64,000 bases of DNA from Levilactobacillus brevis (lineage in GTDB: Bacteria > Bacillota > Bacilli > Lactobacillales > Lactobacillaceae), in the NCBI GenBank assembly GCA_003666485.1, contig CP032931.1, forward strand, positions 1,488,001 through 1,552,000. The letters run 5' to 3'. Below, in pieces: positions 1 to 64,000 of this stretch. The notes under the pieces were generated by a model. That model saw only the letters and a list, made by a program, of their open reading frames with translations, ran no database searches and was not told where the DNA came from. Position 1 is the stretch's first letter; every line of letters begins with the position of its first letter. The translations under genes were made by a program, and so were the position numbers.

Positions 1-237
1 ATGGGCCAAGTTACCGCTCGTCGTGGTAAGGTTGATGGTATGGAAGCACGTGGTAACGCACAAATGATCCACTCTTACGTTCCGTTATCCGAAATGTTCG
101 GTTACGCTACGACGTTACGTTCAGCATCACAAGGTCGTGGGACATTTACCATGACGTTTGATCACTACGAACCAACGCCTAAGAGTGTTCAAGCTGACAT
201 TATCAAGAAGAACGGCGGCACTCCGGTCGAAGACTAG
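1..237 (+). CDS. fusA: Elongation factor G, C-terminal end (partial)
   Basis: This is the last 78 residues of translation elongation factor G, the GTPase that drives ribosomal translocation. The reading frame is open from base 1, so the gene starts outside the window. The visible part is the end of domain IV and domain V, with the family motifs [25 protein letters not shown] and [13 protein letters not shown], and the usual tail NGGTPVED. A strong terminator follows directly. fusA upstream of the S10 operon is the normal order in Firmicutes (rpsL-rpsG-fusA). Confidence 0.97.
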
Positions 238-258
238 TCTGTCTGTTGTTTAAAAGGA

Positions 259-288
259 AACGTCTAACTTTTGGGTTAGGCGTTTTTT
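259..288 (+). terminator. Rho-independent terminator of fusA
   Basis: A 10-bp stem (259-268 with 275-284, one G-U pair) with a 6-base loop is followed by a run of six T. It lies 22 bases after the fusA stop codon and separates the str operon from the MATE gene. Confidence 0.9.
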
Positions 289-510
289 GTTTTGTCTTGG
301 GAAAGGCGGCGGTTGTCGGTGTCGGCAGAGGGTGTTGTGGGGAATGTGGTTGACCTGAAAAGGTGTGTTGCGCGTGTCTGTAGGGGGAGATGGCGTAGCA
401 GTACGAAATCCGGTTTTGGATGTGAGAGACGTAATGCCATGTGCGCTTGAGTTTGATATGTCACTGGTAATCGACGAGATTAGGCTAGTGATTACTGGAT
501 ACCACCACCG

Positions 511-700
511 TAGCCGGGAGGTCGCTGGAGATGAGTTCAGCTGTGGGAGTTCCCTTAGTGGCGTGGTTTTACGACGCTTAGGGAACTGGCACCTTGGAGA
601 CGCGAATTTTCGGCTTCAAGGTGAGGCTCGAGACCGTTCTTTGGCTTGAGCCGGCGCCCTCAGCGTTCCGACTCATCTCCAGCGACCGGTAAGGCGGCCA
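511..700 (+). repeat. Structured intergenic repeat, copy 1
   Basis: This is one of five copies of a dispersed element of about 190 bp. The closing helix is 521-535 with 672-686, 15 bp without mismatch. Inside it are three hairpins: one with arms gttccct/agggaac, one ccttggag/cttcaagg and one ggctcgag/cttgagcc. The element starts with TAGCCGGGAG and ends with GGTAAGGCGGCCA, as in the other copies, and keeps the internal motif CAGCGTTCC. Arm sequences differ from other copies but remain complementary. It fills most of the 490-bp gap between fusA and the MATE gene and ends about 30 bp before that gene's -10 box. Confidence 0.85.
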
Positions 701-732
701 AGACCACCTAGCATTGCCGTTGAAAATTGCGG

Positions 733-738
733 TATAAT
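733..738 (+). promoter_or_regulatory. -10 box of the MATE gene promoter
   Basis: TATAAT lies 38 bases before the MATE start codon. No good -35 box is visible at 16-18 bp, so the promoter may be weak or need an activator. It begins just after structured repeat copy 1. Confidence 0.5.
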
Positions 739-775
739 AATCACGCATGTGTCAAAAGGAATTGGAGAGTGAGTT

Positions 776-2128
776 ATGGAAGAGTTATTCGAGCACGCCC
801 CGATTCCGCGGGCGTATTTTAAGTTGGCCTTGCCGGTGGTCCTAGCCATGGTGGCCAGCATGATCTACAATTTAGCGGATACGTTCTTCGTGTCCCAGAC
901 CCAAAACACCAACTTGGTGGCAGGGGTGGCGTTGTGCACGCCCTTGTTCTCGTTGCTGATTGCAATTGGCGATATCTTTGGGTTGGGTGGCAGCTCGCTG
1001 ATTTCACGATTGCTGGGAGAAAAGGCCTACACCACGGGGAGTCGTGTGAGCAGTTTTTGCCTGTACGGCGCCGTGATTATCGGTCTGCTGACCACTGTCA
1101 TTTTGCTGGTGTTCATGAAGCCATTCCTGTACCTGTTGGGGGCCACTCCGGCGACGTACCCGTATGCGCGGGCCTTTTACCGCATCATGGCGCTTGGGGC
1201 GATGCCCATTATCGTATCCATCGTCCCGGGGAACCTCATTCGGACGGAAGGGTTCGCGGCCCAATCCATGGCCGGAACTATGGTGGGGACCGTGATCACC
1301 ATTATCTTGGACCCCATCCTGATCTTTCCTGCAGGACTCGGCGCAGCTGGGGCAGCGCTGGCAACCGTGATTGGCTACACCATTTCGGCGGTAACACTGG
1401 TTTACCTGACCAAACGCTATTGCCAAGTCATTTCGGTTGATGCGCGGCTGAGCAAGATTAGCTGGGCATGGATCCTGCAGGTGTTGGCCATTGGGATTCC
1501 TGGGTCGATCACCAATCTGATGCAGGCGTTCGGGACCACCGTTTTGAACCGGTACTTAATTGCCTTTGGGCCAACGAAGGTAGCGGCGATGGGGATCGTG
1601 TTGAAAGTCTATATGATCATCATGCTGGTCATGGTTGGGTTCGCTTTTGGCGCCCAGCCGCTGATTGGGTACACCTATGGGGCGAAGAACATGGCACGCT
1701 TCAAAAAGATCCTGCACTTTGATCTCCTAGTCGAAGTGGGCTACGCACTGATTCTAGCAGTGGTTCTGATGGTCTTGGCACCACAGATTATTGGTTTATT
1801 CCTCCATAGTAAGGCGGTTATTACGGCAGGGACTTATATGCTGCGGGTCTTCCTAGTGACGACGCCGTTTGTGGGAGCCGTCCTGGTGTACACGACCGTC
1901 TTCCAGAGCACAGGGAAGGCCATTGGTGCCTTTATCATGTCAATTGCGCGGCAGGGCGTTGTCTTCTACCTCGCCATCGTGATTGGGGCCCGGTTAATTG
2001 GCTATCACGGCATCATCTGGGCGCAACCAATAGCCGATGTCTTGACCTGCCTCATTGGGTGGGGACTGGCCAAGGGACTACTCAATAGTAGAAAGTCATC
2101 CGGCATTTCCCAACCAACTAAAAATTGA
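776..2128 (+). CDS. MATE-family multidrug exporter
   Basis: A 450-residue integral membrane protein of the multi-antimicrobial extrusion family, which exports cationic drugs or metabolites in exchange for Na+ or H+. About twelve hydrophobic segments are visible, in two repeated halves. Family features include LALPVVLAMVASMIYNLADT near the N-terminus and the polar FAFGAQPLIGYTYGA segment in the second half. Length is normal for the family. The start is ATG 776, preceded by GGAGAG. It is a single-gene unit between fusA and the S10 operon with its own promoter. The substrate cannot be read from sequence. Confidence 0.9.
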   Translation: MEELFEHAPIPRAYFKLALPVVLAMVASMIYNLADTFFVSQTQNTNLVAGVALCTPLFSLLIAIGDIFGLGGSSLISRLLGEKAYTTGSRVSSFCLYGAVIIGLLTTVILLVFMKPFLYLLGATPATYPYARAFYRIMALGAMPIIVSIVPGNLIRTEGFAAQSMAGTMVGTVITIILDPILIFPAGLGAAGAALATVIGYTISAVTLVYLTKRYCQVISVDARLSKISWAWILQVLAIGIPGSITNLMQAFGTTVLNRYLIAFGPTKVAAMGIVLKVYMIIMLVMVGFAFGAQPLIGYTYGAKNMARFKKILHFDLLVEVGYALILAVVLMVLAPQIIGLFLHSKAVITAGTYMLRVFLVTTPFVGAVLVYTTVFQSTGKAIGAFIMSIARQGVVFYLAIVIGARLIGYHGIIWAQPIADVLTCLIGWGLAKGLLNSRKSSGISQPTKN

Positions 2129-2185
2129 TCGACGTCAAGTAGCTGGCATTTTTCACAAAAAGTTTGAGAAATTCAGCGAAAACCC

Positions 2186-2214
2186 TTGCCAGTCGGCAGT
2201 TTATTTAGTATGAT
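2186..2214 (+). promoter_or_regulatory. Promoter of the S10 ribosomal superoperon
   Basis: TTGCCA (2186-2191) and TATGAT (2209-2214) are separated by 17 bp, a good sigma-A promoter. It lies about 170 bases before rpsJ, giving a long leader. Confidence 0.8.
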
Positions 2215-2221
2215 AGTCAAG

Positions 2222-2372
2222 TGCTGTATTTCCCGGGGTATTTTTGTGCCCCTGGGGGTTCGGACAAAAGTTTAGCGATGATGTGGGATATTGCGACACA
2301 CCCGGCCGCTTTGCCATGAGGGTGTGGCGGGAATTTCCACGGAGTTAGTCTTATTTTTAAAATAGACGAAGG
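2222..2372 (+). promoter_or_regulatory. 5' leader of the S10 operon, candidate autoregulatory RNA
   Basis: The leader holds a GC-rich hairpin (CCCGGGG near 2232-2238 with CCCTGGG near 2250-2256) and a second one (CACACCC 2297-2303 with GGGTGTG 2320-2326) that encloses a small GGC/GCC helix. No terminator run of T is seen. S10 operons of other bacteria are regulated by a ribosomal protein (L4 in E. coli) binding the leader. That this leader works the same way is inference. Confidence 0.45.
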
Positions 2373-2382
2373 AGGGAACACA

Positions 2383-2691
2383 ATGGCAAAACAAAAAATT
2401 CGGATTCGGTTGAAGGCTTACGAACATCGTATCCTCGATCAATCAGCGGACAAGATTGTTGAAACTGCGAAGAGAACTGGTGCCGGCATCTCAGGCCCAA
2501 TCCCATTGCCAACTGAACGGACAATCTACACCGTATTACGTTCACCACATAAGTTTAAGGACTCACGTGAACAATTCGAAATGCGGACGCACAAGCGTTT
2601 GATTGATATCGTTAACCCAACGCCAAAGACGGTCGACTCATTAATGAAGCTTGACCTGCCTAGCGGTGTTGACATCGAAATCAAGTTATAA
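2383..2691 (+). CDS. rpsJ: 30S ribosomal protein S10
   Basis: 102 residues, full length, starting [16 protein letters not shown]10 sits in the head of the small subunit and doubles as NusE in transcription antitermination with NusB. The motif [19 protein letters not shown] is diagnostic. ATG 2383 is preceded by a strong GAAGGAGGG. It is the first gene of the superoperon, after a structured leader. Confidence 0.98.
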
Positions 2692-2732
2692 TTTTCAAGA
2701 ATATTAAATACAATATAATCGGAGGTGTACTC

Positions 2733-3383
2733 ATGACCACTAAAGGAATCTTAGGGAAAAAGGTCGGGATGACGCAAGTCTTCACTGATGCTGGCGAATT
2801 AATCCCCGTTACTGTTGTCGAAGCAACGCCAAACGTTGTGTTACAAGTTAAGACGATGGAAAACGACGGTTACGATGCCATTCAACTTGGTTACCAAGAC
2901 AAGCGTGAAGTACTCAGCAACAAGCCCGAACAAGGTCATGTAGCAAAAGCAAACACGACTCCTAAGCGCTTCATTCGTGAATTCAGAGATGTTGAGCTGG
3001 GAGATTACAAGGTAGCAGACGAAGTTAAAGTTGATACCTTCCAAGCAGGAGACATCGTGGATGTCACTGGTGTCACTAAAGGTCATGGATACCAAGGTAA
3101 CATTCATAAGGACGGCCAAAGCCGTGGCCCTATGGCCCATGGTTCTCGTTACCACCGTCGTCCAGGTTCTCTGGGTGCCATCATTAACCGGGTATTCCCT
3201 GGCATGAAGCTCCCAGGTCGGATGGGTAACAAGCAAGTTACTATCCAAAACCTTGTGATCGTTAAGGCTGACGTTGATAACAACGTTCTGTTGATCAAGG
3301 GCAATGTGCCTGGTGCCAACAAGTCACTCGTTACTGTTAAGAGTGCTGTTCGCCCACCACGCCCAAAGCATTCTGAAAAATAA
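2733..3383 (+). CDS. rplC: 50S ribosomal protein L3
   Basis: 216 residues, starting [18 protein letters not shown]3 is an early-assembling 23S rRNA binder whose loop reaches towards the peptidyl transferase centre. The conserved [20 protein letters not shown] stretch is present at about residues 144-164. The 3' end is a few residues longer than usual, ending [10 protein letters not shown]. The ribosome binding site is GGAGGTG. Confidence 0.98.
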
Positions 3384-3404
3384 ATAGGAAGGGAGGATAA
3401 TTAA

Positions 3405-4028
3405 ATGACAAGCGTAGCATTATACAAACAAGATGGTAGCCAAAACGGCAATGTTGATTTGAACGCCGATATCTTCGGCATCGAACCTAACGAAAGCGTC
3501 GTATTCGATACGATTTTGATGCAACGAGCTTCCCTTCGCCAAGGGACCCACGCCGTTAAAAACCGGAGTGCCGTTCGTGGTGGTGGTAAGAAGCCATGGC
3601 GTCAAAAGGGTACTGGTCGTGCCCGTCAAGGTTCCATCCGTTCCCCACAATGGGTCGGTGGTGGTGTGGTCTTTGGCCCTACCCCTCGTTCTTACAGTTA
3701 CCGCCTTCCTAAGAAGGTTGGCCGTTTAGCATTGAAGTCAGTTCTTTCACAAAAGGTTCTGGACGAAAGCTTAGTCGTTCTTGACGGTTTAGCATTCGAC
3801 GCTCCTAAGACGAAAGAATTCGCTGCTGTGTTGGCTGGTTTGAATGTCACGACTAAGACGTTGGTTGTCCTTGAAGACGACAACGTAACTGCTGCTTTAG
3901 CAGCCCGTAACTTAGCAAATGTTAAGGTTATTCCAGCCAAGAGCTTGAATGTCTTAGACATTGCCAACGCGGACAAGTTAGTGATTACCCAACCAGCTCT
4001 TTCTCAAGTAGAGGAGGTGCTCGCATAA
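3405..4028 (+). CDS. rplD: 50S ribosomal protein L4
   Basis: 207 residues. L4 lines the exit tunnel constriction and in some bacteria represses its own operon. The long tunnel loop is visible with [20 protein letters not shown] and [12 protein letters not shown]. The stop codon overlaps the rplW start by one base, indicating translational coupling. Confidence 0.98.
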
Positions 4029-4315
4029 TGGAATCACGTGACATTATCTTACGCCCAGTTGTTACCGAAGCTACGATGGCAACTATGGACGACAAGCGTT
4101 ACACCTTTGACGTTGACGTACGAGCAACCAAGACTCAAGTCAAGCATGCCGTAGAAGACATCTTCGACGTTAAGGTTGTTAAGGTTAACATCATGAATTT
4201 AAAGGGTAAGAAGAAGCGTCAAGGACGTTACGAAGGCTACACTAAGAAGCGTCGTAAGGCTATTGTCAGCTTATCTGCCGACTCAAAAGAAATCAAGTTA
4301 TTCAACGAAGAATAA
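4028..4315 (+). CDS. rplW: 50S ribosomal protein L23
   Basis: 95 residues, starting [18 protein letters not shown]23 sits at the tunnel exit and is the docking site for trigger factor and the signal recognition particle. The ATG shares its A with the TAA of rplD; the ribosome binding site (GAGGAGGTG) lies in the rplD 3' end. Confidence 0.98.
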
Positions 4316-4341
4316 AATCTCAGATATAGGAGGGAAATAAC

Positions 4342-5190
4342 GTGGCGATTAAGAAATACAAACCAACAAGCAATGGTCGTCGTAACATGACGAGCTTGGT
4401 TTACAAAGACGTCATCACTAAGACGACTCCTGAAAAGTCATTGCTTGATTCACAAAGTCACTCTGCTGGCCGTAACAACGCTGGTAAGATGACTGTCCGT
4501 CATCGTGGCGGTGGTAACAAGCGTCAATACCGGATCATCGATTTCAAGCGGATCAAAGATGATGTTCCAGCAACCGTTAAGGCTATCGAATACGATCCTA
4601 ACCGGACTGCTAACATTGCATTATTAGTTTATGCTGATGGTGTAAAGTCATACATCTTGGCTCCTAAGGGCTTAAAGGTTGGCGACAAGGTTCAATCTGG
4701 TCCAGAAGCTGATATCAAGACTGGTAACGCATTACCATTGAAGAACATCCCATTTGGGACGGTTATTCACAACATCGAATTAAAGCCTGGTAAGGGTGGC
4801 CAATTGGTACGTTCTGCTGGTACTTCAGCACAATTGTTAGGTAAAGCTAACGATGAAAAGTACGTATTAGTTCGTTTATCTTCCGGTGAAGTTCGGATGG
4901 TCTTGAACGTTAACCGTGCAACTATCGGTGCCGTTGGTAACGAAGAACACGAATTAGTTAACGTTGGTAAAGCTGGCCGTAATCGTTGGGCTGGTCAACG
5001 TCCTCACGTTCGTGGTTCAGTTATGAACCCTAACGATCACCCACATGGTGGTGGTGAAGGTAAAGCACCTGTTGGTTTACCATCTCCTCTTTCTCCATGG
5101 GGTAAGAAGACTGTTGGTAAGAAGACGCGTTCGAAGAAGAACAAGACTGAGAAGTTCATTGTTCGTCATCGTAAAGGTTCTAAGATGTAA
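4342..5190 (+). CDS. rplB: 50S ribosomal protein L2
   Basis: 282 residues from a GTG start preceded by AGGAGGG. L2 is needed for subunit joining and peptidyl transfer. The conserved [10 protein letters not shown] motif with its essential histidine is seen near residues 232-241, and the basic tail ends [11 protein letters not shown]. Length is a few residues above the usual 276-279. Confidence 0.98.
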
Positions 5191-5269
5191 TATTCCGGTT
5201 ATCCGGAAGTCAAGAGACCTGGTGATCATCGTGTTCCACGATGCGCCACAAGTAGAGGAGGTTTCATAA

Positions 5270-5545
5270 ATGGGTCGTAGTTTGAAAAAAGGACCTTTCG
5301 CCGATGCGCATTTACTGAAAAAGGTTGATGCACAAAAGGATCAAGACAAAAAGGCTGTCATCAAGACCTGGTCCCGCCGGTCTACTATTTTCCCTAGCTT
5401 TGTAGGTTTAACTATCGCTGTATATGATGGACGGAAGCACGTACCAGTTTACGTTCAAGAAGATATGGTAGGCCACAAGCTTGGCGAATTCGTACCAACC
5501 CGGACATTCCGTGGTCATGGTGGCGACGACAAGAAAACTCGTTGA
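5270..5545 (+). CDS. rpsS: 30S ribosomal protein S19
   Basis: 91 residues, starting [17 protein letters not shown]19 binds 16S rRNA in the head with S13. The motif [20 protein letters not shown] is typical. The 79-bp gap after rplB holds no other gene; TAGAGGAGG precedes the ATG. Confidence 0.98.
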
Positions 5546-5561
5546 TAAGGAGGATTAACTA

Positions 5562-5918
5562 ATGGCTGAACAAGTTACATCAGCGCAAGCGACTGCTAAG
5601 ACGGTTCGGATTGCTGCTCGCAAAGTCCGCCTTGTCATCGATCTTATCCGCGGCAAGAGCGTCGCTGAAGCAATCGCAATCTTAAAGTTCACACCGCGTG
5701 GCGCATCACCGGTTGTGGCAAAGGTTTTAAACTCTGCAATTGCTAACGCAGAAAACAATTTTGACTTAGATCGTCAAGATCTAGTTGTTAGCGAAGCCTA
5801 TGTGAACGAAGGACCAACCCTTAAGCGGTTCCGTCCTCGTGCCAAAGGCTCTGCTTCACCAATCAACAAACGTACGAGTCACATTACGGTTGTTGTATCT
5901 GAAAAAGAGGAGGGATAA
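5562..5918 (+). CDS. rplV: 50S ribosomal protein L22
   Basis: 118 residues. L22 contacts all 23S domains and its beta hairpin lines the exit tunnel; mutations in that hairpin give macrolide resistance in other species. Visible features are [19 protein letters not shown] and the hairpin [20 protein letters not shown]. No unusual change is obvious in the hairpin. Confidence 0.98.
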
Positions 5919-5921
5919 CGC

Positions 5922-6581
5922 GTGGGTCAAAAAGTAAATCCAACTGGATTACGGGTCGGTATCATTCGCGATTGGGAAGCAAAGTGGTATGCTGAAAAGG
6001 ATTTCGCTGCTTACCTGAAGGAAGACCTTCAAATCCGTAAATTTATCGAAAAGCGTCTTGTAGATGCTTCTGTTTCAACTGTTGAGATTGAACGGGCTGC
6101 AAACCGCGTCAACATCTCAATCCACACTGCCAAGCCAGGGATGGTTATTGGTAAGGGTGGTTCCGAAGTCGAAAATCTCCGTAAGGAACTGAACGACTTA
6201 ACTGGCAAGCGTGTCCACATCAACATCGTGGAAATCAAGAAGCCAGATTTGGATGCCAAGTTAGTCGGCGAAAACATTGCTCGTCAATTGGAAGGCCGTG
6301 TTGCTTTCCGTCGCGCTATGCGTGGGACGATGCAACGGACGATGCGTTCTGGCGCCAAGGGTGTTAAGACGCAAGTTGCTGGCCGGTTAAACGGTGCTGA
6401 TATGTCTCGTGTCGAAAGCTATGCTGAAGGCACGGTTCCTCTGCACACGTTACGTGCTGACATCGATTACGCTTGGGTTGAAGCGCACACCACTTATGGT
6501 TCTCTGGGTGTTAAGACCTGGATCTACCGTGGTGAAATTCTTCCCGAAAAGAAACATACTAACGGACAAGGAGGGAAATAA
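5922..6581 (+). CDS. rpsC: 30S ribosomal protein S3
   Basis: 219 residues from a GTG start at 5922, three bases after the rplV stop. S3 forms part of the mRNA entry channel. The KH RNA-binding motif [13 protein letters not shown] is seen at about residues 74-86, followed by the C-terminal domain beginning near [15 protein letters not shown]. Confidence 0.98.
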
Positions 6582-6583
6582 GC

Positions 6584-7018
6584 ATGCTGGTACCTAAGCG
6601 AGTAAAGTTCCGTCGTGTCCACCGTGGTAAGCTACGTGGCGAAGCCAAGGGTGGCAAGAGCGTTGCTTTCGGTGACTACGGTTTACAATCGTTGGATTCC
6701 AAGTGGATCTCCAACCGTCAAATCGAAGCAGCCCGTGTGGCAATCACACGTTACATGAAGCGTGGTGGGAAAGTTTGGATTAAGATTTTCCCTCACAAAT
6801 CCTACACCAGTAAAGGTGTTGGGGTCCGGATGGGTAATGGTAAAGGTACGCCTGATGGCTGGGTAGCCCCAGTTAAGCGCGGTAAGGTTCTGTTTGAAGT
6901 GGGTGGCGTTTCTGAAGAAACTGCTCGCGAAGCCTTACGTTTGGCTGCCATGAAGCTTCCCGTTCGTACGAAAGTTTTATCCCGAGAGGAAGTAGGTGGC
7001 GAATCAAATGAAAACTAA
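6584..7018 (+). CDS. rplP: 50S ribosomal protein L16
   Basis: 144 residues, starting [16 protein letters not shown]16 organises the A-site region of the large subunit. The [19 protein letters not shown] motif is present. The 3' end overlaps rpmC. Confidence 0.98.
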
Positions 7019-7202
7019 AGACATCAACGAATTAACCACTGCTGAAATGCTCGATAAAGAAAAGAGCTACAAGGACGAATTATTTAACCTGCGTTTCCAA
7101 TTAGCTACTGGTCAATTGGAAAACACCGCACGGTTGAAGCAAGTTCGCAAGAACATTGCACGGATTAAAACCGTTCTTCGCCAACAAGAACTGAACAAGT
7201 AG
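7008..7202 (+). CDS. rpmC: 50S ribosomal protein L29
   Basis: 64 residues from ATG 7008 ([15 protein letters not shown]), the usual length and start for the family. L29 lies next to L23 at the tunnel exit. AGGTGG at 6994-6999 is a suitable ribosome binding site. An upstream in-frame GTG at 6996 would add four residues and cannot be excluded. The gene overlaps the rplP end by 11 bp. Confidence 0.95.
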
Positions 7203-7230
7203 AATACGATAAGAAGGAGGTCACTAATAC

Positions 7231-7497
7231 ATGAGTGATGCACGTAATAACCGCAAGGTTTACCGTGGTCGTGTCGTTTCCGACAAAATGGAAAAGACGA
7301 TCACTGTCGTTGTAGAAACGACGAAGACGGATGCAAGATATGGCAAGCGTGTCAAGTACTCCAAGAAGTACAAGGCACATGACGAAAACAACGAAGCCCA
7401 CACTGGCGACATTGTTGAAATCATGGAAACTCGTCCTCTGTCTGCTACCAAGCGGTTCCGCTTAGTCGACATTGTTGAAAAAGCAGTAATCATTTAG
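7231..7497 (+). CDS. rpsQ: 30S ribosomal protein S17
   Basis: 88 residues. S17 is a primary 16S rRNA binder with an OB fold. The conserved [17 protein letters not shown] segment is seen at about residues 14-30 and [14 protein letters not shown] near the C-terminus. The ribosome binding site is AAGGAGG. Confidence 0.98.
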
Positions 7498-7547
7498 GTG
7501 TCGTTTTTATCGTATTCTGAATTAGAACTGAAGGGAGGACACTAGCT

Positions 7548-7916
7548 GTGATCCAACAAGAAAGTCGCTTAAAGGTAGCCGATAACTCTGGCGCCCGTGA
7601 AATTCTGACTATCAAAGTTCTGGGTGGCTCCAAGCGTCGCTACGCCGGAATTGGTGATATCATTGTCGCTACTATCAAACAAGCAACACCAGGTGGCGTT
7701 GTCAAAAAAGGTGACGTTGTGAAGGCCGTTGTTGTTCGTACGAAGTCCCGTGTACGTCGTAACGATGGTTCATACATCAGCTTTGATGAAAATGCTGCAG
7801 TGCTGATCAAAGACGATAAGAGCCCACAAGGGACTCGGATCTTCGGACCAGTTGCCCGTGAATTACGTGACAACGATTTCATGAAGATTATCTCATTAGC
7901 ACCCGAAGTACTGTAA
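7548..7916 (+). CDS. rplN: 50S ribosomal protein L14
   Basis: 122 residues from a GTG start at 7548 ([16 protein letters not shown]). L14 forms intersubunit bridges with 16S rRNA and is the binding site of silencing factor RsfS. Conserved segments [14 protein letters not shown] and [13 protein letters not shown] are present. A 50-bp gap separates it from rpsQ. Confidence 0.98.
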
Positions 7917-7950
7917 TCAAGAAACGTTTAACAAGGAGGTGCCCACAGGA

Positions 7951-8262
7951 ATGCTTATTAAAACTGGTGACAAGGTCCGCGTGATCGCCGGCAAAGACAA
8001 AGGAAAAGAAGGAACTGTTTCCAAAGTCATGAATGCCAAGAATCGTGTGATCGTTAAAGGTGTCAATATGATTAAGAAGCACCAAAAAGCTTCTCAAGCC
8101 AACCCACAAGGTGGCATTATCGATATTGAAGCGCCAATTCACGCATCCAACGTTATGCTCATCGATCCTTCGAACAACGAACCAACCCGGCTTGGCGTTC
8201 GAGTAGAAGATGGTCACAAAGTCCGTTTCGCTAAGAAGTCCGGCGAAACCATCGACAAATAA
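7951..8262 (+). CDS. rplX: 50S ribosomal protein L24
   Basis: 103 residues from ATG 7951 ([20 protein letters not shown]). L24 initiates large-subunit assembly and carries a KOW motif at residues 5-20. An upstream GTG at 7939 lies inside the AAGGAGGTG ribosome binding site, so the ATG is the real start. Confidence 0.97.
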
Positions 8263-8287
8263 TCTTTGAAAGGAGGAACATAATTTC

Positions 8288-8830
8288 ATGTCAGCTCGTT
8301 TAAAAGAAAAGTACGTTAATGAAATTACACCAGCATTGGTGGAAAAGTTCAGCTACAGTTCTGTTATGCAAACGCCGAAGATCGACAAGATCGTTTTGAA
8401 CATGGGTGTTGGTGATGCTGTCTCCAACGCTAAGAACTTGGACGAAGCCGTTGAAGAATTGGGTTTGATTTCTGGTCAAAAGCCATTGGTTACTAAGGCC
8501 AAGAAGTCAATCGCCACCTTCCGTCTTCGTGAAGGCATGTCAATCGGTGCTAAGGTTACCCTGCGTGGGGACCGGATGTACGAATTCCTGGACAAGTTAA
8601 TCAACGTGTCATTGCCACGTGTTCGTGACTTCCGTGGTGTTAGCAAGCGTGCCTTTGATGGTCGCGGTAACTACACCCTGGGTGTTAAGGAACAATTGAT
8701 TTTCCCAGAAATTAACTTTGATAACGTTAACCGTGTTCGTGGTTTGGACATCGTTATCGTTACGACGGCTAACACTGATGAAGAGTCACGCGAATTATTG
8801 ACTCAATTCGGTATGCCGTTTGCACACTAA
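8288..8830 (+). CDS. rplE: 50S ribosomal protein L5
   Basis: 180 residues. L5 binds 5S rRNA in the central protuberance and touches P-site tRNA. Motifs [28 protein letters not shown] and [18 protein letters not shown] are all present. AGGAGG lies 10 bases upstream of the start. Confidence 0.98.
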
Positions 8831-8850
8831 TATAAGGAGGTTCACACAAA

Positions 8851-9036
8851 TTGGCTAAGAAATCTCAAATTGCTAAGAACAAGCGTCCTGCGAAGTTCTC
8901 TACTCAGAATTATACTCGTTGCGAACGTTGTGGACGTCCACACTCTGTTTATCAAAAGTTCCATCTTTGCCGTATCTGCATGCGCGAATTAGCCCACAAG
9001 GGTCAAATTCCTGGCATGAAGAAGGCTAGCTGGTAA
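8851..9036 (+). CDS. rpsN: 30S ribosomal protein S14, zinc type
   Basis: 61 residues from a TTG start at 8851, preceded by AAGGAGG. This is the short, zinc-binding form: the ribbon is [20 protein letters not shown] (two CxxC pairs). Many Firmicutes also carry a zinc-independent paralog elsewhere; none is in this window. Confidence 0.97.
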
Positions 9037-9069
9037 AACGAATTTTAAACAAAGGGAGGGTAAACGTTA

Positions 9070-9468
9070 ATGTCCATGACTGATCCTATTGCAGACTTCT
9101 TGACGCGGATCCGTAACGCCAACATGGTGCGTCACGAATCACTCGAAGTACCTGCATCAACAATTAAACGTGACATCGCTGAAATCCTGAAGCGCGAAGG
9201 GTTCATCCGTAACGTCGAATACATCGATGATGACAAGCAAGGCATCATCCGCGTGTTCCTGAAGTACGGTAAGGATAACCAACGTGTCATCAGTGGTTTA
9301 AAGCGTATTTCAAAGCCCGGCTTACGTTCATACGTTAAGGCCGACGCTGTACCAAAGGTATTAAACGGTTTGGGTATCGCTATTATCTCCACCTCTGAAG
9401 GTGTAATTACTGATAAAGAAGCGCGCGCCAAGAAAATCGGTGGCGAAGTTCTCGCCTACGTTTGGTAA
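9070..9468 (+). CDS. rpsH: 30S ribosomal protein S8
   Basis: 132 residues. S8 binds helix 21 of 16S rRNA and in E. coli represses the spc operon. [13 protein letters not shown] at the N-terminus and [20 protein letters not shown] at the C-terminus are diagnostic. A second ATG two codons later is possible but is less well spaced from GGGAGGG. Confidence 0.98.
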
Positions 9469-9498
9469 AACTTTTAAGAAGATAGGAGGTGCCTTACA

Positions 9499-10035
9499 GT
9501 GAGTCGTATTGGTTATAAAACTGTCAACGTCCCAGCCGGCGTTGAAGTTAAACGCGATGGTGATCAAGTGACCGTCAAGGGTCCTAAGGGTTCTTTAACC
9601 CGGACTTTCTCAAACATCATTTCTATGAAGATTAGTGATGGTGCGGTTGACTTTGATCGTCCAGATGATAACAACAAGACGCGGGCCCTTCATGGGACTC
9701 AGCGAGCTAACTTAAACAACATGGTTGAAGGTGTTGTAAGTGGCTTTGCTAAGACCTTGAAGCTGGTCGGTGTTGGTTACCGTGTTCAAGCTAAGGGCAA
9801 GACCTTGGTATTGAGCGTTGGTTATTCCAACCCAGTTGAAATGGCTATTCCTGAAACCTTAGATGTTAAGGTTCCAGATAACACCACTATCAACATTTCC
9901 GGTATTAGTAAGCAAGAAGTCGGTGACTTCGCTGCTGAAGTTCGTGCCGTTCGTTCACCAGAACCTTACAAGGGTAAGGGTATCCGTTACGAAAACGAAT
10001 TCGTTCGTATCCGTGAAGGTAAAACTGGTAAGTAA
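9499..10035 (+). CDS. rplF: 50S ribosomal protein L6
   Basis: 178 residues from a GTG start ([17 protein letters not shown]). L6 has two repeated domains near the factor-binding site. The C-terminal motif [19 protein letters not shown] is present. TAGGAGGTG precedes the start. Confidence 0.98.
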
Positions 10036-10081
10036 CATTAACGCAGCTTAAAGCTGATAATTCTACAAAGAGGTGACTATT

Positions 10082-10438
10082 TTGATTTCAAAACCAGATA
10101 AGAACAAGACACGTCAAAAGCGTCATATGCGTGTCCGGAACAAAATTTCTGGGACTGCAGAACGCCCACGCTTAAACGTTTTCCGCTCTAACAAAAACAT
10201 CTACGCTCAAGTCATTGATGACGTAGCGGGTGTCACGCTTGTTAGTGCCTCAACGTTAGATAGCGATGTCAATGGCGACAACAAGACCGACCAAGCTAAG
10301 GCTGTTGGTGAATTGGTTGCTAAGCGCGCTGTCGAAAAGAAGATTAGTGATGTTGTGTTTGATCGTGGCGGGTACTTGTACCATGGCCGTGTCCAAGCAT
10401 TGGCAGAAGCTGCTCGCGAAAACGGGCTGAAATTTTAA
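10082..10438 (+). CDS. rplR: 50S ribosomal protein L18
   Basis: 118 residues from a TTG start at 10082 ([15 protein letters not shown]), matching the family start. A GTG at 10073 lies in the AGAGGTG ribosome binding site and is less likely. L18 binds 5S rRNA with L5. Motifs [20 protein letters not shown] and [20 protein letters not shown] are seen. Confidence 0.96.
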
Positions 10439-10460
10439 CAGTAAGGAGGAATAACCACAC

Positions 10461-10964
10461 ATGGCAAAATTTATTGATCCTGACAAGTTAGAACTTGAAG
10501 ACAACGTTGTTGCTATCAACCGTATCACTAAGGTTGTTAAAGGTGGCCGTCGTCTGCGGTTTGCTGCGCTTGTCATCGTCGGCGATAAGAACGGTCACGT
10601 TGGCTTTGGTACTGGTAAAGCTCAAGAAGTTCCAGAAGCTATCCGTAAGGCCGTTGAAGCCGCTCGTAAGAACCTGATCGAAGTACCTATCGTGGGAACG
10701 ACCATTCCTCACGAAGTTCTCGGTTCATTTGGTGGGGGCAAGATCATGCTCAAGCCTGCCGCTGAAGGTTCTGGGGTTACTGCCGGTGGCTCCGTTCGTT
10801 CCGTCATGGAATTAGCTGGTGTCGCTGACGTTACTTCCAAGCGTTTAGGTTCTAACACGCCAGTCAACGCTGTTCGGGCCACTTTTGATGGCTTGGCTCA
10901 GTTGAAGCGTGCTGAAGAAGTTGCCGCTCTCCGTGGTGTCTCTCTTCAACACTTAGCTGAATAA
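10461..10964 (+). CDS. rpsE: 30S ribosomal protein S5
   Basis: 167 residues. S5 is near the decoding centre and mRNA entry; substitutions here affect accuracy or give spectinomycin resistance in other species. The double-stranded RNA binding region [19 protein letters not shown] and the [19 protein letters not shown] segment are present, with no clear change in the resistance loop. Confidence 0.98.
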
Positions 10965-10978
10965 GGAGGGGTATTAAA

Positions 10979-11161
10979 ATGGCTCAATTAAAAGTTACTT
11001 TAATTCATAGTGTTGCTCACCGCCTCCCTAAACAGCGGAAGATTGTGGAAGCTATGGGCTTACACCGAGTAAACAGCACCGTTATCCAACCAGATAACGA
11101 CGCTACTCGTGGTGCGCTTTTCCAAATCGCACATTTGATTAAGGTTGAAGAAGTTAAGTAA
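10979..11161 (+). CDS. rpmD: 50S ribosomal protein L30
   Basis: 60 residues, full length. L30 is a small 23S rRNA binder. The motif [20 protein letters not shown] is typical of the family. AAGGAGGGG precedes the ATG. Confidence 0.97.
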
Positions 11162-11196
11162 TTCTCATATCATTAAATAAGGAGGTGCGCAATAGC

Positions 11197-11631
11197 ATGA
11201 AGTTGAATGAATTAAAACCTGCTGAAGGCTCACGGAAGGTTCGTAACCGGGTTGGCCGTGGAGATTCATCTGGTAATGGTAAGACCGCTGGCCGTGGCCA
11301 AAAAGGTCAAAAGGCTCGTAGCAAGACTCGTTTGGGTTTTGAAGGTGGCCAAATGCCATTGTACCGTCGGATCCCAAAGCGTGGGTTTACCAACATTAAC
11401 CGCAAGGAATTTGCTGTCGTAAACTTAGCTGCTTTGAACGTCTTTGATGATGGTGCTGAAGTAACTCCAGCTGCCCTGGTTGAAGCCGGTATCGTTAAAA
11501 ACGAAAAGGCCGGTGTTAAGATCTTGGGTAACGGTGAGTTAACGAAGAAGTTGACGGTGAAAGCCGCTAAGTTCTCCAAGTCAGCCGCCCAAGCTATCGA
11601 GGCTGCTGGTGGTAAAACTGAGGTGATTTAA
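11197..11631 (+). CDS. rplO: 50S ribosomal protein L15
   Basis: 144 residues from ATG 11197 ([14 protein letters not shown]); a GTG at 11185 lies in the AAGGAGGTG ribosome binding site and is rejected. The Gly/Arg-rich N-terminal arm ([20 protein letters not shown]) is typical. The stop overlaps the secY start by one base. Confidence 0.97.
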
Positions 11632-12941
11632 TGCTATCAAGCTTGAAAAACGCCTTTAAGATTAAAGATATTCGTAAAAAAATTCTCTTTACTCTATTGG
11701 TTTTGATTGTCTTTCGGTTGGGTACTTATATTACCGTCCCCGGCATTAACGCAAAGGCACTTCAAAGCGTTGCGTCTTCTGGATTGGTTAGTATTTTAGA
11801 TACCTTCAGTGGTGGTGGGTTGACCAACTATTCCATCTTCGCGATGGGGGTTTCACCTTACATCACTGCACAAATCGTTATTCAATTGCTACAAATGGAC
11901 ATCGTTCCACGTTTCGTTGAATGGAGCAAGCAAGGGGATACTGGTCGGCGGAAGTTGAACCAGGCCACTCGGTACTTAGCGATTGCTTTGGCATTCGTTC
12001 AGTCCATCGGGATCACGGCTGGTTTCAGTGCCTTAAGTTCACTGAAATTAGTCCAAAATCCAAGTGTTACCACGTACCTTTCAATCGGGTTGATCCTGAC
12101 TGGGGGAACCATGTTAACGACTTGGATGGGTGATATGATTACCGATCGTGGGTTGGGTAACGGGATTTCAATGATTATCTTTGCGGGGATCATTGCCCGG
12201 ACGCCAACTTCTGTTTACAAGGTATACCAAACTTACTTCGTTGACGCTTCGGCGGGCACCATGTGGAAGAGTGTTATTTTCGTTCTTGCTTTAATCGTCT
12301 TGGTTCTGGTCATTGTGACCTTTACCACCTGGGTTCAGCAAGCGGAACGGCGGGTACCTATGCAGTACACGCGGCGGGTATCTGGTTCGCCAGATAGCAG
12401 CTACCTTCCATTAAAGGTTAACGTTGCTGGGGTTATCCCAGTTATCTTCGCTAGTTCGTTTATTGCAACGCCACAGACTATTCTGATGGCATTCCAAAAC
12501 ACGCACTCCCAAGATGCTTGGTACCAGACGTTAACGGATGTCTTCAATATGCAAACGGTCGATGGGGCCATTTTGTACACTGTTCTGATCATTGTGTTCA
12601 CGTTCTTCTATGCGTTCGTGCAAGTCAACCCAGAAAAGTTAGCTGAGAACCTGCAAAAGCAGGGGAGCTACATTCCTGGTGTTTGGCCGGGTCACGAAAC
12701 ACAGTCATATGTTTCCAACTTATTGATGCGACTCAGCACTGTTGGGTCACTCTTCCTTGGATTCATTTCCTTAATTCCGTTATTAGCCCAAAACCTTTGG
12801 GACTTAGATGAGTCAATTGGTTTAGGCGGGACCAGCCTCTTAATCGTCGTTGGTGTTGCAATCGAAACCATGCGGCAAGTTGACGGATTGATGATGAAGC
12901 GCGAATACGTTGGCTTTATCCAAGGTCCAGAACCAGCTTAA
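11631..12941 (+). CDS. secY: Protein translocase subunit SecY
   Basis: 436 residues with ten predicted membrane segments. SecY is the pore subunit of the general secretion channel and works with SecE, SecG and SecA. Conserved features are the plug region after ITVPGINA, the motif SGGGLTNYSIFAMGVSPYI in the second segment region, and the cytosolic loop QQAERRVPMQYTRR. It is translationally coupled to rplO. A hairpin with a T-rich tail follows. Confidence 0.98.
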   Translation: MLSSLKNAFKIKDIRKKILFTLLVLIVFRLGTYITVPGINAKALQSVASSGLVSILDTFSGGGLTNYSIFAMGVSPYITAQIVIQLLQMDIVPRFVEWSKQGDTGRRKLNQATRYLAIALAFVQSIGITAGFSALSSLKLVQNPSVTTYLSIGLILTGGTMLTTWMGDMITDRGLGNGISMIIFAGIIARTPTSVYKVYQTYFVDASAGTMWKSVIFVLALIVLVLVIVTFTTWVQQAERRVPMQYTRRVSGSPDSSYLPLKVNVAGVIPVIFASSFIATPQTILMAFQNTHSQDAWYQTLTDVFNMQTVDGAILYTVLIIVFTFFYAFVQVNPEKLAENLQKQGSYIPGVWPGHETQSYVSNLLMRLSTVGSLFLGFISLIPLLAQNLWDLDESIGLGGTSLLIVVGVAIETMRQVDGLMMKREYVGFIQGPEPA

Positions 12942-12951
12942 TGAGTTTCCA

Positions 12952-12991
12952 GCGGGTGTGTTGATCTATTAGCACACCTGCTTGTGTTTTT
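12952..12991 (+). terminator. Hairpin with T-rich tail between secY and adk
   Basis: GCGGGTGTG (12952-12960) pairs with CACACCTGC (12973-12981) over nine positions with one G-U. It is followed by TTGTGTTTTTC. It may be a partial terminator or attenuator within the superoperon, since adk has no obvious promoter of its own. Confidence 0.5.
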
Positions 12992-13021
12992 CGGGCAATT
13001 TTTCGAATAAGGAGAACGAAC

Positions 13022-13681
13022 ATGACAGCAATGAATTTGATTCTCATGGGTTTACCGGGTGCTGGTAAAGGCACGCAAGCTGAAAAGATTATCAAGGAGT
13101 TCCACTTACCGCATATTTCTACGGGAGACATCTTCCGTGAAGCGATGAAGAACGAGACTGAAATGGGTTTAGCTGCGAAGAAATTTATCGACAAGGGTGA
13201 ATTGGTACCGGACGAAGTCACTAACGGTATCGTTCGCGACCGGTTAGCTCAGGATGATACCAAAGACGGGTTCATGTTGGATGGGTTCCCCCGTTCCTTA
13301 GTTCAAGCCGAAGCGTTAGACACCTTTGGCCCTGAACTGGACCGGACCATCAACGCCGTGATCAACATTCACGTCGAACCAGATGTCTTGGTAGAACGCC
13401 TTTCTGGTCGTTACATCTGCCGGACTTGTGGCGCAACTTACCACAAGCTCTACAAGCAACCTAAAGTTGCCGGCACGTGTGATGTCTGTGGTGGGCATGA
13501 CTTCTATCAACGTGAAGACGACAAGCCAGAAACGGTGAAGAACCGGTTAGCGGTTAATCTGAAAATGAATACGCCGCTGGTGGATTACTACACCAAGAAG
13601 GGCTTATTGTTCACTGTTGATGGTGACCGTGACATCGATGATGTTTATGTCGACATCGAAAAAATCCTGAAGAACCTGTAA
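13022..13681 (+). CDS. adk: Adenylate kinase
   Basis: 219 residues. It converts AMP + ATP to 2 ADP. The P-loop [10 protein letters not shown] is at about residues 10-19, the AMP-binding segment HISTGDIFR follows, and [13 protein letters not shown] is present. The lid carries two CxxC pairs (CRTCG and CDVCGG), so it is the zinc-binding Gram-positive type. A second ATG three codons later ([10 protein letters not shown]) is an alternative start. Confidence 0.97.
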
Positions 13682-13845
13682 CAGGTCGCTTAATTCTTGC
13701 GTCTTCGTTAGAATTATGGTAAGCTTATTCAGGTTTAGCCTGTAAATGGCGCGCTGTCGCAATTCACAGGTGCTAGGCGGGGGCAGGTCCTTGTCCCCAC
13801 CGCTTTTACGTGTATTTTACACGCAATTAAAAGGGAGGTACTTTC
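13682..13845. other. 164-bp gap before infA with several small hairpins
   Basis: The segment contains a GC-rich palindrome around 13777-13805 and a short hairpin CGTGT (13809-13813) with ACACG (13819-13823) just before the AAGGGAGG ribosome binding site of infA. It may be a leader or processing region inside the superoperon. No gene or clear promoter was found. Confidence 0.35.
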
Positions 13846-14064
13846 GTGGCGAAAAGCGATGTCATCGAAGTCGAAGGTAAAGTTACCGAAACATTACCTA
13901 ACGCAATGTTTCGGGTCGAATTAGAAAACGGTCATGAGATTCTCGCTCACGTTTCCGGTAAGATTCGGATGCACTACATCCGGATTCTGCCTGGTGACCG
14001 AGTAACTGTTGAAATGTCACCGTATGACTTGTCTAAAGGCCGGATTACTTATCGGTTTAAGTAA
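13846..14064 (+). CDS. infA: Translation initiation factor IF-1
   Basis: 72 residues from a GTG start at 13846 preceded by AAGGGAGG. IF-1 is an OB-fold protein that blocks the ribosomal A site during initiation. Motifs [19 protein letters not shown] and [18 protein letters not shown]-like text (here [18 protein letters not shown]) are diagnostic. Confidence 0.98.
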
Positions 14065-14093
14065 CCGCCTGGACAGATGTAGGAGGGATATTC

Positions 14094-14213
14094 ATGAAAG
14101 TAAGACCATCAGTTAAGCCAATGTGCGAACACTGCAAGGTTATCAAGCGTAAGGGTCGAGTAATGGTTATTTGCTCAGCCAACCCTAAGCACAAACAACG
14201 CCAGGGTAAGTAA
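14094..14213 (+). CDS. rpmJ: 50S ribosomal protein L36
   Basis: A 39-residue protein, [15 protein letters not shown] to KHKQRQGK. L36 is the smallest large-subunit protein. The zinc site is C-X2-C-X12-C-X4-H (CEHC, then VICSANPKH), so this is the zinc-containing form. TAGGAGGG lies 8 bases before the ATG. It sits in its usual place between infA and rpsM. Confidence 0.97.
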
Positions 14214-14238
14214 TTCAATTTATAGGAGGTGCACTTAA

Positions 14239-14604
14239 ATGCCACGTATTGCTGGAGTGGATTTACCACGTGATAAGCGAATCGCTTACGGTTTGACTTA
14301 CATTTTTGGAATTGGGATCAACACTGCACACAAGATCATTGCTGATGCAGGCGTCTCAGAAGATGTTCGGGTTCGTGATTTAACCCCTGAACAAGAAGAT
14401 AAGGTTCGTGCCGAAGTCGACAAGTACAAGGTCGAAGGTGACTTACGTCGTGAAGTTAGCCTGAACATCAAGAACTTGCAAGAAATCGGTTCATACCGCG
14501 GTATGCGTCACCGTCGTGGACTGCCTGTTCGCGGCCAACACACCAAAAACAATGCCCGCACTCGGAAGGGTAAAGCCGTTTCGATCGCCGGGAAGAAGAA
14601 GTAA
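14239..14604 (+). CDS. rpsM: 30S ribosomal protein S13
   Basis: 121 residues, starting [16 protein letters not shown]13 is in the 30S head and makes bridges to L5 and the P-site tRNA. The [11 protein letters not shown] helix-two-turn-helix and the tail [19 protein letters not shown] are typical. Confidence 0.98.
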
Positions 14605-14621
14605 GGGAGGTTTATCACTTT

Positions 14622-15011
14622 ATGGCTACTAGAAAAACTAGTCGCAAGCGTCGGGTCAAAAAGAATATTGAATCCGGTGTTGCACACATCCATGCTACGT
14701 TTAACAACACTTTGGTTATGATCACTGACGTTCAAGGGAACGCTATTGCTTGGTCATCTGCCGGTGCTTTAGGTTTCAAGGGTAGTCGGAAGTCAACGCC
14801 ATTTGCTGCACAAATGGCCGCTGAAGCCGCTGCCAAGGCATCACAAGAACACGGTGTTAAGTCCGTAGAAGTTGCTGTTAAGGGTCCTGGTTCAGGACGT
14901 GAAGCTGCTATTCGGGCAATCCAAGCTGCTGGGATCGAAGTCACGGCTATCCGCGATGTTACCCCAGTTCCTCATAATGGTACTCGTCCTCCAAAGCGCC
15001 GTCGGGTCTAA
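14622..15011 (+). CDS. rpsK: 30S ribosomal protein S11
   Basis: 129 residues. S11 forms part of the platform and the mRNA path near the Shine-Dalgarno helix. Motifs [18 protein letters not shown] and [18 protein letters not shown], and the basic end PPKRRRV, are all present. Confidence 0.98.
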
Positions 15012-15098
15012 CGTGAGCGTTTCATTAATGAGGGCAACCTTCATGATGGGATTGACTTATAGGAGCTCAACGCGGTTTGAAAGGGGTAAACGATAAGA

Positions 15099-16049
15099 AT
15101 GATTGAATTTGAAAAGCCTAACATTCATAAAATTGATGAGAGTAACAACTACGGTAAGTTTGTTGTTGAACCGTTGGAACGTGGTTACGGGACAACCTTA
15201 GGCAACTCCTTACGGCGGATCTTACTTTCATCATTACCTGGTGCAGCTGTTACCAGCATTCAAATCGACGGGGTTCTGCATGAGTTTTCGACTGTCGAAG
15301 GTGTCGTAGAAGACGTCACGCAAATCATCTTAAACGTTAAGAAGATTGCGCTGAAGTTGAACGGTGCTGACGATCAGGAAGAAACGATGGAAATCAACGT
15401 TAAGGGACCCGCTCAGATCACTGCTGGTGATATTGTGGCAGGTGCTGACGTTGACGTTTTGAACCCAGATCTGTACATTGCTACAGTTGCTGATGGGGCA
15501 ACGTTCCACATGCGAATGACTGCGGATAAGGGCCGAGGCTACGTTTCTGCTGACGAGAACAAAGCTCGCAATACAGAAATGCCAATTGGTGTTTTAGCTG
15601 TAGATTCCATTTACACCCCGATCGAACGGGTTAACTACCAAGTAGAGAATGCACGGGTTGGCCAACGGGCTGACTACGATAAATTGACCCTGGATGTTTG
15701 GACAAACGGTTCAATTAATCCAAGCGAAGCCATTGCATTGGCTGCAAAGATCTTGACCGAACATCTGGCTATGTTTGTCGACCTGACCGACGAAGCTAAG
15801 AATGCGGAAATCATGGTTGAAAAAGAAGAAACGCACAAGGAAAAGATGCTTGAGATGACCATCGAAGAGCTCGACTTGTCCGTTCGTTCTTACAACTGCT
15901 TGAAACGTGCTGGTATCAACACGGTTCAGGAATTGAACAACAAGACCGAAGCAGACATGATGAAGGTTCGTAACTTGGGTCGCAAGTCCCTTGAAGAAGT
16001 TAAGGCTAAGTTAGCTGACTTAGGTTTGTCACTTCGGAAGGAAGACTAA
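15099..16049 (+). CDS. rpoA: RNA polymerase alpha subunit
   Basis: 316 residues. The N-terminal assembly domain has [21 protein letters not shown]; the C-terminal domain (about 240-316) binds UP elements and activators and ends with [20 protein letters not shown]. It lies in the alpha operon between rpsK and rplQ, with 87 bp of leader in front of it. Confidence 0.98.
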
Positions 16050-16079
16050 TTTTAGACACTCAAAGGAGGGTTTCTGGTT

Positions 16080-16463
16080 ATGAGTTACCGTAAATTACAA
16101 CGGACTAGTTCTCAACGTCGTGCCTTGTTACGCGATTTGACCACTAGTTTAATCTTGAACGGCCGCATCGAAACGACTGAAGCACGCGCTAAGGAAGTTC
16201 GCAAGACGGCTGACCAAATGATTACCTTGGGTAAGCAAGGCGACTTACACGCCCGGCGTCAAGCTGCTGCTTTCATCCGTAACGTGGTTGCAGATGTTAA
16301 AGAAGACGGCGATGATGTTGTCGTGACTAGCGCATTGCAAAAGGTATTTAGCGAATTGGCACCTAAGTACGCTGATCGTAACGGTGGTTACACGCGTATC
16401 TTGAAGACGATGCCTCGTCGCGGTGATGGCGCTGCTATGGCCATCTTGGAATTCGTTGACTAA
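16080..16463 (+). CDS. rplQ: 50S ribosomal protein L17
   Basis: 127 residues. L17 lies near the tunnel exit. [20 protein letters not shown] and the C-terminal [22 protein letters not shown] are diagnostic. It closes the superoperon and is followed by a structured RNA element and a terminator run. Confidence 0.98.
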
Positions 16464-16519
16464 TTTTTAGTCAAGCGATTCGGGAGTGTCCGCGTCCTTA
16501 AACGGGGAATAATAGTTAC

Positions 16520-16640
16520 AAATTAATCACTAGAACCATGTGGTATAGAGCGCTACGATGATGGAGGAAATTCTTTCCGAGTCTAGCTTGAATGGGGGCT
16601 AACGCCTCAGCGCCGCTGGTTTGTTAGTGATTTTTTTTGT
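16520..16640 (+). ncRNA. L17 downstream element (3' UTR RNA) with terminator run
   Basis: A closing helix pairs AATCACTA (16525-16532) with TAGTGATT (16625-16632) and ACCA (16535-16538) with TGGT (16617-16620). It encloses several smaller hairpins in about 80 bases, and a run of eight T follows. Position directly after rplQ matches the L17 downstream element, a conserved 3' UTR structure described in lactic acid bacteria and Listeria. Its function is unknown. The identification rests on location and architecture, not on a covariance-model search. Confidence 0.65.
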
Positions 16641-16722
16641 ACACTTTTTTTGATCTGACGCAGTCCCGGATTGAGATTACGGATAATTTGCCGGAACACT
16701 TCGGAAATTCACAAAACTTTGC

Positions 16723-16728
16723 TATAAT
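16723..16728 (+). promoter_or_regulatory. -10 box of the ecf operon
   Basis: TATAAT lies 38 bases before the ecfA1 ATG. The best -35 at 17 bp is TTCGGA (16700-16705), which is weak. It follows the rplQ terminator, so the ecf genes can be transcribed separately. Confidence 0.55.
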
Positions 16729-16765
16729 TAGCGGTGACATTTTACTAGGAGAATTAAAAACGCGG

Positions 16766-17602
16766 ATGGCAAATATCATTGAAGTAAAACACCTTTCATA
16801 TGCATATGGCGAAGACCAGCGGCCGGCATTAACGGACGTGAGTTTTGATGTCCACACCGGTGAATGGCTGGCAATCGTGGGCCACAACGGGAGTGGTAAA
16901 TCGACTCTGGCCAAGTCCCTAGATGGCCTGCTGCCGTTTACGGAAGGGACGGTCACCGTGGGCGGCATCGCCCTGACCCCCGAGACCGTCTGGGACGTGC
17001 GCGAGAAGATCGGCATGATCTTCCAGAACCCCGACAACCAGTTCGTGGGTGCCACGGTGGAAGACGACGTGGCCTTTGGCTTGGAGAACCGGCAGATTGC
17101 TCGCTCGGAGATGGTACCACGGGTCAAGGCGGCGTTAGATGAAGTGGGCATGGCTGAGTTTGCGCAACGCGAACCCAGCTCCCTATCTGGTGGGCAGAAA
17201 CAACGGGTGGCGTTGGCCGGTATCGTGGCCATTGCCCCGGATATTTTGATCTTGGATGAAGCTACGAGCATGTTGGACCCCCAGGGGCGCCAGGACATGT
17301 TGGCGCTGGTGCGGCAGTTGCGTGAGCAGCAGGACCTGACCGTGATCTCCATCACCCACGACATTGACGAGGCTGCTGGTGCTGATCGCATCTTAGTCAT
17401 TGACGACGGTAAGCTGATTGAGGAGGCCCAGCCGGCGACCATTTTTGCGCGCGGTGAGGCCCTGATCGACATGGGGTTGGATGTGCCATTTTCGGTCAAA
17501 TTACAGGCGGCGCTGAAGCAACGGGGCATCACCCCACCCACGACTTACCAGACGACGGCAGAAATGGAGGAATGGCTGTGGCAATCGCTTTCGAACACGT
17601 AA
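16766..17602 (+). CDS. ecfA1: ECF transporter ATPase EcfA1 (CbiO-like)
   Basis: 278 residues from ATG 16766 ([15 protein letters not shown]). It is one of two ATPases of the shared energy-coupling module that drives uptake of vitamins and other micronutrients by interchangeable S components. The Walker [10 protein letters not shown], signature LSGGQKQR, Walker [13 protein letters not shown] and switch histidine SITHD are all intact. The open frame runs further upstream to 16637, but that part covers the promoter. AGGAG is 14 bases upstream, a rather long spacing. ecfA1 overlaps ecfA2. Confidence 0.95.
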
Positions 17603-18450
17603 CCTATACTTATCAGGCGGGAACACCCATGGCCCACACTGCGGTCGAGGACGTCTCCTTTCAGGTGCCGGATCATGGCTATCTGGCCATCATCGGACAT
17701 ACGGGGAGTGGCAAATCCACGCTGATCCAACAACTCAACGCGTTGTATAAACCCAGCGCGGGGACGATCCACGTTGACGACTTTACCGTCACCCCGGCGA
17801 CGACCAACGCGGCCTTAAAGCCGCTGCGGCAACACGTCGGCATGGTCTTTCAGTTCCCTGAGAGTCAGCTCTTTGAGGAAACGATTCGTCAAGACATTGC
17901 CTTTGGCCCGAAGAACTTTGGCATGAGTGAGGCCGATGCCAATGCGTTGGCCGACGAGATGTTGACGACAGTGGGTCTTGATACCAGTTACGCGGAACGC
18001 TCCCCATTTGAGCTTTCCGGCGGGCAAATGCGGCGGGTGGCCATTGCGGGTGTCTTGGCCATGAAGCCCCAAGTCTTGGTCTTAGACGAACCGACGGCGG
18101 GACTCGATCCCCAGGGTCGCCAAGCCATGATGGGGCTCTTTGAGCGGCTCCACCGTGAACAGGGGCTGACCATCGTGCTGGTGACTCACCAGATGGAAGA
18201 CGTCGCCCAGTACGCCGAACAGGTCGCGGTCATGCGGGAAGGTAAGCTGGTCAAATTTGGCACGCCTAGCGAGGTCTTCGCCGATCCCGACTGGTTGCGT
18301 GCCAACCAGCTGGACGTGCCCCGTGCCGCCCAATTTGCCCAACAGCTACGCCAACGTGGCTTGACCTGGGACACCCTGCCGCTAACGGCCGACCAGTTGG
18401 CCGACCAAATTGCGGCACGCTGGCCAGCAAAGGGGGCTGACCATGTCTAA
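17578..18450 (+). CDS. ecfA2: ECF transporter ATPase EcfA2 (CbiO-like)
   Basis: 290 residues from GTG 17578 ([15 protein letters not shown]). GGAGG at 17566-17570 is 7 bases before this GTG but only 1 base before the alternative ATG 17572. Walker [10 protein letters not shown], signature LSGGQMRR and Walker [14 protein letters not shown] are complete. It overlaps ecfA1 by 25 bp and ecfT by 8 bp, a tightly coupled operon. Confidence 0.95.
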
Positions 18451-19243
18451 ATTTATCTTTGGGCGGTACCTGCCCCTGAACTCGGTCGTGCATCGCTTAG
18501 ATCCGCGGGCCAAATTAATGCTGAGTTTTTGCTATATTATTTTAGTTTTTCTGGCGAACAATCCGTGGAGTTATCTGATTTTGATTGGACTGACGTTGGG
18601 GTCGATCCTGGCGTCTAAAATCAGCCTAGGCTTCTTTCTACGGGGCATTCGGCCGCTGCTGTGGCTGATTGTGTTCACCGTGGTCTTACAGCTCTTATTT
18701 AGCCCCGTGGGTGGGCACACCTACTTTCACTGGGCCTTCATCAACATCAGTCAGTTCGGGCTGATCAATGCTGGTTATATCTTCATCCGGTTCCTGTTGA
18801 TTATCATGATGTCGACGTTATTAACGTTATCGACGCAGCCGCTGGATATTGCAACTGGCTTGGCATCGCTGATGAAGCCGCTGCGGTGGCTCCACGTGCC
18901 CGTAGACACGCTGGCGATGATGCTGTCGATTGCGCTGCGGTTCGTGCCAACGCTGATGGATGAGGCGACCAAGATCATGAACGCCCAACGCGCCCGTGGT
19001 GTCGACTTCGGGGAGGGCGGCCTGTTCAAGCAAGCCAAGGCCCTGATTCCGTTGATGGTGCCGTTGTTCATGAGTGCCTTCAACCGGGCCGAAGATCTCT
19101 CAACGGCCATGGAAGCGCGCGGTTATCAAGACAGCGAGCACCGGAGCCAGTACCGCATCTTGACCTGGCAAAAGCGTGACACGATAACCTGGATTTTATT
19201 TTTGATTGGATTTGCGGCGATTCTCGCTTGTCGTCGTTGGTAG
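18443..19243 (+). CDS. ecfT: ECF transporter transmembrane subunit EcfT
   Basis: 266 residues from ATG 18443 ([20 protein letters not shown]). EcfT is the membrane scaffold linking the two ATPases to an S component. Five to six hydrophobic segments are visible, and two cytoplasmic Ala-Arg-Gly coupling motifs are present (AQRARGVDF and MEARGYQ). AGGGGG lies before the start, inside ecfA2. No S component is in this window, as expected for a group II shared module. Confidence 0.95.
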
Positions 19244-19253
19244 GAGGAACTGA

Positions 19254-20051
19254 ATGCAACGCTACAAAGTAACCTTTATGTATGACGGGACCGACTTTGC
19301 CGGGTTCCAGCGGCAGCCCAATAAACGGACCGTGGAAAGCGTCTTGACCAAGGTCGTTAACAAAATGGCCAAGAACCCTGATCCCGCCATCGTTATCTAC
19401 GGCTCAGGGCGGACCGACGCAGGCGTCCATGCGCTGGCCCAGGTGGCCCACTTCGACTTTCCCTTCGTGATTCCCGCGGACAACATGCGCAAGGGCTTAA
19501 ACAGCATGTTACCCATGGATATGGAGGTCCTAAAGGTCGAGCTGGTCTCCGCTGACTTTCACGCGCGCTATGATGTGTCTGGCAAACGCTACCTGTACCG
19601 CATGGACATGGGCGAGTTCAGAAACCCGTTCAAACGCCACTATACCGGTCAGTGGAAATTTCCCGTTGACCTGGACAAAATCAACATCGCCCTAAAAGAT
19701 CTGGTGGGTGAGCACGACTATACCAGCTTCGTTGCCTCGGGCGCGCAGACACGGACCTTTGTCCGGACCATTTACGAGGCCACTTGCCACATCGATCACG
19801 CCAACAATGAATTGGTCTTTGAATTTTACGGCAATGGCTTCATGTACAATCAGGTCCGCATCATGGTCGGCGTGCTGGTCGAAATCGGCTCGGGAACGCG
19901 GCCGGTCCACGACATCTTGCGGCTGTATCAGGTCAAAGATCGCAAGCAGGCACGGCGGACCGTACCGGCGGCTGGCCTGTATTTAAAACACGTGTATTAT
20001 CAGGGGGAGGACCCCGAACATCCGACGAAATTGCCGCAACATCAACGGTAA
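19254..20051 (+). CDS. truA: tRNA pseudouridine(38-40) synthase TruA
   Basis: 265 residues. It converts uridines 38-40 of tRNA anticodon arms to pseudouridine. The catalytic aspartate lies in GSGRTDAGVHALAQVAHFD (about residues 44-62). RYLYRMD and FYGNGFMYNQVRIMVG are also family motifs. TAGGAGG precedes the ATG and the gene follows ecfT by 10 bp. Confidence 0.96.
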   Translation: MQRYKVTFMYDGTDFAGFQRQPNKRTVESVLTKVVNKMAKNPDPAIVIYGSGRTDAGVHALAQVAHFDFPFVIPADNMRKGLNSMLPMDMEVLKVELVSADFHARYDVSGKRYLYRMDMGEFRNPFKRHYTGQWKFPVDLDKINIALKDLVGEHDYTSFVASGAQTRTFVRTIYEATCHIDHANNELVFEFYGNGFMYNQVRIMVGVLVEIGSGTRPVHDILRLYQVKDRKQARRTVPAAGLYLKHVYYQGEDPEHPTKLPQHQR

Positions 20052-20076
20052 TTTTAGGTTTAGGGGCAAACAATCA

Positions 20077-20105
20077 TTGACTTTATGGGAAAAACTTTGT
20101 ATTAT
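20077..20105 (+). promoter_or_regulatory. Promoter of rplM-rpsI
   Basis: TTGACT (20077-20082) and TATTAT (20100-20105) are spaced by 17 bp. The promoter is bracketed by a perfect 12-bp inverted repeat (20063-20074 and 20116-20127). Confidence 0.7.
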
Positions 20106-20111
20106 GGTTGT

Positions 20112-20180
20112 TGGTATTGTTTGCCCCACGATAAGCCCCGGAAAGTTTACTTGGTGTCAGACAAACACAGATTTATGGAG
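20112..20180 (+). promoter_or_regulatory. L13 leader (autoregulatory RNA)
   Basis: TGTTTG (20118-20123) pairs with CAAACA (20162-20167), enclosing a loop with GCCCCACGATAAGCCCCGG. The position before rplM and the loop text fit the L13 leader family known from Bacillales and lactobacilli, thought to mediate feedback by L13. The assignment is from memory of the family, not from a model search. Confidence 0.65.
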
Positions 20181-20189
20181 GAATTTAAC

Positions 20190-20633
20190 GTGCGTACAAC
20201 TTATATGGCAAAACCTAACGACATTGACCGCAAATGGTACATTGTCGACGCAACCGACGTGAGTTTAGGTCGGCTTGCTTCAGTCGTTGCTTCTGTATTA
20301 CGTGGTAAGAACAAGCCAACGTTCACCCCTAACGTGGACACTGGTGATAACGTAATCGTCATCAACGCTGAAAAAATCGCTTTAACTGGTCGTAAGGCCA
20401 ACGATAAAGTCTACTACCACCATTCTGGTTTCGCTGGTGGCTTGAAGTCACGGACTGCTGGTAACTTCCGGGAACAGAACCCAGAAAAATTGATCGAAAC
20501 TTCTGTACAAGGTATGCTCCCTAAGAACTCCTTAGGTCACCAAATGGCATTGAAGCTTCACGTGTACGCTGGTGCAGACCACAAGCACGAAGCACAAAAG
20601 CCAGAAGTATTAGACATTACTAACCTTATCTAA
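20190..20633 (+). CDS. rplM: 50S ribosomal protein L13
   Basis: 147 residues from GTG 20190 ([20 protein letters not shown]). L13 is an early assembly protein of the large subunit. The open frame extends upstream to 20085, but that part is the leader; GGAGG at 20178-20182 sets the GTG as the start. The [17 protein letters not shown] motif is typical. Confidence 0.97.
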
Positions 20634-20647
20634 GGAGGAAAACCAAA

Positions 20648-21040
20648 TTGGCACAAGTTCAATATCGCGGCACTGGCCGTCGTAAAAACTCCTCTGCACG
20701 TGTACGTTTAGTACCCGGCTCAGGTAAAATCGTTATGAACAACAAGGCAATCGAAGACTACATCCCATTCGCAAGTATTCGGGAAGTTGTCTTACAACCA
20801 TTCAACGTTACGGAAACGCTTGGTAACTATGATGCATTAGTTACTGTGCGCGGTGGCGGTTTCTCCGGTCAAGCCGGCGCAACTCGTCACGGGATCGCTC
20901 GGGCATTGCTCGAAGTTGACCCAGATTTCCGTGGTCCGCTGAAGCGTGCGGGTCTCTTGACTCGTGACGCCCGGATGAAGGAACGGAAGAAGCCAGGTCT
21001 GAAGAAGGCACGTAAGGCTTCACAATTCTCCAAGCGTTAA
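20648..21040 (+). CDS. rpsI: 30S ribosomal protein S9
   Basis: 130 residues from TTG 20648, preceded by AAGGAGG. S9 reaches the P site with its basic tail, here ending [31 protein letters not shown] is diagnostic. It is cotranscribed with rplM. Confidence 0.98.
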
Positions 21041-21062
21041 TATTTCGATATTAGCAATTGGG

Positions 21063-21096
21063 AAATCCTCACCAGTTATTTGGTGGGGATTTTTTG
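21063..21096 (+). terminator. Terminator of rplM-rpsI
   Basis: A 12-bp stem (21063-21074 with 21081-21092, one G-U) with a 6-base loop is followed by TTTTG. Confidence 0.9.
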
Positions 21097-21237
21097 TATT
21101 CATTGTGAAAGCGATAACCCCGAAACGATTGGTCACCGGTACGCTCGCCCATCGTAAATTCCAGGCGAAATGGGTATTGTTTTCCCGCTACGTTTGGCTT
21201 AAGCTGAAGAGAATAGCTTAATAGGACTGGAAGACTT

Positions 21238-22590
21238 ATGGAAAAAATTTCGCATTCAAAATTATTCGATACATTGTCAAAAAAGATGGTCTGGGGCTTC
21301 ATTCTCCTGATCACGGTGGGGACCATCCTGCTGAGCCTGCCCGTGGCAACCAACGGCATGCGGGGGACGAGCTTCATTAATACGTTGTTTACGGCGACGT
21401 CGGCGACCTGTATCACCGGACTAACGGTGGTCAACACGGCCGAGCACTGGTCGTTTTTCGGTCAGGTCGTGATTCTGGTGCTCTCCGAAGTGGGGGCGTT
21501 GGGCTACATGACCTTTGCCGTTTTGTTGTTTAACATTATTCGGCGTAATCTGGACCTGTCGACGCAGCTGATGGTCAAGGAATCCCTGAACCTGGAGAAC
21601 CTGAGCGACACCAAGAGCGTCATGAAGTACGTTGTCGGCCTCTCTGCGCTCTTTCAGGTCGGTGGGGCACTGTTACTGATGTTTGACTTCATTCCGCGTT
21701 ACGGCTGGAAATGGGGCCTGTACGCGTCGGTCTACCATTCCGTCATGTCCTTTTGTAATGCCGGCTTTGATATCTTCGGCAACAGTCTGATGGGATTTCA
21801 GAGTGACTCCTACCTGTTGATTGTGACGATTCTCCTGATTATTGGTGGGGGCCTGGGCTTCCTGGTCTGGCGCGACCTGCTGTTGTTCCATGAGCGCAAA
21901 CGCCTGAGCTTGAACTCCAAGTTGACGCTGGTCACGACGGGCACGTTATTCGTGGTGGGCTTCTTGCTGTTGCTGGTCACGGAAAAGGACCTGTCACTGC
22001 TGCCCAAGCACACGTCGTGGTTCAACCGGACAGTCAATACGCTGTTCTTGAGCGTAACGCCGCGAACCGCGGGGCTGGTGACCTTGCCGACCAACGACTT
22101 GCAAGCTGGGAGTATTTTCCTGTTGATGATTTTGATGTTCGTCGGTGGGACGCCAGGATCGACGGCCGGTGGGATCAAGACCACCACGTTCGGTGTCCTG
22201 ATGCTGCAAAGCATTGCGCAGCTGCGGGGGAAAAAGGACGTTGAGTTCAGTCGGCGGCGCTTCAGCCAAACCAATATCAGCCGGGCCTTACTGCTGGTCT
22301 TTTTGGCCAGCGTGGTCGTCGTGGTCGCGACCTTGATCCTGACGCAAACGGAGCGGATTCCTAAGGGCTTTGGCCTGGAATACATCGTCTTTGAGGTGCT
22401 CTCGGCGTTCGGCACGGTTGGCCTGAGTCTGGGATTGACACCGCATCTGACGGTCATCGGCAAATTGGTCATCATGCTGCTGATGTTTGTTGGGCGGGTC
22501 GGTATCTTCACGTCGCTGTACTCGTTATCGAAGCGGCAGACCAAGTTCAACCAGATTCGTTACCCTGAAGAAAACATTTTAATTGGCTAA
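21238..22590 (+). CDS. ktrB: Potassium uptake channel subunit KtrB
   Basis: 450 residues, TrkH/KtrB superfamily, forming the ion-conducting dimer of the Ktr system. Selectivity-filter loops are visible as TATSATCITGLTV (about 54-66), FCNAGFDIFGNS, TPRTAGLVT and FGTVGLSLGLTP. Eight M1-P-M2-like membrane segments can be traced. It is followed after 12 bp by its regulatory partner ktrA. TrkH in a Trk system would look similar; the single-RCK partner favours Ktr. Confidence 0.92.
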   Translation: MEKISHSKLFDTLSKKMVWGFILLITVGTILLSLPVATNGMRGTSFINTLFTATSATCITGLTVVNTAEHWSFFGQVVILVLSEVGALGYMTFAVLLFNIIRRNLDLSTQLMVKESLNLENLSDTKSVMKYVVGLSALFQVGGALLLMFDFIPRYGWKWGLYASVYHSVMSFCNAGFDIFGNSLMGFQSDSYLLIVTILLIIGGGLGFLVWRDLLLFHERKRLSLNSKLTLVTTGTLFVVGFLLLLVTEKDLSLLPKHTSWFNRTVNTLFLSVTPRTAGLVTLPTNDLQAGSIFLLMILMFVGGTPGSTAGGIKTTTFGVLMLQSIAQLRGKKDVEFSRRRFSQTNISRALLLVFLASVVVVVATLILTQTERIPKGFGLEYIVFEVLSAFGTVGLSLGLTPHLTVIGKLVIMLLMFVGRVGIFTSLYSLSKRQTKFNQIRYPEENILIG

Positions 22591-22602
22591 GGAGTTTTTG
22601 AA

Positions 22603-23268
22603 ATGACGAAAAAGAGTTTTGCGGTGCTGGGGCTCGGCCGGTTTGGCCAAAGCGTCGTGCAAACACTAGTGGCGTCCCATCAGGATGTTTTGGCGGTCGA
22701 CGTCAAAGAAGAGCCCGTCAACGAGATGATGGACATCGCCACGCAGACCTTGATTGCGGATACTCGGGATGAAGACGTGCTGCGCGGCCTGAACATCGAT
22801 ACCTTTGATTACGTGATCGTCGGTATCGGCAACAACATGGAGGCCAGCATTCTGACGACCATGTTGACCAAGGAACTGGGTGCCAAGAAGGTGATTGCCA
22901 AGGCTGAAACCAGCGATCATGGGCGCGTGTTGAAACGCGTGGGGGCGGACCAGGTTATCTTCCCCGAACGGGACATGGGGCACAGCATCGTGCGCAAATT
23001 GTTGTCTAATCACATCCTGAACTTCATCGACCTGAGTGATGAGTACACGTTGGCCGAGGTCGTCATTACCGATCCTAACTTCGTCAACCAGGACCTGGTC
23101 AAGCTCGACTTACGGCGGCGCTTTGACCTGACCGTCATTGCCATCCAGCACGGCCACGCCATCAACATCTCCCCGCAACCAACGGACATCGTGCAGCTCC
23201 ATGACGTACTGACGGTGGTCGGGCCGATTGCCAATGTGGAGAAGCTTGATGCGACGTTGAAGAAATAA
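22603..23268 (+). CDS. ktrA: Potassium uptake regulatory subunit KtrA
   Basis: 221 residues. An N-terminal RCK/Rossmann domain (GLGRFGQSVVQTL) binds nucleotides and a C-terminal RCK_C domain (about 135-221) usually binds c-di-AMP, gating KtrB. The C-terminal ligand is inferred from the family. It forms an operon with ktrB. Confidence 0.92.
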   Translation: MTKKSFAVLGLGRFGQSVVQTLVASHQDVLAVDVKEEPVNEMMDIATQTLIADTRDEDVLRGLNIDTFDYVIVGIGNNMEASILTTMLTKELGAKKVIAKAETSDHGRVLKRVGADQVIFPERDMGHSIVRKLLSNHILNFIDLSDEYTLAEVVITDPNFVNQDLVKLDLRRRFDLTVIAIQHGHAINISPQPTDIVQLHDVLTVVGPIANVEKLDATLKK

Positions 23269-23391
23269 GCTATAGCTATTTAATCAGCTAATGATTTGGT
23301 CGGTTGATAGCTGGTAGGAGCGTGATGAAGACTGTTGCTTTGCCTGATGAATATGGTATATTTGAGCAAATCAATGAGGTGGGTGAGGACG

Positions 23392-23526
23392 ATGGTTCAG
23401 GTCAATCGAGACGAGTACAATCGTGAAGACATTGATCAGGCGCTCTTAGCTGAGCTCAAAAAGGCTGAGCAAAGTGGAACAGTTTCAGCTGAAGAGGCTC
23501 GCAAGCAGTTGGGAATTGCGCGATAG
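23392..23526 (+). CDS. Small protein of unknown function, possibly a remnant
   Basis: 44 residues from ATG 23392, charged, ending SAEEARKQLGIAR. This resembles the tail of small antitoxin-like proteins, but no toxin gene follows. A second short frame (23324-23425, MKTVALPDEYGIFEQINEV...) with a better ribosome binding site (TAGGAG) overlaps it in another phase. The two together may be one gene broken by a frameshift. The identity is uncertain and it may not be expressed. Confidence 0.35.
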   Translation: MVQVNRDEYNREDIDQALLAELKKAEQSGTVSAEEARKQLGIAR

Positions 23527-23562
23527 ACATCGCTGTGAGAGATTGTAAGTTGTTTATAAAAT

Positions 23563-23610
23563 AGTGCCACCTGTTTATCGCCTAATATGGGGTAAACGGA
23601 TGGTACTTTT
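23563..23610 (+). terminator. Hairpin before the TetR-family gene
   Basis: AGTGCCACCTGTTTA (23563-23577) pairs with TAAACGGATGGTACT (23593-23607) allowing G-U pairs, followed by TTT. It could end the small gene upstream or serve as an operator for the regulator that follows. Confidence 0.5.
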
Positions 23611-23631
23611 AGGTGGTGCTGGGAAAGGGCG

Positions 23632-24183
23632 ATGACCGTGGAAGACGATAGAATAATGCAGACGTTTTTAGTGCTATTAAAGACCACGCCATACGAAAAA
23701 TTGTCGGTGCGGACCATCATGAGGCAGTCTGGGGTGACGCGGACGGTGTTTTACGTTTATTTTGATAACAAGGATGACCTTGCCCGGGAGACCCTATCCG
23801 CGCAGTTAGAGGATGTAATCTTACACGTGAGCCGGGTCTTTACGAGTGCACACACGATGAACATGCAAACGACGGCAGAAAGTTTGCGTGTCTTACGGTC
23901 GAAGCAAGATGATATTCGCCGACTATTTGCCATTCAACGCACGCAGCTGCATTTGCGTGCCGAGTTTCAGGATCAAGTCGCCCAATCTATTTCGGAACAA
24001 GTCCGCCGTTATTGGCCGAAAACACCGCCGCAGCAACAGGATTACTTTTCGCAGTTGTTCGCGGCTTCGATGATTGCGACGATTCTCTGGTTCTTTCAGC
24101 ATCAAGACGTCTCTGAGGCGGATTTAGTTCAGGTGATCAACACCTGTGTTTTCCAAGGGCTCGCCAAGCTTTTGACAGATTAG
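23632..24183 (+). CDS. TetR/AcrR-family transcriptional regulator
   Basis: 183 residues. The N-terminal helix-turn-helix is recognisable in LSVRTIMRQSGVTRTVFYVYFDNKDDL (about 24-50, split here by hydrophobic spacing); the C-terminal part is an all-helical ligand domain. It is probably a repressor. The next gene, 68 bp downstream in the same direction, is a flavin monooxygenase-like enzyme and is the natural candidate target. Start ATG 23632 has only a weak purine-rich site (GGGAAAGGG) before it. Confidence 0.85.
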   Translation: MTVEDDRIMQTFLVLLKTTPYEKLSVRTIMRQSGVTRTVFYVYFDNKDDLARETLSAQLEDVILHVSRVFTSAHTMNMQTTAESLRVLRSKQDDIRRLFAIQRTQLHLRAEFQDQVAQSISEQVRRYWPKTPPQQQDYFSQLFAASMIATILWFFQHQDVSEADLVQVINTCVFQGLAKLLTD

Positions 24184-24251
24184 CAAAAGTGTCTACCTTG
24201 TTGCCGCAAGACTCGCTACACTTAGGGTATTCTAAATGAGGAGTGATTTTG

Positions 24252-25244
24252 ATGAAGTCTCTTGAAAGCGCTTTGAATGTAAAATACCCGATTATTTGTG
24301 GCCCGATGGCGTGGACCTCGATGGCACCACTGGTAGGTGCGGTTAGCAATGCCGGTGGTTTTGGTGTTCTGGGTGTTGGCTTCGCACCAACTGAGGTTGT
24401 TGAACGAGAAATTAAGGCAACCCGGAAATTGACCGATAAGCCGTTTGCCATCAACGTGACACTGTTTCCTGAAGCAGAAGCCAATTTAGAACGGATCACA
24501 GAAATTGCCGCCCGAGAACAGGTCGGCTACATCTATGCGGATAATTTTTCTGGGCTAGTCCATGATTTTACGCAAAAATGGTTTGATTGTTGGCACGCCT
24601 TGGGGATGACGGTATTAACGAAAGTCATGACGAGTCAAGAAGCTCAGGTGGCTGATGAGTGTGGTGCTGATGTCGTTATTGCCAAAGGCTGGGAAGGTGG
24701 CGGCCACATTTCTAAAGAGGGGACGTTTGCCCTGTTACCGCAAGTGCGTGCAGTGGTGAAGCATGCCGTTTTAGTGGCTTCTGGCGGGATCGCCGATGGT
24801 CAGGGCTACGCTGCAGCCAGAGTATTTGGGTATGCCGGTATTGAAATGGGGACGGCATTCATGGTCGCCACGGAAGGCAGTACCCACCAAAACGTCAAGG
24901 ATGCCGTTGTTCATGCGGTTGATGGCGATGTCACTATGACAGGAGCATCCACGGGCGCACCGTGCTGGCAGTTGAAAAATGACTTATCAAAGAGAATGGC
25001 CCAGATTGAGCAGTCAGATAAGCCTAGCGTTGCCGCTGAGAAATTACAAGCGGTGGCAACTAGTTCACTTCGAGAAGCATCTGAACAGGGGAATGTGACG
25101 GACAAAGGCGCTGTAATGGCTGGTCAGATTGCGCCGCTCGTTAATGAACAGAAAACAGTGGCGCAGATTTTAGCGGATACGTATCAAGAGGGCATTCGCG
25201 TGTTACGTCAAGTTGCTTCATTTCCAGAATTAGCTAAGTCATAG
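24252..25244 (+). CDS. Nitronate monooxygenase / FabK-like FMN enzyme
   Basis: 330 residues, TIM-barrel FMN protein of the 2-nitropropane dioxygenase family. ICGPMAWTSMAPLVGAVSNAGG at the N-terminus, the AKGWEGGGH motif with the catalytic-type histidine (about 152-160) and ASGGIADGQGYAAARVFG for phosphate binding are visible. Members either detoxify nitronates or act as enoyl-ACP reductase II. No fatty-acid genes are nearby, so the nitronate activity is somewhat favoured. Start ATG 24252 is set by GAGGAG. Confidence 0.85.
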   Translation: MKSLESALNVKYPIICGPMAWTSMAPLVGAVSNAGGFGVLGVGFAPTEVVEREIKATRKLTDKPFAINVTLFPEAEANLERITEIAAREQVGYIYADNFSGLVHDFTQKWFDCWHALGMTVLTKVMTSQEAQVADECGADVVIAKGWEGGGHISKEGTFALLPQVRAVVKHAVLVASGGIADGQGYAAARVFGYAGIEMGTAFMVATEGSTHQNVKDAVVHAVDGDVTMTGASTGAPCWQLKNDLSKRMAQIEQSDKPSVAAEKLQAVATSSLREASEQGNVTDKGAVMAGQIAPLVNEQKTVAQILADTYQEGIRVLRQVASFPELAKS

Positions 25245-25254
25245 AGAATTCAAA

Positions 25255-25301
25255 AAGCACCTCCAGGAGAGACGTCAGCCGTCCTTTGGGGGTGCTCTTT
25301 T
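25255..25301. terminator. Bidirectional terminator between the FMN enzyme gene and asnA
   Basis: AAGCACCTCC at about 25256-25264 pairs with GGGGGTGCTC near 25288-25297. It has A-rich sequence on the left and TTTTAA on the right, and lies between converging genes. Confidence 0.8.
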
Positions 25302-25312
25302 AATACAATCGT

Positions 25313-26320
25313 TTACAACAAATGAATCCCGTGAGCCTCACATTGATCAATCATTTCCTGTGGCCACAATGCAGCTTGTACTTCACCGACGTGGGCCTTA
25401 CCCAGCAACAGCATGCACAAGCGGGATTGGCCAATGCCACCGCCGATGGTGTAAGGAACTTCTTCGTTCAAGACCATTTGATGGTAAGGCAGCTTGGCGC
25501 GGTCTTCGGCGTGTGCTAACTTCAATTGCCGTTTCATGGCCGCAGCGTCGACCCGGATCCCCATGCTGGAGATTTCGATGGACTGGTCTAACGGTTCGTA
25601 CCAGAACAAAATGTCGCCGTTTAACGTCCAGTCGTCGTAGTCGGGGGCCCGGCCGTCGTGACGTTTGCCACTCTTCAAGGCGTCACCGATCTTCATCAGA
25701 AAGACGCAGCCCAATTTCTTGGCAATGGCGTTTTCCCGTTCGCGCGGCGTCATCGTGGGGTACATGTCTTCCAGTTCTTGCGTCGTGATGAAGTGAATCT
25801 CATCTGGCAGGTGGTGGACGGCTTCAGGGAACTTGTACCACACCTCGTGTTCCATGTGCTTGATGACCTTGAAGATGGTCCGCACCGTCTGCTTCAATGT
25901 TTCCTCGGTCCGTTCGTCCTTGGCGATGACCTTTTCCCAATCCCATTGGTCCACGTAAGCGGAGTGGAAGTTGTCCAGGTCCTCGTCCTTACGAATGGCG
26001 TTCATGTTGGTGTAGAGGCCTTCGTGCATCTTGAAGCCGTAACGCTTCAGGGCCACCCGTTTCCACTTGGCCAGGGAGTGGACGATTTCAATGGTTTCGT
26101 CGCCCATGTCGGCCATGGTAAAGGAGACCGGCTTTTCGACCCCGTTCAAGTTGTCGTTTAGGCCAGTTGACTTTTCGACAAACATTGGTGCGGACAGCCG
26201 CGACAGATTTAATTGCTGACCAAATTCTTCTTGGAAGGTTTCCCGGATGTAGCGAATCGCAGTCTGGGTCTCCCGAACGGATAATTTTGGATCGTATGAT
26301 TTTGGAATGATTAAATGCAT
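25313..26320 (-). CDS. asnA: Aspartate-ammonia ligase
   Basis: 335 residues from ATG at 26320 ([19 protein letters not shown]). It makes asparagine from aspartate, ammonia and ATP; it is a class II aminoacyl-tRNA synthetase-like fold. Motifs include [40 protein letters not shown] and the C-terminal [29 protein letters not shown] precedes the ATG. A longer frame upstream would read through the leader terminator and is rejected. Control is by a T-box. Confidence 0.96.
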
Positions 26321-26340
26321 AAGCACGTTCTCCTTTTGTG

Positions 26341-26647
26341 GGCCAATTTTTTTAAGATAAAACAAAAAGGTTTTCCATCCCTTGTAGAATCAAGGGACGA
26401 AAAACCTTTTCGCGGTACCACCCAAGTTGTCGATCCAGATGATCGGCCAGCTCAATTAGAGTACAAACATACTCTACCGATGGTAACGTACCGGTTAACG
26501 GCTTACCCTAACGTGACAACGTCATTTCAGGCAGCAACTAAGAAAGTGTTATTCGGTAAGCTCACGGCCGATTGGGTTTGCACTAGTTCCCAACTCACTG
26601 ACGGGGTGATCAAACGTACTGGTCTTTCCTGCGTTTTTTATCTTGTG
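26341..26647 (-). promoter_or_regulatory. T-box leader of asnA
   Basis: On the minus strand the T-box sequence TGGGTGGTACCGCG lies at 26424-26411. A long terminator hairpin follows (26410-26391 with 26384-26364) ending in TTTTTGTTTT. The T-box can form the competing antiterminator. Such leaders sense uncharged tRNA; for asnA this should be tRNA-Asn, an inference from the gene. I could not fix the specifier codon with confidence. Confidence 0.9.
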
Positions 26648-26653
26648 GCATTA

Positions 26654-26681
26654 ATACTAGCACCAATTTTCAAATTGTAAA
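26654..26681 (-). promoter_or_regulatory. Promoter of the asnA leader
   Basis: On the minus strand, TTTACA (26681-26676) and TAGTAT (26659-26654) are spaced by 16 bp. This places the start of the leader RNA near 26647. Confidence 0.6.
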
Positions 26682-26902
26682 TACTTAAATTAAAATTTGA
26701 CGAGATTTTTTCCGGAGACGACTGACGTGTGTCGCGGACATTTATAGTAAAAATAGCGCGCCGCCACGGGGGAAATAAATTTTCCAATGGCGGTTGGTAT
26801 AAATTAAATTATTAGAGTTTAAGTTTATCTGTAGCTAAATGCGTGGGTCTAGACCAGTCGTCACGAGCACGGTATGCTGGGACTAACTTTTAGGAGTAGG
26901 GG

Positions 26903-27037
26903 ATGACCAACATGCATTTTGAAGACTTGTTTACCTTGAACGGCCAGCTGAATGGCGCGGCCCGCACCCTTGAGATGGGGGAGACCGTCACCGACCGGAT
27001 CCGCGTAAAGGAGGCCGCCGATGAACCCAGACGATGA
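26903..27037 (+). CDS. Small protein of unknown function
   Basis: 44 residues (MTNMHFEDLFTLNGQLNGAA... DEPRR), acidic and charged. TTAGGAG lies upstream of ATG 26903. It overlaps the next gene by 17 bp, and that gene's AAAGGAGG site lies within its 3' end, so the two look translationally coupled. I do not recognise the family. Codon use is like the neighbouring genes. Confidence 0.6.
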   Translation: MTNMHFEDLFTLNGQLNGAARTLEMGETVTDRIRVKEAADEPRR

Positions 27038-27497
27038 GCAGATCCGGCGGCTGATTCATACGCTATTGGTGCAATTGCGTAACGCCGGCATCCACGTGAC
27101 CATGACCCATCACCGGACGCCCAGTCTCTACTTGCACCTGGACCACGACGTCTTAAAGGAGATTCGGATCAGCGACCACCCGATGGGGCAAAAATCCCGG
27201 CACCGAGTCGGTTATGACATCTCGATCACGCAAGACCGCCACCGGCGCTATTCGGCGGAAACACGGTGCTTTCAGTATGGCCTGAATAACGCGTTGACGG
27301 TGGTGGCGCAGGTCGTGGCCGACCGGGACCATAAGGTGACACAGCTAGGGGGAACGGCCGGTTACCGTAGTCTGGTCCAGTTGGCGCAGCAGCGGCCGCA
27401 ACTTCCCAGTAAGCAGGCCGCCTTTGAAAATAAGCTCAGCGCGTTTCTGGACCAGGCGCCAGCGGGCGGTGGTCGGCGGGAACGCCCCCGGATCTAA
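27021..27497 (+). CDS. Conserved-looking protein of unknown function
   Basis: 158 residues, basic and rich in Arg, His and Gln, without a signal peptide or membrane segment. The body (about 1-90) looks like a small mixed alpha/beta domain; the tail PAGGGRRERPRI is probably disordered. A strong AAAGGAGG precedes ATG 27021. It is paired with the 44-residue gene upstream. No motif allowed a function to be assigned. Confidence 0.7.
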   Translation: MNPDDEQIRRLIHTLLVQLRNAGIHVTMTHHRTPSLYLHLDHDVLKEIRISDHPMGQKSRHRVGYDISITQDRHRRYSAETRCFQYGLNNALTVVAQVVADRDHKVTQLGGTAGYRSLVQLAQQRPQLPSKQAAFENKLSAFLDQAPAGGGRRERPRI

Positions 27498-27596
27498 CTA
27501 CGCTTCTGTGAAAAAATCGATGTAAATAATTTTAGGGTTGACAAGAAAATCAGGGCGAATAATCCTAGGAACAAAACGTTTTCAGCGGATTGTCTA

Positions 27597-27655
27597 TTGA
27601 CATCTTAGCCAAATGAAATTAGAATATATAAATTAGTTTTAATCGTATTCTAATT
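27597..27655 (+). promoter_or_regulatory. Promoter and inverted repeat before the permease gene
   Basis: TTGACA (27597-27602) and TAGAAT (27620-27625) are spaced by 17 bp. A perfect 10-bp inverted repeat, AATTAGAATA (27617-27626) and TATTCTAATT (27646-27655), covers the -10 box and the start region. It is a likely operator or 5' hairpin. Confidence 0.7.
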
Positions 27656-27680
27656 AAATATTTGGAAGGAGGGGATGTCA

Positions 27681-29087
27681 GTGGGACGACCACGGCAACT
27701 CTTTATTAAAAAGCAGGTGCAAACGGACTTATACAAGAAGACTGGGCTGGAGAAGACGCTGACCGCCTTTAGTCTGACGACCATGGGGATTGGCGCCATT
27801 GTCGGTTCCGGGATCTTCATTACACCGGGGCTGATTGCGGCGAACTACACTGGGCCGGGGGTCATGTTGTCTTACCTGATTGCCGTGGTGGTCTGTGCGA
27901 TGGCGGCATTGTGTTATTCAGAATTCTCCTCAACGATTCCGTTGGCCGGGAGTGCCTATACCTATGTGTATGCCGTCTTCGGTGAATTTGCCGCTTGGAT
28001 CTTAGGCTGGGCCCTGATCTCGGAATATTTATTCGCGGTGTCCTCGGTGGCCGTCAGCTGGTCGTCGTACTTTCAAAATCTGCTGGCAGGATTCGGCATC
28101 AAGTTGCCCAACTTCTTTCAGGCAGCGGCCGGCACTGCCGGCGTACATGGTGGTGGCGTCGACATCGTGGCACTGGTGATCACCATGCTGGTGGCGTGGC
28201 TGTTGTCCAAGGGGATTCGAGAATCCGCCCGCATCAACAACATCATGGTTATCGTGAAGATTCTGGTTATTCTGTTATTTATCGGTATTGCCATTTTTTA
28301 CGTGAAGCCAGCCAACTATGACCCGTTCCTGCCATTTGGGACCAGCGGTATCTTCAAGGGTGCGGCCGTGGCCTTTTACGCCTACATTGGGTTTGACGCC
28401 GTATCGACCGCGAGCGAAGAGGTCAAGGACCCCAAGCGCAACATGCCAATTGGTATCATCAGTTCACTGCTGGTGGCGGCCGTGCTGTACATTAGCCTGT
28501 CCGCTGTTCTGGTGGGCGTCGTGCACTACACCAAGTTGGGCGTCGCTGATCCAGTGGCCCTGGCGTTGACCTTGGTCCATCAAAACTGGGCGTCCGGCGT
28601 GATCTCCCTGGGGGCTATCGTGGGGATGACCACGGTGCTGATCGTCATGTCTTACGGCGGAACTCGGTTGTTGTTTGCCATCAGTCGGGATGGCCTGTTA
28701 CCGGCACCACTGAAACGGCTCAATCCCAAGACCCACGTGCCGGTCGCCAACACCTGGATTTTTGGCGTCGTGGCCAGTCTCTTTGCAGCTGTGATCCCGA
28801 TTGACAAGATTGCCGAACTGGTTAACATCGGGACGTTGTCGGCCTTCGCCATGGTGTCTCTGGGCATCGTCTTCTTACGGCATGACGAACGCTTCAAAAA
28901 CCTGGATACCTCGTTTAAGGTGCCCTGGTATCCGTATCTGCCGATTGCTTCATTCCTAGCCTGTGTCTACTTGATGACGCAGCTGCAAGCCTTTACCTGG
29001 CAAGCCTTTGGCGTCTGGGTCGTCCTTGGATTGATCGTCTACGTGAGCTATGGCTATCATCACAGCCGCGTGCGGTTGAACGCCTGA
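27681..29087 (+). CDS. APC-family amino acid permease
   Basis: 468 residues with about twelve membrane segments. The unwound first helix has IGAIVGSGIFITPG, typical of the amino acid/polyamine/organocation superfamily. It is closest in style to the cationic amino acid transporter group (YfnA-like), with FYAYIGFDAVSTASEEVKDP in segment 6. GTG 27681 is 8 bases after AGGAGG; ATG 27675 is too close to that site. Substrate is not readable. It is a single-gene unit with an operator-like repeat upstream. Confidence 0.9.
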   Translation: MGRPRQLFIKKQVQTDLYKKTGLEKTLTAFSLTTMGIGAIVGSGIFITPGLIAANYTGPGVMLSYLIAVVVCAMAALCYSEFSSTIPLAGSAYTYVYAVFGEFAAWILGWALISEYLFAVSSVAVSWSSYFQNLLAGFGIKLPNFFQAAAGTAGVHGGGVDIVALVITMLVAWLLSKGIRESARINNIMVIVKILVILLFIGIAIFYVKPANYDPFLPFGTSGIFKGAAVAFYAYIGFDAVSTASEEVKDPKRNMPIGIISSLLVAAVLYISLSAVLVGVVHYTKLGVADPVALALTLVHQNWASGVISLGAIVGMTTVLIVMSYGGTRLLFAISRDGLLPAPLKRLNPKTHVPVANTWIFGVVASLFAAVIPIDKIAELVNIGTLSAFAMVSLGIVFLRHDERFKNLDTSFKVPWYPYLPIASFLACVYLMTQLQAFTWQAFGVWVVLGLIVYVSYGYHHSRVRLNA

Positions 29088-29111
29088 TACGGTAACGCTT
29101 TCATTTTGTGG

Positions 29112-29117
29112 TAGAAT
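29112..29117 (+). promoter_or_regulatory. -10 box of lplA
   Basis: TAGAAT lies 31 bases before the lplA ATG. A clear -35 box is not seen. Confidence 0.5.
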
Positions 29118-29147
29118 ATTGACAGACTATTCGAGAGGGATGACTGG

Positions 29148-30167
29148 ATGCGTTACTTAGCAAGTCCAAGTTTAGATATTCGACAAAATTTAGCGATTGA
29201 GACCTACCTGATGGAGCACGCCGACCTGACGGAGCCCATCCTGTACTTCTATGTGAACTCACCGTGCATCATTGTGGGGCGCTACCAAAATGTGCTGGCA
29301 GAAATTAACCAGCAGTATGTCAAGGACCACAACATCATCTTGACCCGGCGAACTTCCGGGGGTGGTGCGGTCTACGATGACCTGGGCAATGTCAGCTTTA
29401 GCTTCATCACCAAGGATGACGGGGATGCTGTCGGCAATTTCAAGCGGTTTACGGATCCCGTGATTAAGGCCCTTCATCAAATGGGGGCGACCGGCGCGGC
29501 AATGACTGGGCGCAATGACCTGACGATTGACGGTAAGAAGTTCTCCGGCAACGCCATGCACGTGGAAAATGGCCGCATGTTTTCTCACGGCACCTTGATG
29601 TATGACGTGGATCAAACGCAGATTGCACACGCCCTACAGGTACCGGCCGACAAGCTGGCGACCAAGGGCATCAAGTCGGTACGGAGCCGGGTCACCAATT
29701 TGAAACCGTACTGTGCACCCGAATTCCAAAATCTGACGATTGAAGAATTCCGCGACACCTTGGCCAAGGAAATCCTCGGGGTGACTGACCTGACGCAGGC
29801 CCATCACTACGAATTGACGTCTGAGGATCAAGCGGGCGTGAAGGCACTCGCTGACCAGTACTTTAACAATTGGGATTGGATCTACGGCAATGATCCGGCC
29901 TATTCCCTGAACCGCCGGCAACATTTCCCAGCAGGCACGGTCGAGTTCGACCTGGACGTCGATGGGGGCAAGATCAAGGCCATTCAAATCCACGGCGACT
30001 TCTTCGGCCAATTACCGATTGAAGACGTCACGGCCAAGCTGACCGGCGTCGCCTATTCGCCAGCGGCCATTCAAGCCGTGTTCGACGACCTAGATGTTCC
30101 TAGCTACTTCGGCAAGATTCCGGCCACTGATTTGGTCGACCTACTGAGTAAGCAGCCGCAAGCCTAG
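29148..30167 (+). CDS. lplA: Lipoate-protein ligase
   Basis: 339 residues. It attaches scavenged lipoate through lipoyl-AMP to 2-oxoacid dehydrogenase E2 or GcvH. The catalytic domain carries VGRYQNVLAEIN, the lipoate loop RRTSGGGAVYDDLGN (about 64-78) and the lysine motif GRNDLTIDGKKFSGNA. The C-terminal accessory domain (about 250-339) is present, so it is the full-length LplA type. Pyruvate dehydrogenase genes are not in this window. Confidence 0.93.
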   Translation: MRYLASPSLDIRQNLAIETYLMEHADLTEPILYFYVNSPCIIVGRYQNVLAEINQQYVKDHNIILTRRTSGGGAVYDDLGNVSFSFITKDDGDAVGNFKRFTDPVIKALHQMGATGAAMTGRNDLTIDGKKFSGNAMHVENGRMFSHGTLMYDVDQTQIAHALQVPADKLATKGIKSVRSRVTNLKPYCAPEFQNLTIEEFRDTLAKEILGVTDLTQAHHYELTSEDQAGVKALADQYFNNWDWIYGNDPAYSLNRRQHFPAGTVEFDLDVDGGKIKAIQIHGDFFGQLPIEDVTAKLTGVAYSPAAIQAVFDDLDVPSYFGKIPATDLVDLLSKQPQA

Positions 30168-30319
30168 TCCTGAGTTGGTAGCTACCAGGGTAATGGGTGA
30201 AACTAGGGCTGAGCCATCTAGAGTGTCGGCGAGTTAGGGCTTGATGTTGTGTTAGTCCTAATTCAACTGAAAAGCCAGCAATTGCGCTAGACAAGTTGGC
30301 GATTGGTTATCAGCAATCG

Positions 30320-30510
30320 TAGCCGAGAGTTCGCCAAATATGGGTTCAGCCGTGGAAGTTCCCTTAGTGGGTGGTTCTTTACCCGCTTAGGGAACTGGCG
30401 TCTTTGAGACGCGGGCTATTGGCTCAAAGCGAGACCGAGACCGCTCCTCAGGCTCGGTCCGGTCCGCCCACAGCGTTCCAGTCCCATATTTGCCGAACGG
30501 TAGGCGGCCA
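30320..30510 (+). repeat. Structured intergenic repeat, copy 2
   Basis: The closing helix is 30329-30344 with 30483-30498 (15 of 16 pairs). The inner hairpins are gttccct/agggaac, ctttgag/ctcaaag and gaccgag/ctcggtc, the last two perfect 7-bp stems. The head TAGCCGAGAG, the internal CAGCGTTCC and the tail ACGGTAGGCGGCCA agree with the other copies. It fills most of the 530-bp gap between lplA and the LCP gene; the 150 bp before it hold no gene. Confidence 0.88.
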
Positions 30511-30698
30511 GTCCACACAATTTAACAACCGGAGAAGCGCCACTGCTACGGCGGTGACGCTTTGTTTTTTTCTTAAGGTTGAGCGGAACTTAAGTTGCCT
30601 TAAGGTGTAACCCCTATAATGGTCAAGTTAATTAAAAACAGAAATAAATCCCCCAGTCGGCACAGAATCGGCTGGATTGAAAGGGTGGCTATCAAACC

Positions 30699-31766
30699 AT
30701 GGCAATGGAAAAGCGGCAACGGCCGCGTCGAAAGAAGCATCCGATCCGTAATCTCCTAATCATTTTGGTGATTGCGCTATTAGCAGGCGGTACCGTGTAT
30801 GGCATGCGTAAATATCAGAGCATTAAAGACTCCGTCGATAAGACCTACAAGGCATCTGGTGTGAAGAAACTCCGGAACGTTAACCAGGTCTTAAAGGATA
30901 AGGAACCCGTTTCAATCCTGTTGATGGGGACCGATACCGGGGCGTTGGGCCGAACCTTTGCTGGGCGGACAGACAGCATGATGGTGGTCACCTTGAATCC
31001 AGCGACGAATAAGACGACCATCACCAGCTTGCCGCGGGATACGGCCGTGACCATTCCGGGTTACGAGGACTACGGGCTGTCTAAGATCAACGCGGCCTAC
31101 GCCTATGGCAAGTCCAAGACGGCCATCACGACCGTGCAGGACATGCTGAACGTCCCGATTGATTTCTATGCCATCATCAACATGGGTGGGATGGAGAAGA
31201 TCATCGACGAGGTCGGTGGGGTGGACCTGAAGCCGTCCCTGTCATTTAGCTATGGCGGCTATTCCTTCAAGAAGGGCGTCGAAACGCACATGAACGGCAA
31301 GAAGGCGCTGGCCTACTCCCGGATGCGAGACGACGATCCGTTAGGGGACTACGGCCGGCAAACGCGGCAACGGAAGGTCATCATGGCCTTACTGAACAAA
31401 TCCAATTCGGTGACGTCCCTGTTGAACGAGTCCTTCATCTCGTCACTCTCCAAGCAAACGCAGACCGACCTGACCTTTGATGACCTGACGGCGCTGGCCA
31501 CCAACTACCGGAAGGCCACGCACCACATCAAGACCACCCACCTGCAAGGGACCAGCGAGACCATCGATGGCCAAAGTATGGAAGTGGCGTCAAAATCCGA
31601 ACTTCAGCGAGTCACGAACTATATTCGCACGGCGCTGGGCTTGACACACAAGACGACCGGGACGATTGCCCAGTTGAATGCCACGTCATCGACTACGACT
31701 AGTGATACCGGCAGTACCAATACGACTGGCGATAGCGGTAATGGTGGTCCCGGGAATGGTTTTTAA
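30699..31766 (+). CDS. LytR-CpsA-Psr (LCP) family glycopolymer transferase
   Basis: 355 residues: a basic cytoplasmic tail, one membrane helix (about 17-36) and an extracellular LCP domain. LCP enzymes move undecaprenyl-linked glycopolymers onto peptidoglycan. The catalytic set looks complete: MGTDT, GRTDSMMVV, SLPRDT and SRMRDDDPLGDYGRQTRQR. A low-complexity Ser/Thr/Gly/Asn tail ends the protein. It lies directly before the eps operon, fitting a role in anchoring polysaccharide or teichoic acid. Confidence 0.93.
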   Translation: MAMEKRQRPRRKKHPIRNLLIILVIALLAGGTVYGMRKYQSIKDSVDKTYKASGVKKLRNVNQVLKDKEPVSILLMGTDTGALGRTFAGRTDSMMVVTLNPATNKTTITSLPRDTAVTIPGYEDYGLSKINAAYAYGKSKTAITTVQDMLNVPIDFYAIINMGGMEKIIDEVGGVDLKPSLSFSYGGYSFKKGVETHMNGKKALAYSRMRDDDPLGDYGRQTRQRKVIMALLNKSNSVTSLLNESFISSLSKQTQTDLTFDDLTALATNYRKATHHIKTTHLQGTSETIDGQSMEVASKSELQRVTNYIRTALGLTHKTTGTIAQLNATSSTTTSDTGSTNTTGDSGNGGPGNGF

Positions 31767-31794
31767 GGTGTTGTTAAAAATAATTTTGTAAATT

Positions 31795-31831
31795 AAGAAC
31801 CGTTGGCAGCCGTGTGCCGACGGTTCTTTTT
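31795..31831 (+). terminator. Terminator of the LCP gene
   Basis: AAGAACCGTTGGCA (31795-31808) pairs with TGCCGACGGTTCTT (31815-31828), interrupted by one mismatch, and a run of T follows. Confidence 0.9.
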
Positions 31832-31869
31832 GACGTCTACTTGGCGGCGGGGATGCGCGCCGGCGTAAA

Positions 31870-31914
31870 GGTCATGAATCTGGACAATGGTTGAAAGGGC
31901 GAACATTCATGACC
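31870..31914. repeat. 10-bp inverted repeat upstream of the eps operon
   Basis: GGTCATGAAT (31870-31879) and ATTCATGACC (31905-31914) are perfect inverted copies separated by 25 bases. They lie about 70 bases before the likely -10 box of the eps operon, a possible regulator site. Confidence 0.6.
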
Positions 31915-31980
31915 AATACTTGATCAATACCACACAAAAATTGTAATGAGAATGTTTTAATTGTGGACAATGCGTTATAG

Positions 31981-32080
31981 TATAATTATCTTCATAATGA
32001 TGGGTTAAATATCAAGGACTGATGTTAATTCACATGAAATTGTTTTTGAAGTTAATTAATTTATGTGATATCATTTTTAA
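31981..32080 (+). promoter_or_regulatory. eps operon -10 box and leader hairpin
   Basis: TATAAT at 31981-31986 is a -10 box with a poor -35. In the leader, TCACAT (32030-32035) pairs with ATGTGA (32063-32068), extended by TGAT/ATCA. ATTTTT follows the stem, so it could act as an attenuator before the first eps gene. Confidence 0.45.
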
Positions 32081-32142
32081 CAGTTGTGTTTTTTAAAGAT
32101 TTCAATAAATTAAGTTAACGAACTGGTGTATTGGAGGAAAGT

Positions 32143-32925
32143 ATGGATTCAGAACAGACAATTAGCTTGATGCAAATCGTGGGCATCTTACGGAAACATT
32201 TGAAGTTAATCACGATAACGACCGTTGTTGTCTTTGTGGCGGCGTTCTTCATGACATTTTTCATCATGACGCCCAAGTATGAGGCGACCACGGAAATCTT
32301 AGTCAACCGTAAACTTTCTTCCACCGACCAAAGCGCTCAGTTGCAGCAGGTACAAGCCGACGTCCAGATGATCAGTACATATAAGGATATTATTACGAGT
32401 CCCACGGTCTTGGCCAGCGTGAACCGGACGTTGGCGTCTTACCCGGGTTATCCGGGCTCACAGGCGGGCATCAAGGACGCCTTGACCATTAGCAATGAAA
32501 CCAACTCGCAGGTGTTCTCAGTGACCGCTAAGGCAACTGACGGCACCACTGCGGCTGCCATTGCCAACGAGACGGCCAAGGTGTTCAAGCAAAAAGTGGT
32601 TAAGATGATGAGTATCAATAACGTGTCGATCGTTTCTAAGGCGCACGCCGTGAATACACCGGTCAGTCCGAAGAAGTCATTGAACCTGTTGATTGGCCTG
32701 GTTGCCGGGCTCTTACTGGGTGTTGTGCTGGCCTTCTTACGCGAGGTCACCGACCGGACCGTGAAGACCGAGGACTTCTTGACGGATGAGCTGGGATTAA
32801 CGAGTCTGGGTGTCATCAGTGAGATCGACATGGCGGCGATTGAAAAGCAAAATGGTCACCAGAAATTAGGAATCGTGACGGAGGGCAGTGTCCACGTCCA
32901 TTCAGAACATCGAAGAAGGGTGTAG
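32143..32925 (+). CDS. Polysaccharide chain-length regulator / tyrosine kinase modulator (Wzz-type)
   Basis: 260 residues from ATG 32143, preceded by GGAGG. Two membrane helices (about 24-44 and 175-195) flank an extracellular domain, with NTPVSPKKSLNLLIGLVAG at the second helix. In Gram-positives this adaptor activates the separate tyrosine kinase encoded next (Wzd/Wze, CpsC/CpsD). It is the first gene of the eps operon. Confidence 0.9.
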   Translation: MDSEQTISLMQIVGILRKHLKLITITTVVVFVAAFFMTFFIMTPKYEATTEILVNRKLSSTDQSAQLQQVQADVQMISTYKDIITSPTVLASVNRTLASYPGYPGSQAGIKDALTISNETNSQVFSVTAKATDGTTAAAIANETAKVFKQKVVKMMSINNVSIVSKAHAVNTPVSPKKSLNLLIGLVAGLLLGVVLAFLREVTDRTVKTEDFLTDELGLTSLGVISEIDMAAIEKQNGHQKLGIVTEGSVHVHSEHRRRV

Positions 32926-32934
32926 GTGATAGCG

Positions 32935-33708
32935 ATGGCATGGTTAAAACGACGAAAAGCAAAGCTAGATAATACCAGTCTTCGTTACGGTGTGGGCTTG
33001 GTCACATATTCTGATCCCAAGGGGCAGATTGCGGAACAGTTTCGGACCGTTCGGACAAACATTCAGTTCTCAGCGGTTGATCGGCAACTCCAATCAATCC
33101 TGTTTACCTCATCGGACCCGTCCGAAGGGAAGTCGACGATTAGTAACAATATGGCCGTTACCTGGGCGAAGCAGGGGACGCGCGTGATCCTGGTTGACGC
33201 GGATTTGCGTCGGCCAACGGTTCACCGGACCTTTGGCATCAGTAATCGCCGGGGATTGACGACGTATCTGTCAGGACACGTTGATGTCGCCACGATTATT
33301 CAACCGACCGTAGTCGATAATCTCGCGGTCATCACCAGCGGCCCCGTGCCACCGAACCCAGCAGAATTGCTGGATAGTGACCGGTTTAAGACGCTACTGA
33401 AGGAACTGGCCGACCAGTGTGATTTGATCGTCTTGGATTCGCCACCGGTCAACACCGTCACAGACTCACAGTTGTTGGCGGCACAGGTAGACGGCACGAT
33501 TCTCGTGGTTCCACAGGGGATTGCGGATAAGAATGGTGTTCGCCGAGCTAAGCAATTATTGGAGACCGTCCACGCCAACATCTTAGGCGCCATCATGAAC
33601 CGGGTCACGGCAGCGAAGTCCGGTGGCTACTACGGTGGTAAATATTATGGTGGCAATTACTATGGCGGTAAGGGTTACAGCGGTTATTACGGAACGGATG
33701 ATAAATAA
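32935..33708 (+). CDS. Tyrosine-protein autokinase of the eps cluster (Wze/CpsD-type)
   Basis: 257 residues from ATG 32935 with AGGTGA before it. Walker A SSDPSEGKST, Walker A' VILVDADLRRP and Walker B LIVLDSPPVN define a BY-kinase. The C-terminus is a tyrosine cluster (KYYGGNYYGGKGYSGYYG), the autophosphorylation tail. It works with the Wzz-type protein upstream and the phosphatase downstream to set polysaccharide output. Confidence 0.94.
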   Translation: MAWLKRRKAKLDNTSLRYGVGLVTYSDPKGQIAEQFRTVRTNIQFSAVDRQLQSILFTSSDPSEGKSTISNNMAVTWAKQGTRVILVDADLRRPTVHRTFGISNRRGLTTYLSGHVDVATIIQPTVVDNLAVITSGPVPPNPAELLDSDRFKTLLKELADQCDLIVLDSPPVNTVTDSQLLAAQVDGTILVVPQGIADKNGVRRAKQLLETVHANILGAIMNRVTAAKSGGYYGGKYYGGNYYGGKGYSGYYGTDDK

Positions 33709-34490
33709 TGGGGTTGATCGATCTCCACTGTCACTTGTTGCCGGGCGTAGATGACGGGTCAAAAGACTTGGACATGTCGCTGGGCATGGCGCGAGTGGCG
33801 GTCCAACAGGGCATTTCACACATCGTCTTGACGCCGCACCACATGGACGGGACCTACGTGAACCATAAGGCGGATGTGTTGGCGAAGACAACAGCGTTCC
33901 AGACGGCATTGGAAGCGGCTGAAATCCCGCTGACGGTGTTTGCGGGACAAGAGGTTCACTTGACCGGGGACTTGATGAAAGCCCTGGATGCGGACGATAT
34001 TTTGTTTCTGGACGCCAACGAGCACTATCTGTTGTTGGAGTTGCCCCATAGTGGGGTGCCAGCCTACACCAGAGAAATGATCTTTGCCCTGCAGACGCGG
34101 GGTATCGTACCGGTGATTGCCCATCCGGAACGGAATCACGGGTTTCAAACGGACCCAGATAAACTCTATGACTTTATGCAAATGGGGTGCCTAACGCAGC
34201 TGACGGCTAGTAGTTATGTCGGTGTATTTGGGGACTCGGTTGAGAAGTTAACAGCAAAGATTATCAATGCTGGTATGGGGGTGACCTTTGCCTCGGATGC
34301 CCACAACTTCAAGGGACGTCGGTTCCTAATGGCCGACGCGTTCGCAAAGTTAGCGGACCAGGCAGGGGCAGAAACAGCAGCAAGATTTAAGAATAATGCT
34401 AAAGCGATTATTAATGGGGATGATATCGCATTGCCGAGTTTCAAGCGACTCTCGGCGGTCAAGAAGAAAAGAAGGTTTTGGTTGTTCTGA
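33708..34490 (+). CDS. Tyrosine-protein phosphatase, PHP type (Wzb/CpsB)
   Basis: 260 residues. The metal site begins DLHCHLLPGVDDGSKD, and later metal ligands are in IAHPERN and FASDAHN. It dephosphorylates the kinase tail. The ATG shares a base with the kinase stop, and its stop overlaps the next gene by one base. Confidence 0.94.
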   Translation: MGLIDLHCHLLPGVDDGSKDLDMSLGMARVAVQQGISHIVLTPHHMDGTYVNHKADVLAKTTAFQTALEAAEIPLTVFAGQEVHLTGDLMKALDADDILFLDANEHYLLLELPHSGVPAYTREMIFALQTRGIVPVIAHPERNHGFQTDPDKLYDFMQMGCLTQLTASSYVGVFGDSVEKLTAKIINAGMGVTFASDAHNFKGRRFLMADAFAKLADQAGAETAARFKNNAKAIINGDDIALPSFKRLSAVKKKRRFWLF

Positions 34491-35158
34491 TGGAATATCG
34501 TGAAAGTAAAATAAAATCCCCTTCCATTGATGTTGTCTATCAGCAACATCGATACATATATCGATTCTGTAAGCGGCTATTTGATATTATGGCGAGCTTA
34601 ATTGCAGTGATCATCCTGTCACCATTATTTTTAATTGTGGCGCTCTTAATTAAGTTAGACGACGGCAAGGGGCCCGTGATCTATTCTCAGATTCGGTTAG
34701 GAAAGTATCAGCGGCCGTTTCGAATGTATAAATTCCGCTCAATGATTGTGGGTGCGGATAAAAAGAAAGCAAAATTGATTGCCCAAAATGATGTTGCCGG
34801 TGCCATGTTTAAAATGAAAGAAGACCCGCGCATCACCCGGTTAGGCCACTACTTACGCAAGTACAGTATTGATGAGCTGCCACAGCTAGTTAACGTGCTG
34901 CTGGGTCAAATGAGTCTAGTTGGACCACGGCCACCGCTGCCAAGAGAAGTAGCCGAATACACGCCATTTGATAAGCAACGGTTGGCAGTAAAACCCGGCT
35001 GCACTGGCTTGTGGCAGGTTACATTGCGTAACGATGCCAGCTTTGAGCAGATGGTTCGATTGGATTTGAAATATATTGAGAAGCGCGGATTCTGGTTTGA
35101 TCTGTATATGTTGGTTCGGACGGTTGCGGTGTTTGTTAAGCCTAATGGGGCTTATTGA
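34490..35158 (+). CDS. Priming sugar transferase (undecaprenyl-phosphate sugar phosphotransferase)
   Basis: 222 residues from ATG 34490. One membrane helix (about 27-50) is followed by the bacterial sugar transferase domain: MYKFRSMIVGADK, DPRITRLGHYLRKYSIDELPQ and LVGPRPPLP. It transfers the first sugar-1-phosphate to undecaprenyl phosphate on the inner face of the membrane, starting the repeat unit. The sugar (galactose or glucose type) cannot be told from the sequence alone. Confidence 0.93.
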   Translation: MEYRESKIKSPSIDVVYQQHRYIYRFCKRLFDIMASLIAVIILSPLFLIVALLIKLDDGKGPVIYSQIRLGKYQRPFRMYKFRSMIVGADKKKAKLIAQNDVAGAMFKMKEDPRITRLGHYLRKYSIDELPQLVNVLLGQMSLVGPRPPLPREVAEYTPFDKQRLAVKPGCTGLWQVTLRNDASFEQMVRLDLKYIEKRGFWFDLYMLVRTVAVFVKPNGAY

Positions 35159-35183
35159 AAGCAGTTGATACGGAGGGATAACA

Positions 35184-35963
35184 ATTAAAATCAAAATTTT
35201 GGTTGCCGCACATAAAGAGTTTCCCATGCCCAATGACAAAAATCTGTATCTTCCGGTATTGGTTGGGGCGACCCAAAATTATCGTGAGGGAATTGATTAT
35301 CAACGAGATGATGAGGGAGAAAATATTTCAAAAAAAAATCCTCATTACAGTGAGTTGACTGCAGTTTACTGGGCCTGGAAAAACTTAGAAGACGTCGATG
35401 CCGTTGGATTGGTACATTATAGGCGTTACTTTATGGGATCTGCTGGCTTGAACTTGAGTGGGGTGTTGAAGTCCGAGGATGTTGAAGATATTTTGAATTC
35501 TTATGAGGCTATCGTTCCTAAAAAGAGAAATTACTATATAGAAACGAATTACTCGCATTTCATTCACGCACATGGTTCCGAAGCACTTGACATGACACGC
35601 CGAATAATTCAAAAGGCCTTTCCGACCTATGTACAGAGCTTTGATTCAGTAATAAAAAAGCGGAGCGCTCATATGTTCAATATGTTTATTATGAAAAAAG
35701 AACAATTTGATAAATATTGTGAGTGGCTATTTAAAATCCTTTTCCAACTGGAAGCGACACTAGATGTTTCCAACTATACAGGGCAGGAAAAGAGAATTTT
35801 TGGATATATTTCGGAGTTACTCTTGGATGTGTGGTTGCAGCGTAATCAAATCAAATTTAAAGAAGTTAAATGGCGTCAATTTGGGAAAAAACACACATTG
35901 AATAAGCTAAGTAATTTTCTCCTCAGAAAATTCTCACTGGGAGGAAAACAAACACATTTTTGA
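35184..35963 (+). CDS. DUF4422 glycosyltransferase-like protein, apparent ATT start
   Basis: About 259 residues. The N-terminus KIKILVAAHKEFPMPND, then VGLVHYRRYF, match the DUF4422 family found in polysaccharide clusters. CGGAGGG at 35171-35177 is 6 bases before ATT 35184, which would start at the conserved family N-terminus. The first standard start codon, TTG 35199, is 21 bases from that site and would lose five conserved residues. From here the operon is clearly more AT-rich than the four preceding genes. Confidence 0.85.
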   Translation: MKIKILVAAHKEFPMPNDKNLYLPVLVGATQNYREGIDYQRDDEGENISKKNPHYSELTAVYWAWKNLEDVDAVGLVHYRRYFMGSAGLNLSGVLKSEDVEDILNSYEAIVPKKRNYYIETNYSHFIHAHGSEALDMTRRIIQKAFPTYVQSFDSVIKKRSAHMFNMFIMKKEQFDKYCEWLFKILFQLEATLDVSNYTGQEKRIFGYISELLLDVWLQRNQIKFKEVKWRQFGKKHTLNKLSNFLLRKFSLGGKQTHF

Positions 35964-35998
35964 TATACGTTTATATTGATGTTTTTTGGAGGGGTTGA

Positions 35999-36985
35999 AT
36001 GATTAAACCATTAGTAACGGTAATTGTTCCATCTTTCAACAACGAAAAGACTATTAAAGATTGCATAAACTCTGTTAGAGTACAGTCGTATGCTAATCTA
36101 GAGATATTAGTCATTAACGATGGTTCAGATGACGCTACACCAGATATTTTAGATGGATTTTTGCGTTTAGATGAACGTGTTAGGGTTGTGACCACAGAAA
36201 GAAAGGGTATTTCTGCTGCCAGAAACCTGGGTGTAAGTTTAGCAAAAGGAAAATATCTTTCCTTTGTGGATTCTGACGACATCGTCGATATGGACTATGT
36301 TGAGTATCTTTTGAACCTTATCTGTACGTTTGATGTGCCAATTGCGAGTTGTCAGCATAGAATAGTTATTCAAGGAAAGTTAAAAAGAAATTTTGAGTTT
36401 TCTAAAAAAGCTAAACTTATTTCGCAAAAGAAATGGTTTGAGTTAGTTTTACAACGGAAAATACTGGACTTATCTGTGTGGGGAAAGATCTATCGTACAG
36501 AATTATTCGATGGGATTAAGTTTCCCAATGGGAAGTTATTTGAGGATAGTTCAACAACGTATAGACTTGTTGCTAAGGCTAAGAAAATTGTTGTCGGTGG
36601 TGAATCGAAATATAATTATAAGCTTAGGAATGGATCAATAACACGTTCTAATTTTTCTAAAGCATCATTCGATTTAATCGAAGCCACTAAAGAGATGACT
36701 TCATACGTCGTTTCTAGGTATCCAGATTTAAGGGTTGCCGCAGACCTCAGAGAATTTTGGGCGTACGGTAGTACGTTAAATAAGATCCTTGTTAGCAATG
36801 ACTATTTTAAATATAAGAAGTATGCACATAAAATTAAAGAAGAAATGCGCAGTCGTAGAACACCAGTATTTACTAAACAGAATCCAGATTTCAGATTAAA
36901 GTTAGTCGCTATTATGCTAGTTTTTGGTACCCCATTTTATCGACGCTTATTAATGATTGAAGAGAGGTGTCATGGCTTCAGATGA
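35999..36985 (+). CDS. Family 2 glycosyltransferase
   Basis: 328 residues. GT-A fold: VTVIVPSFNNEKTIKDCI, the nucleotide site VINDGSDDAT and the metal-binding SFVDSDDIVD. It adds a sugar from a nucleotide donor to the lipid-linked eps intermediate; specificity is unknown. GGAGGGG precedes the ATG. The 3' end overlaps the next gene by 4 bp. Confidence 0.92.
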   Translation: MIKPLVTVIVPSFNNEKTIKDCINSVRVQSYANLEILVINDGSDDATPDILDGFLRLDERVRVVTTERKGISAARNLGVSLAKGKYLSFVDSDDIVDMDYVEYLLNLICTFDVPIASCQHRIVIQGKLKRNFEFSKKAKLISQKKWFELVLQRKILDLSVWGKIYRTELFDGIKFPNGKLFEDSSTTYRLVAKAKKIVVGGESKYNYKLRNGSITRSNFSKASFDLIEATKEMTSYVVSRYPDLRVAADLREFWAYGSTLNKILVSNDYFKYKKYAHKIKEEMRSRRTPVFTKQNPDFRLKLVAIMLVFGTPFYRRLLMIEERCHGFR

Positions 36986-37899
36986 AAACTAGAATTAAAT
37001 GGTATTCTATAAAGATATTAAACTTTATTGGGAAGGTTAGTATAAAATTGGGCTTTCCTGCAATCTTAGTAAGAGCTATTTTTTACGAGAAAGATAGAAT
37101 GGTTTATCCTTTTATAAGGCAAATTGCCAATGAAAGTAAGAAAGTTAATAATCTAGGGACTAATAAGTCAGTTGAAATAGATAGTGTTATTTGGACGGGG
37201 TGGTTACAGGGAGAAGACGAAGTTCCCAATTTGATTAAATTATGTGTGAATAGCATGAATAAGTTCTCTAACGGACACCCCATCGTCTTTATTTCAGAAA
37301 AAAATATTTTTACCTATCTCCCAGGATTTCCTCAATCTATTTTTCAAAAGTATAAAAAGGGAATGATAAAACCGGCACATTTTATGGATGTAGTTAGGTT
37401 ATGCCTTTTGACAACATATGGAGGACTGTGGGTTGATCCAACTGTGTTATTGACGAGAAATGTTGAAGATGAGTGGTTTAAAGAAGATTTCTTTTCTTTT
37501 AAGTCTGTACCTGGAAAAATGCATTCTAATCCAGCCGAATCGATGTGGTGCACTTTTTTTCTTGGTGCTTCAAAAAATTCTATAGTGTTTCAAAAAAGTC
37601 TAAGTATACTTTTGGAATATTGGAAGAAAAATAATGCAGTTATTGATTATTTTCTGCTAGATTACGTAATGAAGTATGTTTATGATAGTAATACATCTGT
37701 AAGAAAAAAAGTGGACAGTGTAACTAAATCATCGACAAATGTTTTTGGAATAAATCAACTATTGCGGCAGAAATACTCAGCTGAAAACATGTTTAAATTG
37801 GAAAAAGAAATTGAAAGTGATGGCATTTTTAAGCTCAGTTATAAAATCAAATTCAAGAATGACTCTCTTTATAAGTTTTGGGAACGGACTTCTTTATGA
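36982..37899 (+). CDS. Capsular polysaccharide synthesis glycosyltransferase (GT32-like)
   Basis: 305 residues from ATG 36982. IWTGWLQGEDEVPNLIKLC, KPAHFMDVVRLCLLTTYGG and WVDPTVLLTR match the Caps_synth/GT32 group, where the late DxT/DxD element binds metal. A GTG at 36967 would add five residues. Base composition is AT-rich. Confidence 0.87.
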   Translation: MKTRIKWYSIKILNFIGKVSIKLGFPAILVRAIFYEKDRMVYPFIRQIANESKKVNNLGTNKSVEIDSVIWTGWLQGEDEVPNLIKLCVNSMNKFSNGHPIVFISEKNIFTYLPGFPQSIFQKYKKGMIKPAHFMDVVRLCLLTTYGGLWVDPTVLLTRNVEDEWFKEDFFSFKSVPGKMHSNPAESMWCTFFLGASKNSIVFQKSLSILLEYWKKNNAVIDYFLLDYVMKYVYDSNTSVRKKVDSVTKSSTNVFGINQLLRQKYSAENMFKLEKEIESDGIFKLSYKIKFKNDSLYKFWERTSL

Positions 37900-37954
37900 G
37901 TTATCTCAATTTAGACGGTTCATAAGTGTGATAGTTAAAGAGGGGGAATTGACA

Positions 37955-38953
37955 TTGGATGATATCGATTTTGTCGTGACATGGGTAAATAGTGAAGATC
38001 AAAAATGGCAGAAAAAAAAAGAAAAATTCGCATCAGACTCCCTTCGAGTACGTTCTATGAATACGCAAAGCAGATATAGAAACTATCGATTATTTAAATA
38101 TTGGTTTAGAGCAGTTGAAAAATATGCACCATGGGTGCACAAGATATTTTTGATAACAGATAATCAGGTGCCGACGTGGTTAGATGTTGAAAATGAAAAG
38201 ATAGTATTGGTGAACCATTCTGACTATATAGACTCTAAATACCTTCCAACTTTTAATTCAAATGTTATCGAGCTTGAGATTGGGTTAATACCAAATTTAG
38301 CTGATCATTTCGTCCTATTTAATGATGATACGTTTTTAAATGCCCAAGTCACACAAGAAGATTTTTTTAAAGGATCATTACCAAGGGATACTTACGTAGA
38401 AAGTCCCATTATTTCTACGAAGGGAAGTATTGCGCATGCGATGGTCAATGATATGGAAGTAATTAACGATGTGTTCTCAAAGAAACAATTTTATCGAAAA
38501 AATTGGAATAAAGTTTTTTCCGCAAGAGTTGGTTTGAAGTTACTGAGGACGCTTGTGTTACTACCTTCTAGAAATTTTAGTGGTATTTGGAATAGCCATT
38601 TACCGGTGCCATATTTAACGAAAACTTTTTATGATGTATGGCACTATATGCCTGACGCTTTGGAGAATATGATGAATAATAAATTTCGAACACCGTATGA
38701 CTATAATCATTGGTTAATGCGGTATTGGCAACTAGTTTCTGGGAACTTTCAAGTGCAGAGTAGTAATTGGGGACGAGTTTATGATTTGGGAATGACAAGG
38801 ATGGAGTGCTTGCAAAACGAAATTGAAATGTCTAAGCACAAAGTTATTTGTCTTAATGATACCGATAATGTTGTTGACCCTACCATTATTAGAGATGGAT
38901 TGACTAAGTCATTTGAAAAGATATTTCCCCAAAAAAGTGTCTTCGAAAAGTGA
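37955..38953 (+). CDS. Stealth-family sugar phosphotransferase
   Basis: 332 residues from TTG 37955 (MDDIDFVVTWVNSED). AGGGGG is 8 bases upstream; TTG 37949 is too close to it. The conserved regions are DIDFVVTWVN, RYRNYRLFKYWFRAVEKYAPWVHKIFLITDNQVP, HSDYIDSKYLPTFNSNVIE and HFVLFNDDTFLN. Stealth proteins transfer sugar-1-phosphate, giving phosphodiester-linked polysaccharides. This suggests a phosphate-containing repeat unit. Confidence 0.9.
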   Translation: MDDIDFVVTWVNSEDQKWQKKKEKFASDSLRVRSMNTQSRYRNYRLFKYWFRAVEKYAPWVHKIFLITDNQVPTWLDVENEKIVLVNHSDYIDSKYLPTFNSNVIELEIGLIPNLADHFVLFNDDTFLNAQVTQEDFFKGSLPRDTYVESPIISTKGSIAHAMVNDMEVINDVFSKKQFYRKNWNKVFSARVGLKLLRTLVLLPSRNFSGIWNSHLPVPYLTKTFYDVWHYMPDALENMMNNKFRTPYDYNHWLMRYWQLVSGNFQVQSSNWGRVYDLGMTRMECLQNEIEMSKHKVICLNDTDNVVDPTIIRDGLTKSFEKIFPQKSVFEK

Positions 38954-39206
38954 ACCCGAATTGTCAAATCAAGTGCAACACCAGATAGAGCCTCGTAATC
39001 AAGGAGACGATTAATTTTGGTGAATATTAGTTGGTGATGTGGGTCTTATCAAAATGTTATGCAATTTAAATTTATTTTCGTTGTTAAGTTGACCGAGTGA
39101 GGCTCTTTCAGGCTGTATGTGTGGATGATTTTGTGAAGCACGCTTTGGTTGGTAGTTGGTTGTTAACGGTACCAATAAATTGAAACTAGGTGTGAATATA
39201 GTAGAT
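38954..39206. other. 253-bp non-coding spacer inside the eps operon
   Basis: No gene is seen. AGAGCCTCG (38988-38996) and CGAGTGAGGCTCT (near 39100) are partly inverted copies. Around 39095-39165 the text (gttgaccga, ggctcttt, gaagcac, tttggt) loosely resembles the spacer at 40230-40280. It may hold a secondary promoter or the scar of a past insertion. Confidence 0.3.
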
Positions 39207-40187
39207 ATGTATGATTTAAATGTAATTGTGACCGTGAGGAATAGTTCGAATACATTAAATAAGTGTTTGAGTTCTATTTCAGCACAGACATATAAGAATT
39301 TTAAAGTGATAATTGTTGATGACGGATCCACCGACGGGAGCCTGGAAATTTGTAATGCATGGATAAAGCGTGATCATAGGTTTGTGCTAGTTAAGAATAC
39401 TACTAATCACCATGGAGCCTCTGTGGCGAAAAATATTGGTTTAGTAAATGCAAGTGGGATGTATTTGACATTCGTTGATAGTGATGATTGGATTGAGCCT
39501 GTGCATTTTGACTTTCTACTGAAAAATATGACGGCGGGATCGCTGTGCGTTACCGGATGGACTCGAAGTGAACAAAAAAGTATATGTCTGGGGGGAGTTG
39601 TGAAACTATCGCGAGATGAATGCTTTATAAAGGCACTAGGAATGGGGACTTTTGGAGGGTACTTGTGTAATAAAGTATTTGATTTGAATTTGATTAGGCA
39701 GTATGACTTATCTTTGGATGAAGAAATTAAGATAAGTGAAGATCTCCTGTTTGTCATTCAGTATTTAAAGCATTGCAATGGTGGCTTTGTTTTAAAAAAA
39801 TGTGAATCATATCATTATATTGTTCGTAAAGGATCATTGACTCATTTAGTTGAAATGAGTGAAGCGCAACTGTGGTCTCAAGTTAATGCGTCAATAAAAA
39901 TTTCAAGTTTGCTTGATGATGAAAGCAAAAGAGTTAAACAAATGGTTAAGGTGCATTCAGCCAAGGTTTTGAATGACACTTACGTTGATGCATTTCGAAT
40001 AAATTATATGAACGGAAAATGTTTAAAAGATTTAAGACGTAGATTAATACATGTTTTCCTACTATATGTATTCAGTAAAGAGTTTACATTACATTCGAAG
40101 ATTTCGATTCTACTCACCGTTATGACTCCCAGATTGGCTGGTCATATCAGAAGGTATCGAATGGCCCAGAATAACCATCTCGATTGA
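39207..40187 (+). CDS. Family 2 glycosyltransferase
   Basis: 326 residues from ATG 39207 (MYDLNVIVTVRNSSNTLNKCL). The GT-A motifs are VDDGSTDGS and TFVDSDDWIEP. Sequence upstream of this ATG in the same frame is not conserved-looking, and a GTG at 39192 is an alternative start. It is probably responsible for one linkage of the eps repeat unit. Confidence 0.88.
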   Translation: MYDLNVIVTVRNSSNTLNKCLSSISAQTYKNFKVIIVDDGSTDGSLEICNAWIKRDHRFVLVKNTTNHHGASVAKNIGLVNASGMYLTFVDSDDWIEPVHFDFLLKNMTAGSLCVTGWTRSEQKSICLGGVVKLSRDECFIKALGMGTFGGYLCNKVFDLNLIRQYDLSLDEEIKISEDLLFVIQYLKHCNGGFVLKKCESYHYIVRKGSLTHLVEMSEAQLWSQVNASIKISSLLDDESKRVKQMVKVHSAKVLNDTYVDAFRINYMNGKCLKDLRRRLIHVFLLYVFSKEFTLHSKISILLTVMTPRLAGHIRRYRMAQNNHLD

Positions 40188-40295
40188 TCAAAACGGAATA
40201 GGTTTAATCAATAAATGAAAAGATAATTGTAGGTTGACTGAACTCTAAGGCTTTTTGCGAAGCACCACGGTGATTTTTGGTAACTGGGAGATATT
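40188..40295. other. 108-bp spacer in the eps operon
   Basis: The segment contains no gene. It shares short blocks with the spacer at 39095-39165 (gttgac.ga, aggct.ttt, gaagcac). GGGAG at the end is the ribosome binding site of the following TTG-started gene. Confidence 0.3.
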
Positions 40296-41399
40296 TTGCT
40301 TTTGAATGGGATTATTACTTATCGACTGAATTATTTCATAAGTACTTTTAAGGGTGGGTTAGTAAAGATGACAATGTATTGTTTAAATATAGTACGCGAT
40401 ATGGTTAGTAATGATGGGCTAACGAAACCCAGAAGCGATATTGCTAAAATACTAAGACGTGATATGATTCAGTCGATTAGTGTGCCCATTTTGAATGGAA
40501 AGAAAGAAAAATTTTTGTTTTCATGGTCGCGTGTTAGTGATGTGCTGAATTGGCTGCATGAAGGAGACAAATTAATAATTAATTATCCAACTGATATGGG
40601 AGTATTGTTTGATCAAATTCTTGTGAGACGACTGAGACGATTAAATATAAAGTTGATTACCCTTATACATGACATTGATGCTCTGAGATTCGAGCAGCCT
40701 TTTTATAAAGGAATATCTTATGAAACAAGATTACTTAATTACTCTGACGCTATAATATCACCTAATAAAGTTATGTCAGAAAAGCTTGTTAATAGTGGTG
40801 TTAAAAGTAACATTGTAAATTTAAATTTGTTTGATTACCTGACAGATGTGGATGTTGCTGAAAAGAGAGTATTTTTCTCAAAAAAAGTTTCCTTTGCAGG
40901 AAATTTGAATAAGTCTGAATTTATCTTTGATTTGCTGCATAAAAAAACTGAATATAGTTTTTATGGACCTATAAAAAAAGAAAATAAGACTTTAATGAAG
41001 TCCTATCAGGGAAGTTACGATTCGAATGTTCTCATAAGAAAAATAGATAATGGATTTGGCCTTATTTGGGATGGAGAATCTGCCGAATTTATTGATGCGA
41101 CCAATATTTCTAGTGGGAGTTATTTATTGTATAACAATCCCTATAAACTGTCTTTTTACATCGCCGCAGGGATCCCAGTTATTATTTGGAGGGATGCGGC
41201 AGCAGCACAGTTTGTTGAGAACAACTCTATTGGATTACTAGTGTCATCTCTTGACGAAGTAGACTTAGTTTTGGAAAAGCTTGGTTCTTCTGAGTATGAG
41301 CAAATGCAGAAAAATGTAAGAGGAATACAAAAAAAAGTTGTAAAGGGATACTATACTTTGAGAGCAGTGAGGCTTGCTGAGAAGTCATTTATGAAGTGA
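40296..41399 (+). CDS. Galactofuranosyltransferase-like glycosyltransferase
   Basis: 367 residues from TTG 40296. GT-B type: the N-terminal half has IINYPTDMGVLFDQILVRRL and ITLIHDIDALRF; the C-terminal half has FAGNLNKSEF, GFGLIWDGES and NPYKLSFYIAAGIPVIIW. This pattern is that of beta-1,6-galactofuranosyltransferase-like proteins in lactic acid bacterial eps clusters, which use UDP-galactofuranose. A match in specificity is likely but inferred; glf lies two genes downstream. Confidence 0.85.
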   Translation: MLLNGIITYRLNYFISTFKGGLVKMTMYCLNIVRDMVSNDGLTKPRSDIAKILRRDMIQSISVPILNGKKEKFLFSWSRVSDVLNWLHEGDKLIINYPTDMGVLFDQILVRRLRRLNIKLITLIHDIDALRFEQPFYKGISYETRLLNYSDAIISPNKVMSEKLVNSGVKSNIVNLNLFDYLTDVDVAEKRVFFSKKVSFAGNLNKSEFIFDLLHKKTEYSFYGPIKKENKTLMKSYQGSYDSNVLIRKIDNGFGLIWDGESAEFIDATNISSGSYLLYNNPYKLSFYIAAGIPVIIWRDAAAAQFVENNSIGLLVSSLDEVDLVLEKLGSSEYEQMQKNVRGIQKKVVKGYYTLRAVRLAEKSFMK

Positions 41400-41483
41400 C
41401 TCGGTAACCTTTTTACATTGGGTCGAGAGAAAGGGCGAGGGTCATTCTAATAATCTTTGCAAGGGCAAGGGGGGATAATTTTA

Positions 41484-42758
41484 ATGAATCGAGAAAAAGT
41501 TAAGGGGGCTGTTAGGCATCCGATTACGGTTCTTTTGGATTATTTCTTTATAGCAATTACTATCTTACAATGCAACAGTGTATTTTATCGTGCAGGGAAT
41601 CATTTAGCAAAAGTACAAATTCTTTGGCTAATATTAACGTTAATTATCTTTTTTCGTAGCGTAATCAAGATTTTCTTATCTAAGACTGACATTACACGTC
41701 TTCTTTTGTTTTTACTATTATTTTCGTTGATTGAGGTTTGTATACTCGGTATAACATATCAGGTTACTGCACTACCAAAAGGAACTGTAATTCTTTATTT
41801 AGTGGCACCAATTATGTTAGTAACCATTTTTTTCGGTGAGATTAGTTTTGAAAACGGTGCGTACTTATTTATTGTTTATAAAAATATTATGCTTGCTTTG
41901 GCTATGGTTTCCTTAATTTTTTGGCTCTTGGCCATGCTTGGAGTGCCGACAACTATGAACACGGCTATTCAATGGGGAGGATACCATCAAGTACCTGGGT
42001 ATTTGGGGGTACATTATATCTCTCAAGGTAGCACTAATTTTTTAGGCATCAATATGGTTCGAAATACTGGCTTGTTCGTCGAGGCACCAATGTATTCGTA
42101 CGTGCTTTCAATTGGCTTGTTGATTCTTTTATTTGTTGATGAGAGATTAATTAAAAAAAGAAAAAACGAGATTTTACTACTAGTAATTACAATATTGACA
42201 ACGACTTCAACGACGGGAACCATTGTTGCATTATTAGCGATTGTTTATGATATGTTGATAGTTAAGAATAAGGCACCTTTAATTCTAAAAGTTATTATAG
42301 TGACGTTGGGGATGCTGCTAGTTGGTATACTTGTACGGATAATTTTATTAAGGAAAATACAAGGTGGAGGTGCTGGGTCGGTCAATATTAGATGGAATGA
42401 TATACAGGCAGGATTTTATGCTTGGAAAGATCATCCGTTGATAGGTAATGGCTTTGGTAACTACGATTCAATTATGGCGTATATGGATCCTAGTAGATTA
42501 GTCATGAATGGAAACGGAGGGTTTTCTAGCGGACTAATGGAAACTCTTGCATATGGTGGGATTTTGGCAGGACTATTTCAGATAGTGCCAACCTTTTTAA
42601 CATTGGCAAAGTCTAAAAAATTATTTGGTTTGGCCGTCATTTCCTTTGTTCTATTTGTAGTAACTATTGTGGATAATGTCTACATATACACGATGCTATT
42701 AAGTTATATTTGGGCAGAAATTATTTTTAAAAAGGCAGGAAGTGAGAAAAATGAGTAA
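41484..42758 (+). CDS. Polysaccharide polymerase (Wzy-type)
   Basis: 424 residues from ATG 41484. About ten to eleven hydrophobic segments with a larger external loop containing QGSTNFLGINMVRNTGLFVEAPMYSY, and the motif HPLIGNGFGNYDS characteristic of O-antigen polymerase-like proteins. It links repeat units on the outer face of the membrane. The 3' end overlaps glf by 8 bp. Confidence 0.88.
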   Translation: MNREKVKGAVRHPITVLLDYFFIAITILQCNSVFYRAGNHLAKVQILWLILTLIIFFRSVIKIFLSKTDITRLLLFLLLFSLIEVCILGITYQVTALPKGTVILYLVAPIMLVTIFFGEISFENGAYLFIVYKNIMLALAMVSLIFWLLAMLGVPTTMNTAIQWGGYHQVPGYLGVHYISQGSTNFLGINMVRNTGLFVEAPMYSYVLSIGLLILLFVDERLIKKRKNEILLLVITILTTTSTTGTIVALLAIVYDMLIVKNKAPLILKVIIVTLGMLLVGILVRIILLRKIQGGGAGSVNIRWNDIQAGFYAWKDHPLIGNGFGNYDSIMAYMDPSRLVMNGNGGFSSGLMETLAYGGILAGLFQIVPTFLTLAKSKKLFGLAVISFVLFVVTIVDNVYIYTMLLSYIWAEIIFKKAGSEKNE

Positions 42759-43821
42759 GTATTTAGTCGTCGGTGCTGGGTTATTCGGATCTGTATTCGC
42801 GCATGAAGCTGCAATGCGCGGCAATCAGGTTACAGTCTTGGAAAAAAGAAACCACATTGCTGGAAATATCTATACTAAGGAAGTTGAGGGAATCCAAGTT
42901 CATATGTATGGCGCTCATATTTTTCATACGAAAATGAAGAATATCTGGGACTATGTTCGACAGTTTGCTGATTTTAATCACTATGTTAATAGTCCAATTG
43001 CCAATTATCATGGTGAGATTTATAATCTGCCATTCAATATGAATACTTTCAATAAACTTTGGGGGGTTATCACACCTGATGAAGCAAAAGCTAAGATCGA
43101 CGAACAGAAGAAAGCAGTTCTGCTAACTGATAATCCTACCAATCTTGAAGAACAGGCAATTTCTTTGATTGGAACTGATGTTTATGAAAAGCTAGTTAAG
43201 GGATACACCGAGAAGCAATGGGGACAGTCAGCGACTGAGCTGCCAGCGTTCATTATCCGGCGGTTACCGGTTCGCTTTACGTATGATAATAATTATTTTA
43301 ATGATCCGTATCAGGGAATCCCAATTGGTGGCTATACGCAGATTGTTGAGAAACTCCTAGACAATCCTTTGATTAGTGTCAAAACTAATGTAGATTATCT
43401 TAAGCATCGTAACTTGGCTGCCGATTCGAATACCAAGATTATTTATACTGGAATGATTGACCAGTTTTTTGATTATAAGCTAGGTGCCTTAGCTTATCGG
43501 AGTCTCAGGTTTGAGACTGAGGTCAAGGATACAGATAACTATCAAGGAAATGCAGTAGTCAATTATACTGATTCAGAACATCCATTTACTCGTGTCATTG
43601 AACATAAACACTTTGAGTTTGGTAAAGGAAACAAGGGAAGAACAGTTATTACGCATGAATATCCCCAGGCGTGGCATCAGGGGGATGATCCTTATTATCC
43701 GATAAACAACTTGCAGAACAAAACTTTGTATAAGCAGTATACAGAGCTGGCAAAGTTAAAAGCGCCAAACGTTATTTTTGGTGGCCGCTTAGGACAAGGT
43801 AGCGTCAAGAATCTTGTGTAA
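42751..43821 (+). pseudogene. glf: UDP-galactopyranose mutase, 5' part, interrupted by an insertion sequence
   Basis: The frame from ATG 42751 encodes residues 1-349 of UDP-galactopyranose mutase, the flavoenzyme making UDP-galactofuranose. FAD binding is seen in VVGAGLFGSVFAHEAA; YGAHIFHT, GYTEKQWG and the arginine of GGRLGQ follow. After GRLGQ (codon 43795-43797) the frame runs seven codons into an IS256-family element and stops. The missing C-terminal 23 residues, with YRYYNMDQ, lie beyond the element at 45158-45229. The Tyr and Asp of that motif bind substrate phosphate and flavin in studied enzymes, so the truncated form is probably inactive. Confidence 0.95.
43790..43797 (+). repeat. 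Target-site duplication of the IS element, left copy
   Basis: TAGGACAA directly precedes the left end of the element and is repeated at 45150-45157. Confidence 0.92.
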
Positions 43822-43822
43822 A
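43798..43822 (+). repeat. Left terminal inverted repeat of the IS element
   Basis: This 25-bp end is inverted at 45125-45149 with 20 matches. It overlaps the aberrant stop codon of truncated glf (43819-43821). Confidence 0.88.
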
Positions 43823-43856
43823 CGAAATGCCTTCGTACATATAATATGTATCTAAC

Positions 43857-45032
43857 TTAAATAAATGATGCTTCCAAGGTGTCCTGGAGTCCTTTGAACC
43901 CTCGGTGGATCCGCTTCAGAGACTTCTCGTTATAAACATTAAACTGAGAAACCAGGAAGCGATCCAGTGAATCTTCCGTTGGAAATTGTTCTTTGTGGTG
44001 GGTGGTGCGCTTGAGATGCTTATTAAAGTTCTCAATCGGGTTAGTGGAGTATAGTGATTGCCGGATAGCTGGTGGAAAGTCCATGAAAGTGAGTAAATTC
44101 GGCATTTTAAGCAGATCTTTGATTAATTTGGGATAGGTCTGATGCCAGTTGTTGGCGAACTCATTCAGTTTCAGTTCGGCTGCTTCACGGTTGGCGGCCC
44201 GATGAACTTGTTTAAAGTCACTGATCACGGCCTTGCGGTCTTTTACGCGAACTTTGTTCATCAGATTCCGCCCAACATGAACCAGGCAACGTTGTCGTTT
44301 GGCTTTAGGGAAATTCCGATTCAAGCCTTCATCCAAACCAACTAACCCATCGGCCACAAACAACAGCACATCTTTAACGCCCTGCTTGATCAAGGTTCCC
44401 AGCAGTTCAGTCCAGATTCCAGTCGATTCCGTTGGCGCCACTTGGTAGTTCAGCACTTCTTTCGTACCATCTGGACGAATGCCAATCGCAATATGAACGG
44501 CTTCTTTTTGAACGGTATCCCGCTTTAACGGCAAGTAAGTGGCATCTAAGAAGATGGCCGCATATTGTGAAGCCAGTCGACGTTGCTGGAAAGCTTGAAC
44601 CTGTTCATTGACGGCTTTAGTCATGTTGGAAACCGTGGCTTTGGAGTAGTGAGCACCGTACATTTTCTCAATGAGTTCGGCAATTTCAGCAGTGGTAATT
44701 CCCTTGGTATACAACTGAATGACCGTTGTTTCTAAATTATCACTGTGCCGACCGTAGGCTGGCAAGGTATGATTTTTAAACCGGCCATTGCGATCTCGAG
44801 GAATGGTTAAGTTAAGTTGGCCGTACTTCGTATCAAACGAGCGCTCATAACTGCCGTTGCGGTTATTACCAGTGTTAGTCCCAGCGTATGAGTAGCGTTC
44901 GTAACCCAAAAACTCTACCAATTCGGTTTGAAGCAGCTGGTTAATCGCAATTTCGAGGTGGTGACGAAAAACTTCGTCCAAATCTTGCTTTTGGGCTAGT
45001 GCAGCGATAATTTCTGTGGTAAGTTCATTCAT
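43857..45032 (-). CDS. IS256-family transposase
   Basis: 391 residues, apparently full length (MNELTTEIIAALAQKQDLDE...). A DDE transposase: the likely triad is D in FLDATYLPL, D in VADGLVGL and E in STNPIENFNK. NNRNGSYERSFDTKYGQLNL and GITTAEIAELIEKMYG near the N-terminus are typical of the mutator/IS256 group. It is transcribed against the eps operon. No frameshift is seen. Confidence 0.96.
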   Translation of the reverse strand: MNELTTEIIAALAQKQDLDEVFRHHLEIAINQLLQTELVEFLGYERYSYAGTNTGNNRNGSYERSFDTKYGQLNLTIPRDRNGRFKNHTLPAYGRHSDNLETTVIQLYTKGITTAEIAELIEKMYGAHYSKATVSNMTKAVNEQVQAFQQRRLASQYAAIFLDATYLPLKRDTVQKEAVHIAIGIRPDGTKEVLNYQVAPTESTGIWTELLGTLIKQGVKDVLLFVADGLVGLDEGLNRNFPKAKRQRCLVHVGRNLMNKVRVKDRKAVISDFKQVHRAANREAAELKLNEFANNWHQTYPKLIKDLLKMPNLLTFMDFPPAIRQSLYSTNPIENFNKHLKRTTHHKEQFPTEDSLDRFLVSQFNVYNEKSLKRIHRGFKGLQDTLEASFI

Positions 45033-45124
45033 GGGGAATGCCTCCTGTGATGTTTTCTGTGGTTACTAAATATCATAAGGGAAGGCATTCCCTATTTCTA
45101 TACAATTCAGAAATCTTTTATGCA

Positions 45125-45149
45125 TTTACACAAGATATTTTACGCTCTC
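45125..45149 (-). repeat. Right terminal inverted repeat of the IS element
   Basis: It is the inverted partner of 43798-43822. Like many IS256 ends it includes a TTTACA, but no -10 box lies at a matching distance outside. Confidence 0.88.
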
Positions 45150-45157
45150 TAGGACAA
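45150..45157 (+). repeat. Target-site duplication of the IS element, right copy
   Basis: TAGGACAA repeats 43790-43797. In the uninterrupted gene it encodes part of LGQ before YRYYNMDQ. Confidence 0.92.
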
Positions 45158-45229
45158 TATCGTTATTATAATATGGACCAGACAATTATGGCTGCTTTAC
45201 AGGTAGCTCATCGAGAATTTGGAGATTAG
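45158..45229 (+). pseudogene. glf: glf 3' remnant (last 23 codons)
   Basis: The frame reads YRYYNMDQTIMAALQVAH to the stop at 45227-45229, the normal C-terminus of UDP-galactopyranose mutase. It has no start codon or ribosome binding site. With residues 1-349 from the upstream part the ancestral protein had 372 residues. Confidence 0.93.
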
Positions 45230-45237
45230 GTGAAGCG

Positions 45238-46653
45238 ATGCAGGTCGTTAAGAATTATTTGTATAATGCTTTTTATCAAGTATTCATCTTGTTAGTTCCT
45301 TTAATCACTACGCCATATTTATCTCGTGTTTTGGGACCGACGGGTGTCGGAATTAATGCTTATACCAATTCGGTAATTCAATACTTTATTCTTTTCGGCA
45401 GTATAGGAGTTGGTTTATATGGTAATCGCCAGGTTGCCTATGTTCGTAGAAATCGACAAGAATTAACGAAAACCTTTTATGAAATATTCTTTATGCGGCT
45501 TTTAACTATTTCGTTAGCCATGTTAGCTTTTTTTGTATTCTTATCGCTAACAAATCATTATCAGACATATTATTTAGCACAGTCTGTATCTTTAATTGCG
45601 GTGATTTTTGATATTTCATGGTTTTTCATGGGCGTCGAAAATTTTGCAGTAACGGTACTAAAAAATTTAGTGGTAAAGATTGCAACGTTGATTAGTATTT
45701 TTGCTTTTGTGAAAAATGAATCAGATTTGGGACTGTATATTTTAATCCTATCTCTTTCGTTGTTATTAGGGAATTTGACCCTATTTCCAAGTCTAAAAAA
45801 GTATATTGGCAGGCCGGTCTTGCACCAGCTAAATTTAAGTCGGCATTTACTGCCTTCCTTGAAGCTCTTTGTTCCACAGATTGCGACCCAGGTTTACTTG
45901 GTTGTTAACAAGACGATGTTGGGATCAATGACGTCAGTCCAAGCCGCAGGATACTTTGATCAATCTGATAAGATTATCAAAGTCGTTCTGGCTGTTGTGA
46001 CTGCCACTGGAACAGTCATGCTTCCCCATGTTGCCAGTGCATTTGCTAGAGGGGAACATGAAAGGACACGGGAGTATTTGTATGAGAGCTTTTCGTTTGT
46101 TTCAGCGATTGCTTTTCCAATGTTCTTCGGAATAATGGCGGTAGCGCCAAAGTTTGTTCCACTTTTTTTCACTGGACGTTTTAGAGCAGTGATTCCATTA
46201 ATGACAATTGAAGCAATTGTTATTTTGCTGATTGCGTGGAGTAATGCAATTGGTACGCAGTATCTTCTACCTACGAATCAGACAAAGTCATATACGGAGT
46301 CAGTGTTTTTGGGTGCTATTGTCAATATTGCAATCAACATTCCATTGATTACGGTATGGGGAGCTACAGGTGCTGCGGTAGCAACAGTATTATCGGAAAC
46401 AACTGTTACAGCTTATCAGCTGTGGGTTGTGCGTAAGCAGGTTTCAATCAGTAAGTTGCTTGTGGATACGAGCAAGTATTTTCCAGCTGGCTTGATAATG
46501 TTCGCAATTGTAAATCTCCTGGATCGAAAGCTATCGGCTTCATGGGGAGCATTGGCTTTAGAAGTGATTACTGGAGCATTCATCTATGCTCTTATGCTAA
46601 TTGTATTACGTGCAAATATAGTTAAAAAGGCTATACGGCTAGTAAGACATTAG
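45238..46653 (+). CDS. Polysaccharide flippase (Wzx-type)
   Basis: 471 residues with about twelve to fourteen membrane helices. LLVPLITTPYLSRVLGPTGVGINAYTNS at the N-terminus is typical of Wzx/RfbX flippases of the MOP superfamily. It flips the undecaprenyl-linked repeat unit outward. It is the last gene of the eps operon; AGGTGA overlaps the glf remnant stop. The IS upstream may reduce its transcription. Confidence 0.92.
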   Translation: MQVVKNYLYNAFYQVFILLVPLITTPYLSRVLGPTGVGINAYTNSVIQYFILFGSIGVGLYGNRQVAYVRRNRQELTKTFYEIFFMRLLTISLAMLAFFVFLSLTNHYQTYYLAQSVSLIAVIFDISWFFMGVENFAVTVLKNLVVKIATLISIFAFVKNESDLGLYILILSLSLLLGNLTLFPSLKKYIGRPVLHQLNLSRHLLPSLKLFVPQIATQVYLVVNKTMLGSMTSVQAAGYFDQSDKIIKVVLAVVTATGTVMLPHVASAFARGEHERTREYLYESFSFVSAIAFPMFFGIMAVAPKFVPLFFTGRFRAVIPLMTIEAIVILLIAWSNAIGTQYLLPTNQTKSYTESVFLGAIVNIAINIPLITVWGATGAAVATVLSETTVTAYQLWVVRKQVSISKLLVDTSKYFPAGLIMFAIVNLLDRKLSASWGALALEVITGAFIYALMLIVLRANIVKKAIRLVRH

Positions 46654-47107
46654 TGTAATTTGATAAACACAAAGTGTCAGATTAGGAGGCAGAGCATCAG
46701 TTCACACAAGGTGGAGGTAAACCCTCAACGGCAGGTTGGAACCGTTGAGAACATTGTTCGAGATTTAATTGGTAACAATCTGATGAATCCGTCCGATAAT
46801 CGTTGTAATTGCAATCAATTAACAGTATCATTAGTACTATTATCATTTCTTTAATCGTTACTGAGACGATTGCATGAAATGGTTAATTGATTGGCCGGAT
46901 TCGCAGATGTTGCTAGTTAATGAAAATAGCGCATCGGAATTAAGTTTCGCGGGTAAGGCGTGGGTGAGTTTGTCGTCTTCTGTTCAATACACAGATTATT
47001 GCTGCCGGCAGTCAATAGCGTAAGTCATACTTAACGACAGGATTACATCACCCATTTAATTATTCGTCGATATTTGCTTTCGTGCAAAGGAAAGGTGTAT
47101 CAGACAA
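46654..47107. other. 454-bp intergenic region after wzx
   Basis: No convincing gene. Two inverted repeats are seen: CTCAACGG (46724-46731) with CCGTTGAG (46742-46749), and TTAATTG (46765-46771) with CAATTAA (46816-46822). They may act in 3' end formation of the eps transcript. The ribosome binding site AAGGAAAGG of the next gene lies near the end. Confidence 0.4.
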
Positions 47108-48085
47108 ATGCAAAATAGAAACAAGAAGCATACGGTTCGCAACTCTGTCATGGTTGCCGCATTGTTCGTTCTGCTTGGTGGTTCTGCTTACGGGATGACC
47201 CGTTACCGCAGTATCAAGAACGCCATCAACAGTTCGTTCGTCGCCTCAGCTGCGACGCGTCGTCGGAGTGAAGTTAAGCAGGTCAAAAAGACCAAGCCAG
47301 TTTCCTTACTCTTGGTTGGTGCTGATAGCAAGACTAGTGCCGACAGCCAAATGCTGATCACGATGAACCCATCCACTAAGAAGACGACGGTGACGAGTAT
47401 TCCACATACCACTGCCGTTCGGGTTTCTGGTCACGCTAAGAAGGCCCCTTCACGGATGAAGGATGCCTACAAGTGGGGCGGCATCAACAGTTCCATCAAC
47501 ACCACGCAAAATGCTTTGAACGTGCCAGTTGACTTTTACGCAGTTCTGAAGCCTAGCGCCTTGAAGAAAGTTGTCAACAAGGGTGGCGGTGTGACGGTCA
47601 AGTCTAACGCCACATTCTCTAACTTTGGCTACTCCTTCAAGAAGGGTGTTAAGACCACGTTGAAGGGCAACAAGACCTTGGCCTACGTTGCTGCTTACAA
47701 GGGCGACCCTAAGGGAACCAACGCTGGTAAGCAATCTCGTCAACAAGCTGTCTTAGCTGCAGTCTTGAAGAAGAGTGCAACCTTTAAGACCTTGTTCAAC
47801 CAAGGCTTCATCAACTCCTTAGCTGGTGCGATGAAGACTGATTTGACCTTTAACGAAATGACCAAGTTGGTTAAGAACTACCGTGTTGCCACGAAGAGCG
47901 TTTCTAAGACGGTCCTCCATGGGAGCATGCACCGCTTGAACAACAAGACCATGAAGGTTGTTAAGAAGTCTGAGTTACAACGGGTAACGAACTTCACGCG
48001 TAAGGGCTTGAGCTTATCACACAAGACGACCGGGAAAGCCGCTGTCTTCACTGCTAAGCAAGTTAAGGCTGCTACCACGAAGTAA
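47108..48085 (+). CDS. Degenerate LCP-family paralog, probably without catalytic activity
   Basis: 325 residues, homologous along its length to the LCP protein at 30699-31766, with one membrane helix (about 13-31) and an external domain. Shared text includes FGYSFKKGVKTTLKGNK-like, MKTDLTFNEMTKLVKNYR and KKSELQRVTNFTRKGL. The catalytic positions are changed: GTD is GAD, GRTDS is reduced to ADS, PRDT is PHTT, and DYGRQTRQR is NAGKQSRQQ. It is very rich in Lys and uses codons like the ribosomal genes, which suggests strong expression. I infer a binding or structural role at the cell surface. Confidence 0.85.
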   Translation: MQNRNKKHTVRNSVMVAALFVLLGGSAYGMTRYRSIKNAINSSFVASAATRRRSEVKQVKKTKPVSLLLVGADSKTSADSQMLITMNPSTKKTTVTSIPHTTAVRVSGHAKKAPSRMKDAYKWGGINSSINTTQNALNVPVDFYAVLKPSALKKVVNKGGGVTVKSNATFSNFGYSFKKGVKTTLKGNKTLAYVAAYKGDPKGTNAGKQSRQQAVLAAVLKKSATFKTLFNQGFINSLAGAMKTDLTFNEMTKLVKNYRVATKSVSKTVLHGSMHRLNNKTMKVVKKSELQRVTNFTRKGLSLSHKTTGKAAVFTAKQVKAATTK

Positions 48086-48097
48086 GTGTTCAGTTAA

Positions 48098-49186
<1,089 letters not shown>

Positions 49187-49279
49187 ATTAGGAGTTTAAT
49201 CAATGAAAAACGGGCGTTCGCTAGTCGGGTGACAGGTGATCCAGTATGCTTGTTTCAGGACGTTAGGTGGTGTTTATGG

Positions 49280-49285
49280 TATACT
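49280..49285 (+). promoter_or_regulatory. Extended -10 box before the 70-residue gene array
   Basis: TATACT preceded by TGG, 64 bases before the first small gene. No strong -35 is visible, as is common with extended -10 promoters. Confidence 0.55.
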
Positions 49286-49348
49286 GGGTGAACGCTTCTG
49301 ATAGGACCGAATTTTTTCAGAATCGTGACTTAATGAGAGAGGCTATTC

Positions 49349-49561
49349 ATGACAAAATCAAAGCAAAAGATTGATCACCTAGAATATGATATCGATCCCG
49401 AAGAACGTGATGCCATCCTTAAGTTTATCAACAAGCCCGGTGGTGACCGTGAATTAAAACGGGATCTCCAGCGACATTCTCCGGATGAAGTGGATGCTAA
49501 GAATCTAGAACTAATTCGCCAACAAATGATCCATGCCTGCGTCATTTTTCCTCATCACTGA
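49349..49561 (+). CDS. 70-residue protein of unknown function, tandem copy 1
   Basis: First of three tandem paralogs of exactly 70 residues. Shared positions are DHLEYDI, RD.IL.FIN.PGGD.ELK, L..HSPDEVDA, QMIH and the end VIFPHH. It is acidic overall, with no signal peptide, membrane helix or cysteine pattern (one Cys near the end). GAGAGGC precedes ATG 49349. I do not recognise the family. Confidence 0.8.
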   Translation: MTKSKQKIDHLEYDIDPEERDAILKFINKPGGDRELKRDLQRHSPDEVDAKNLELIRQQMIHACVIFPHH

Positions 49562-49625
49562 ACAGTGTATCGTTAGTAAGGTAAGTTACTTGGCGCAGGA
49601 GTTGCCAATTGAGAAGGGGCTATCC

Positions 49626-49838
49626 ATGACAGAATCAAAGCAAACGATTGACCACCTAGAGTATGATATCGATTCTAAAGAACGCGACGCCATTCTTGAG
49701 TTCATCAATGAACCAGGAGGCGACCGCGAACTAAAACGGAATCTCCAACGGCATTCGCCGGATGAAGTGGACGCCATGAACCTGGAACGTATTCGCCAAC
49801 AAATGATTCACGCCCGCGTAATCTTCCCGCATCACTAA
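49626..49838 (+). CDS. 70-residue protein of unknown function, tandem copy 2
   Basis: Second paralog, starting MTESKQTIDHLEYDI at ATG 49626. It is closest to copy 1 (most differences are single charged-residue swaps). The frame is open upstream to 49533, but that part covers the repeated spacer and the start is set by GAGAAGGGG and by alignment of the copies. The spacer TTGGC...GCCAA before it can form a small hairpin. Confidence 0.8.
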   Translation: MTESKQTIDHLEYDIDSKERDAILEFINEPGGDRELKRNLQRHSPDEVDAMNLERIRQQMIHARVIFPHH

Positions 49839-49913
49839 GCAATGTGACGTTCGTAAGGTAAGTTGCTTGGCGCAGAAATTGCCAATTGCGGCTTAATGAA
49901 AGAAGGACCACTT

Positions 49914-50126
49914 ATGACAGAACCAGAGAAAAAGGTTGACCACCTGGAGTACGACATTAACCCACAACTACGCGACGAAATCTTACGCTATATCAATATG
50001 CCTGGTGGGGATGCGGAGCTGAAGCACGATCTGCAATATCATTCACCAGATGAGGTGGATGCCAAAAATTGGGCGTTGATTAAGGACCAAATGATTCATA
50101 CGCGCGTTATCTTCCCGCACCACTAA
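49914..50126 (+). CDS. 70-residue protein of unknown function, tandem copy 3
   Basis: Third paralog, starting MTEPEKKVDHLEYDI at ATG 49914, more diverged (LRDEILRYINMPGGDAELK), but with HSPDEVDAKN and the tail VIFPHH unchanged. AGAAGGA is its ribosome binding site. The spacer before it repeats the one between copies 1 and 2. Confidence 0.8.
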   Translation: MTEPEKKVDHLEYDINPQLRDEILRYINMPGGDAELKHDLQYHSPDEVDAKNWALIKDQMIHTRVIFPHH

Positions 50127-50130
50127 ACAA

Positions 50131-50170
50131 AAACGTCCCCGCCAAATCGGCGAGGGCGTTAATTTTTTAA
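50131..50170. terminator. Bidirectional terminator between the small-gene array and the dehydrogenase
   Basis: AACGTCCCCGCC at 50132-50143 can pair with GGCGAGGGCGTT (50149-50160) with two imperfect positions. AAACAAAAA on the left and AATTTTTTAA on the right serve both directions. Confidence 0.75.
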
Positions 50171-50176
50171 CTCGGA

Positions 50177-51121
50177 TTAGTAACCGCGGTTCACGTCTAC
50201 CAGGTTCACGGACAATTTGCCGTCGTCTTCCCAGCTCTTCAGGTTATCGGTTAGGTAGCCGAAGATGGGGCGGATGTTATCGACGTCAAAGCCGGTTTGG
50301 TGCGGCGTGATCAAGACGTTGGGGTAGTCCCACAGCTTGGAATCCTTCGGGAGCGGTTCATGCTCGAAGACGTCCAGGGCCGCGTTCAACACGTTTTGGT
50401 AGAGCAGGGCGTGCATCAGGGCACTTTCGTCAACGGACTTGCCACGGCCAACGTTCACGAAGATGCGGACGCCGTTGAGTTGGCTGAAGTAGTCGTTGTT
50501 AAAGTAGTGCGTGGTTTCCGCTGTGGCGGGCATTGCGTTGATAACCACGTCCGCGTCCTTGACCAGGTCGGTGTCGTCCTTCAGACTCACGGTGCCTTGG
50601 AAGCCAGCGACGCCATGGCCGGAGCGGTTCACGCCAAACGGGTAGTTACCAAATCCGTTGAGCAGTGTCGCAATGTGCTGGCCGATACTACCAGTTCCGT
50701 AGATGACGACCTTTTGATTGGCCAGTGTGGCCAGGTCTGAACGCGCCGGCACTTGCCAGAAGTGACCAGCCTGGTTCTTCACGGCGTCATTGAAGTCCCG
50801 GAGGAAGTAGAGCAGGTAGCCGATGGTGGATTCCGCAATCGCAGCGGAGTAAGCCCCACTGGCATTGGTGACCTGCACGTCGTGTGCCTTGATCCAGTCG
50901 AGCGGCAGGTAATCGACCCCGGCGCTAAACGTTTGGATCCAGCGGACGTGGTTCTGGGGATTTTGCAAGACTGCAGCGCCGTGTGCGCCCCAGCCGAAGA
51001 TGATATCAATATCCGTGGCCGTTTCCCAGTCACTGGCGGGGATGACGTCGACCCCCAGCGCGGTTAAGTGGTCAATTTGTGCTTGATTGAGAGTTGGAAA
51101 GGTGAATAATCTTTCTGTCAT
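50177..51121 (-). CDS. D-2-hydroxyacid dehydrogenase family protein
   Basis: 314 residues from ATG at 51121, with AGGAGG upstream on the minus strand. The Rossmann motif GTGSIGQHIATLL (about 140-152) and the catalytic Arg (NVGRGKSVDE), Glu (FEHEPLP) and His (LITPHQTGFD) are seen. Such enzymes reduce 2-ketoacids with NAD(P)H; the substrate is not determined. It is divergent from cydA. Confidence 0.9.
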   Translation of the reverse strand: MTERLFTFPTLNQAQIDHLTALGVDVIPASDWETATDIDIIFGWGAHGAAVLQNPQNHVRWIQTFSAGVDYLPLDWIKAHDVQVTNASGAYSAAIAESTIGYLLYFLRDFNDAVKNQAGHFWQVPARSDLATLANQKVVIYGTGSIGQHIATLLNGFGNYPFGVNRSGHGVAGFQGTVSLKDDTDLVKDADVVINAMPATAETTHYFNNDYFSQLNGVRIFVNVGRGKSVDESALMHALLYQNVLNAALDVFEHEPLPKDSKLWDYPNVLITPHQTGFDVDNIRPIFGYLTDNLKSWEDDGKLSVNLVDVNRGY

Positions 51122-51204
51122 GTGAAAAACCTCCTTCGACGGTTGTCGTCTCCTATATTTTAGCACGAGTTACCCGTTTCCTCCTAGAAATCCCGCTAAA
51201 TCGG

Positions 51205-51218
51205 CGAAAACGCTTACA
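51205..51218. promoter_or_regulatory. Candidate CcpA (cre) site upstream of cydA
   Basis: CGAAAACGCTTACA fits the core of the catabolite-responsive element (TGNAANCGNTNNCA) except for its first base. It lies between the divergent dehydrogenase and cydA. CcpA control of cyd genes is known in related bacteria; here it is inferred. Confidence 0.4.
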
Positions 51219-51320
51219 TCAACAACACACTTTACGGATTGTGTCACGGCGATTGACAACTTAATTGCACACAAATTTCGAATACAATCGATTAACTTTC
51301 GGTAGATTGACACCGAACCA

Positions 51321-51349
51321 TTGCTTATTGACTTATCACTCGATATAAT
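51321..51349 (+). promoter_or_regulatory. Promoter of cydAB
   Basis: TTGCTT (51321-51326) and TATAAT (51344-51349) are spaced by 17 bp, 57 bases before cydA. A TTGACA at 51253-51258 has no -10 box at a proper distance. Confidence 0.65.
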
Positions 51350-51405
51350 AGAGGCAAGACAGCAATTATTTATTTACACTAATAACGTTTGGGGAGGTTA
51401 GAAAA

Positions 51406-52857
51406 ATGTTAAATCTTGGTCTGGATATCCTAGGCCTAGCACGATTCCAATTTGGAATGACCACTGTCTTTCACTTCTTCTTCGTTCCATTTTCAATCGG
51501 GTTAGCCTTCGTTGTCGCCGTCATGGAAACCATGTACGCGATTAAAGGTGATGAGGACTACAAGAAGATGGCGCAGTTCTGGGGCAAAATGTTCCTGTAT
51601 AGCTTCGCCGTTGGTGTGGTTACTGGTATTATTCAAGAATTCCAATTCGGGATGAACTGGTCTGAATACTCGCGGTTTATGGGTGATATCTTTGGGGCAC
51701 CATTGGCCATCGAAGCCCTGGCAGCTTTCTTCATGGAATCCACGTTCATCGGAATGTGGATGTTCACCTGGGGCCGCTTCAATAAGTGGGTCCACACGCT
51801 ATTCATTTGGTTAGTTATGTTCGGGTCTTCACTATCGGCACTGTGGATTTTGGCCGCTAATAGTTTCATGCAAAACCCATTGGGTTACATCATCAACCAA
51901 CAAACGGGCCACGTGCAAATGGTCAGCTTCGGTGCTGTGTTGAGTAACCCCCAACTGTGGAGTGAATTTCCACACGTGATCTTCGGTGCATTTGTGACCG
52001 CTTCCTTCGTGATTGCCGGCTGTGCGGCTTGGCGCTTACTGAAGAAGGATCACGTCACGTTCTACCGGAAGTCATTGAACGTTGCGTTGGTCATTGGCTT
52101 GATCTTCTCTCTGGGCTCCATTGCCAGTGGGGATATTCAAAGTCGTTACTTAATTAACAATCAACCCATGAAATTCGCCGCAATGGAAGGGCTCTACAAG
52201 GACTCGACCAACAAAGGGGAATGGGCCGCGATTGCTGGCTTTGACAACAAGCAACACAAGACGACCTGGTCCGTTGATGTACCTTACGTTTTGAACTTAT
52301 TGAGTTACCACAAGACGACTGGGACCATCAAAGGTATGAACACCATTAACAAGGAATTGCACGCGAAGTACGACAAGAAATATGGCAATGATATTAATTA
52401 TTACGTGCCAACCAAGACCTTGTTCTGGAGCTTCCGGATCATGTCTGGGGCAGGGGCACTGTTTGCCTTGCTAGCGATTGTCGGGTTGTTCTTCAACCGA
52501 AAGAAGTCGCAACTGATTATGAAGCAACGCTGGTTCCTGTACATTCTCGGGCTATGCCTGTGGCTACCATTCGTGGTTAACACGGCTGGTTGGTTCATCA
52601 CTGAATTTGGGCGGTACCCATGGGTCGTCTATGGCTTACTCACGATTGCCGATGCGGTTTCGCCAAATGTTTCCGTTGCGTCGCTACTCACTTCAAACAT
52701 CATCTACTTCCTGATGTTTGCCGGCATGGGCGTCGTCATGATTGTCTTGTGCCACCGGACCTTGAAGGCCGGACCTGATATTGAAAATACCGATGGGTAT
52801 GCGGCGGGCGATACTGACCTTGATCCGTACTCAAAGGGGGCGTTCAACCATGACTAA
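51406..52857 (+). CDS. cydA: Cytochrome bd ubiquinol/menaquinol oxidase subunit I
   Basis: 483 residues, about nine membrane helices. It oxidises quinol and carries haems b558, b595 and d. ARFQFGMTTVFHFFFVPFSIGL has the conserved axial histidine; FMGDIFGAPLAIEALAAFFMES and GREPWVVYG-like GRYPWVVYGLLTIADAVSP are family motifs. The Q-loop is the short form typical of Firmicutes. GGGGAGG precedes the ATG. Haem must come from outside in most lactobacilli. Confidence 0.96.
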   Translation: MLNLGLDILGLARFQFGMTTVFHFFFVPFSIGLAFVVAVMETMYAIKGDEDYKKMAQFWGKMFLYSFAVGVVTGIIQEFQFGMNWSEYSRFMGDIFGAPLAIEALAAFFMESTFIGMWMFTWGRFNKWVHTLFIWLVMFGSSLSALWILAANSFMQNPLGYIINQQTGHVQMVSFGAVLSNPQLWSEFPHVIFGAFVTASFVIAGCAAWRLLKKDHVTFYRKSLNVALVIGLIFSLGSIASGDIQSRYLINNQPMKFAAMEGLYKDSTNKGEWAAIAGFDNKQHKTTWSVDVPYVLNLLSYHKTTGTIKGMNTINKELHAKYDKKYGNDINYYVPTKTLFWSFRIMSGAGALFALLAIVGLFFNRKKSQLIMKQRWFLYILGLCLWLPFVVNTAGWFITEFGRYPWVVYGLLTIADAVSPNVSVASLLTSNIIYFLMFAGMGVVMIVLCHRTLKAGPDIENTDGYAAGDTDLDPYSKGAFNHD

Positions 52858-53860
52858 CTTACAATTACTCTGGTTTATCCTGATCGGTGTCCTGTTTAGT
52901 GGCTTCTTCTTCCTGGAAGGCTTCGACTTTGGTGTGGGGATGCTCGTGAAGAGTTTCGCCAAAAATGAAGCCGAACGTGACGTCGTGATCCGGTCGATTG
53001 GACCGCACTGGGACGGTAACGAAGTTTGGTTGATCACCGCTGGTGGGGCCATGTTCGCATCCTTCCCAATGTGGTACGCAACCCTGTTCTCTGGGTTCTA
53101 CCTGGTCTTGTTCCTGATTTTAGCGGCCCTGATTTTTCGGGGCGTATCGTTTGAATTCCGGGCCAACATGCGAACGGAAAAATGGCGAAACTTCTGGGAA
53201 TGGGCCTCAACGATTGGCAGCTTCTGTGCGGCGTTCCTGTTTGGGATGCTGTTTACGGCTATGATTGCCGGCATGCCAATCGATAAAAATGGGGACATGA
53301 CCGCGCACTTCTTCGACTACGTTAACCTGTTCTCTCTGGTCGGTGGGGTAGCTGTGACCGTCTTATCTCTGGTCCACGGCTTGAACTTCATGCGCTTAAA
53401 GACGACTGGGAGTTTGCGGGAACGCGCCCTGGCCTGGAATAAGATCTTATACCCTGTGCTTTTTGCAGGTGAAGTCCTGTTCGCCATTCTACTGTACTTC
53501 TCCACGGACTTCTTCGCCAAGAAACCATTGACGACCACGGCCATCGTAGTGGCACTGGTCATCTTCACGTGCTTGGCCTACTGGGGCGTCTTGGGCAACC
53601 ACGAATGGCTGTCCTTCATCGGCAGTGGCTTATCGCTGATCAGCGTGGTCGTCTTGATCTTCAACGGGTTATTCCCACGGGTCATGATTGCCAACAATCC
53701 GGCTTACTCACTGTTGATCAAGAATTCTTCCAGTTCACCCTACACGCTGCACCTGATGACGATCCTGACGTTTAGCATCCTGCCAATCGTTCTGATCTAC
53801 TTCATCTGGAGCTACTGGGTCTTCTACAAGCGCTTGGCGTCACCTAAGCAAAACGCTTAA
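52850..53860 (+). CDS. cydB: Cytochrome bd oxidase subunit II
   Basis: 336 residues from ATG 52850, overlapping cydA by 8 bp with AAAGGGGG upstream. FFFLEGFDFGVGML and GPHWDGNEVWLITAGGAMFASFP are diagnostic. It supports the haem-bearing subunit and has about eight membrane helices. Confidence 0.96.
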   Translation: MTNLQLLWFILIGVLFSGFFFLEGFDFGVGMLVKSFAKNEAERDVVIRSIGPHWDGNEVWLITAGGAMFASFPMWYATLFSGFYLVLFLILAALIFRGVSFEFRANMRTEKWRNFWEWASTIGSFCAAFLFGMLFTAMIAGMPIDKNGDMTAHFFDYVNLFSLVGGVAVTVLSLVHGLNFMRLKTTGSLRERALAWNKILYPVLFAGEVLFAILLYFSTDFFAKKPLTTTAIVVALVIFTCLAYWGVLGNHEWLSFIGSGLSLISVVVLIFNGLFPRVMIANNPAYSLLIKNSSSSPYTLHLMTILTFSILPIVLIYFIWSYWVFYKRLASPKQNA

Positions 53861-53954
53861 TCATTGAAAAATTTGTGTCACCGAGTCTCCATGGCTGTCC
53901 GGCCGTGGGGGCTTTCGTTTTGGGATAAACAGCTGGCAATTACATAGTGGTGAC

Positions 53955-54135
53955 TGACCGCCTGCCGTTCGCCAAATATGGGTTGGAACGCTGTGGGCGC
54001 CGGGCCGAGCCAAAAAGCGGTCTCGCCCCTAAACTTGGAGCCGGTGACCCGCGTCTCCAAGTTTTCAGTTCTCTAACCAGCAAGCTGCTAAGAAAACTCC
54101 CACGGCTGAACCCATATTTGGCGAACTCTCGGCTA
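53955..54135 (-). repeat. Structured intergenic repeat, copy 3
   Basis: On the minus strand it reads TAGCCGAGAG at the start and GGCAGGCGGTCA at the end. The closing helix is 53967-53982 with 54111-54126, 16 of 16 pairs. Hairpins have arms gttttct/agagaac, cttggag/ctccaag and gggcgag/ctcggcc. CAGCGTTCC is present. It separates cydB from cydD. Confidence 0.88.
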
Positions 54136-54149
54136 CGGTAGTGGAGGTC

Positions 54150-54365
54150 AAAAACACCTGTTTAACCCAAGGTGTCAGCGGCTCCATGTCGCCAGCAAGC
54201 ACCAATCTGCCGGAGGAGGCCAGGGGCGTAGCCAGCTGTGTCGACCCAGTTAGCTGGCGTTTCTTGCCAGGCTTCCAAGCGAACCGGAAGCCCGCTTCAC
54301 AGGCTGGAGATGTTCCCCATAGCAGGCGGAACCCCTGGCAGCCGCAGGCATGGTAGGCGGCATGT
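54150..54365. other. Second structured segment between cydB and cydD
   Basis: GCCAGGGG (near 54218-54225) pairs with CCCCTGGC (near 54332-54339). The helix encloses GCCAGCT/AGCTGGC and GGCTTCC/GGAAGCC hairpins and a third weaker one. A separate hairpin ACACCT/AGGTGT lies at 54154-54175. The end TGGTAGGCGGCA resembles the tail of the dispersed repeat, but the body does not align with it. It may be a remote member or an unrelated RNA. Confidence 0.45.
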
Positions 54366-54522
54366 TGTCACTGTAGTGGCCAGACACAGGAAACGGGGAG
54401 GTGGCTTGTGACCAATTGAATTGGCAAAAATAAGCTGGTTTGCCATGATTGGTAGCGCTTAGATACCAGAAAAATGCTATCATAGCAGTATGAGTTATCA
54501 CTTGTTGTAAGGGGGCATCACT

Positions 54523-56256
54523 TTGATTGATCAACGTGTTTTTAAATTTCCCGGAGTGAAACCAGCCGCGGCCATCGAAGCGGTACTGACGCTGATTCAA
54601 GCCATTATGATTATCATTCAAGCGCAGTACTTATCAGCCGCAATCGTTCAGCTCTGGAAACAACAACCCATTGGCACGATCGTCACACCATTGGCGATCT
54701 TTGCCGTGGCCTTTTTAGCCCGCCACTTGTTGACGGTCTTGAAGGATTGGCTACTGTATCCCTTCGTGGAGAAGACGACCAAGACCCTGCGGAAGCAATT
54801 CATGGCCAAGCTCTTTGATTTAGGGCCCAGCGTGGTTGCCGAGAAGGGGACGGGGAACGTTGTCACCATGGGTCTCGAGGGAATTGATAAGATTCAGACC
54901 TACCTGATGATGATCATTGGCAAGGTCTTGGACCTGTCGATCACACCGTGGTTAGTGCTGATCTACATCGCCTTTATCCAGTGGAAAGAAGCACTGTTCT
55001 TACTGGCGATTTACCCACTGATCATTCTCTTCATGATCATCCTGGGATTAGCGGCGCAGGCCAAGGCGGACCGGCAATATGCTGGCTACCAGCGCCTGTC
55101 CAATCACTTTGTCGATACGCTGCGGGGACTACCGACCTTGAAACAGCTCGGGCTAAATGAGACCTACGCCGACAACGTGTATCAGGTCAGTGAGGACTAC
55201 CGCAAGAAGACCATGGCGACGCTGACGATTGCCATGACCTCAACATTTGCGCTGGACTTCTTCACCACGCTGTCCATTGCCATCATCGCCGTGTTCTTAG
55301 GCTTTGGCCTGATGGACAACACGATTCAACTGTTGCCAGCGCTGGTTATTTTAACGCTGGCGCCGGATTATTTTGCGCCGATCCGGAATTTTGCCAACGA
55401 CTACCACGCCACCTTGAACGGAAAAAACGCGTTGACGGCGGTGCTGGATATTTTACAACGGGAGACGCCAAGCGACCGGCAACTGTTGCCAGCCCGCGAG
55501 CCCGTGTGGCAGGCCGATGACGACTTGTCATTGGCGCACGTGAACGTCAGTTACGGCGATGACGCGCCGACGTTACACGACATTAATTTCAACGTGCACG
55601 GCTTCCAGAAGGTCGGCATCATTGGGGCGTCCGGCTCCGGGAAGTCGACGCTGATCAACACGCTGGGCGGCTTTCTCAGCCCCGCTGACGGCCAGATTAC
55701 CGTGCGGGGGACTCAGGCGCCACACCTCGACCAACAGGCCTGGCAACGCAGTTTTGTGTACATTCCGCAGGCCCCATACCTGTTCCACGCAAGCTTGCGC
55801 GACAACCTGGCCTTTTACGCGCCGGATGCCAGTGAAGCAGCGGTCACGGCCGCGGCAGCCAAGGCCGGTTTGACGGATTGGATCGCCACCTTGCCGGACG
55901 GCTTGGACACTCAGATCGGTGAAGGTGCCCGGGGAGTCAGTGGGGGCCAGGCCCAACGAATCGCGTTGGCGCGGGCCTTTCTGGATGACTCACGGCGGGT
56001 CTTGTTATTTGATGAGCCCACCGCACATCTGGATATCGAAACCGAAGTCGAGTTGAAGCAGACCATGATGCCGGTCTTCAAGGACCACCTGGTCTTCTTC
56101 GCGACTCACCGGTTACACTGGATGAACGAAATGGATTATATTTTAGTCATGGATCACGGCCAGATCGTCGAGCAGGGCACGCCGGCGGATTTGCAAGCCA
56201 AGAACGGCGCCTACGTGCGGTTACGGTCGGAAATGGAAGGAGCGACGACCCGATGA
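54523..56256 (+). CDS. cydD: Thiol reductant ABC exporter, CydD-type subunit
   Basis: 577 residues from TTG 54523 preceded by AAGGGGG. Six membrane helices (about 1-320) are fused to an ATPase: GASGSGKST, VSGGQAQR and VLLFDEPTAHLD. CydDC exports glutathione or cysteine and is needed for assembly of cytochrome bd. It overlaps cydC by 4 bp. In Bacillus nomenclature this position is called cydC. Confidence 0.93.
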   Translation: MIDQRVFKFPGVKPAAAIEAVLTLIQAIMIIIQAQYLSAAIVQLWKQQPIGTIVTPLAIFAVAFLARHLLTVLKDWLLYPFVEKTTKTLRKQFMAKLFDLGPSVVAEKGTGNVVTMGLEGIDKIQTYLMMIIGKVLDLSITPWLVLIYIAFIQWKEALFLLAIYPLIILFMIILGLAAQAKADRQYAGYQRLSNHFVDTLRGLPTLKQLGLNETYADNVYQVSEDYRKKTMATLTIAMTSTFALDFFTTLSIAIIAVFLGFGLMDNTIQLLPALVILTLAPDYFAPIRNFANDYHATLNGKNALTAVLDILQRETPSDRQLLPAREPVWQADDDLSLAHVNVSYGDDAPTLHDINFNVHGFQKVGIIGASGSGKSTLINTLGGFLSPADGQITVRGTQAPHLDQQAWQRSFVYIPQAPYLFHASLRDNLAFYAPDASEAAVTAAAAKAGLTDWIATLPDGLDTQIGEGARGVSGGQAQRIALARAFLDDSRRVLLFDEPTAHLDIETEVELKQTMMPVFKDHLVFFATHRLHWMNEMDYILVMDHGQIVEQGTPADLQAKNGAYVRLRSEMEGATTR

Positions 56257-57989
56257 AAGGATTCTTTGCGACATTTAAACACGATCACTGGGTCATGCCT
56301 TACTTGCGGCGCTACCGGAAGCTGTTGGCGCTGGTCTTGTTCTTGGGCTTCATGACCTTCTTCTGTGGGGGCGCGTTGATGTTCAACTCCGGCTATCTGA
56401 TTAGCCGCGCGGCCACGCATCCCTACAACATCTTGATGATCTACGTGCCCATCGTACTTGCCCGCGCCTTTGGGATTGGGCGGCCAGCCTTTCGTTATGC
56501 GGAACGGCTGACCAGCCACAACTGGGTCTTGCGCATCGTCTCGGACTTCCGCAAGCGTCTGTATCAGGCCGTGGAAAAACAAGCCGTCGCCATCCGTCAG
56601 ACCCATCAGACGGGGGACGTCTTGAGCATCTTGGCCGAGGACATCGACCACATTGAAAATTTGTATTTGCGCACGGTTTTTCCGCTCGTGATTGGTTGGT
56701 TACTGTACCTGTTCGTGGTGATTGGCATCGGCTATTTCAACTGGGCGTTTGGCCTGTTGATGCTGATCTTACTGGGGGTCATCGTGATCTTCATGCCACT
56801 GCTGTCTGTGGCCGTCAATGGTCGGCGGGAATTTCAGGCGCGGCAGGTGCAACGCCGCTTCTACACGCAACTGACTGATGCTGTCTTAGGGCTGGGTGAC
56901 TGGCTGATCTCCGGTCGGCGGCAAGCCTTCTTGCAGCAACAGGACCAACCCATCGACGAGATTGCCACGCTGCGGCGAGCGGACCATCATTTCCAATGGT
57001 GGCGCAACTTTGCGATTGAATTTGTCTTCGGTGCGGCGGTCGTCTTGATCGTATGGTGGGCCGGTCTGACCTTTACCCACAACCAAGCGGAAGCCAACTG
57101 GGTCGCCGCCTTTGGCCTGGCCCTGTTCCCGACCGTAGAACCGTTCTCGGGGATGAGCCAGGGAGTCAGCGAATGGCCGGTCTATCAAGATTCTATCAAA
57201 CGGGTGAACCGCTTAGACGAAAATGAACCCGAACTACCGGCGCAGACCACGATTGGCGCGCTGGAAGAATTAAAATTGGATCACGTAACCTTCACCTATC
57301 CGGGTGCCGAGCGCGAGGTGATCGACGACCTGTCGTTGGACCTGCATCCCGGCGAAAAGCTGGCCTTGTTGGGACCCAGCGGAACGGGGAAGAGCACGCT
57401 GCTGAAGCTGATTTTGGGTGACGAGCAGCCATCCGGTGGCCAGGTCACGTTAAATGGCGTGCCGGTCAGCCAGCTGCAGCAGCAACGCGCCCAACTCTTT
57501 GGTGTGCTGGACCAACAGCCCTACCTGTTTGACACCACGGTCATGAACAACGTCCGGCTGGGCAATTTGAACGCCACCGACGAAGAGGTTCACGCCGCGG
57601 TCAAGGCCGTCGAGCTAGACGAACTGGTCTGGCGCTTGCCACAGGGATACGACACGGAGGTTCAGGAAGCTGGGAGCCGCTTCTCTGGTGGGGAACGGCA
57701 ACGACTGTCCCTGGCCCGGATTCTCCTGCAAGACGCGCCCATCATCATTTTGGATGAGCCGACTGTGAGCCTGGACCCTATCACCGAGCAACACCTGTTG
57801 GATACGGTCTTTAGCGTGTTGCATGATAAGACGATCATCTGGGTCACGCACCATCTGGCGGGCATCAACCACGTCGATCAGGTCCGCTTCATTGAGGACG
57901 GCCACTTCGACATGCAGGGGACGCCAGCCGAGTTGTACCGAGATAATGCCCGATTCCGGTCGTTGTATGATTTGGACCGCGGAAAATAA
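56253..57989 (+). CDS. cydC: Thiol reductant ABC exporter, CydC-type subunit
   Basis: 578 residues, the second half-transporter. Family features are RPAFRYAERLTSHNW in the membrane part and an ATPase with GPSGTGKST, FSGGERQR and IIILDEPTVSLD. It pairs with the preceding subunit. ATG 56253 overlaps its stop. Confidence 0.93.
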   Translation: MKGFFATFKHDHWVMPYLRRYRKLLALVLFLGFMTFFCGGALMFNSGYLISRAATHPYNILMIYVPIVLARAFGIGRPAFRYAERLTSHNWVLRIVSDFRKRLYQAVEKQAVAIRQTHQTGDVLSILAEDIDHIENLYLRTVFPLVIGWLLYLFVVIGIGYFNWAFGLLMLILLGVIVIFMPLLSVAVNGRREFQARQVQRRFYTQLTDAVLGLGDWLISGRRQAFLQQQDQPIDEIATLRRADHHFQWWRNFAIEFVFGAAVVLIVWWAGLTFTHNQAEANWVAAFGLALFPTVEPFSGMSQGVSEWPVYQDSIKRVNRLDENEPELPAQTTIGALEELKLDHVTFTYPGAEREVIDDLSLDLHPGEKLALLGPSGTGKSTLLKLILGDEQPSGGQVTLNGVPVSQLQQQRAQLFGVLDQQPYLFDTTVMNNVRLGNLNATDEEVHAAVKAVELDELVWRLPQGYDTEVQEAGSRFSGGERQRLSLARILLQDAPIIILDEPTVSLDPITEQHLLDTVFSVLHDKTIIWVTHHLAGINHVDQVRFIEDGHFDMQGTPAELYRDNARFRSLYDLDRGK

Positions 57990-57996
57990 ACGAGAA

Positions 57997-58044
57997 AAAG
58001 GGACATGGTCACTGACGAAAGACTGCCAGTTACCATGTCCTTTT
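57997..58044. terminator. Bidirectional terminator after cydC
   Basis: AAAGGGACATGGT (57997-58009) pairs with ACCATGTCCTTTT (58032-58044) with one G-U. An A-rich left flank and a T-rich right flank serve both converging genes. Confidence 0.85.
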
Positions 58045-58061
58045 GACTTACAATTTTTTTG

Positions 58062-59039
58062 TTAATGGTCACGCCGCAACAACATCGTCGTTAGCTTCGC
58101 CAGGTCGTCTTGGACCGGGCCGGCCGGCAATTGTTGAATCAGCGATAATGCCTTTTCCGTATGTTCTGTCGCGAGTTGCCGCGCCGCTCCGACACCATCG
58201 ACTTGCGCAACGAGCGCCTGAACCGCTTGAATGTCGGCCACGGTCATGTCCTGCTTCTTGCGCAGGAGGTGGTGGAAGTCGCGCTTGGCGTGAGGGATGG
58301 CCAGAATCAACGGTAACGAGTAAACGCCCGATCGCAAGTCCTCAAGGACCGGCTTTTGCGTCTTAGCTGGGTCGCCCGCGTAGTCGAGAATGTCGTCTAA
58401 CATCTGGTAGGCGCAACCAATCGCGATGCCGATTTGACGGGTCAGTGCCGTGACACTGGTGGGTGCCCCTGCTAGCCGGGCGCCCGTGTCACAACTGAGC
58501 GCAAATAGTTCGGCGGTCTTACCAGCGACTTCGTTGAGGTAGGCAGCCACCGTGGTATCTTCGTGGTAGTTCAAGTCCATTTGATGAAGTTCACCTTGCA
58601 AGATCCGGTGCATGGCGTCAATGTGTTCCTGGACCAACGCCCGGTCGCGGGTGGCCTTGAGCACCTGATTGAAGTACACGGTGAACATGAAATCTCCCGC
58701 GTAAATGGCGTTGCGTTGGCCGTACTTCATTTGAATCGTCCGGACGCCGCGGCGGGTGGGGGAGTCGTCGATCACGTCGTCGTGGATCAAGGTCCCCACG
58801 TGAAGAATCTCCAGGGCAGCCGCGCCCGCTTGTAATTCGGCTGGTGTGCCCTGGTCGCCGAATTTTGTGAACAGGTAAAAATAACCGGGACGTAACAACT
58901 TGCCGCCGGATTTTAATAACGCTAATATTTTACTGTGGATGGGTTGGTTATCCAGCTGAACTTCCTGGAAGAGATAATCCTGTAGCGCATCCAGTTGCGG
59001 TTCTACTTGCGGAAATTGCCGCCAAAGTTGTCGATCCAT
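58062..59039 (-). CDS. Polyprenyl diphosphate synthase (heptaprenyl/octaprenyl type)
   Basis: 325 residues. A trans-prenyltransferase with the first Asp motif LIHDDVIDDS (about 83-92), GGKLLRPGYFYL upstream, and the second MLDDILDYAGD (about 211-221). It makes the isoprenoid tail of menaquinone. It faces away from menA, sharing a 268-bp intergenic region. Chain length cannot be read reliably. Confidence 0.9.
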   Translation of the reverse strand: MDRQLWRQFPQVEPQLDALQDYLFQEVQLDNQPIHSKILALLKSGGKLLRPGYFYLFTKFGDQGTPAELQAGAAALEILHVGTLIHDDVIDDSPTRRGVRTIQMKYGQRNAIYAGDFMFTVYFNQVLKATRDRALVQEHIDAMHRILQGELHQMDLNYHEDTTVAAYLNEVAGKTAELFALSCDTGARLAGAPTSVTALTRQIGIAIGCAYQMLDDILDYAGDPAKTQKPVLEDLRSGVYSLPLILAIPHAKRDFHHLLRKKQDMTVADIQAVQALVAQVDGVGAARQLATEHTEKALSLIQQLPAGPVQDDLAKLTTMLLRRDH

Positions 59040-59308
59040 TTTGCACCTCGCTATGTCATGTCACGTTAAAATTTATCTTACCGACAACTGGAAACGTTGT
59101 CAATAAAGGATACTCCCGCAATGTTAGATTGTTGGGACCGTTACACGTGACACTTTCTATTTTAGCACCGATGACCGCCGCTGCGGGGTAAAATAAGCGG
59201 CTGAGTAGGTGACCGAGAAAACGGGGCGTTGCCCGCGGGGGTGGCGGTTGAACTGCCGCGTGACATGGGCTATCATCAAATGCAAAGACTTATTTGGGAG
59301 GAACTACC

Positions 59309-60217
59309 ATGACTGTCAGTGTTTTTTTGGAACTCGTTGAGATCAAGGCGAAGATCGCCTCGATCTGGCCATTTCTATTGGGGATGATCTTTGTCCAGGC
59401 AAACTTTCACCACCTCAATTGGGGCGTGTCACTGTTATTCTTCGTGGCGATGGTCTTGTTCAATATGGCGGTTGACATCAATGACAACTACCAAGACTAT
59501 ACCAAGGCCGGTAACCAGGCCGCGGAGTGGAAGAAACATACCAACATCATTGGCGTCCACCACTTGGCGGTTACCCGCATCTTTGTGTTGATGGCCAGTC
59601 TGGCGTCGGTGGCTGGAGTGATTGGCCTGTACCTGGTGTGGCGCACTGGGTGGCCGTTACTGGCGATGGGGGTCTTTTGTTTTCTGGTCGGCTACCTGTA
59701 CGCGGGCGGGCCGAAGCCGTTGTCCGGGACGCCCACGGGTGAGTTCTTTGCCGGCTTTACCATGGGTTATATGATTATGTTGATTACCGTTTATTTAAAT
59801 CTTTATCAAACGACGGCGTTCACCATTGGCCTGTTAGCACGGGTGCTTCTGGCGTCTGGCATCGCCGTGATGGCCATCGCCGCGTTATTGCTGGCTAATA
59901 ACATCTGTGACGCCGACGAAGACCTTTCCCTGGACCGGAAGACTATCGTCTATTATCTGGGCAAGCAGCGCGCTTTATGGCTGTTTGCGAGCTTCTACGT
60001 CATTGGCTACCTGTCGCTGGTGGTCAGCGTGGCGTTGGGGGACCTGCCGAAATGGTCCTTGCTGGCACTGCTGAGTATCCCCGTGATTGCTCGCAACGTG
60101 CGGGGGTTGTTCCGGGTACAGGTGAAAAAAGAGACCTTCATCCTGGCCGTCCGCAGCCTGGGCATCCTAGCCTTAGTCACGGTGGTCGCGGAACTGCTGG
60201 GCTTGTGGCTGGGTTAG
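59309..60217 (+). CDS. menA: 1,4-dihydroxy-2-naphthoate polyprenyltransferase
   Basis: 302 residues from ATG 59309 with GGGAGGA upstream. A UbiA-family membrane enzyme with about eight to nine helices; Asp-rich motifs are MAVDINDNYQDY and NICDADEDLSLDRKT. It joins dihydroxynaphthoate to a polyprenyl tail. Other men genes are absent here, so the cell may use an external naphthoate precursor, as is known for some lactobacilli. It completes the respiration block with cydABDC. Confidence 0.92.
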   Translation: MTVSVFLELVEIKAKIASIWPFLLGMIFVQANFHHLNWGVSLLFFVAMVLFNMAVDINDNYQDYTKAGNQAAEWKKHTNIIGVHHLAVTRIFVLMASLASVAGVIGLYLVWRTGWPLLAMGVFCFLVGYLYAGGPKPLSGTPTGEFFAGFTMGYMIMLITVYLNLYQTTAFTIGLLARVLLASGIAVMAIAALLLANNICDADEDLSLDRKTIVYYLGKQRALWLFASFYVIGYLSLVVSVALGDLPKWSLLALLSIPVIARNVRGLFRVQVKKETFILAVRSLGILALVTVVAELLGLWLG

Positions 60218-60235
60218 GCAAAACTGGTGTAAGCC

Positions 60236-60424
60236 GGCCGCCTTCCGTTCGCGCCATATGGGCCGGAACGCTGTGGGCGGACGGGTCGAGCCAAAAAGCG
60301 GTCTCGACACCTCGACTTTGAGCCGAAGAGCACGTCTCAAAATCGCCATACCCCTAACCGGCCCAACCCGTGCCGCTAAGGGGTATCCCACGGCTGAGCC
60401 CATATGGCGCGAACTCCCGGCTTT
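60236..60424 (-). repeat. Structured intergenic repeat, copy 4
   Basis: The minus-strand copy begins just after menA. The closing helix 60247-60262 with 60399-60414 is perfect over 16 bp (GTTCGCGCCATATGGG), with three adjacent changes relative to copies 2 and 3 that are matched in both arms. The first hairpin is TACCCCTTA/TTAGGGGTA. It stands head to head with copy 5, 115 bp apart. Confidence 0.88.
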
Positions 60425-60539
60425 GATGGTGGTAGTGCCCGCAGCGTGTGGTCCAGTGGTTGGTGGTTGTACCTGGCGTTGCCCAGTGTTACGCGTTAAT
60501 CAGAGCAGGATAAGTGTCATGGCTGGGTATCGACAATCA

Positions 60540-60722
60540 TAGCCGGAGTTCGCTAAAGATGCGCTCAGCCGTGGGAGTTTTCTTAGCGGCAACGCCGGTT
60601 AGAAAACTGGCATCTTTGAGACGGGGCTGTCGGCTCAAAGTGAGGGCCGAGACCGCCCCTCAGGCTCGGACCGGTCCGCCCACAGCGTTCCAGCGCATCT
60701 TTAGCGGACGGTAGGCGGCCAG
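60540..60722 (+). repeat. Structured intergenic repeat, copy 5
   Basis: The closing helix is 60548-60565 with 60692-60709 (18 bp, one G-U). Hairpins have arms gttttct/agaaaac, ctttgag/ctcaaag and gccgag/ctcggac. The tail ACGGTAGGCGGCCAG equals that of copy 2. It lies 160 bp before xpt. Confidence 0.88.
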
Positions 60723-60847
60723 CACCCGCACAAACCAACCGCCACGCCAGCAATGAATGCCGTTACATCAAGTGCTGGTTACCGAGCAGTTGCTTAAAAC
60801 ATTCCTAAATCTCGCGCCAAGTAGCTGTTTTTTAAGGGGCAATCAGG

Positions 60848-60853
60848 TAGAAT
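60848..60853 (+). promoter_or_regulatory. -10 box of xpt
   Basis: TAGAAT lies 31 bases before the xpt ATG; no good -35 was found. No purine riboswitch aptamer is recognisable in this short leader. Confidence 0.45.
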
Positions 60854-60884
60854 GAAAGAAATACTTTTTGGAGGTCAAGCAGAG

Positions 60885-61460
60885 ATGAAAATTTTAGAAG
60901 ATCGCATTCGCCAAGACGGGACGGTCCTACCAGGTAACGTGTTAAAGGTCGACAACTTTTTAAATCATCAGATTGATCCCCAATTGATGGATCAGATGGG
61001 GGCAGAATTTGCCCGCCAGTTTGCGGACCAAGGCATCACCAAGGTCTTGACGGTGGAGTCTTCCGGTATCGCACCGGCCGTTATGGCGGGGTTGCACTTA
61101 CAGGTGCCCGTCATCTTTGCCCGTAAGCACAAGAGTTTGACCTTGACCGATAACCTGTACACGGCCAAGGTCTATTCCTACACCAAGCAGGTCAGCAACG
61201 ACATTTCCATCGACCGGCGCTTCTTGGACGCCGACGACCGGGTCTTGATCATCGATGATTTCTTGGCCAATGGTCAGGCTGTCCAAGGCTTGTTTGATAT
61301 CGCCGAAACGGCCGGCATCTCAGTAGCCGGAGTGGGTGTCGTGATTGAAAAACGGTTCCAAAAGGGCCACCAAATGGTCGTTGACGCGGGAATTCCGTTG
61401 GTTGCGTTGGCCAGCATCGCGTCATTTGAAGATGGCCAAGTAGTTTTCGCCCAAGATTAG
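60885..61460 (+). CDS. xpt: Xanthine phosphoribosyltransferase
   Basis: 191 residues from ATG 60885 ([20 protein letters not shown]) with GGAGG upstream. It salvages xanthine to XMP with [19 protein letters not shown] and the PRPP loop [13 protein letters not shown] (about 124-136) are typical. It is followed after about 106 bp by a purK-like gene. Confidence 0.94.
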
Positions 61461-61566
61461 TTGGGCTCTAGCTTGTTTAATCGGTAGTTAAACTTTAGAA
61501 TAAATAGTGAATGGTTCTCATTTCAAATAAATTTAAAATAAGTCAAGCAAGAAAGTAGGGAGTAAA

Positions 61567-62724
61567 TTGGCGAACACGGTCTTATATCCTGGGGATACTG
61601 TTGGGGTGATTGGTAATAGTGCCAACGCCGCGATGTTGGTTACCACGGCTCGAAAGATGGGGCTACGCGTCGGGGCATACGGTGCCGACGAAACGAGTGA
61701 GGCATTACAATTAGCAGACTTCAAGGCTGTCGGCACGAGTAAGGACCGCGACAAGCTTCAGCACTTCGCTGAGAGCTGCGCGGCCATCGTGTACGACTCG
61801 GACCGGGTTAGCACGGCCGTCGTGAAATTTTTGGCACAATTCACCCGGATTCCGCAGGGCAGCGATATGCTGGAAATCATGCAGGATCGCTTGCTCGAAC
61901 GGGCTTTCTTTGAACAATTAAACGTTAACATTGCACCGTACGCGACGATCATCAATCTGGACGACGTGTACCAATCCGTCAATTCCATTGGTTACCCGTG
62001 TGTCTTAAAGCCTATCCAAAAGGAATGGTCACATGGTCGCGAGCTGGTTATCAAGACCCAGACTGATATTGCCAAGGCCGCCGGATTGTTGGATTGGGGC
62101 ACCTACATTTTAGAGTCACAAATCGCCTACGACCGGGAATTCTCAATTCTCGTGGCGCGGGATGCGGAAGGCAACCGGCAGTCGTTCCCAATCACCGAGG
62201 TCCACTCGGTAGACGACCGGCCACAACGGGTCTGGGTGCCCACTGAAGTGGACGATGCCGTAGCCAGTGAGATTCACCGCATCGCCAGTGAAGTGGCCAA
62301 GAACGTGTCTTACGTGGGCGTGTTCGAGGTGTCCTTCTACCTGACGTCAAGCGGAGCCATTTACGTGAAGAAGATCGTGCCAGCACCGAGCGAGACGGGG
62401 TACGTCTTTGCGGCGGCCGGGACTGTCGATGAATTCGCAGAACACATGCGGGCCGTGGCGGGGTTACCATTGGCGACGCCCCAACTGTTGACGCCGGCTG
62501 TGACCGTGAACTTTACGGTCAGCCAACTGACAGCGATTCGGACCCAGTGGCAGATCAAGCCAAATTGGGACTTCACGTTCTACCATTTGCGCAAGCAAGC
62601 CGATGACGACGTGATGGGTCACGTTGCCGTGCAAGGTCCTGCTGTGAAGACGCTACTCGACCAGCTAGACGACACGGCGATTTGGACGACGCCGAACACA
62701 GACGAGACGCCCGACCAAGATTAA
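61567..62724 (+). CDS. PurK-like ATP-grasp protein
   Basis: 385 residues from TTG 61567 (GTAGGGAG upstream). The N-terminal pre-ATP-grasp domain (GDTVGVIGNSANAAMLVTTARKMG) and the ATP-grasp region (CVLKPIQKEWSHGRELVI; ILESQIAYDREFSILVARD; EVSFYLTSSGAIYVKKIVP) resemble 5-(carboxyamino)imidazole ribonucleotide synthase. Several usual PurK features are altered: the KPIQKEWSHGRE loop replaces KxRxGGYDGKG, and IYVKKIVPAPSETGY replaces the NE-APRPHNSGH motif. It has no purE partner here. A different carboxylate-amine ligase role is possible. Confidence 0.75.
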   Translation: MANTVLYPGDTVGVIGNSANAAMLVTTARKMGLRVGAYGADETSEALQLADFKAVGTSKDRDKLQHFAESCAAIVYDSDRVSTAVVKFLAQFTRIPQGSDMLEIMQDRLLERAFFEQLNVNIAPYATIINLDDVYQSVNSIGYPCVLKPIQKEWSHGRELVIKTQTDIAKAAGLLDWGTYILESQIAYDREFSILVARDAEGNRQSFPITEVHSVDDRPQRVWVPTEVDDAVASEIHRIASEVAKNVSYVGVFEVSFYLTSSGAIYVKKIVPAPSETGYVFAAAGTVDEFAEHMRAVAGLPLATPQLLTPAVTVNFTVSQLTAIRTQWQIKPNWDFTFYHLRKQADDDVMGHVAVQGPAVKTLLDQLDDTAIWTTPNTDETPDQD

Positions 62725-62742
62725 TTGAGCAACACCTACCTG

Positions 62743-62783
62743 AACGCACTTGATCACCAGTGACTGGCTGATTGAGTGCGTTT
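62743..62783 (+). terminator. Weak terminator after the purK-like gene
   Basis: AACGCACT (62743-62750) pairs with AGTGCGTT (62775-62782), with a further short helix in the loop; only TTT follows. Confidence 0.45.
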
Positions 62784-62879
62784 ATCAGTTAAGTGATTAT
62801 TGGCATTTTTGTGTAACCGGTCACGGAAATTTCTTTTAAAATATCGGTGAGAGTTCAAGCAGAACGTATGTTTTTTTGG

Positions 62880-62885
62880 TATACT
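62880..62885 (+). promoter_or_regulatory. Extended -10 box of pcrA
   Basis: TATACT preceded by TGG, after a run of seven T; no clear -35. Confidence 0.5.
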
Positions 62886-62920
62886 ATTCAAGACTAATTA
62901 CAGAGAGGACTGGGTTCTAG

Positions 62921-64000
62921 GTGGCAGGAGAAGAATTATTAACTGGCATGAACGATAAGCAAACGGAGGCTGTCCTTCAGACGGAAGGGCCCCTGTTGGT
63001 ATTGGCGGGTGCCGGTAGTGGGAAGACCCGGGTGTTAACGCACCGGGTCGCCTACCTGATTGAACACAATAACGTGATGCCGTGGCGCATTTTAGCAATC
63101 ACCTTTACCAACAAGGCCGCTAAGGAAATGCGTGAACGGGTCATCAAACTACTGGGGCCGGATGGCAATGACGTCTGGGTCTCCACGTTCCATGCGCTGT
63201 GTGTCCGGATCCTGCGGCGAGACGCGGATAAGCTGGGGTACAACCGGGCCTTTACGATTGCGGATCCCGGCGAACAACGCACGCTGATCAAGCGAGTCTT
63301 GCGTCAGCAGAACTTAGACGTGAAAAAGTTCGATCCACGGTCCGTTTTAGGCGCAATTTCTAACGCCAAGAACGCCTTGCAGACGCCAGCTATGATGCGT
63401 GAAGCGGCGGGCAATCCGTTTGAAACGACCGTGGCCACGGTGTACGAAAGCTACCAACGCGAGCTGCAGGCCAATCAGGCCATGGACTTTGACGACCTGA
63501 TCATGTTGACCATCAAGCTGTTCAAGCAAGACGCCGACGTGTTGGGCTACTACCAAGAAAAATTCCAGTACATCCACGTCGATGAATACCAGGATACCAA
63601 CGATGCGCAATACACGCTGGTTAACTTGCTTGCCAAGAAGCACGGGAACCTGTGCGTGGTGGGGGATGGCGACCAGAGTATCTACGGTTGGCGGGGTGCC
63701 AACATGGAAAACATTCTGAACTTTGAACACGACTACCCCAACGCCCACGTGACCTTGCTGGAACAAAATTACCGGTCGACCAAGACAATCTTGAAGGCCG
63801 CCAACGACGTGATCCAAAAGAACGTCAACCGGAAGAAAAAGGACCTGTGGACGGACAATCCCGAGGGCGACAAGATCTCGTATTACCGCGGGCAAAATGA
63901 AAATGATGAGGCCCATTACGTGGTCGCTAAGATTCAAGAAGAACGCGAACAACATCACCGCGGGTACGGTGACTTCGCTATCCTCTATCGGACCAACGCC
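62921..64000 (+). CDS. pcrA: ATP-dependent DNA helicase PcrA/UvrD, N-terminal part (runs off the window)
   Basis: 360 codons are open from GTG 62921 to the last base, so the gene continues outside. It is a superfamily 1A helicase for repair and replication restart. Motifs in order: Q motif [21 protein letters not shown], Ia [15 protein letters not shown], Ib [46 protein letters not shown] and IV EQNYRST. The start is set by the PcrA-like N-terminus [17 protein letters not shown] 62948 is a less likely alternative. In most Firmicutes ligA follows. Confidence 0.95.

Follow-up and report, generated by a model that had tools for sequence, protein, structure and literature searches.

A family of strand-specific folded domains in Levilactobacillus brevis, probably the halves of a non-coding, non-autonomous DNA transposon

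The window analysed here, a 64-kb stretch of the Levilactobacillus brevis genome G000, carries five near-full copies of a domain of about 190 nt, on the plus strand at 511..700 (copy 1), 30320..30510 (copy 2, the query) and 60540..60722 (copy 5), and on the minus strand at 53955..54135 (copy 3) and 60236..60424 (copy 4). An earlier note on this DNA had placed them from the letters alone, and its positions and strands are borne out within 1-2 nt by an nhmmer profile and a covariance model (CM), copy 1 for instance scoring 138 bits with the former and 176 bits with the latter. The nhmmer E-values of the window copies (1e-40 to 2e-53) are beyond chance, and no sixth near-full copy is returned by the profile (E up to 0.01) or the CM (E up to 0.001). 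Copies 4 and 5 are the left and right halves of a divergent pair, 117 nt apart. Copy 3 is accompanied by a partial partner at 54209..54349, missed by the CM, where two matches of the module B profile described below (segment positions 142209-142262 and 142254-142349, window offset 88000) fall on the minus strand and are read as a plus-strand domain; the two would form a divergent (-,+) pair. Copy 1 has no partner module nearby, and no B, LM or RM module match alongside. The domain starts with the head TAGCCGRGAG, followed by a closing helix, the motif CAGCGTTCC opposite TCAGC(C/T)GTGG, three hairpins and the tail GGTAGGCGGCCA, as first described, with conserved junction motifs outside the helices. 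However, GAGACG and GAGACCGC, initially taken as the loops of hairpins two and three, mainly form the 5' strands of stems 2 and 3.

The window also contains an L13 ribosomal protein leader (20113-20171), its sole Rfam match above cut-off, a 274-nt repeat in two adjacent copies that are 82% identical (49338-49888), and a block of ~16.5 kb (31699-48176) without counterpart at the syntenic place in the sister genome G030, near the borders of which lie direct repeats (31257-31662 and 47627-48035).

The domain is abundant. Blastn reports at least 40 copies in G000, 82-88% identical (the query itself excepted), and 43 near-full copies were counted in 478 kb of this genome (28 in 252 kb, 12 in 120 kb and 3 in 106 kb), which extrapolates to about 280 copies per 3.1-Mb genome, bearing in mind that density varies and that two of the three counted regions were picked since element-bearing loci mapped there. 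Across 98 genomes, blastn matches occur in 25, all of one genus (the window's own genome and 24 of 34 others); among the matches listed in the scan that gave names are Levilactobacillus species and one uncultured Lactobacillus bin. The covariance model R1, built from 57 sequences, with rough E-values and with at most 75 or 13 hits kept per genome, identifies relatives in 33 of 35 genomes of the genus, in 58 of 201 of the family (12 of 40 genera, its own included) and in 6 of 198 of the order. Two of the latter, G080 and G059, belong to another family and return weak matches (best E 3e-6 and 1e-4) with 4 and 2 copies, respectively, which may point to a superfamily reaching beyond the Lactobacillaceae. 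Six distant loci keep much of TAGCCG, CAGCCGTGG, GAGACCG..TTTGGCTC and CACAGCGTTCC, with both arms of the closing helix altered, and one hairpin is missing from at least two (L312 and L315). Carriage by plasmids or phages was considered and set aside, a blastn search with copy 2 returning no match in plasmid or phage collections.

The folding energy of copy 2 lies 6.9 s.d. below that of dinucleotide shuffles on the plus strand and 6.1 s.d. below on the minus strand, and RNAalifold analysis of 34 copies from the same genome predicts 49 pairs, 25 of which show changes on both sides. Covariation was evaluated on 209 copies with a procedure that resembles R-scape but is not R-scape (tree, parsimony, shuffled substitutions, 60 nulls). 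Sixteen column pairs covary (E < 0.05, tree-based null) and all sixteen reside inside the proposed helices, spread over P1, P3, P4 and P5: nine in the closing helix, in line with the covariation already claimed for it, one in hairpin 1, three each in hairpins 2 and 3, and none elsewhere. The 42-nt outer flanks exhibit no significant covariation, the 13 pairs of that run being all within the domain.

Changes counted along the tree of these 209 copies, for pairs at least 60% Watson-Crick, lead from Watson-Crick to G-U 236 times as compared with 105 times to A-C (p 1e-12, taking parsimony events as independent), to another Watson-Crick pair 418 times and to other mismatches 174 times; ancestral states came from a 5-null rerun, the 20 covarying pairs of which were set aside. 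Similarly, P1-P4 of the first 34 copies hold 46 G-U and 11 A-C cells. A G-U pair reads as A-C on the complementary strand, and the G-U excess thus indicates that the strand beginning with TAGCCG has been kept foldable: one specific strand of the domain, the TAGCCG strand, is the folding one. Selection on the folded form, proposed from the five window copies, is supported both by the confinement of all significant pairs to helices and by this bias. Matched arms could also arise without any selection on the fold, as template switching mends imperfect palindromes by DNA copying error. The dominance of double changes (the 418 events) would suit such an origin, as would the standing paired cells, of which just 2.8% are G-U, low for an RNA, and 1.5% A-C. 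However, template switching should treat G-U and A-C equally, while both halves of the unit described below are biased on their own strand, and neither the spread of significant pairs over four helices nor the conserved junction motifs fits it, which makes this origin unlikely.

The flanks of the copies share further modules: among 186 copies, a left arm accompanies 39, a right arm 25, and both arms 24. Upstream of the domain (hereafter module A) lies module B, which forms a separate family of at least 40 genomic copies. In three units (unfiltered), the CM built on A aligns with the whole of B on the opposite strand at 17-22 bits, versus less than 3 bits on B's own strand; in a larger set the opposite-strand scores are 23-45 bits. 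As the control, antisense A, attains 16-22 bits, equal to B in the three-unit test, the CM alone proves the kinship of B only where B scores higher. Module B possesses two significant covarying pairs of its own, and RNAalifold reports a weak consensus on its plus strand. If B folds as an opposite-strand domain, a G-U excess is expected there, and the changes on that strand, counted in four hand-chosen helices after the CM had pointed to this reading, are 77 to G-U and 26 to A-C (p 5e-7), as predicted. From these comparisons, module B looks like a diverged opposite-strand copy of the A domain.

The arrangement of neighbouring domains, defined as lying within 600 nt of each other (18 pairs in G000 and 13 in G026), is markedly uneven: 22 pairs are divergent (-,+), none is convergent (+,-) and nine are on the same strand (15, 0 and 3 in G000; 7, 0 and 6 in G026). 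At least one weak match, under 100 bits, takes part in 17 of the 22 divergent pairs; with both matches above 100 bits, the counts are 5, 0 and 3. Of the six distant loci, four likewise contain divergent pairs. The most fitting reading of the unit is an inverted pair whose domains each fold on the strand that has its 3' end outwards, and the ~190 nt of the domain are often one half of such a unit of ~640 nt, many copies being solo or partial. The weak partner matches and the A-antisense control slightly lower our confidence in the explanation proposed below.

Some domains appear to have been rearranged between species. At orthologous sites of G026 (24891 and 151804, loci L286-L294 joined) and G011 (57682, loci L295-L304 joined), the outer frame made of closing-helix arms and tails is alike and the interior, judged by eye, is of the A type in one species but of the B type in the other, as if interiors had been swapped, most clearly at 151804 and 57682. 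A facing domain pair also appears, by eye, inverted between G026 (83409/83666) and G011 (82925/83212), each copy being closer to the other-side copy of its relative. In G033, three units of about 720 bp (L281, L282 and L283) carry an unrelated insert in the core, between model positions ~35 and ~77-86 (hairpin 1).

Twenty-nine units in the sequence analysed are complete, with both arms nearly complete, and 18 of these measure 628-648 nt. Both unit ends carry the inverted terminal repeat CTRAAGGTTGAAAG. The possibility that the arms of the domain are simply terminal repeats of an insertion sequence, raised by the earlier note, applies in part: the domain sits in a transposon-like unit with terminal repeats, but these ends are separate from the covarying helices. 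Direct repeats of at least 7 nt flank 16 of the 29 units, some of them including terminal-repeat letters, as compared with 4.9% of shuffled pairings, and are lacking at the other 13; the clearest target duplications are of 8 bp, such as TTATATAA and TTAGCTAA. In contrast, the borders of the 190-nt domain (141 copies, solo A included) show no target duplication (3.89 versus 3.77 shuffled).

G030 has 95 occurrences of the terminal motif and G033 has 53, against a single exact match in G000; the reversed-pattern control gives 0. These counts suggest recent activity in G030 and G033 and an older family in the window's genome, where the terminal repeats themselves have diverged; by this measure, the family looks more recently active in the former two. 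The site of copy 2 is occupied in G000 and G030, with no core found in G033, and in G030 (L158) the core has shrunk to nothing but its closing helix, in a unit that is otherwise nearly full. An insertion in G030 faces an intact matching site in G000 and bears a GTTAAG repeat. Out of 53 syntenic module-bearing intervals, 18 are occupied in G000 only, 11 in G030 only and 24 in both, that is 29 in one of the two sister species, and some of the shared ones are in opposite orientation; this comparison can overlook remnants, as at copies 4 and 5, where G030 retains a fragment. Most intergenic flanks are too diverged for clean empty sites, and junctions are mostly imprecise.

No ORF longer than 100 aa is fully contained in the units inspected, although one of 153 aa overlaps an end, and inspection of 30 of the 149 terminal-motif places returned no transposase, mobility gene or autonomous relative. 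A candidate autonomous parent, a 3.9-kb span between terminal motifs, turned out to be separate elements. Six of the 30 loci have no arm at their centre: by our reading, three are cut near a contig end, L251 is next to a domain remnant, L273 lies near an arm, and L267 stands alone.

The copies mostly lie between long ORFs, 52 of 186 overlapping an ORF of 90 aa or more. For the 162 copies with neighbours on both sides, the flanking ORFs, delineated with a crude gene caller, are co-directional in 93 cases, convergent in 42 and divergent in 27 (background 177/71/60), which provides no clear bias and led us to reject cis-regulation as judged by gene orientation. A scan of one full unit reports two promoter-like sites (0.9 expected), one of them in an arm and none in the spacer, and a single terminator-like match, at chance (1.3 expected). 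Among seven places compared between G026 and G011, two were left out, their facing pair being inverted from one species to the other; the five remaining ortholog pairs display nine one-sided changes to or from G-U, six breaking or making a pair, and, among double changes, three compensated and one other, which is compatible with some selection in place. The same comparison between G000 and G030 covers four same-orientation places, one of which is a clear ortholog by eye. Each copy might be a cis-acting regulatory RNA (leader, terminator or attenuator) working in place, as the strong fold, the G-U bias, the siting mostly between long ORFs and these ortholog changes would allow. With no clear orientation relative to ORFs, modules in one sister genome only at 29 of 53 intervals and a lone terminator-like match at chance level, we regard this as very unlikely.

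The domains most probably belong to a family of non-autonomous, non-coding DNA transposons, represented by a full unit and by folded halves, a reading to which we assign a probability of roughly 0.7. Its grounds are the copies and their covariation, a strand bias in both halves, divergent pairs in excess, terminal repeats with target duplications, and presence or absence between sister species. The unit would comprise, in order, an inverted terminal repeat, an arm of ~95 nt, the minus-strand folded domain (module B), a spacer, the plus-strand folded domain (module A), a second arm of ~95 nt and the other inverted terminal repeat, about 640 bp in all, and would insert with duplication of about 8 bp of target. 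As no protein gene was seen within it and an autonomous version was not encountered, it is presumably moved by a trans-acting transposase. The fold would be kept since each half has to adopt it as a single strand, the 3' end of which points outwards to its own terminus. A REP/REPIN-type repeat moved by a Y1 (RAYT) transposase on single-stranded DNA would share the inverted pairing, the strand-specific fold and the G that precedes the 5' TAG (GTAG) in 89% of 141 copies, but is scarcely credible, as Y1_Tnp, present in 23 of 35 genus genomes, has no match in the element-rich G030 and G011, the GTAG faces inwards, and terminal repeats with ~8-bp duplications would better fit a cut-and-paste enzyme.

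Within the transposon reading, the folding strand could be RNA, DNA or, with a smaller probability, something else; the earlier note had put forward RNA or a DNA four-way junction. That it is RNA, to which we give a little less than an even chance, agrees with the complexity of the fold and with the strand bias, and less well with the modest G-U share of paired cells given above (2.8%, against 1.5% A-C) and with the spacer of the scanned unit, which is devoid of promoter-like sites, though an arm has one. Single-stranded or extruded DNA used in transposition is only slightly less probable than RNA: the symmetric 3'-outward arrangement argues for it, whereas the terminal repeats and ~8-bp duplications suggest a double-strand mechanism, and no orientation bias is apparent by eye along the contig (for the 40 blastn places listed, 10+/10- in its first half and 9+/11- in its second). 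It is conceivable, if doubtful, that the family represents a Lactobacillaceae-wide mobile class, the mobility or control of which depends on two complex folded single-stranded domains, one per strand with 3' ends outwards, that is, a transposon with structured RNA-like ends, unlike any described class.

To our knowledge, strand-specific inverted folded domains with covariation are undescribed for such elements. The earlier impression that the repeat matches no named family is supported by Rfam 15, in which no hit overlaps the element in the window (gathering scores) or at 3 loci and another 7 (E up to 1), and by the literature searched, mostly outside subscription papers, where no description appears in the available parts of sources including PMC10969869, PMC3049150, PMC2864571 and PMC3733652. 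With some 90 near-full copies in each megabase of the stretches read, with relatives in 12 of the 40 genera sampled from the family and without an Rfam hit overlapping it, the repeat constitutes a large annotation blind spot in industrially used bacteria. Moreover, its covarying and strand-specific design in inverted pairs makes it testable whether a DNA transposon can rely on single-stranded ends with a complex fold, or whether it carries an RNA under selection.

Known systems share some of these traits. Integron attC sites are folded single strands with variable but complementary arms, and the domain resembles them by this description, but differs by its terminal repeats and duplications and its more complex fold. 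REPINs are REPs in inverted pairs. REP sequences, as far as the accessible part of their description goes, carry a GTAG tag and fold as single strands of 20-40 bp (PMC3733652); the tag, the single-strand fold and the inverted pairs recall our element, which instead displays a three-hairpin domain of ~190 nt and no RAYT link. BOX elements of Streptococcus pneumoniae, ordered boxA-boxB(n)-boxC, are modular, intergenic, folded, present in many copies and thought to be non-autonomous mobile elements (PMC3049150, in its available part, where the term "covar" is absent). Our element is likewise modular, intergenic, multi-copy, folded and probably non-autonomous, and is set apart, by the BOX description rather than by BOX sequences, by its two related domains, inverted and divergent. 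Prokaryotic MITEs are non-coding, with terminal inverted repeats and target duplication (PMC10969869, the available part of which mentions neither "lactobacill" nor "lactic"). The CTRAAGGTTGAAAG terminal inverted repeats, the target duplication and the absence of any ORF above 100 aa lying entirely within the units inspected are MITE traits in this sense; the internal strand-specific folded domains with compensatory evolution are not, and no parent IS turned up among the terminal-motif places read. In its ends the element resembles MITEs, and in style BOX elements or REPINs.
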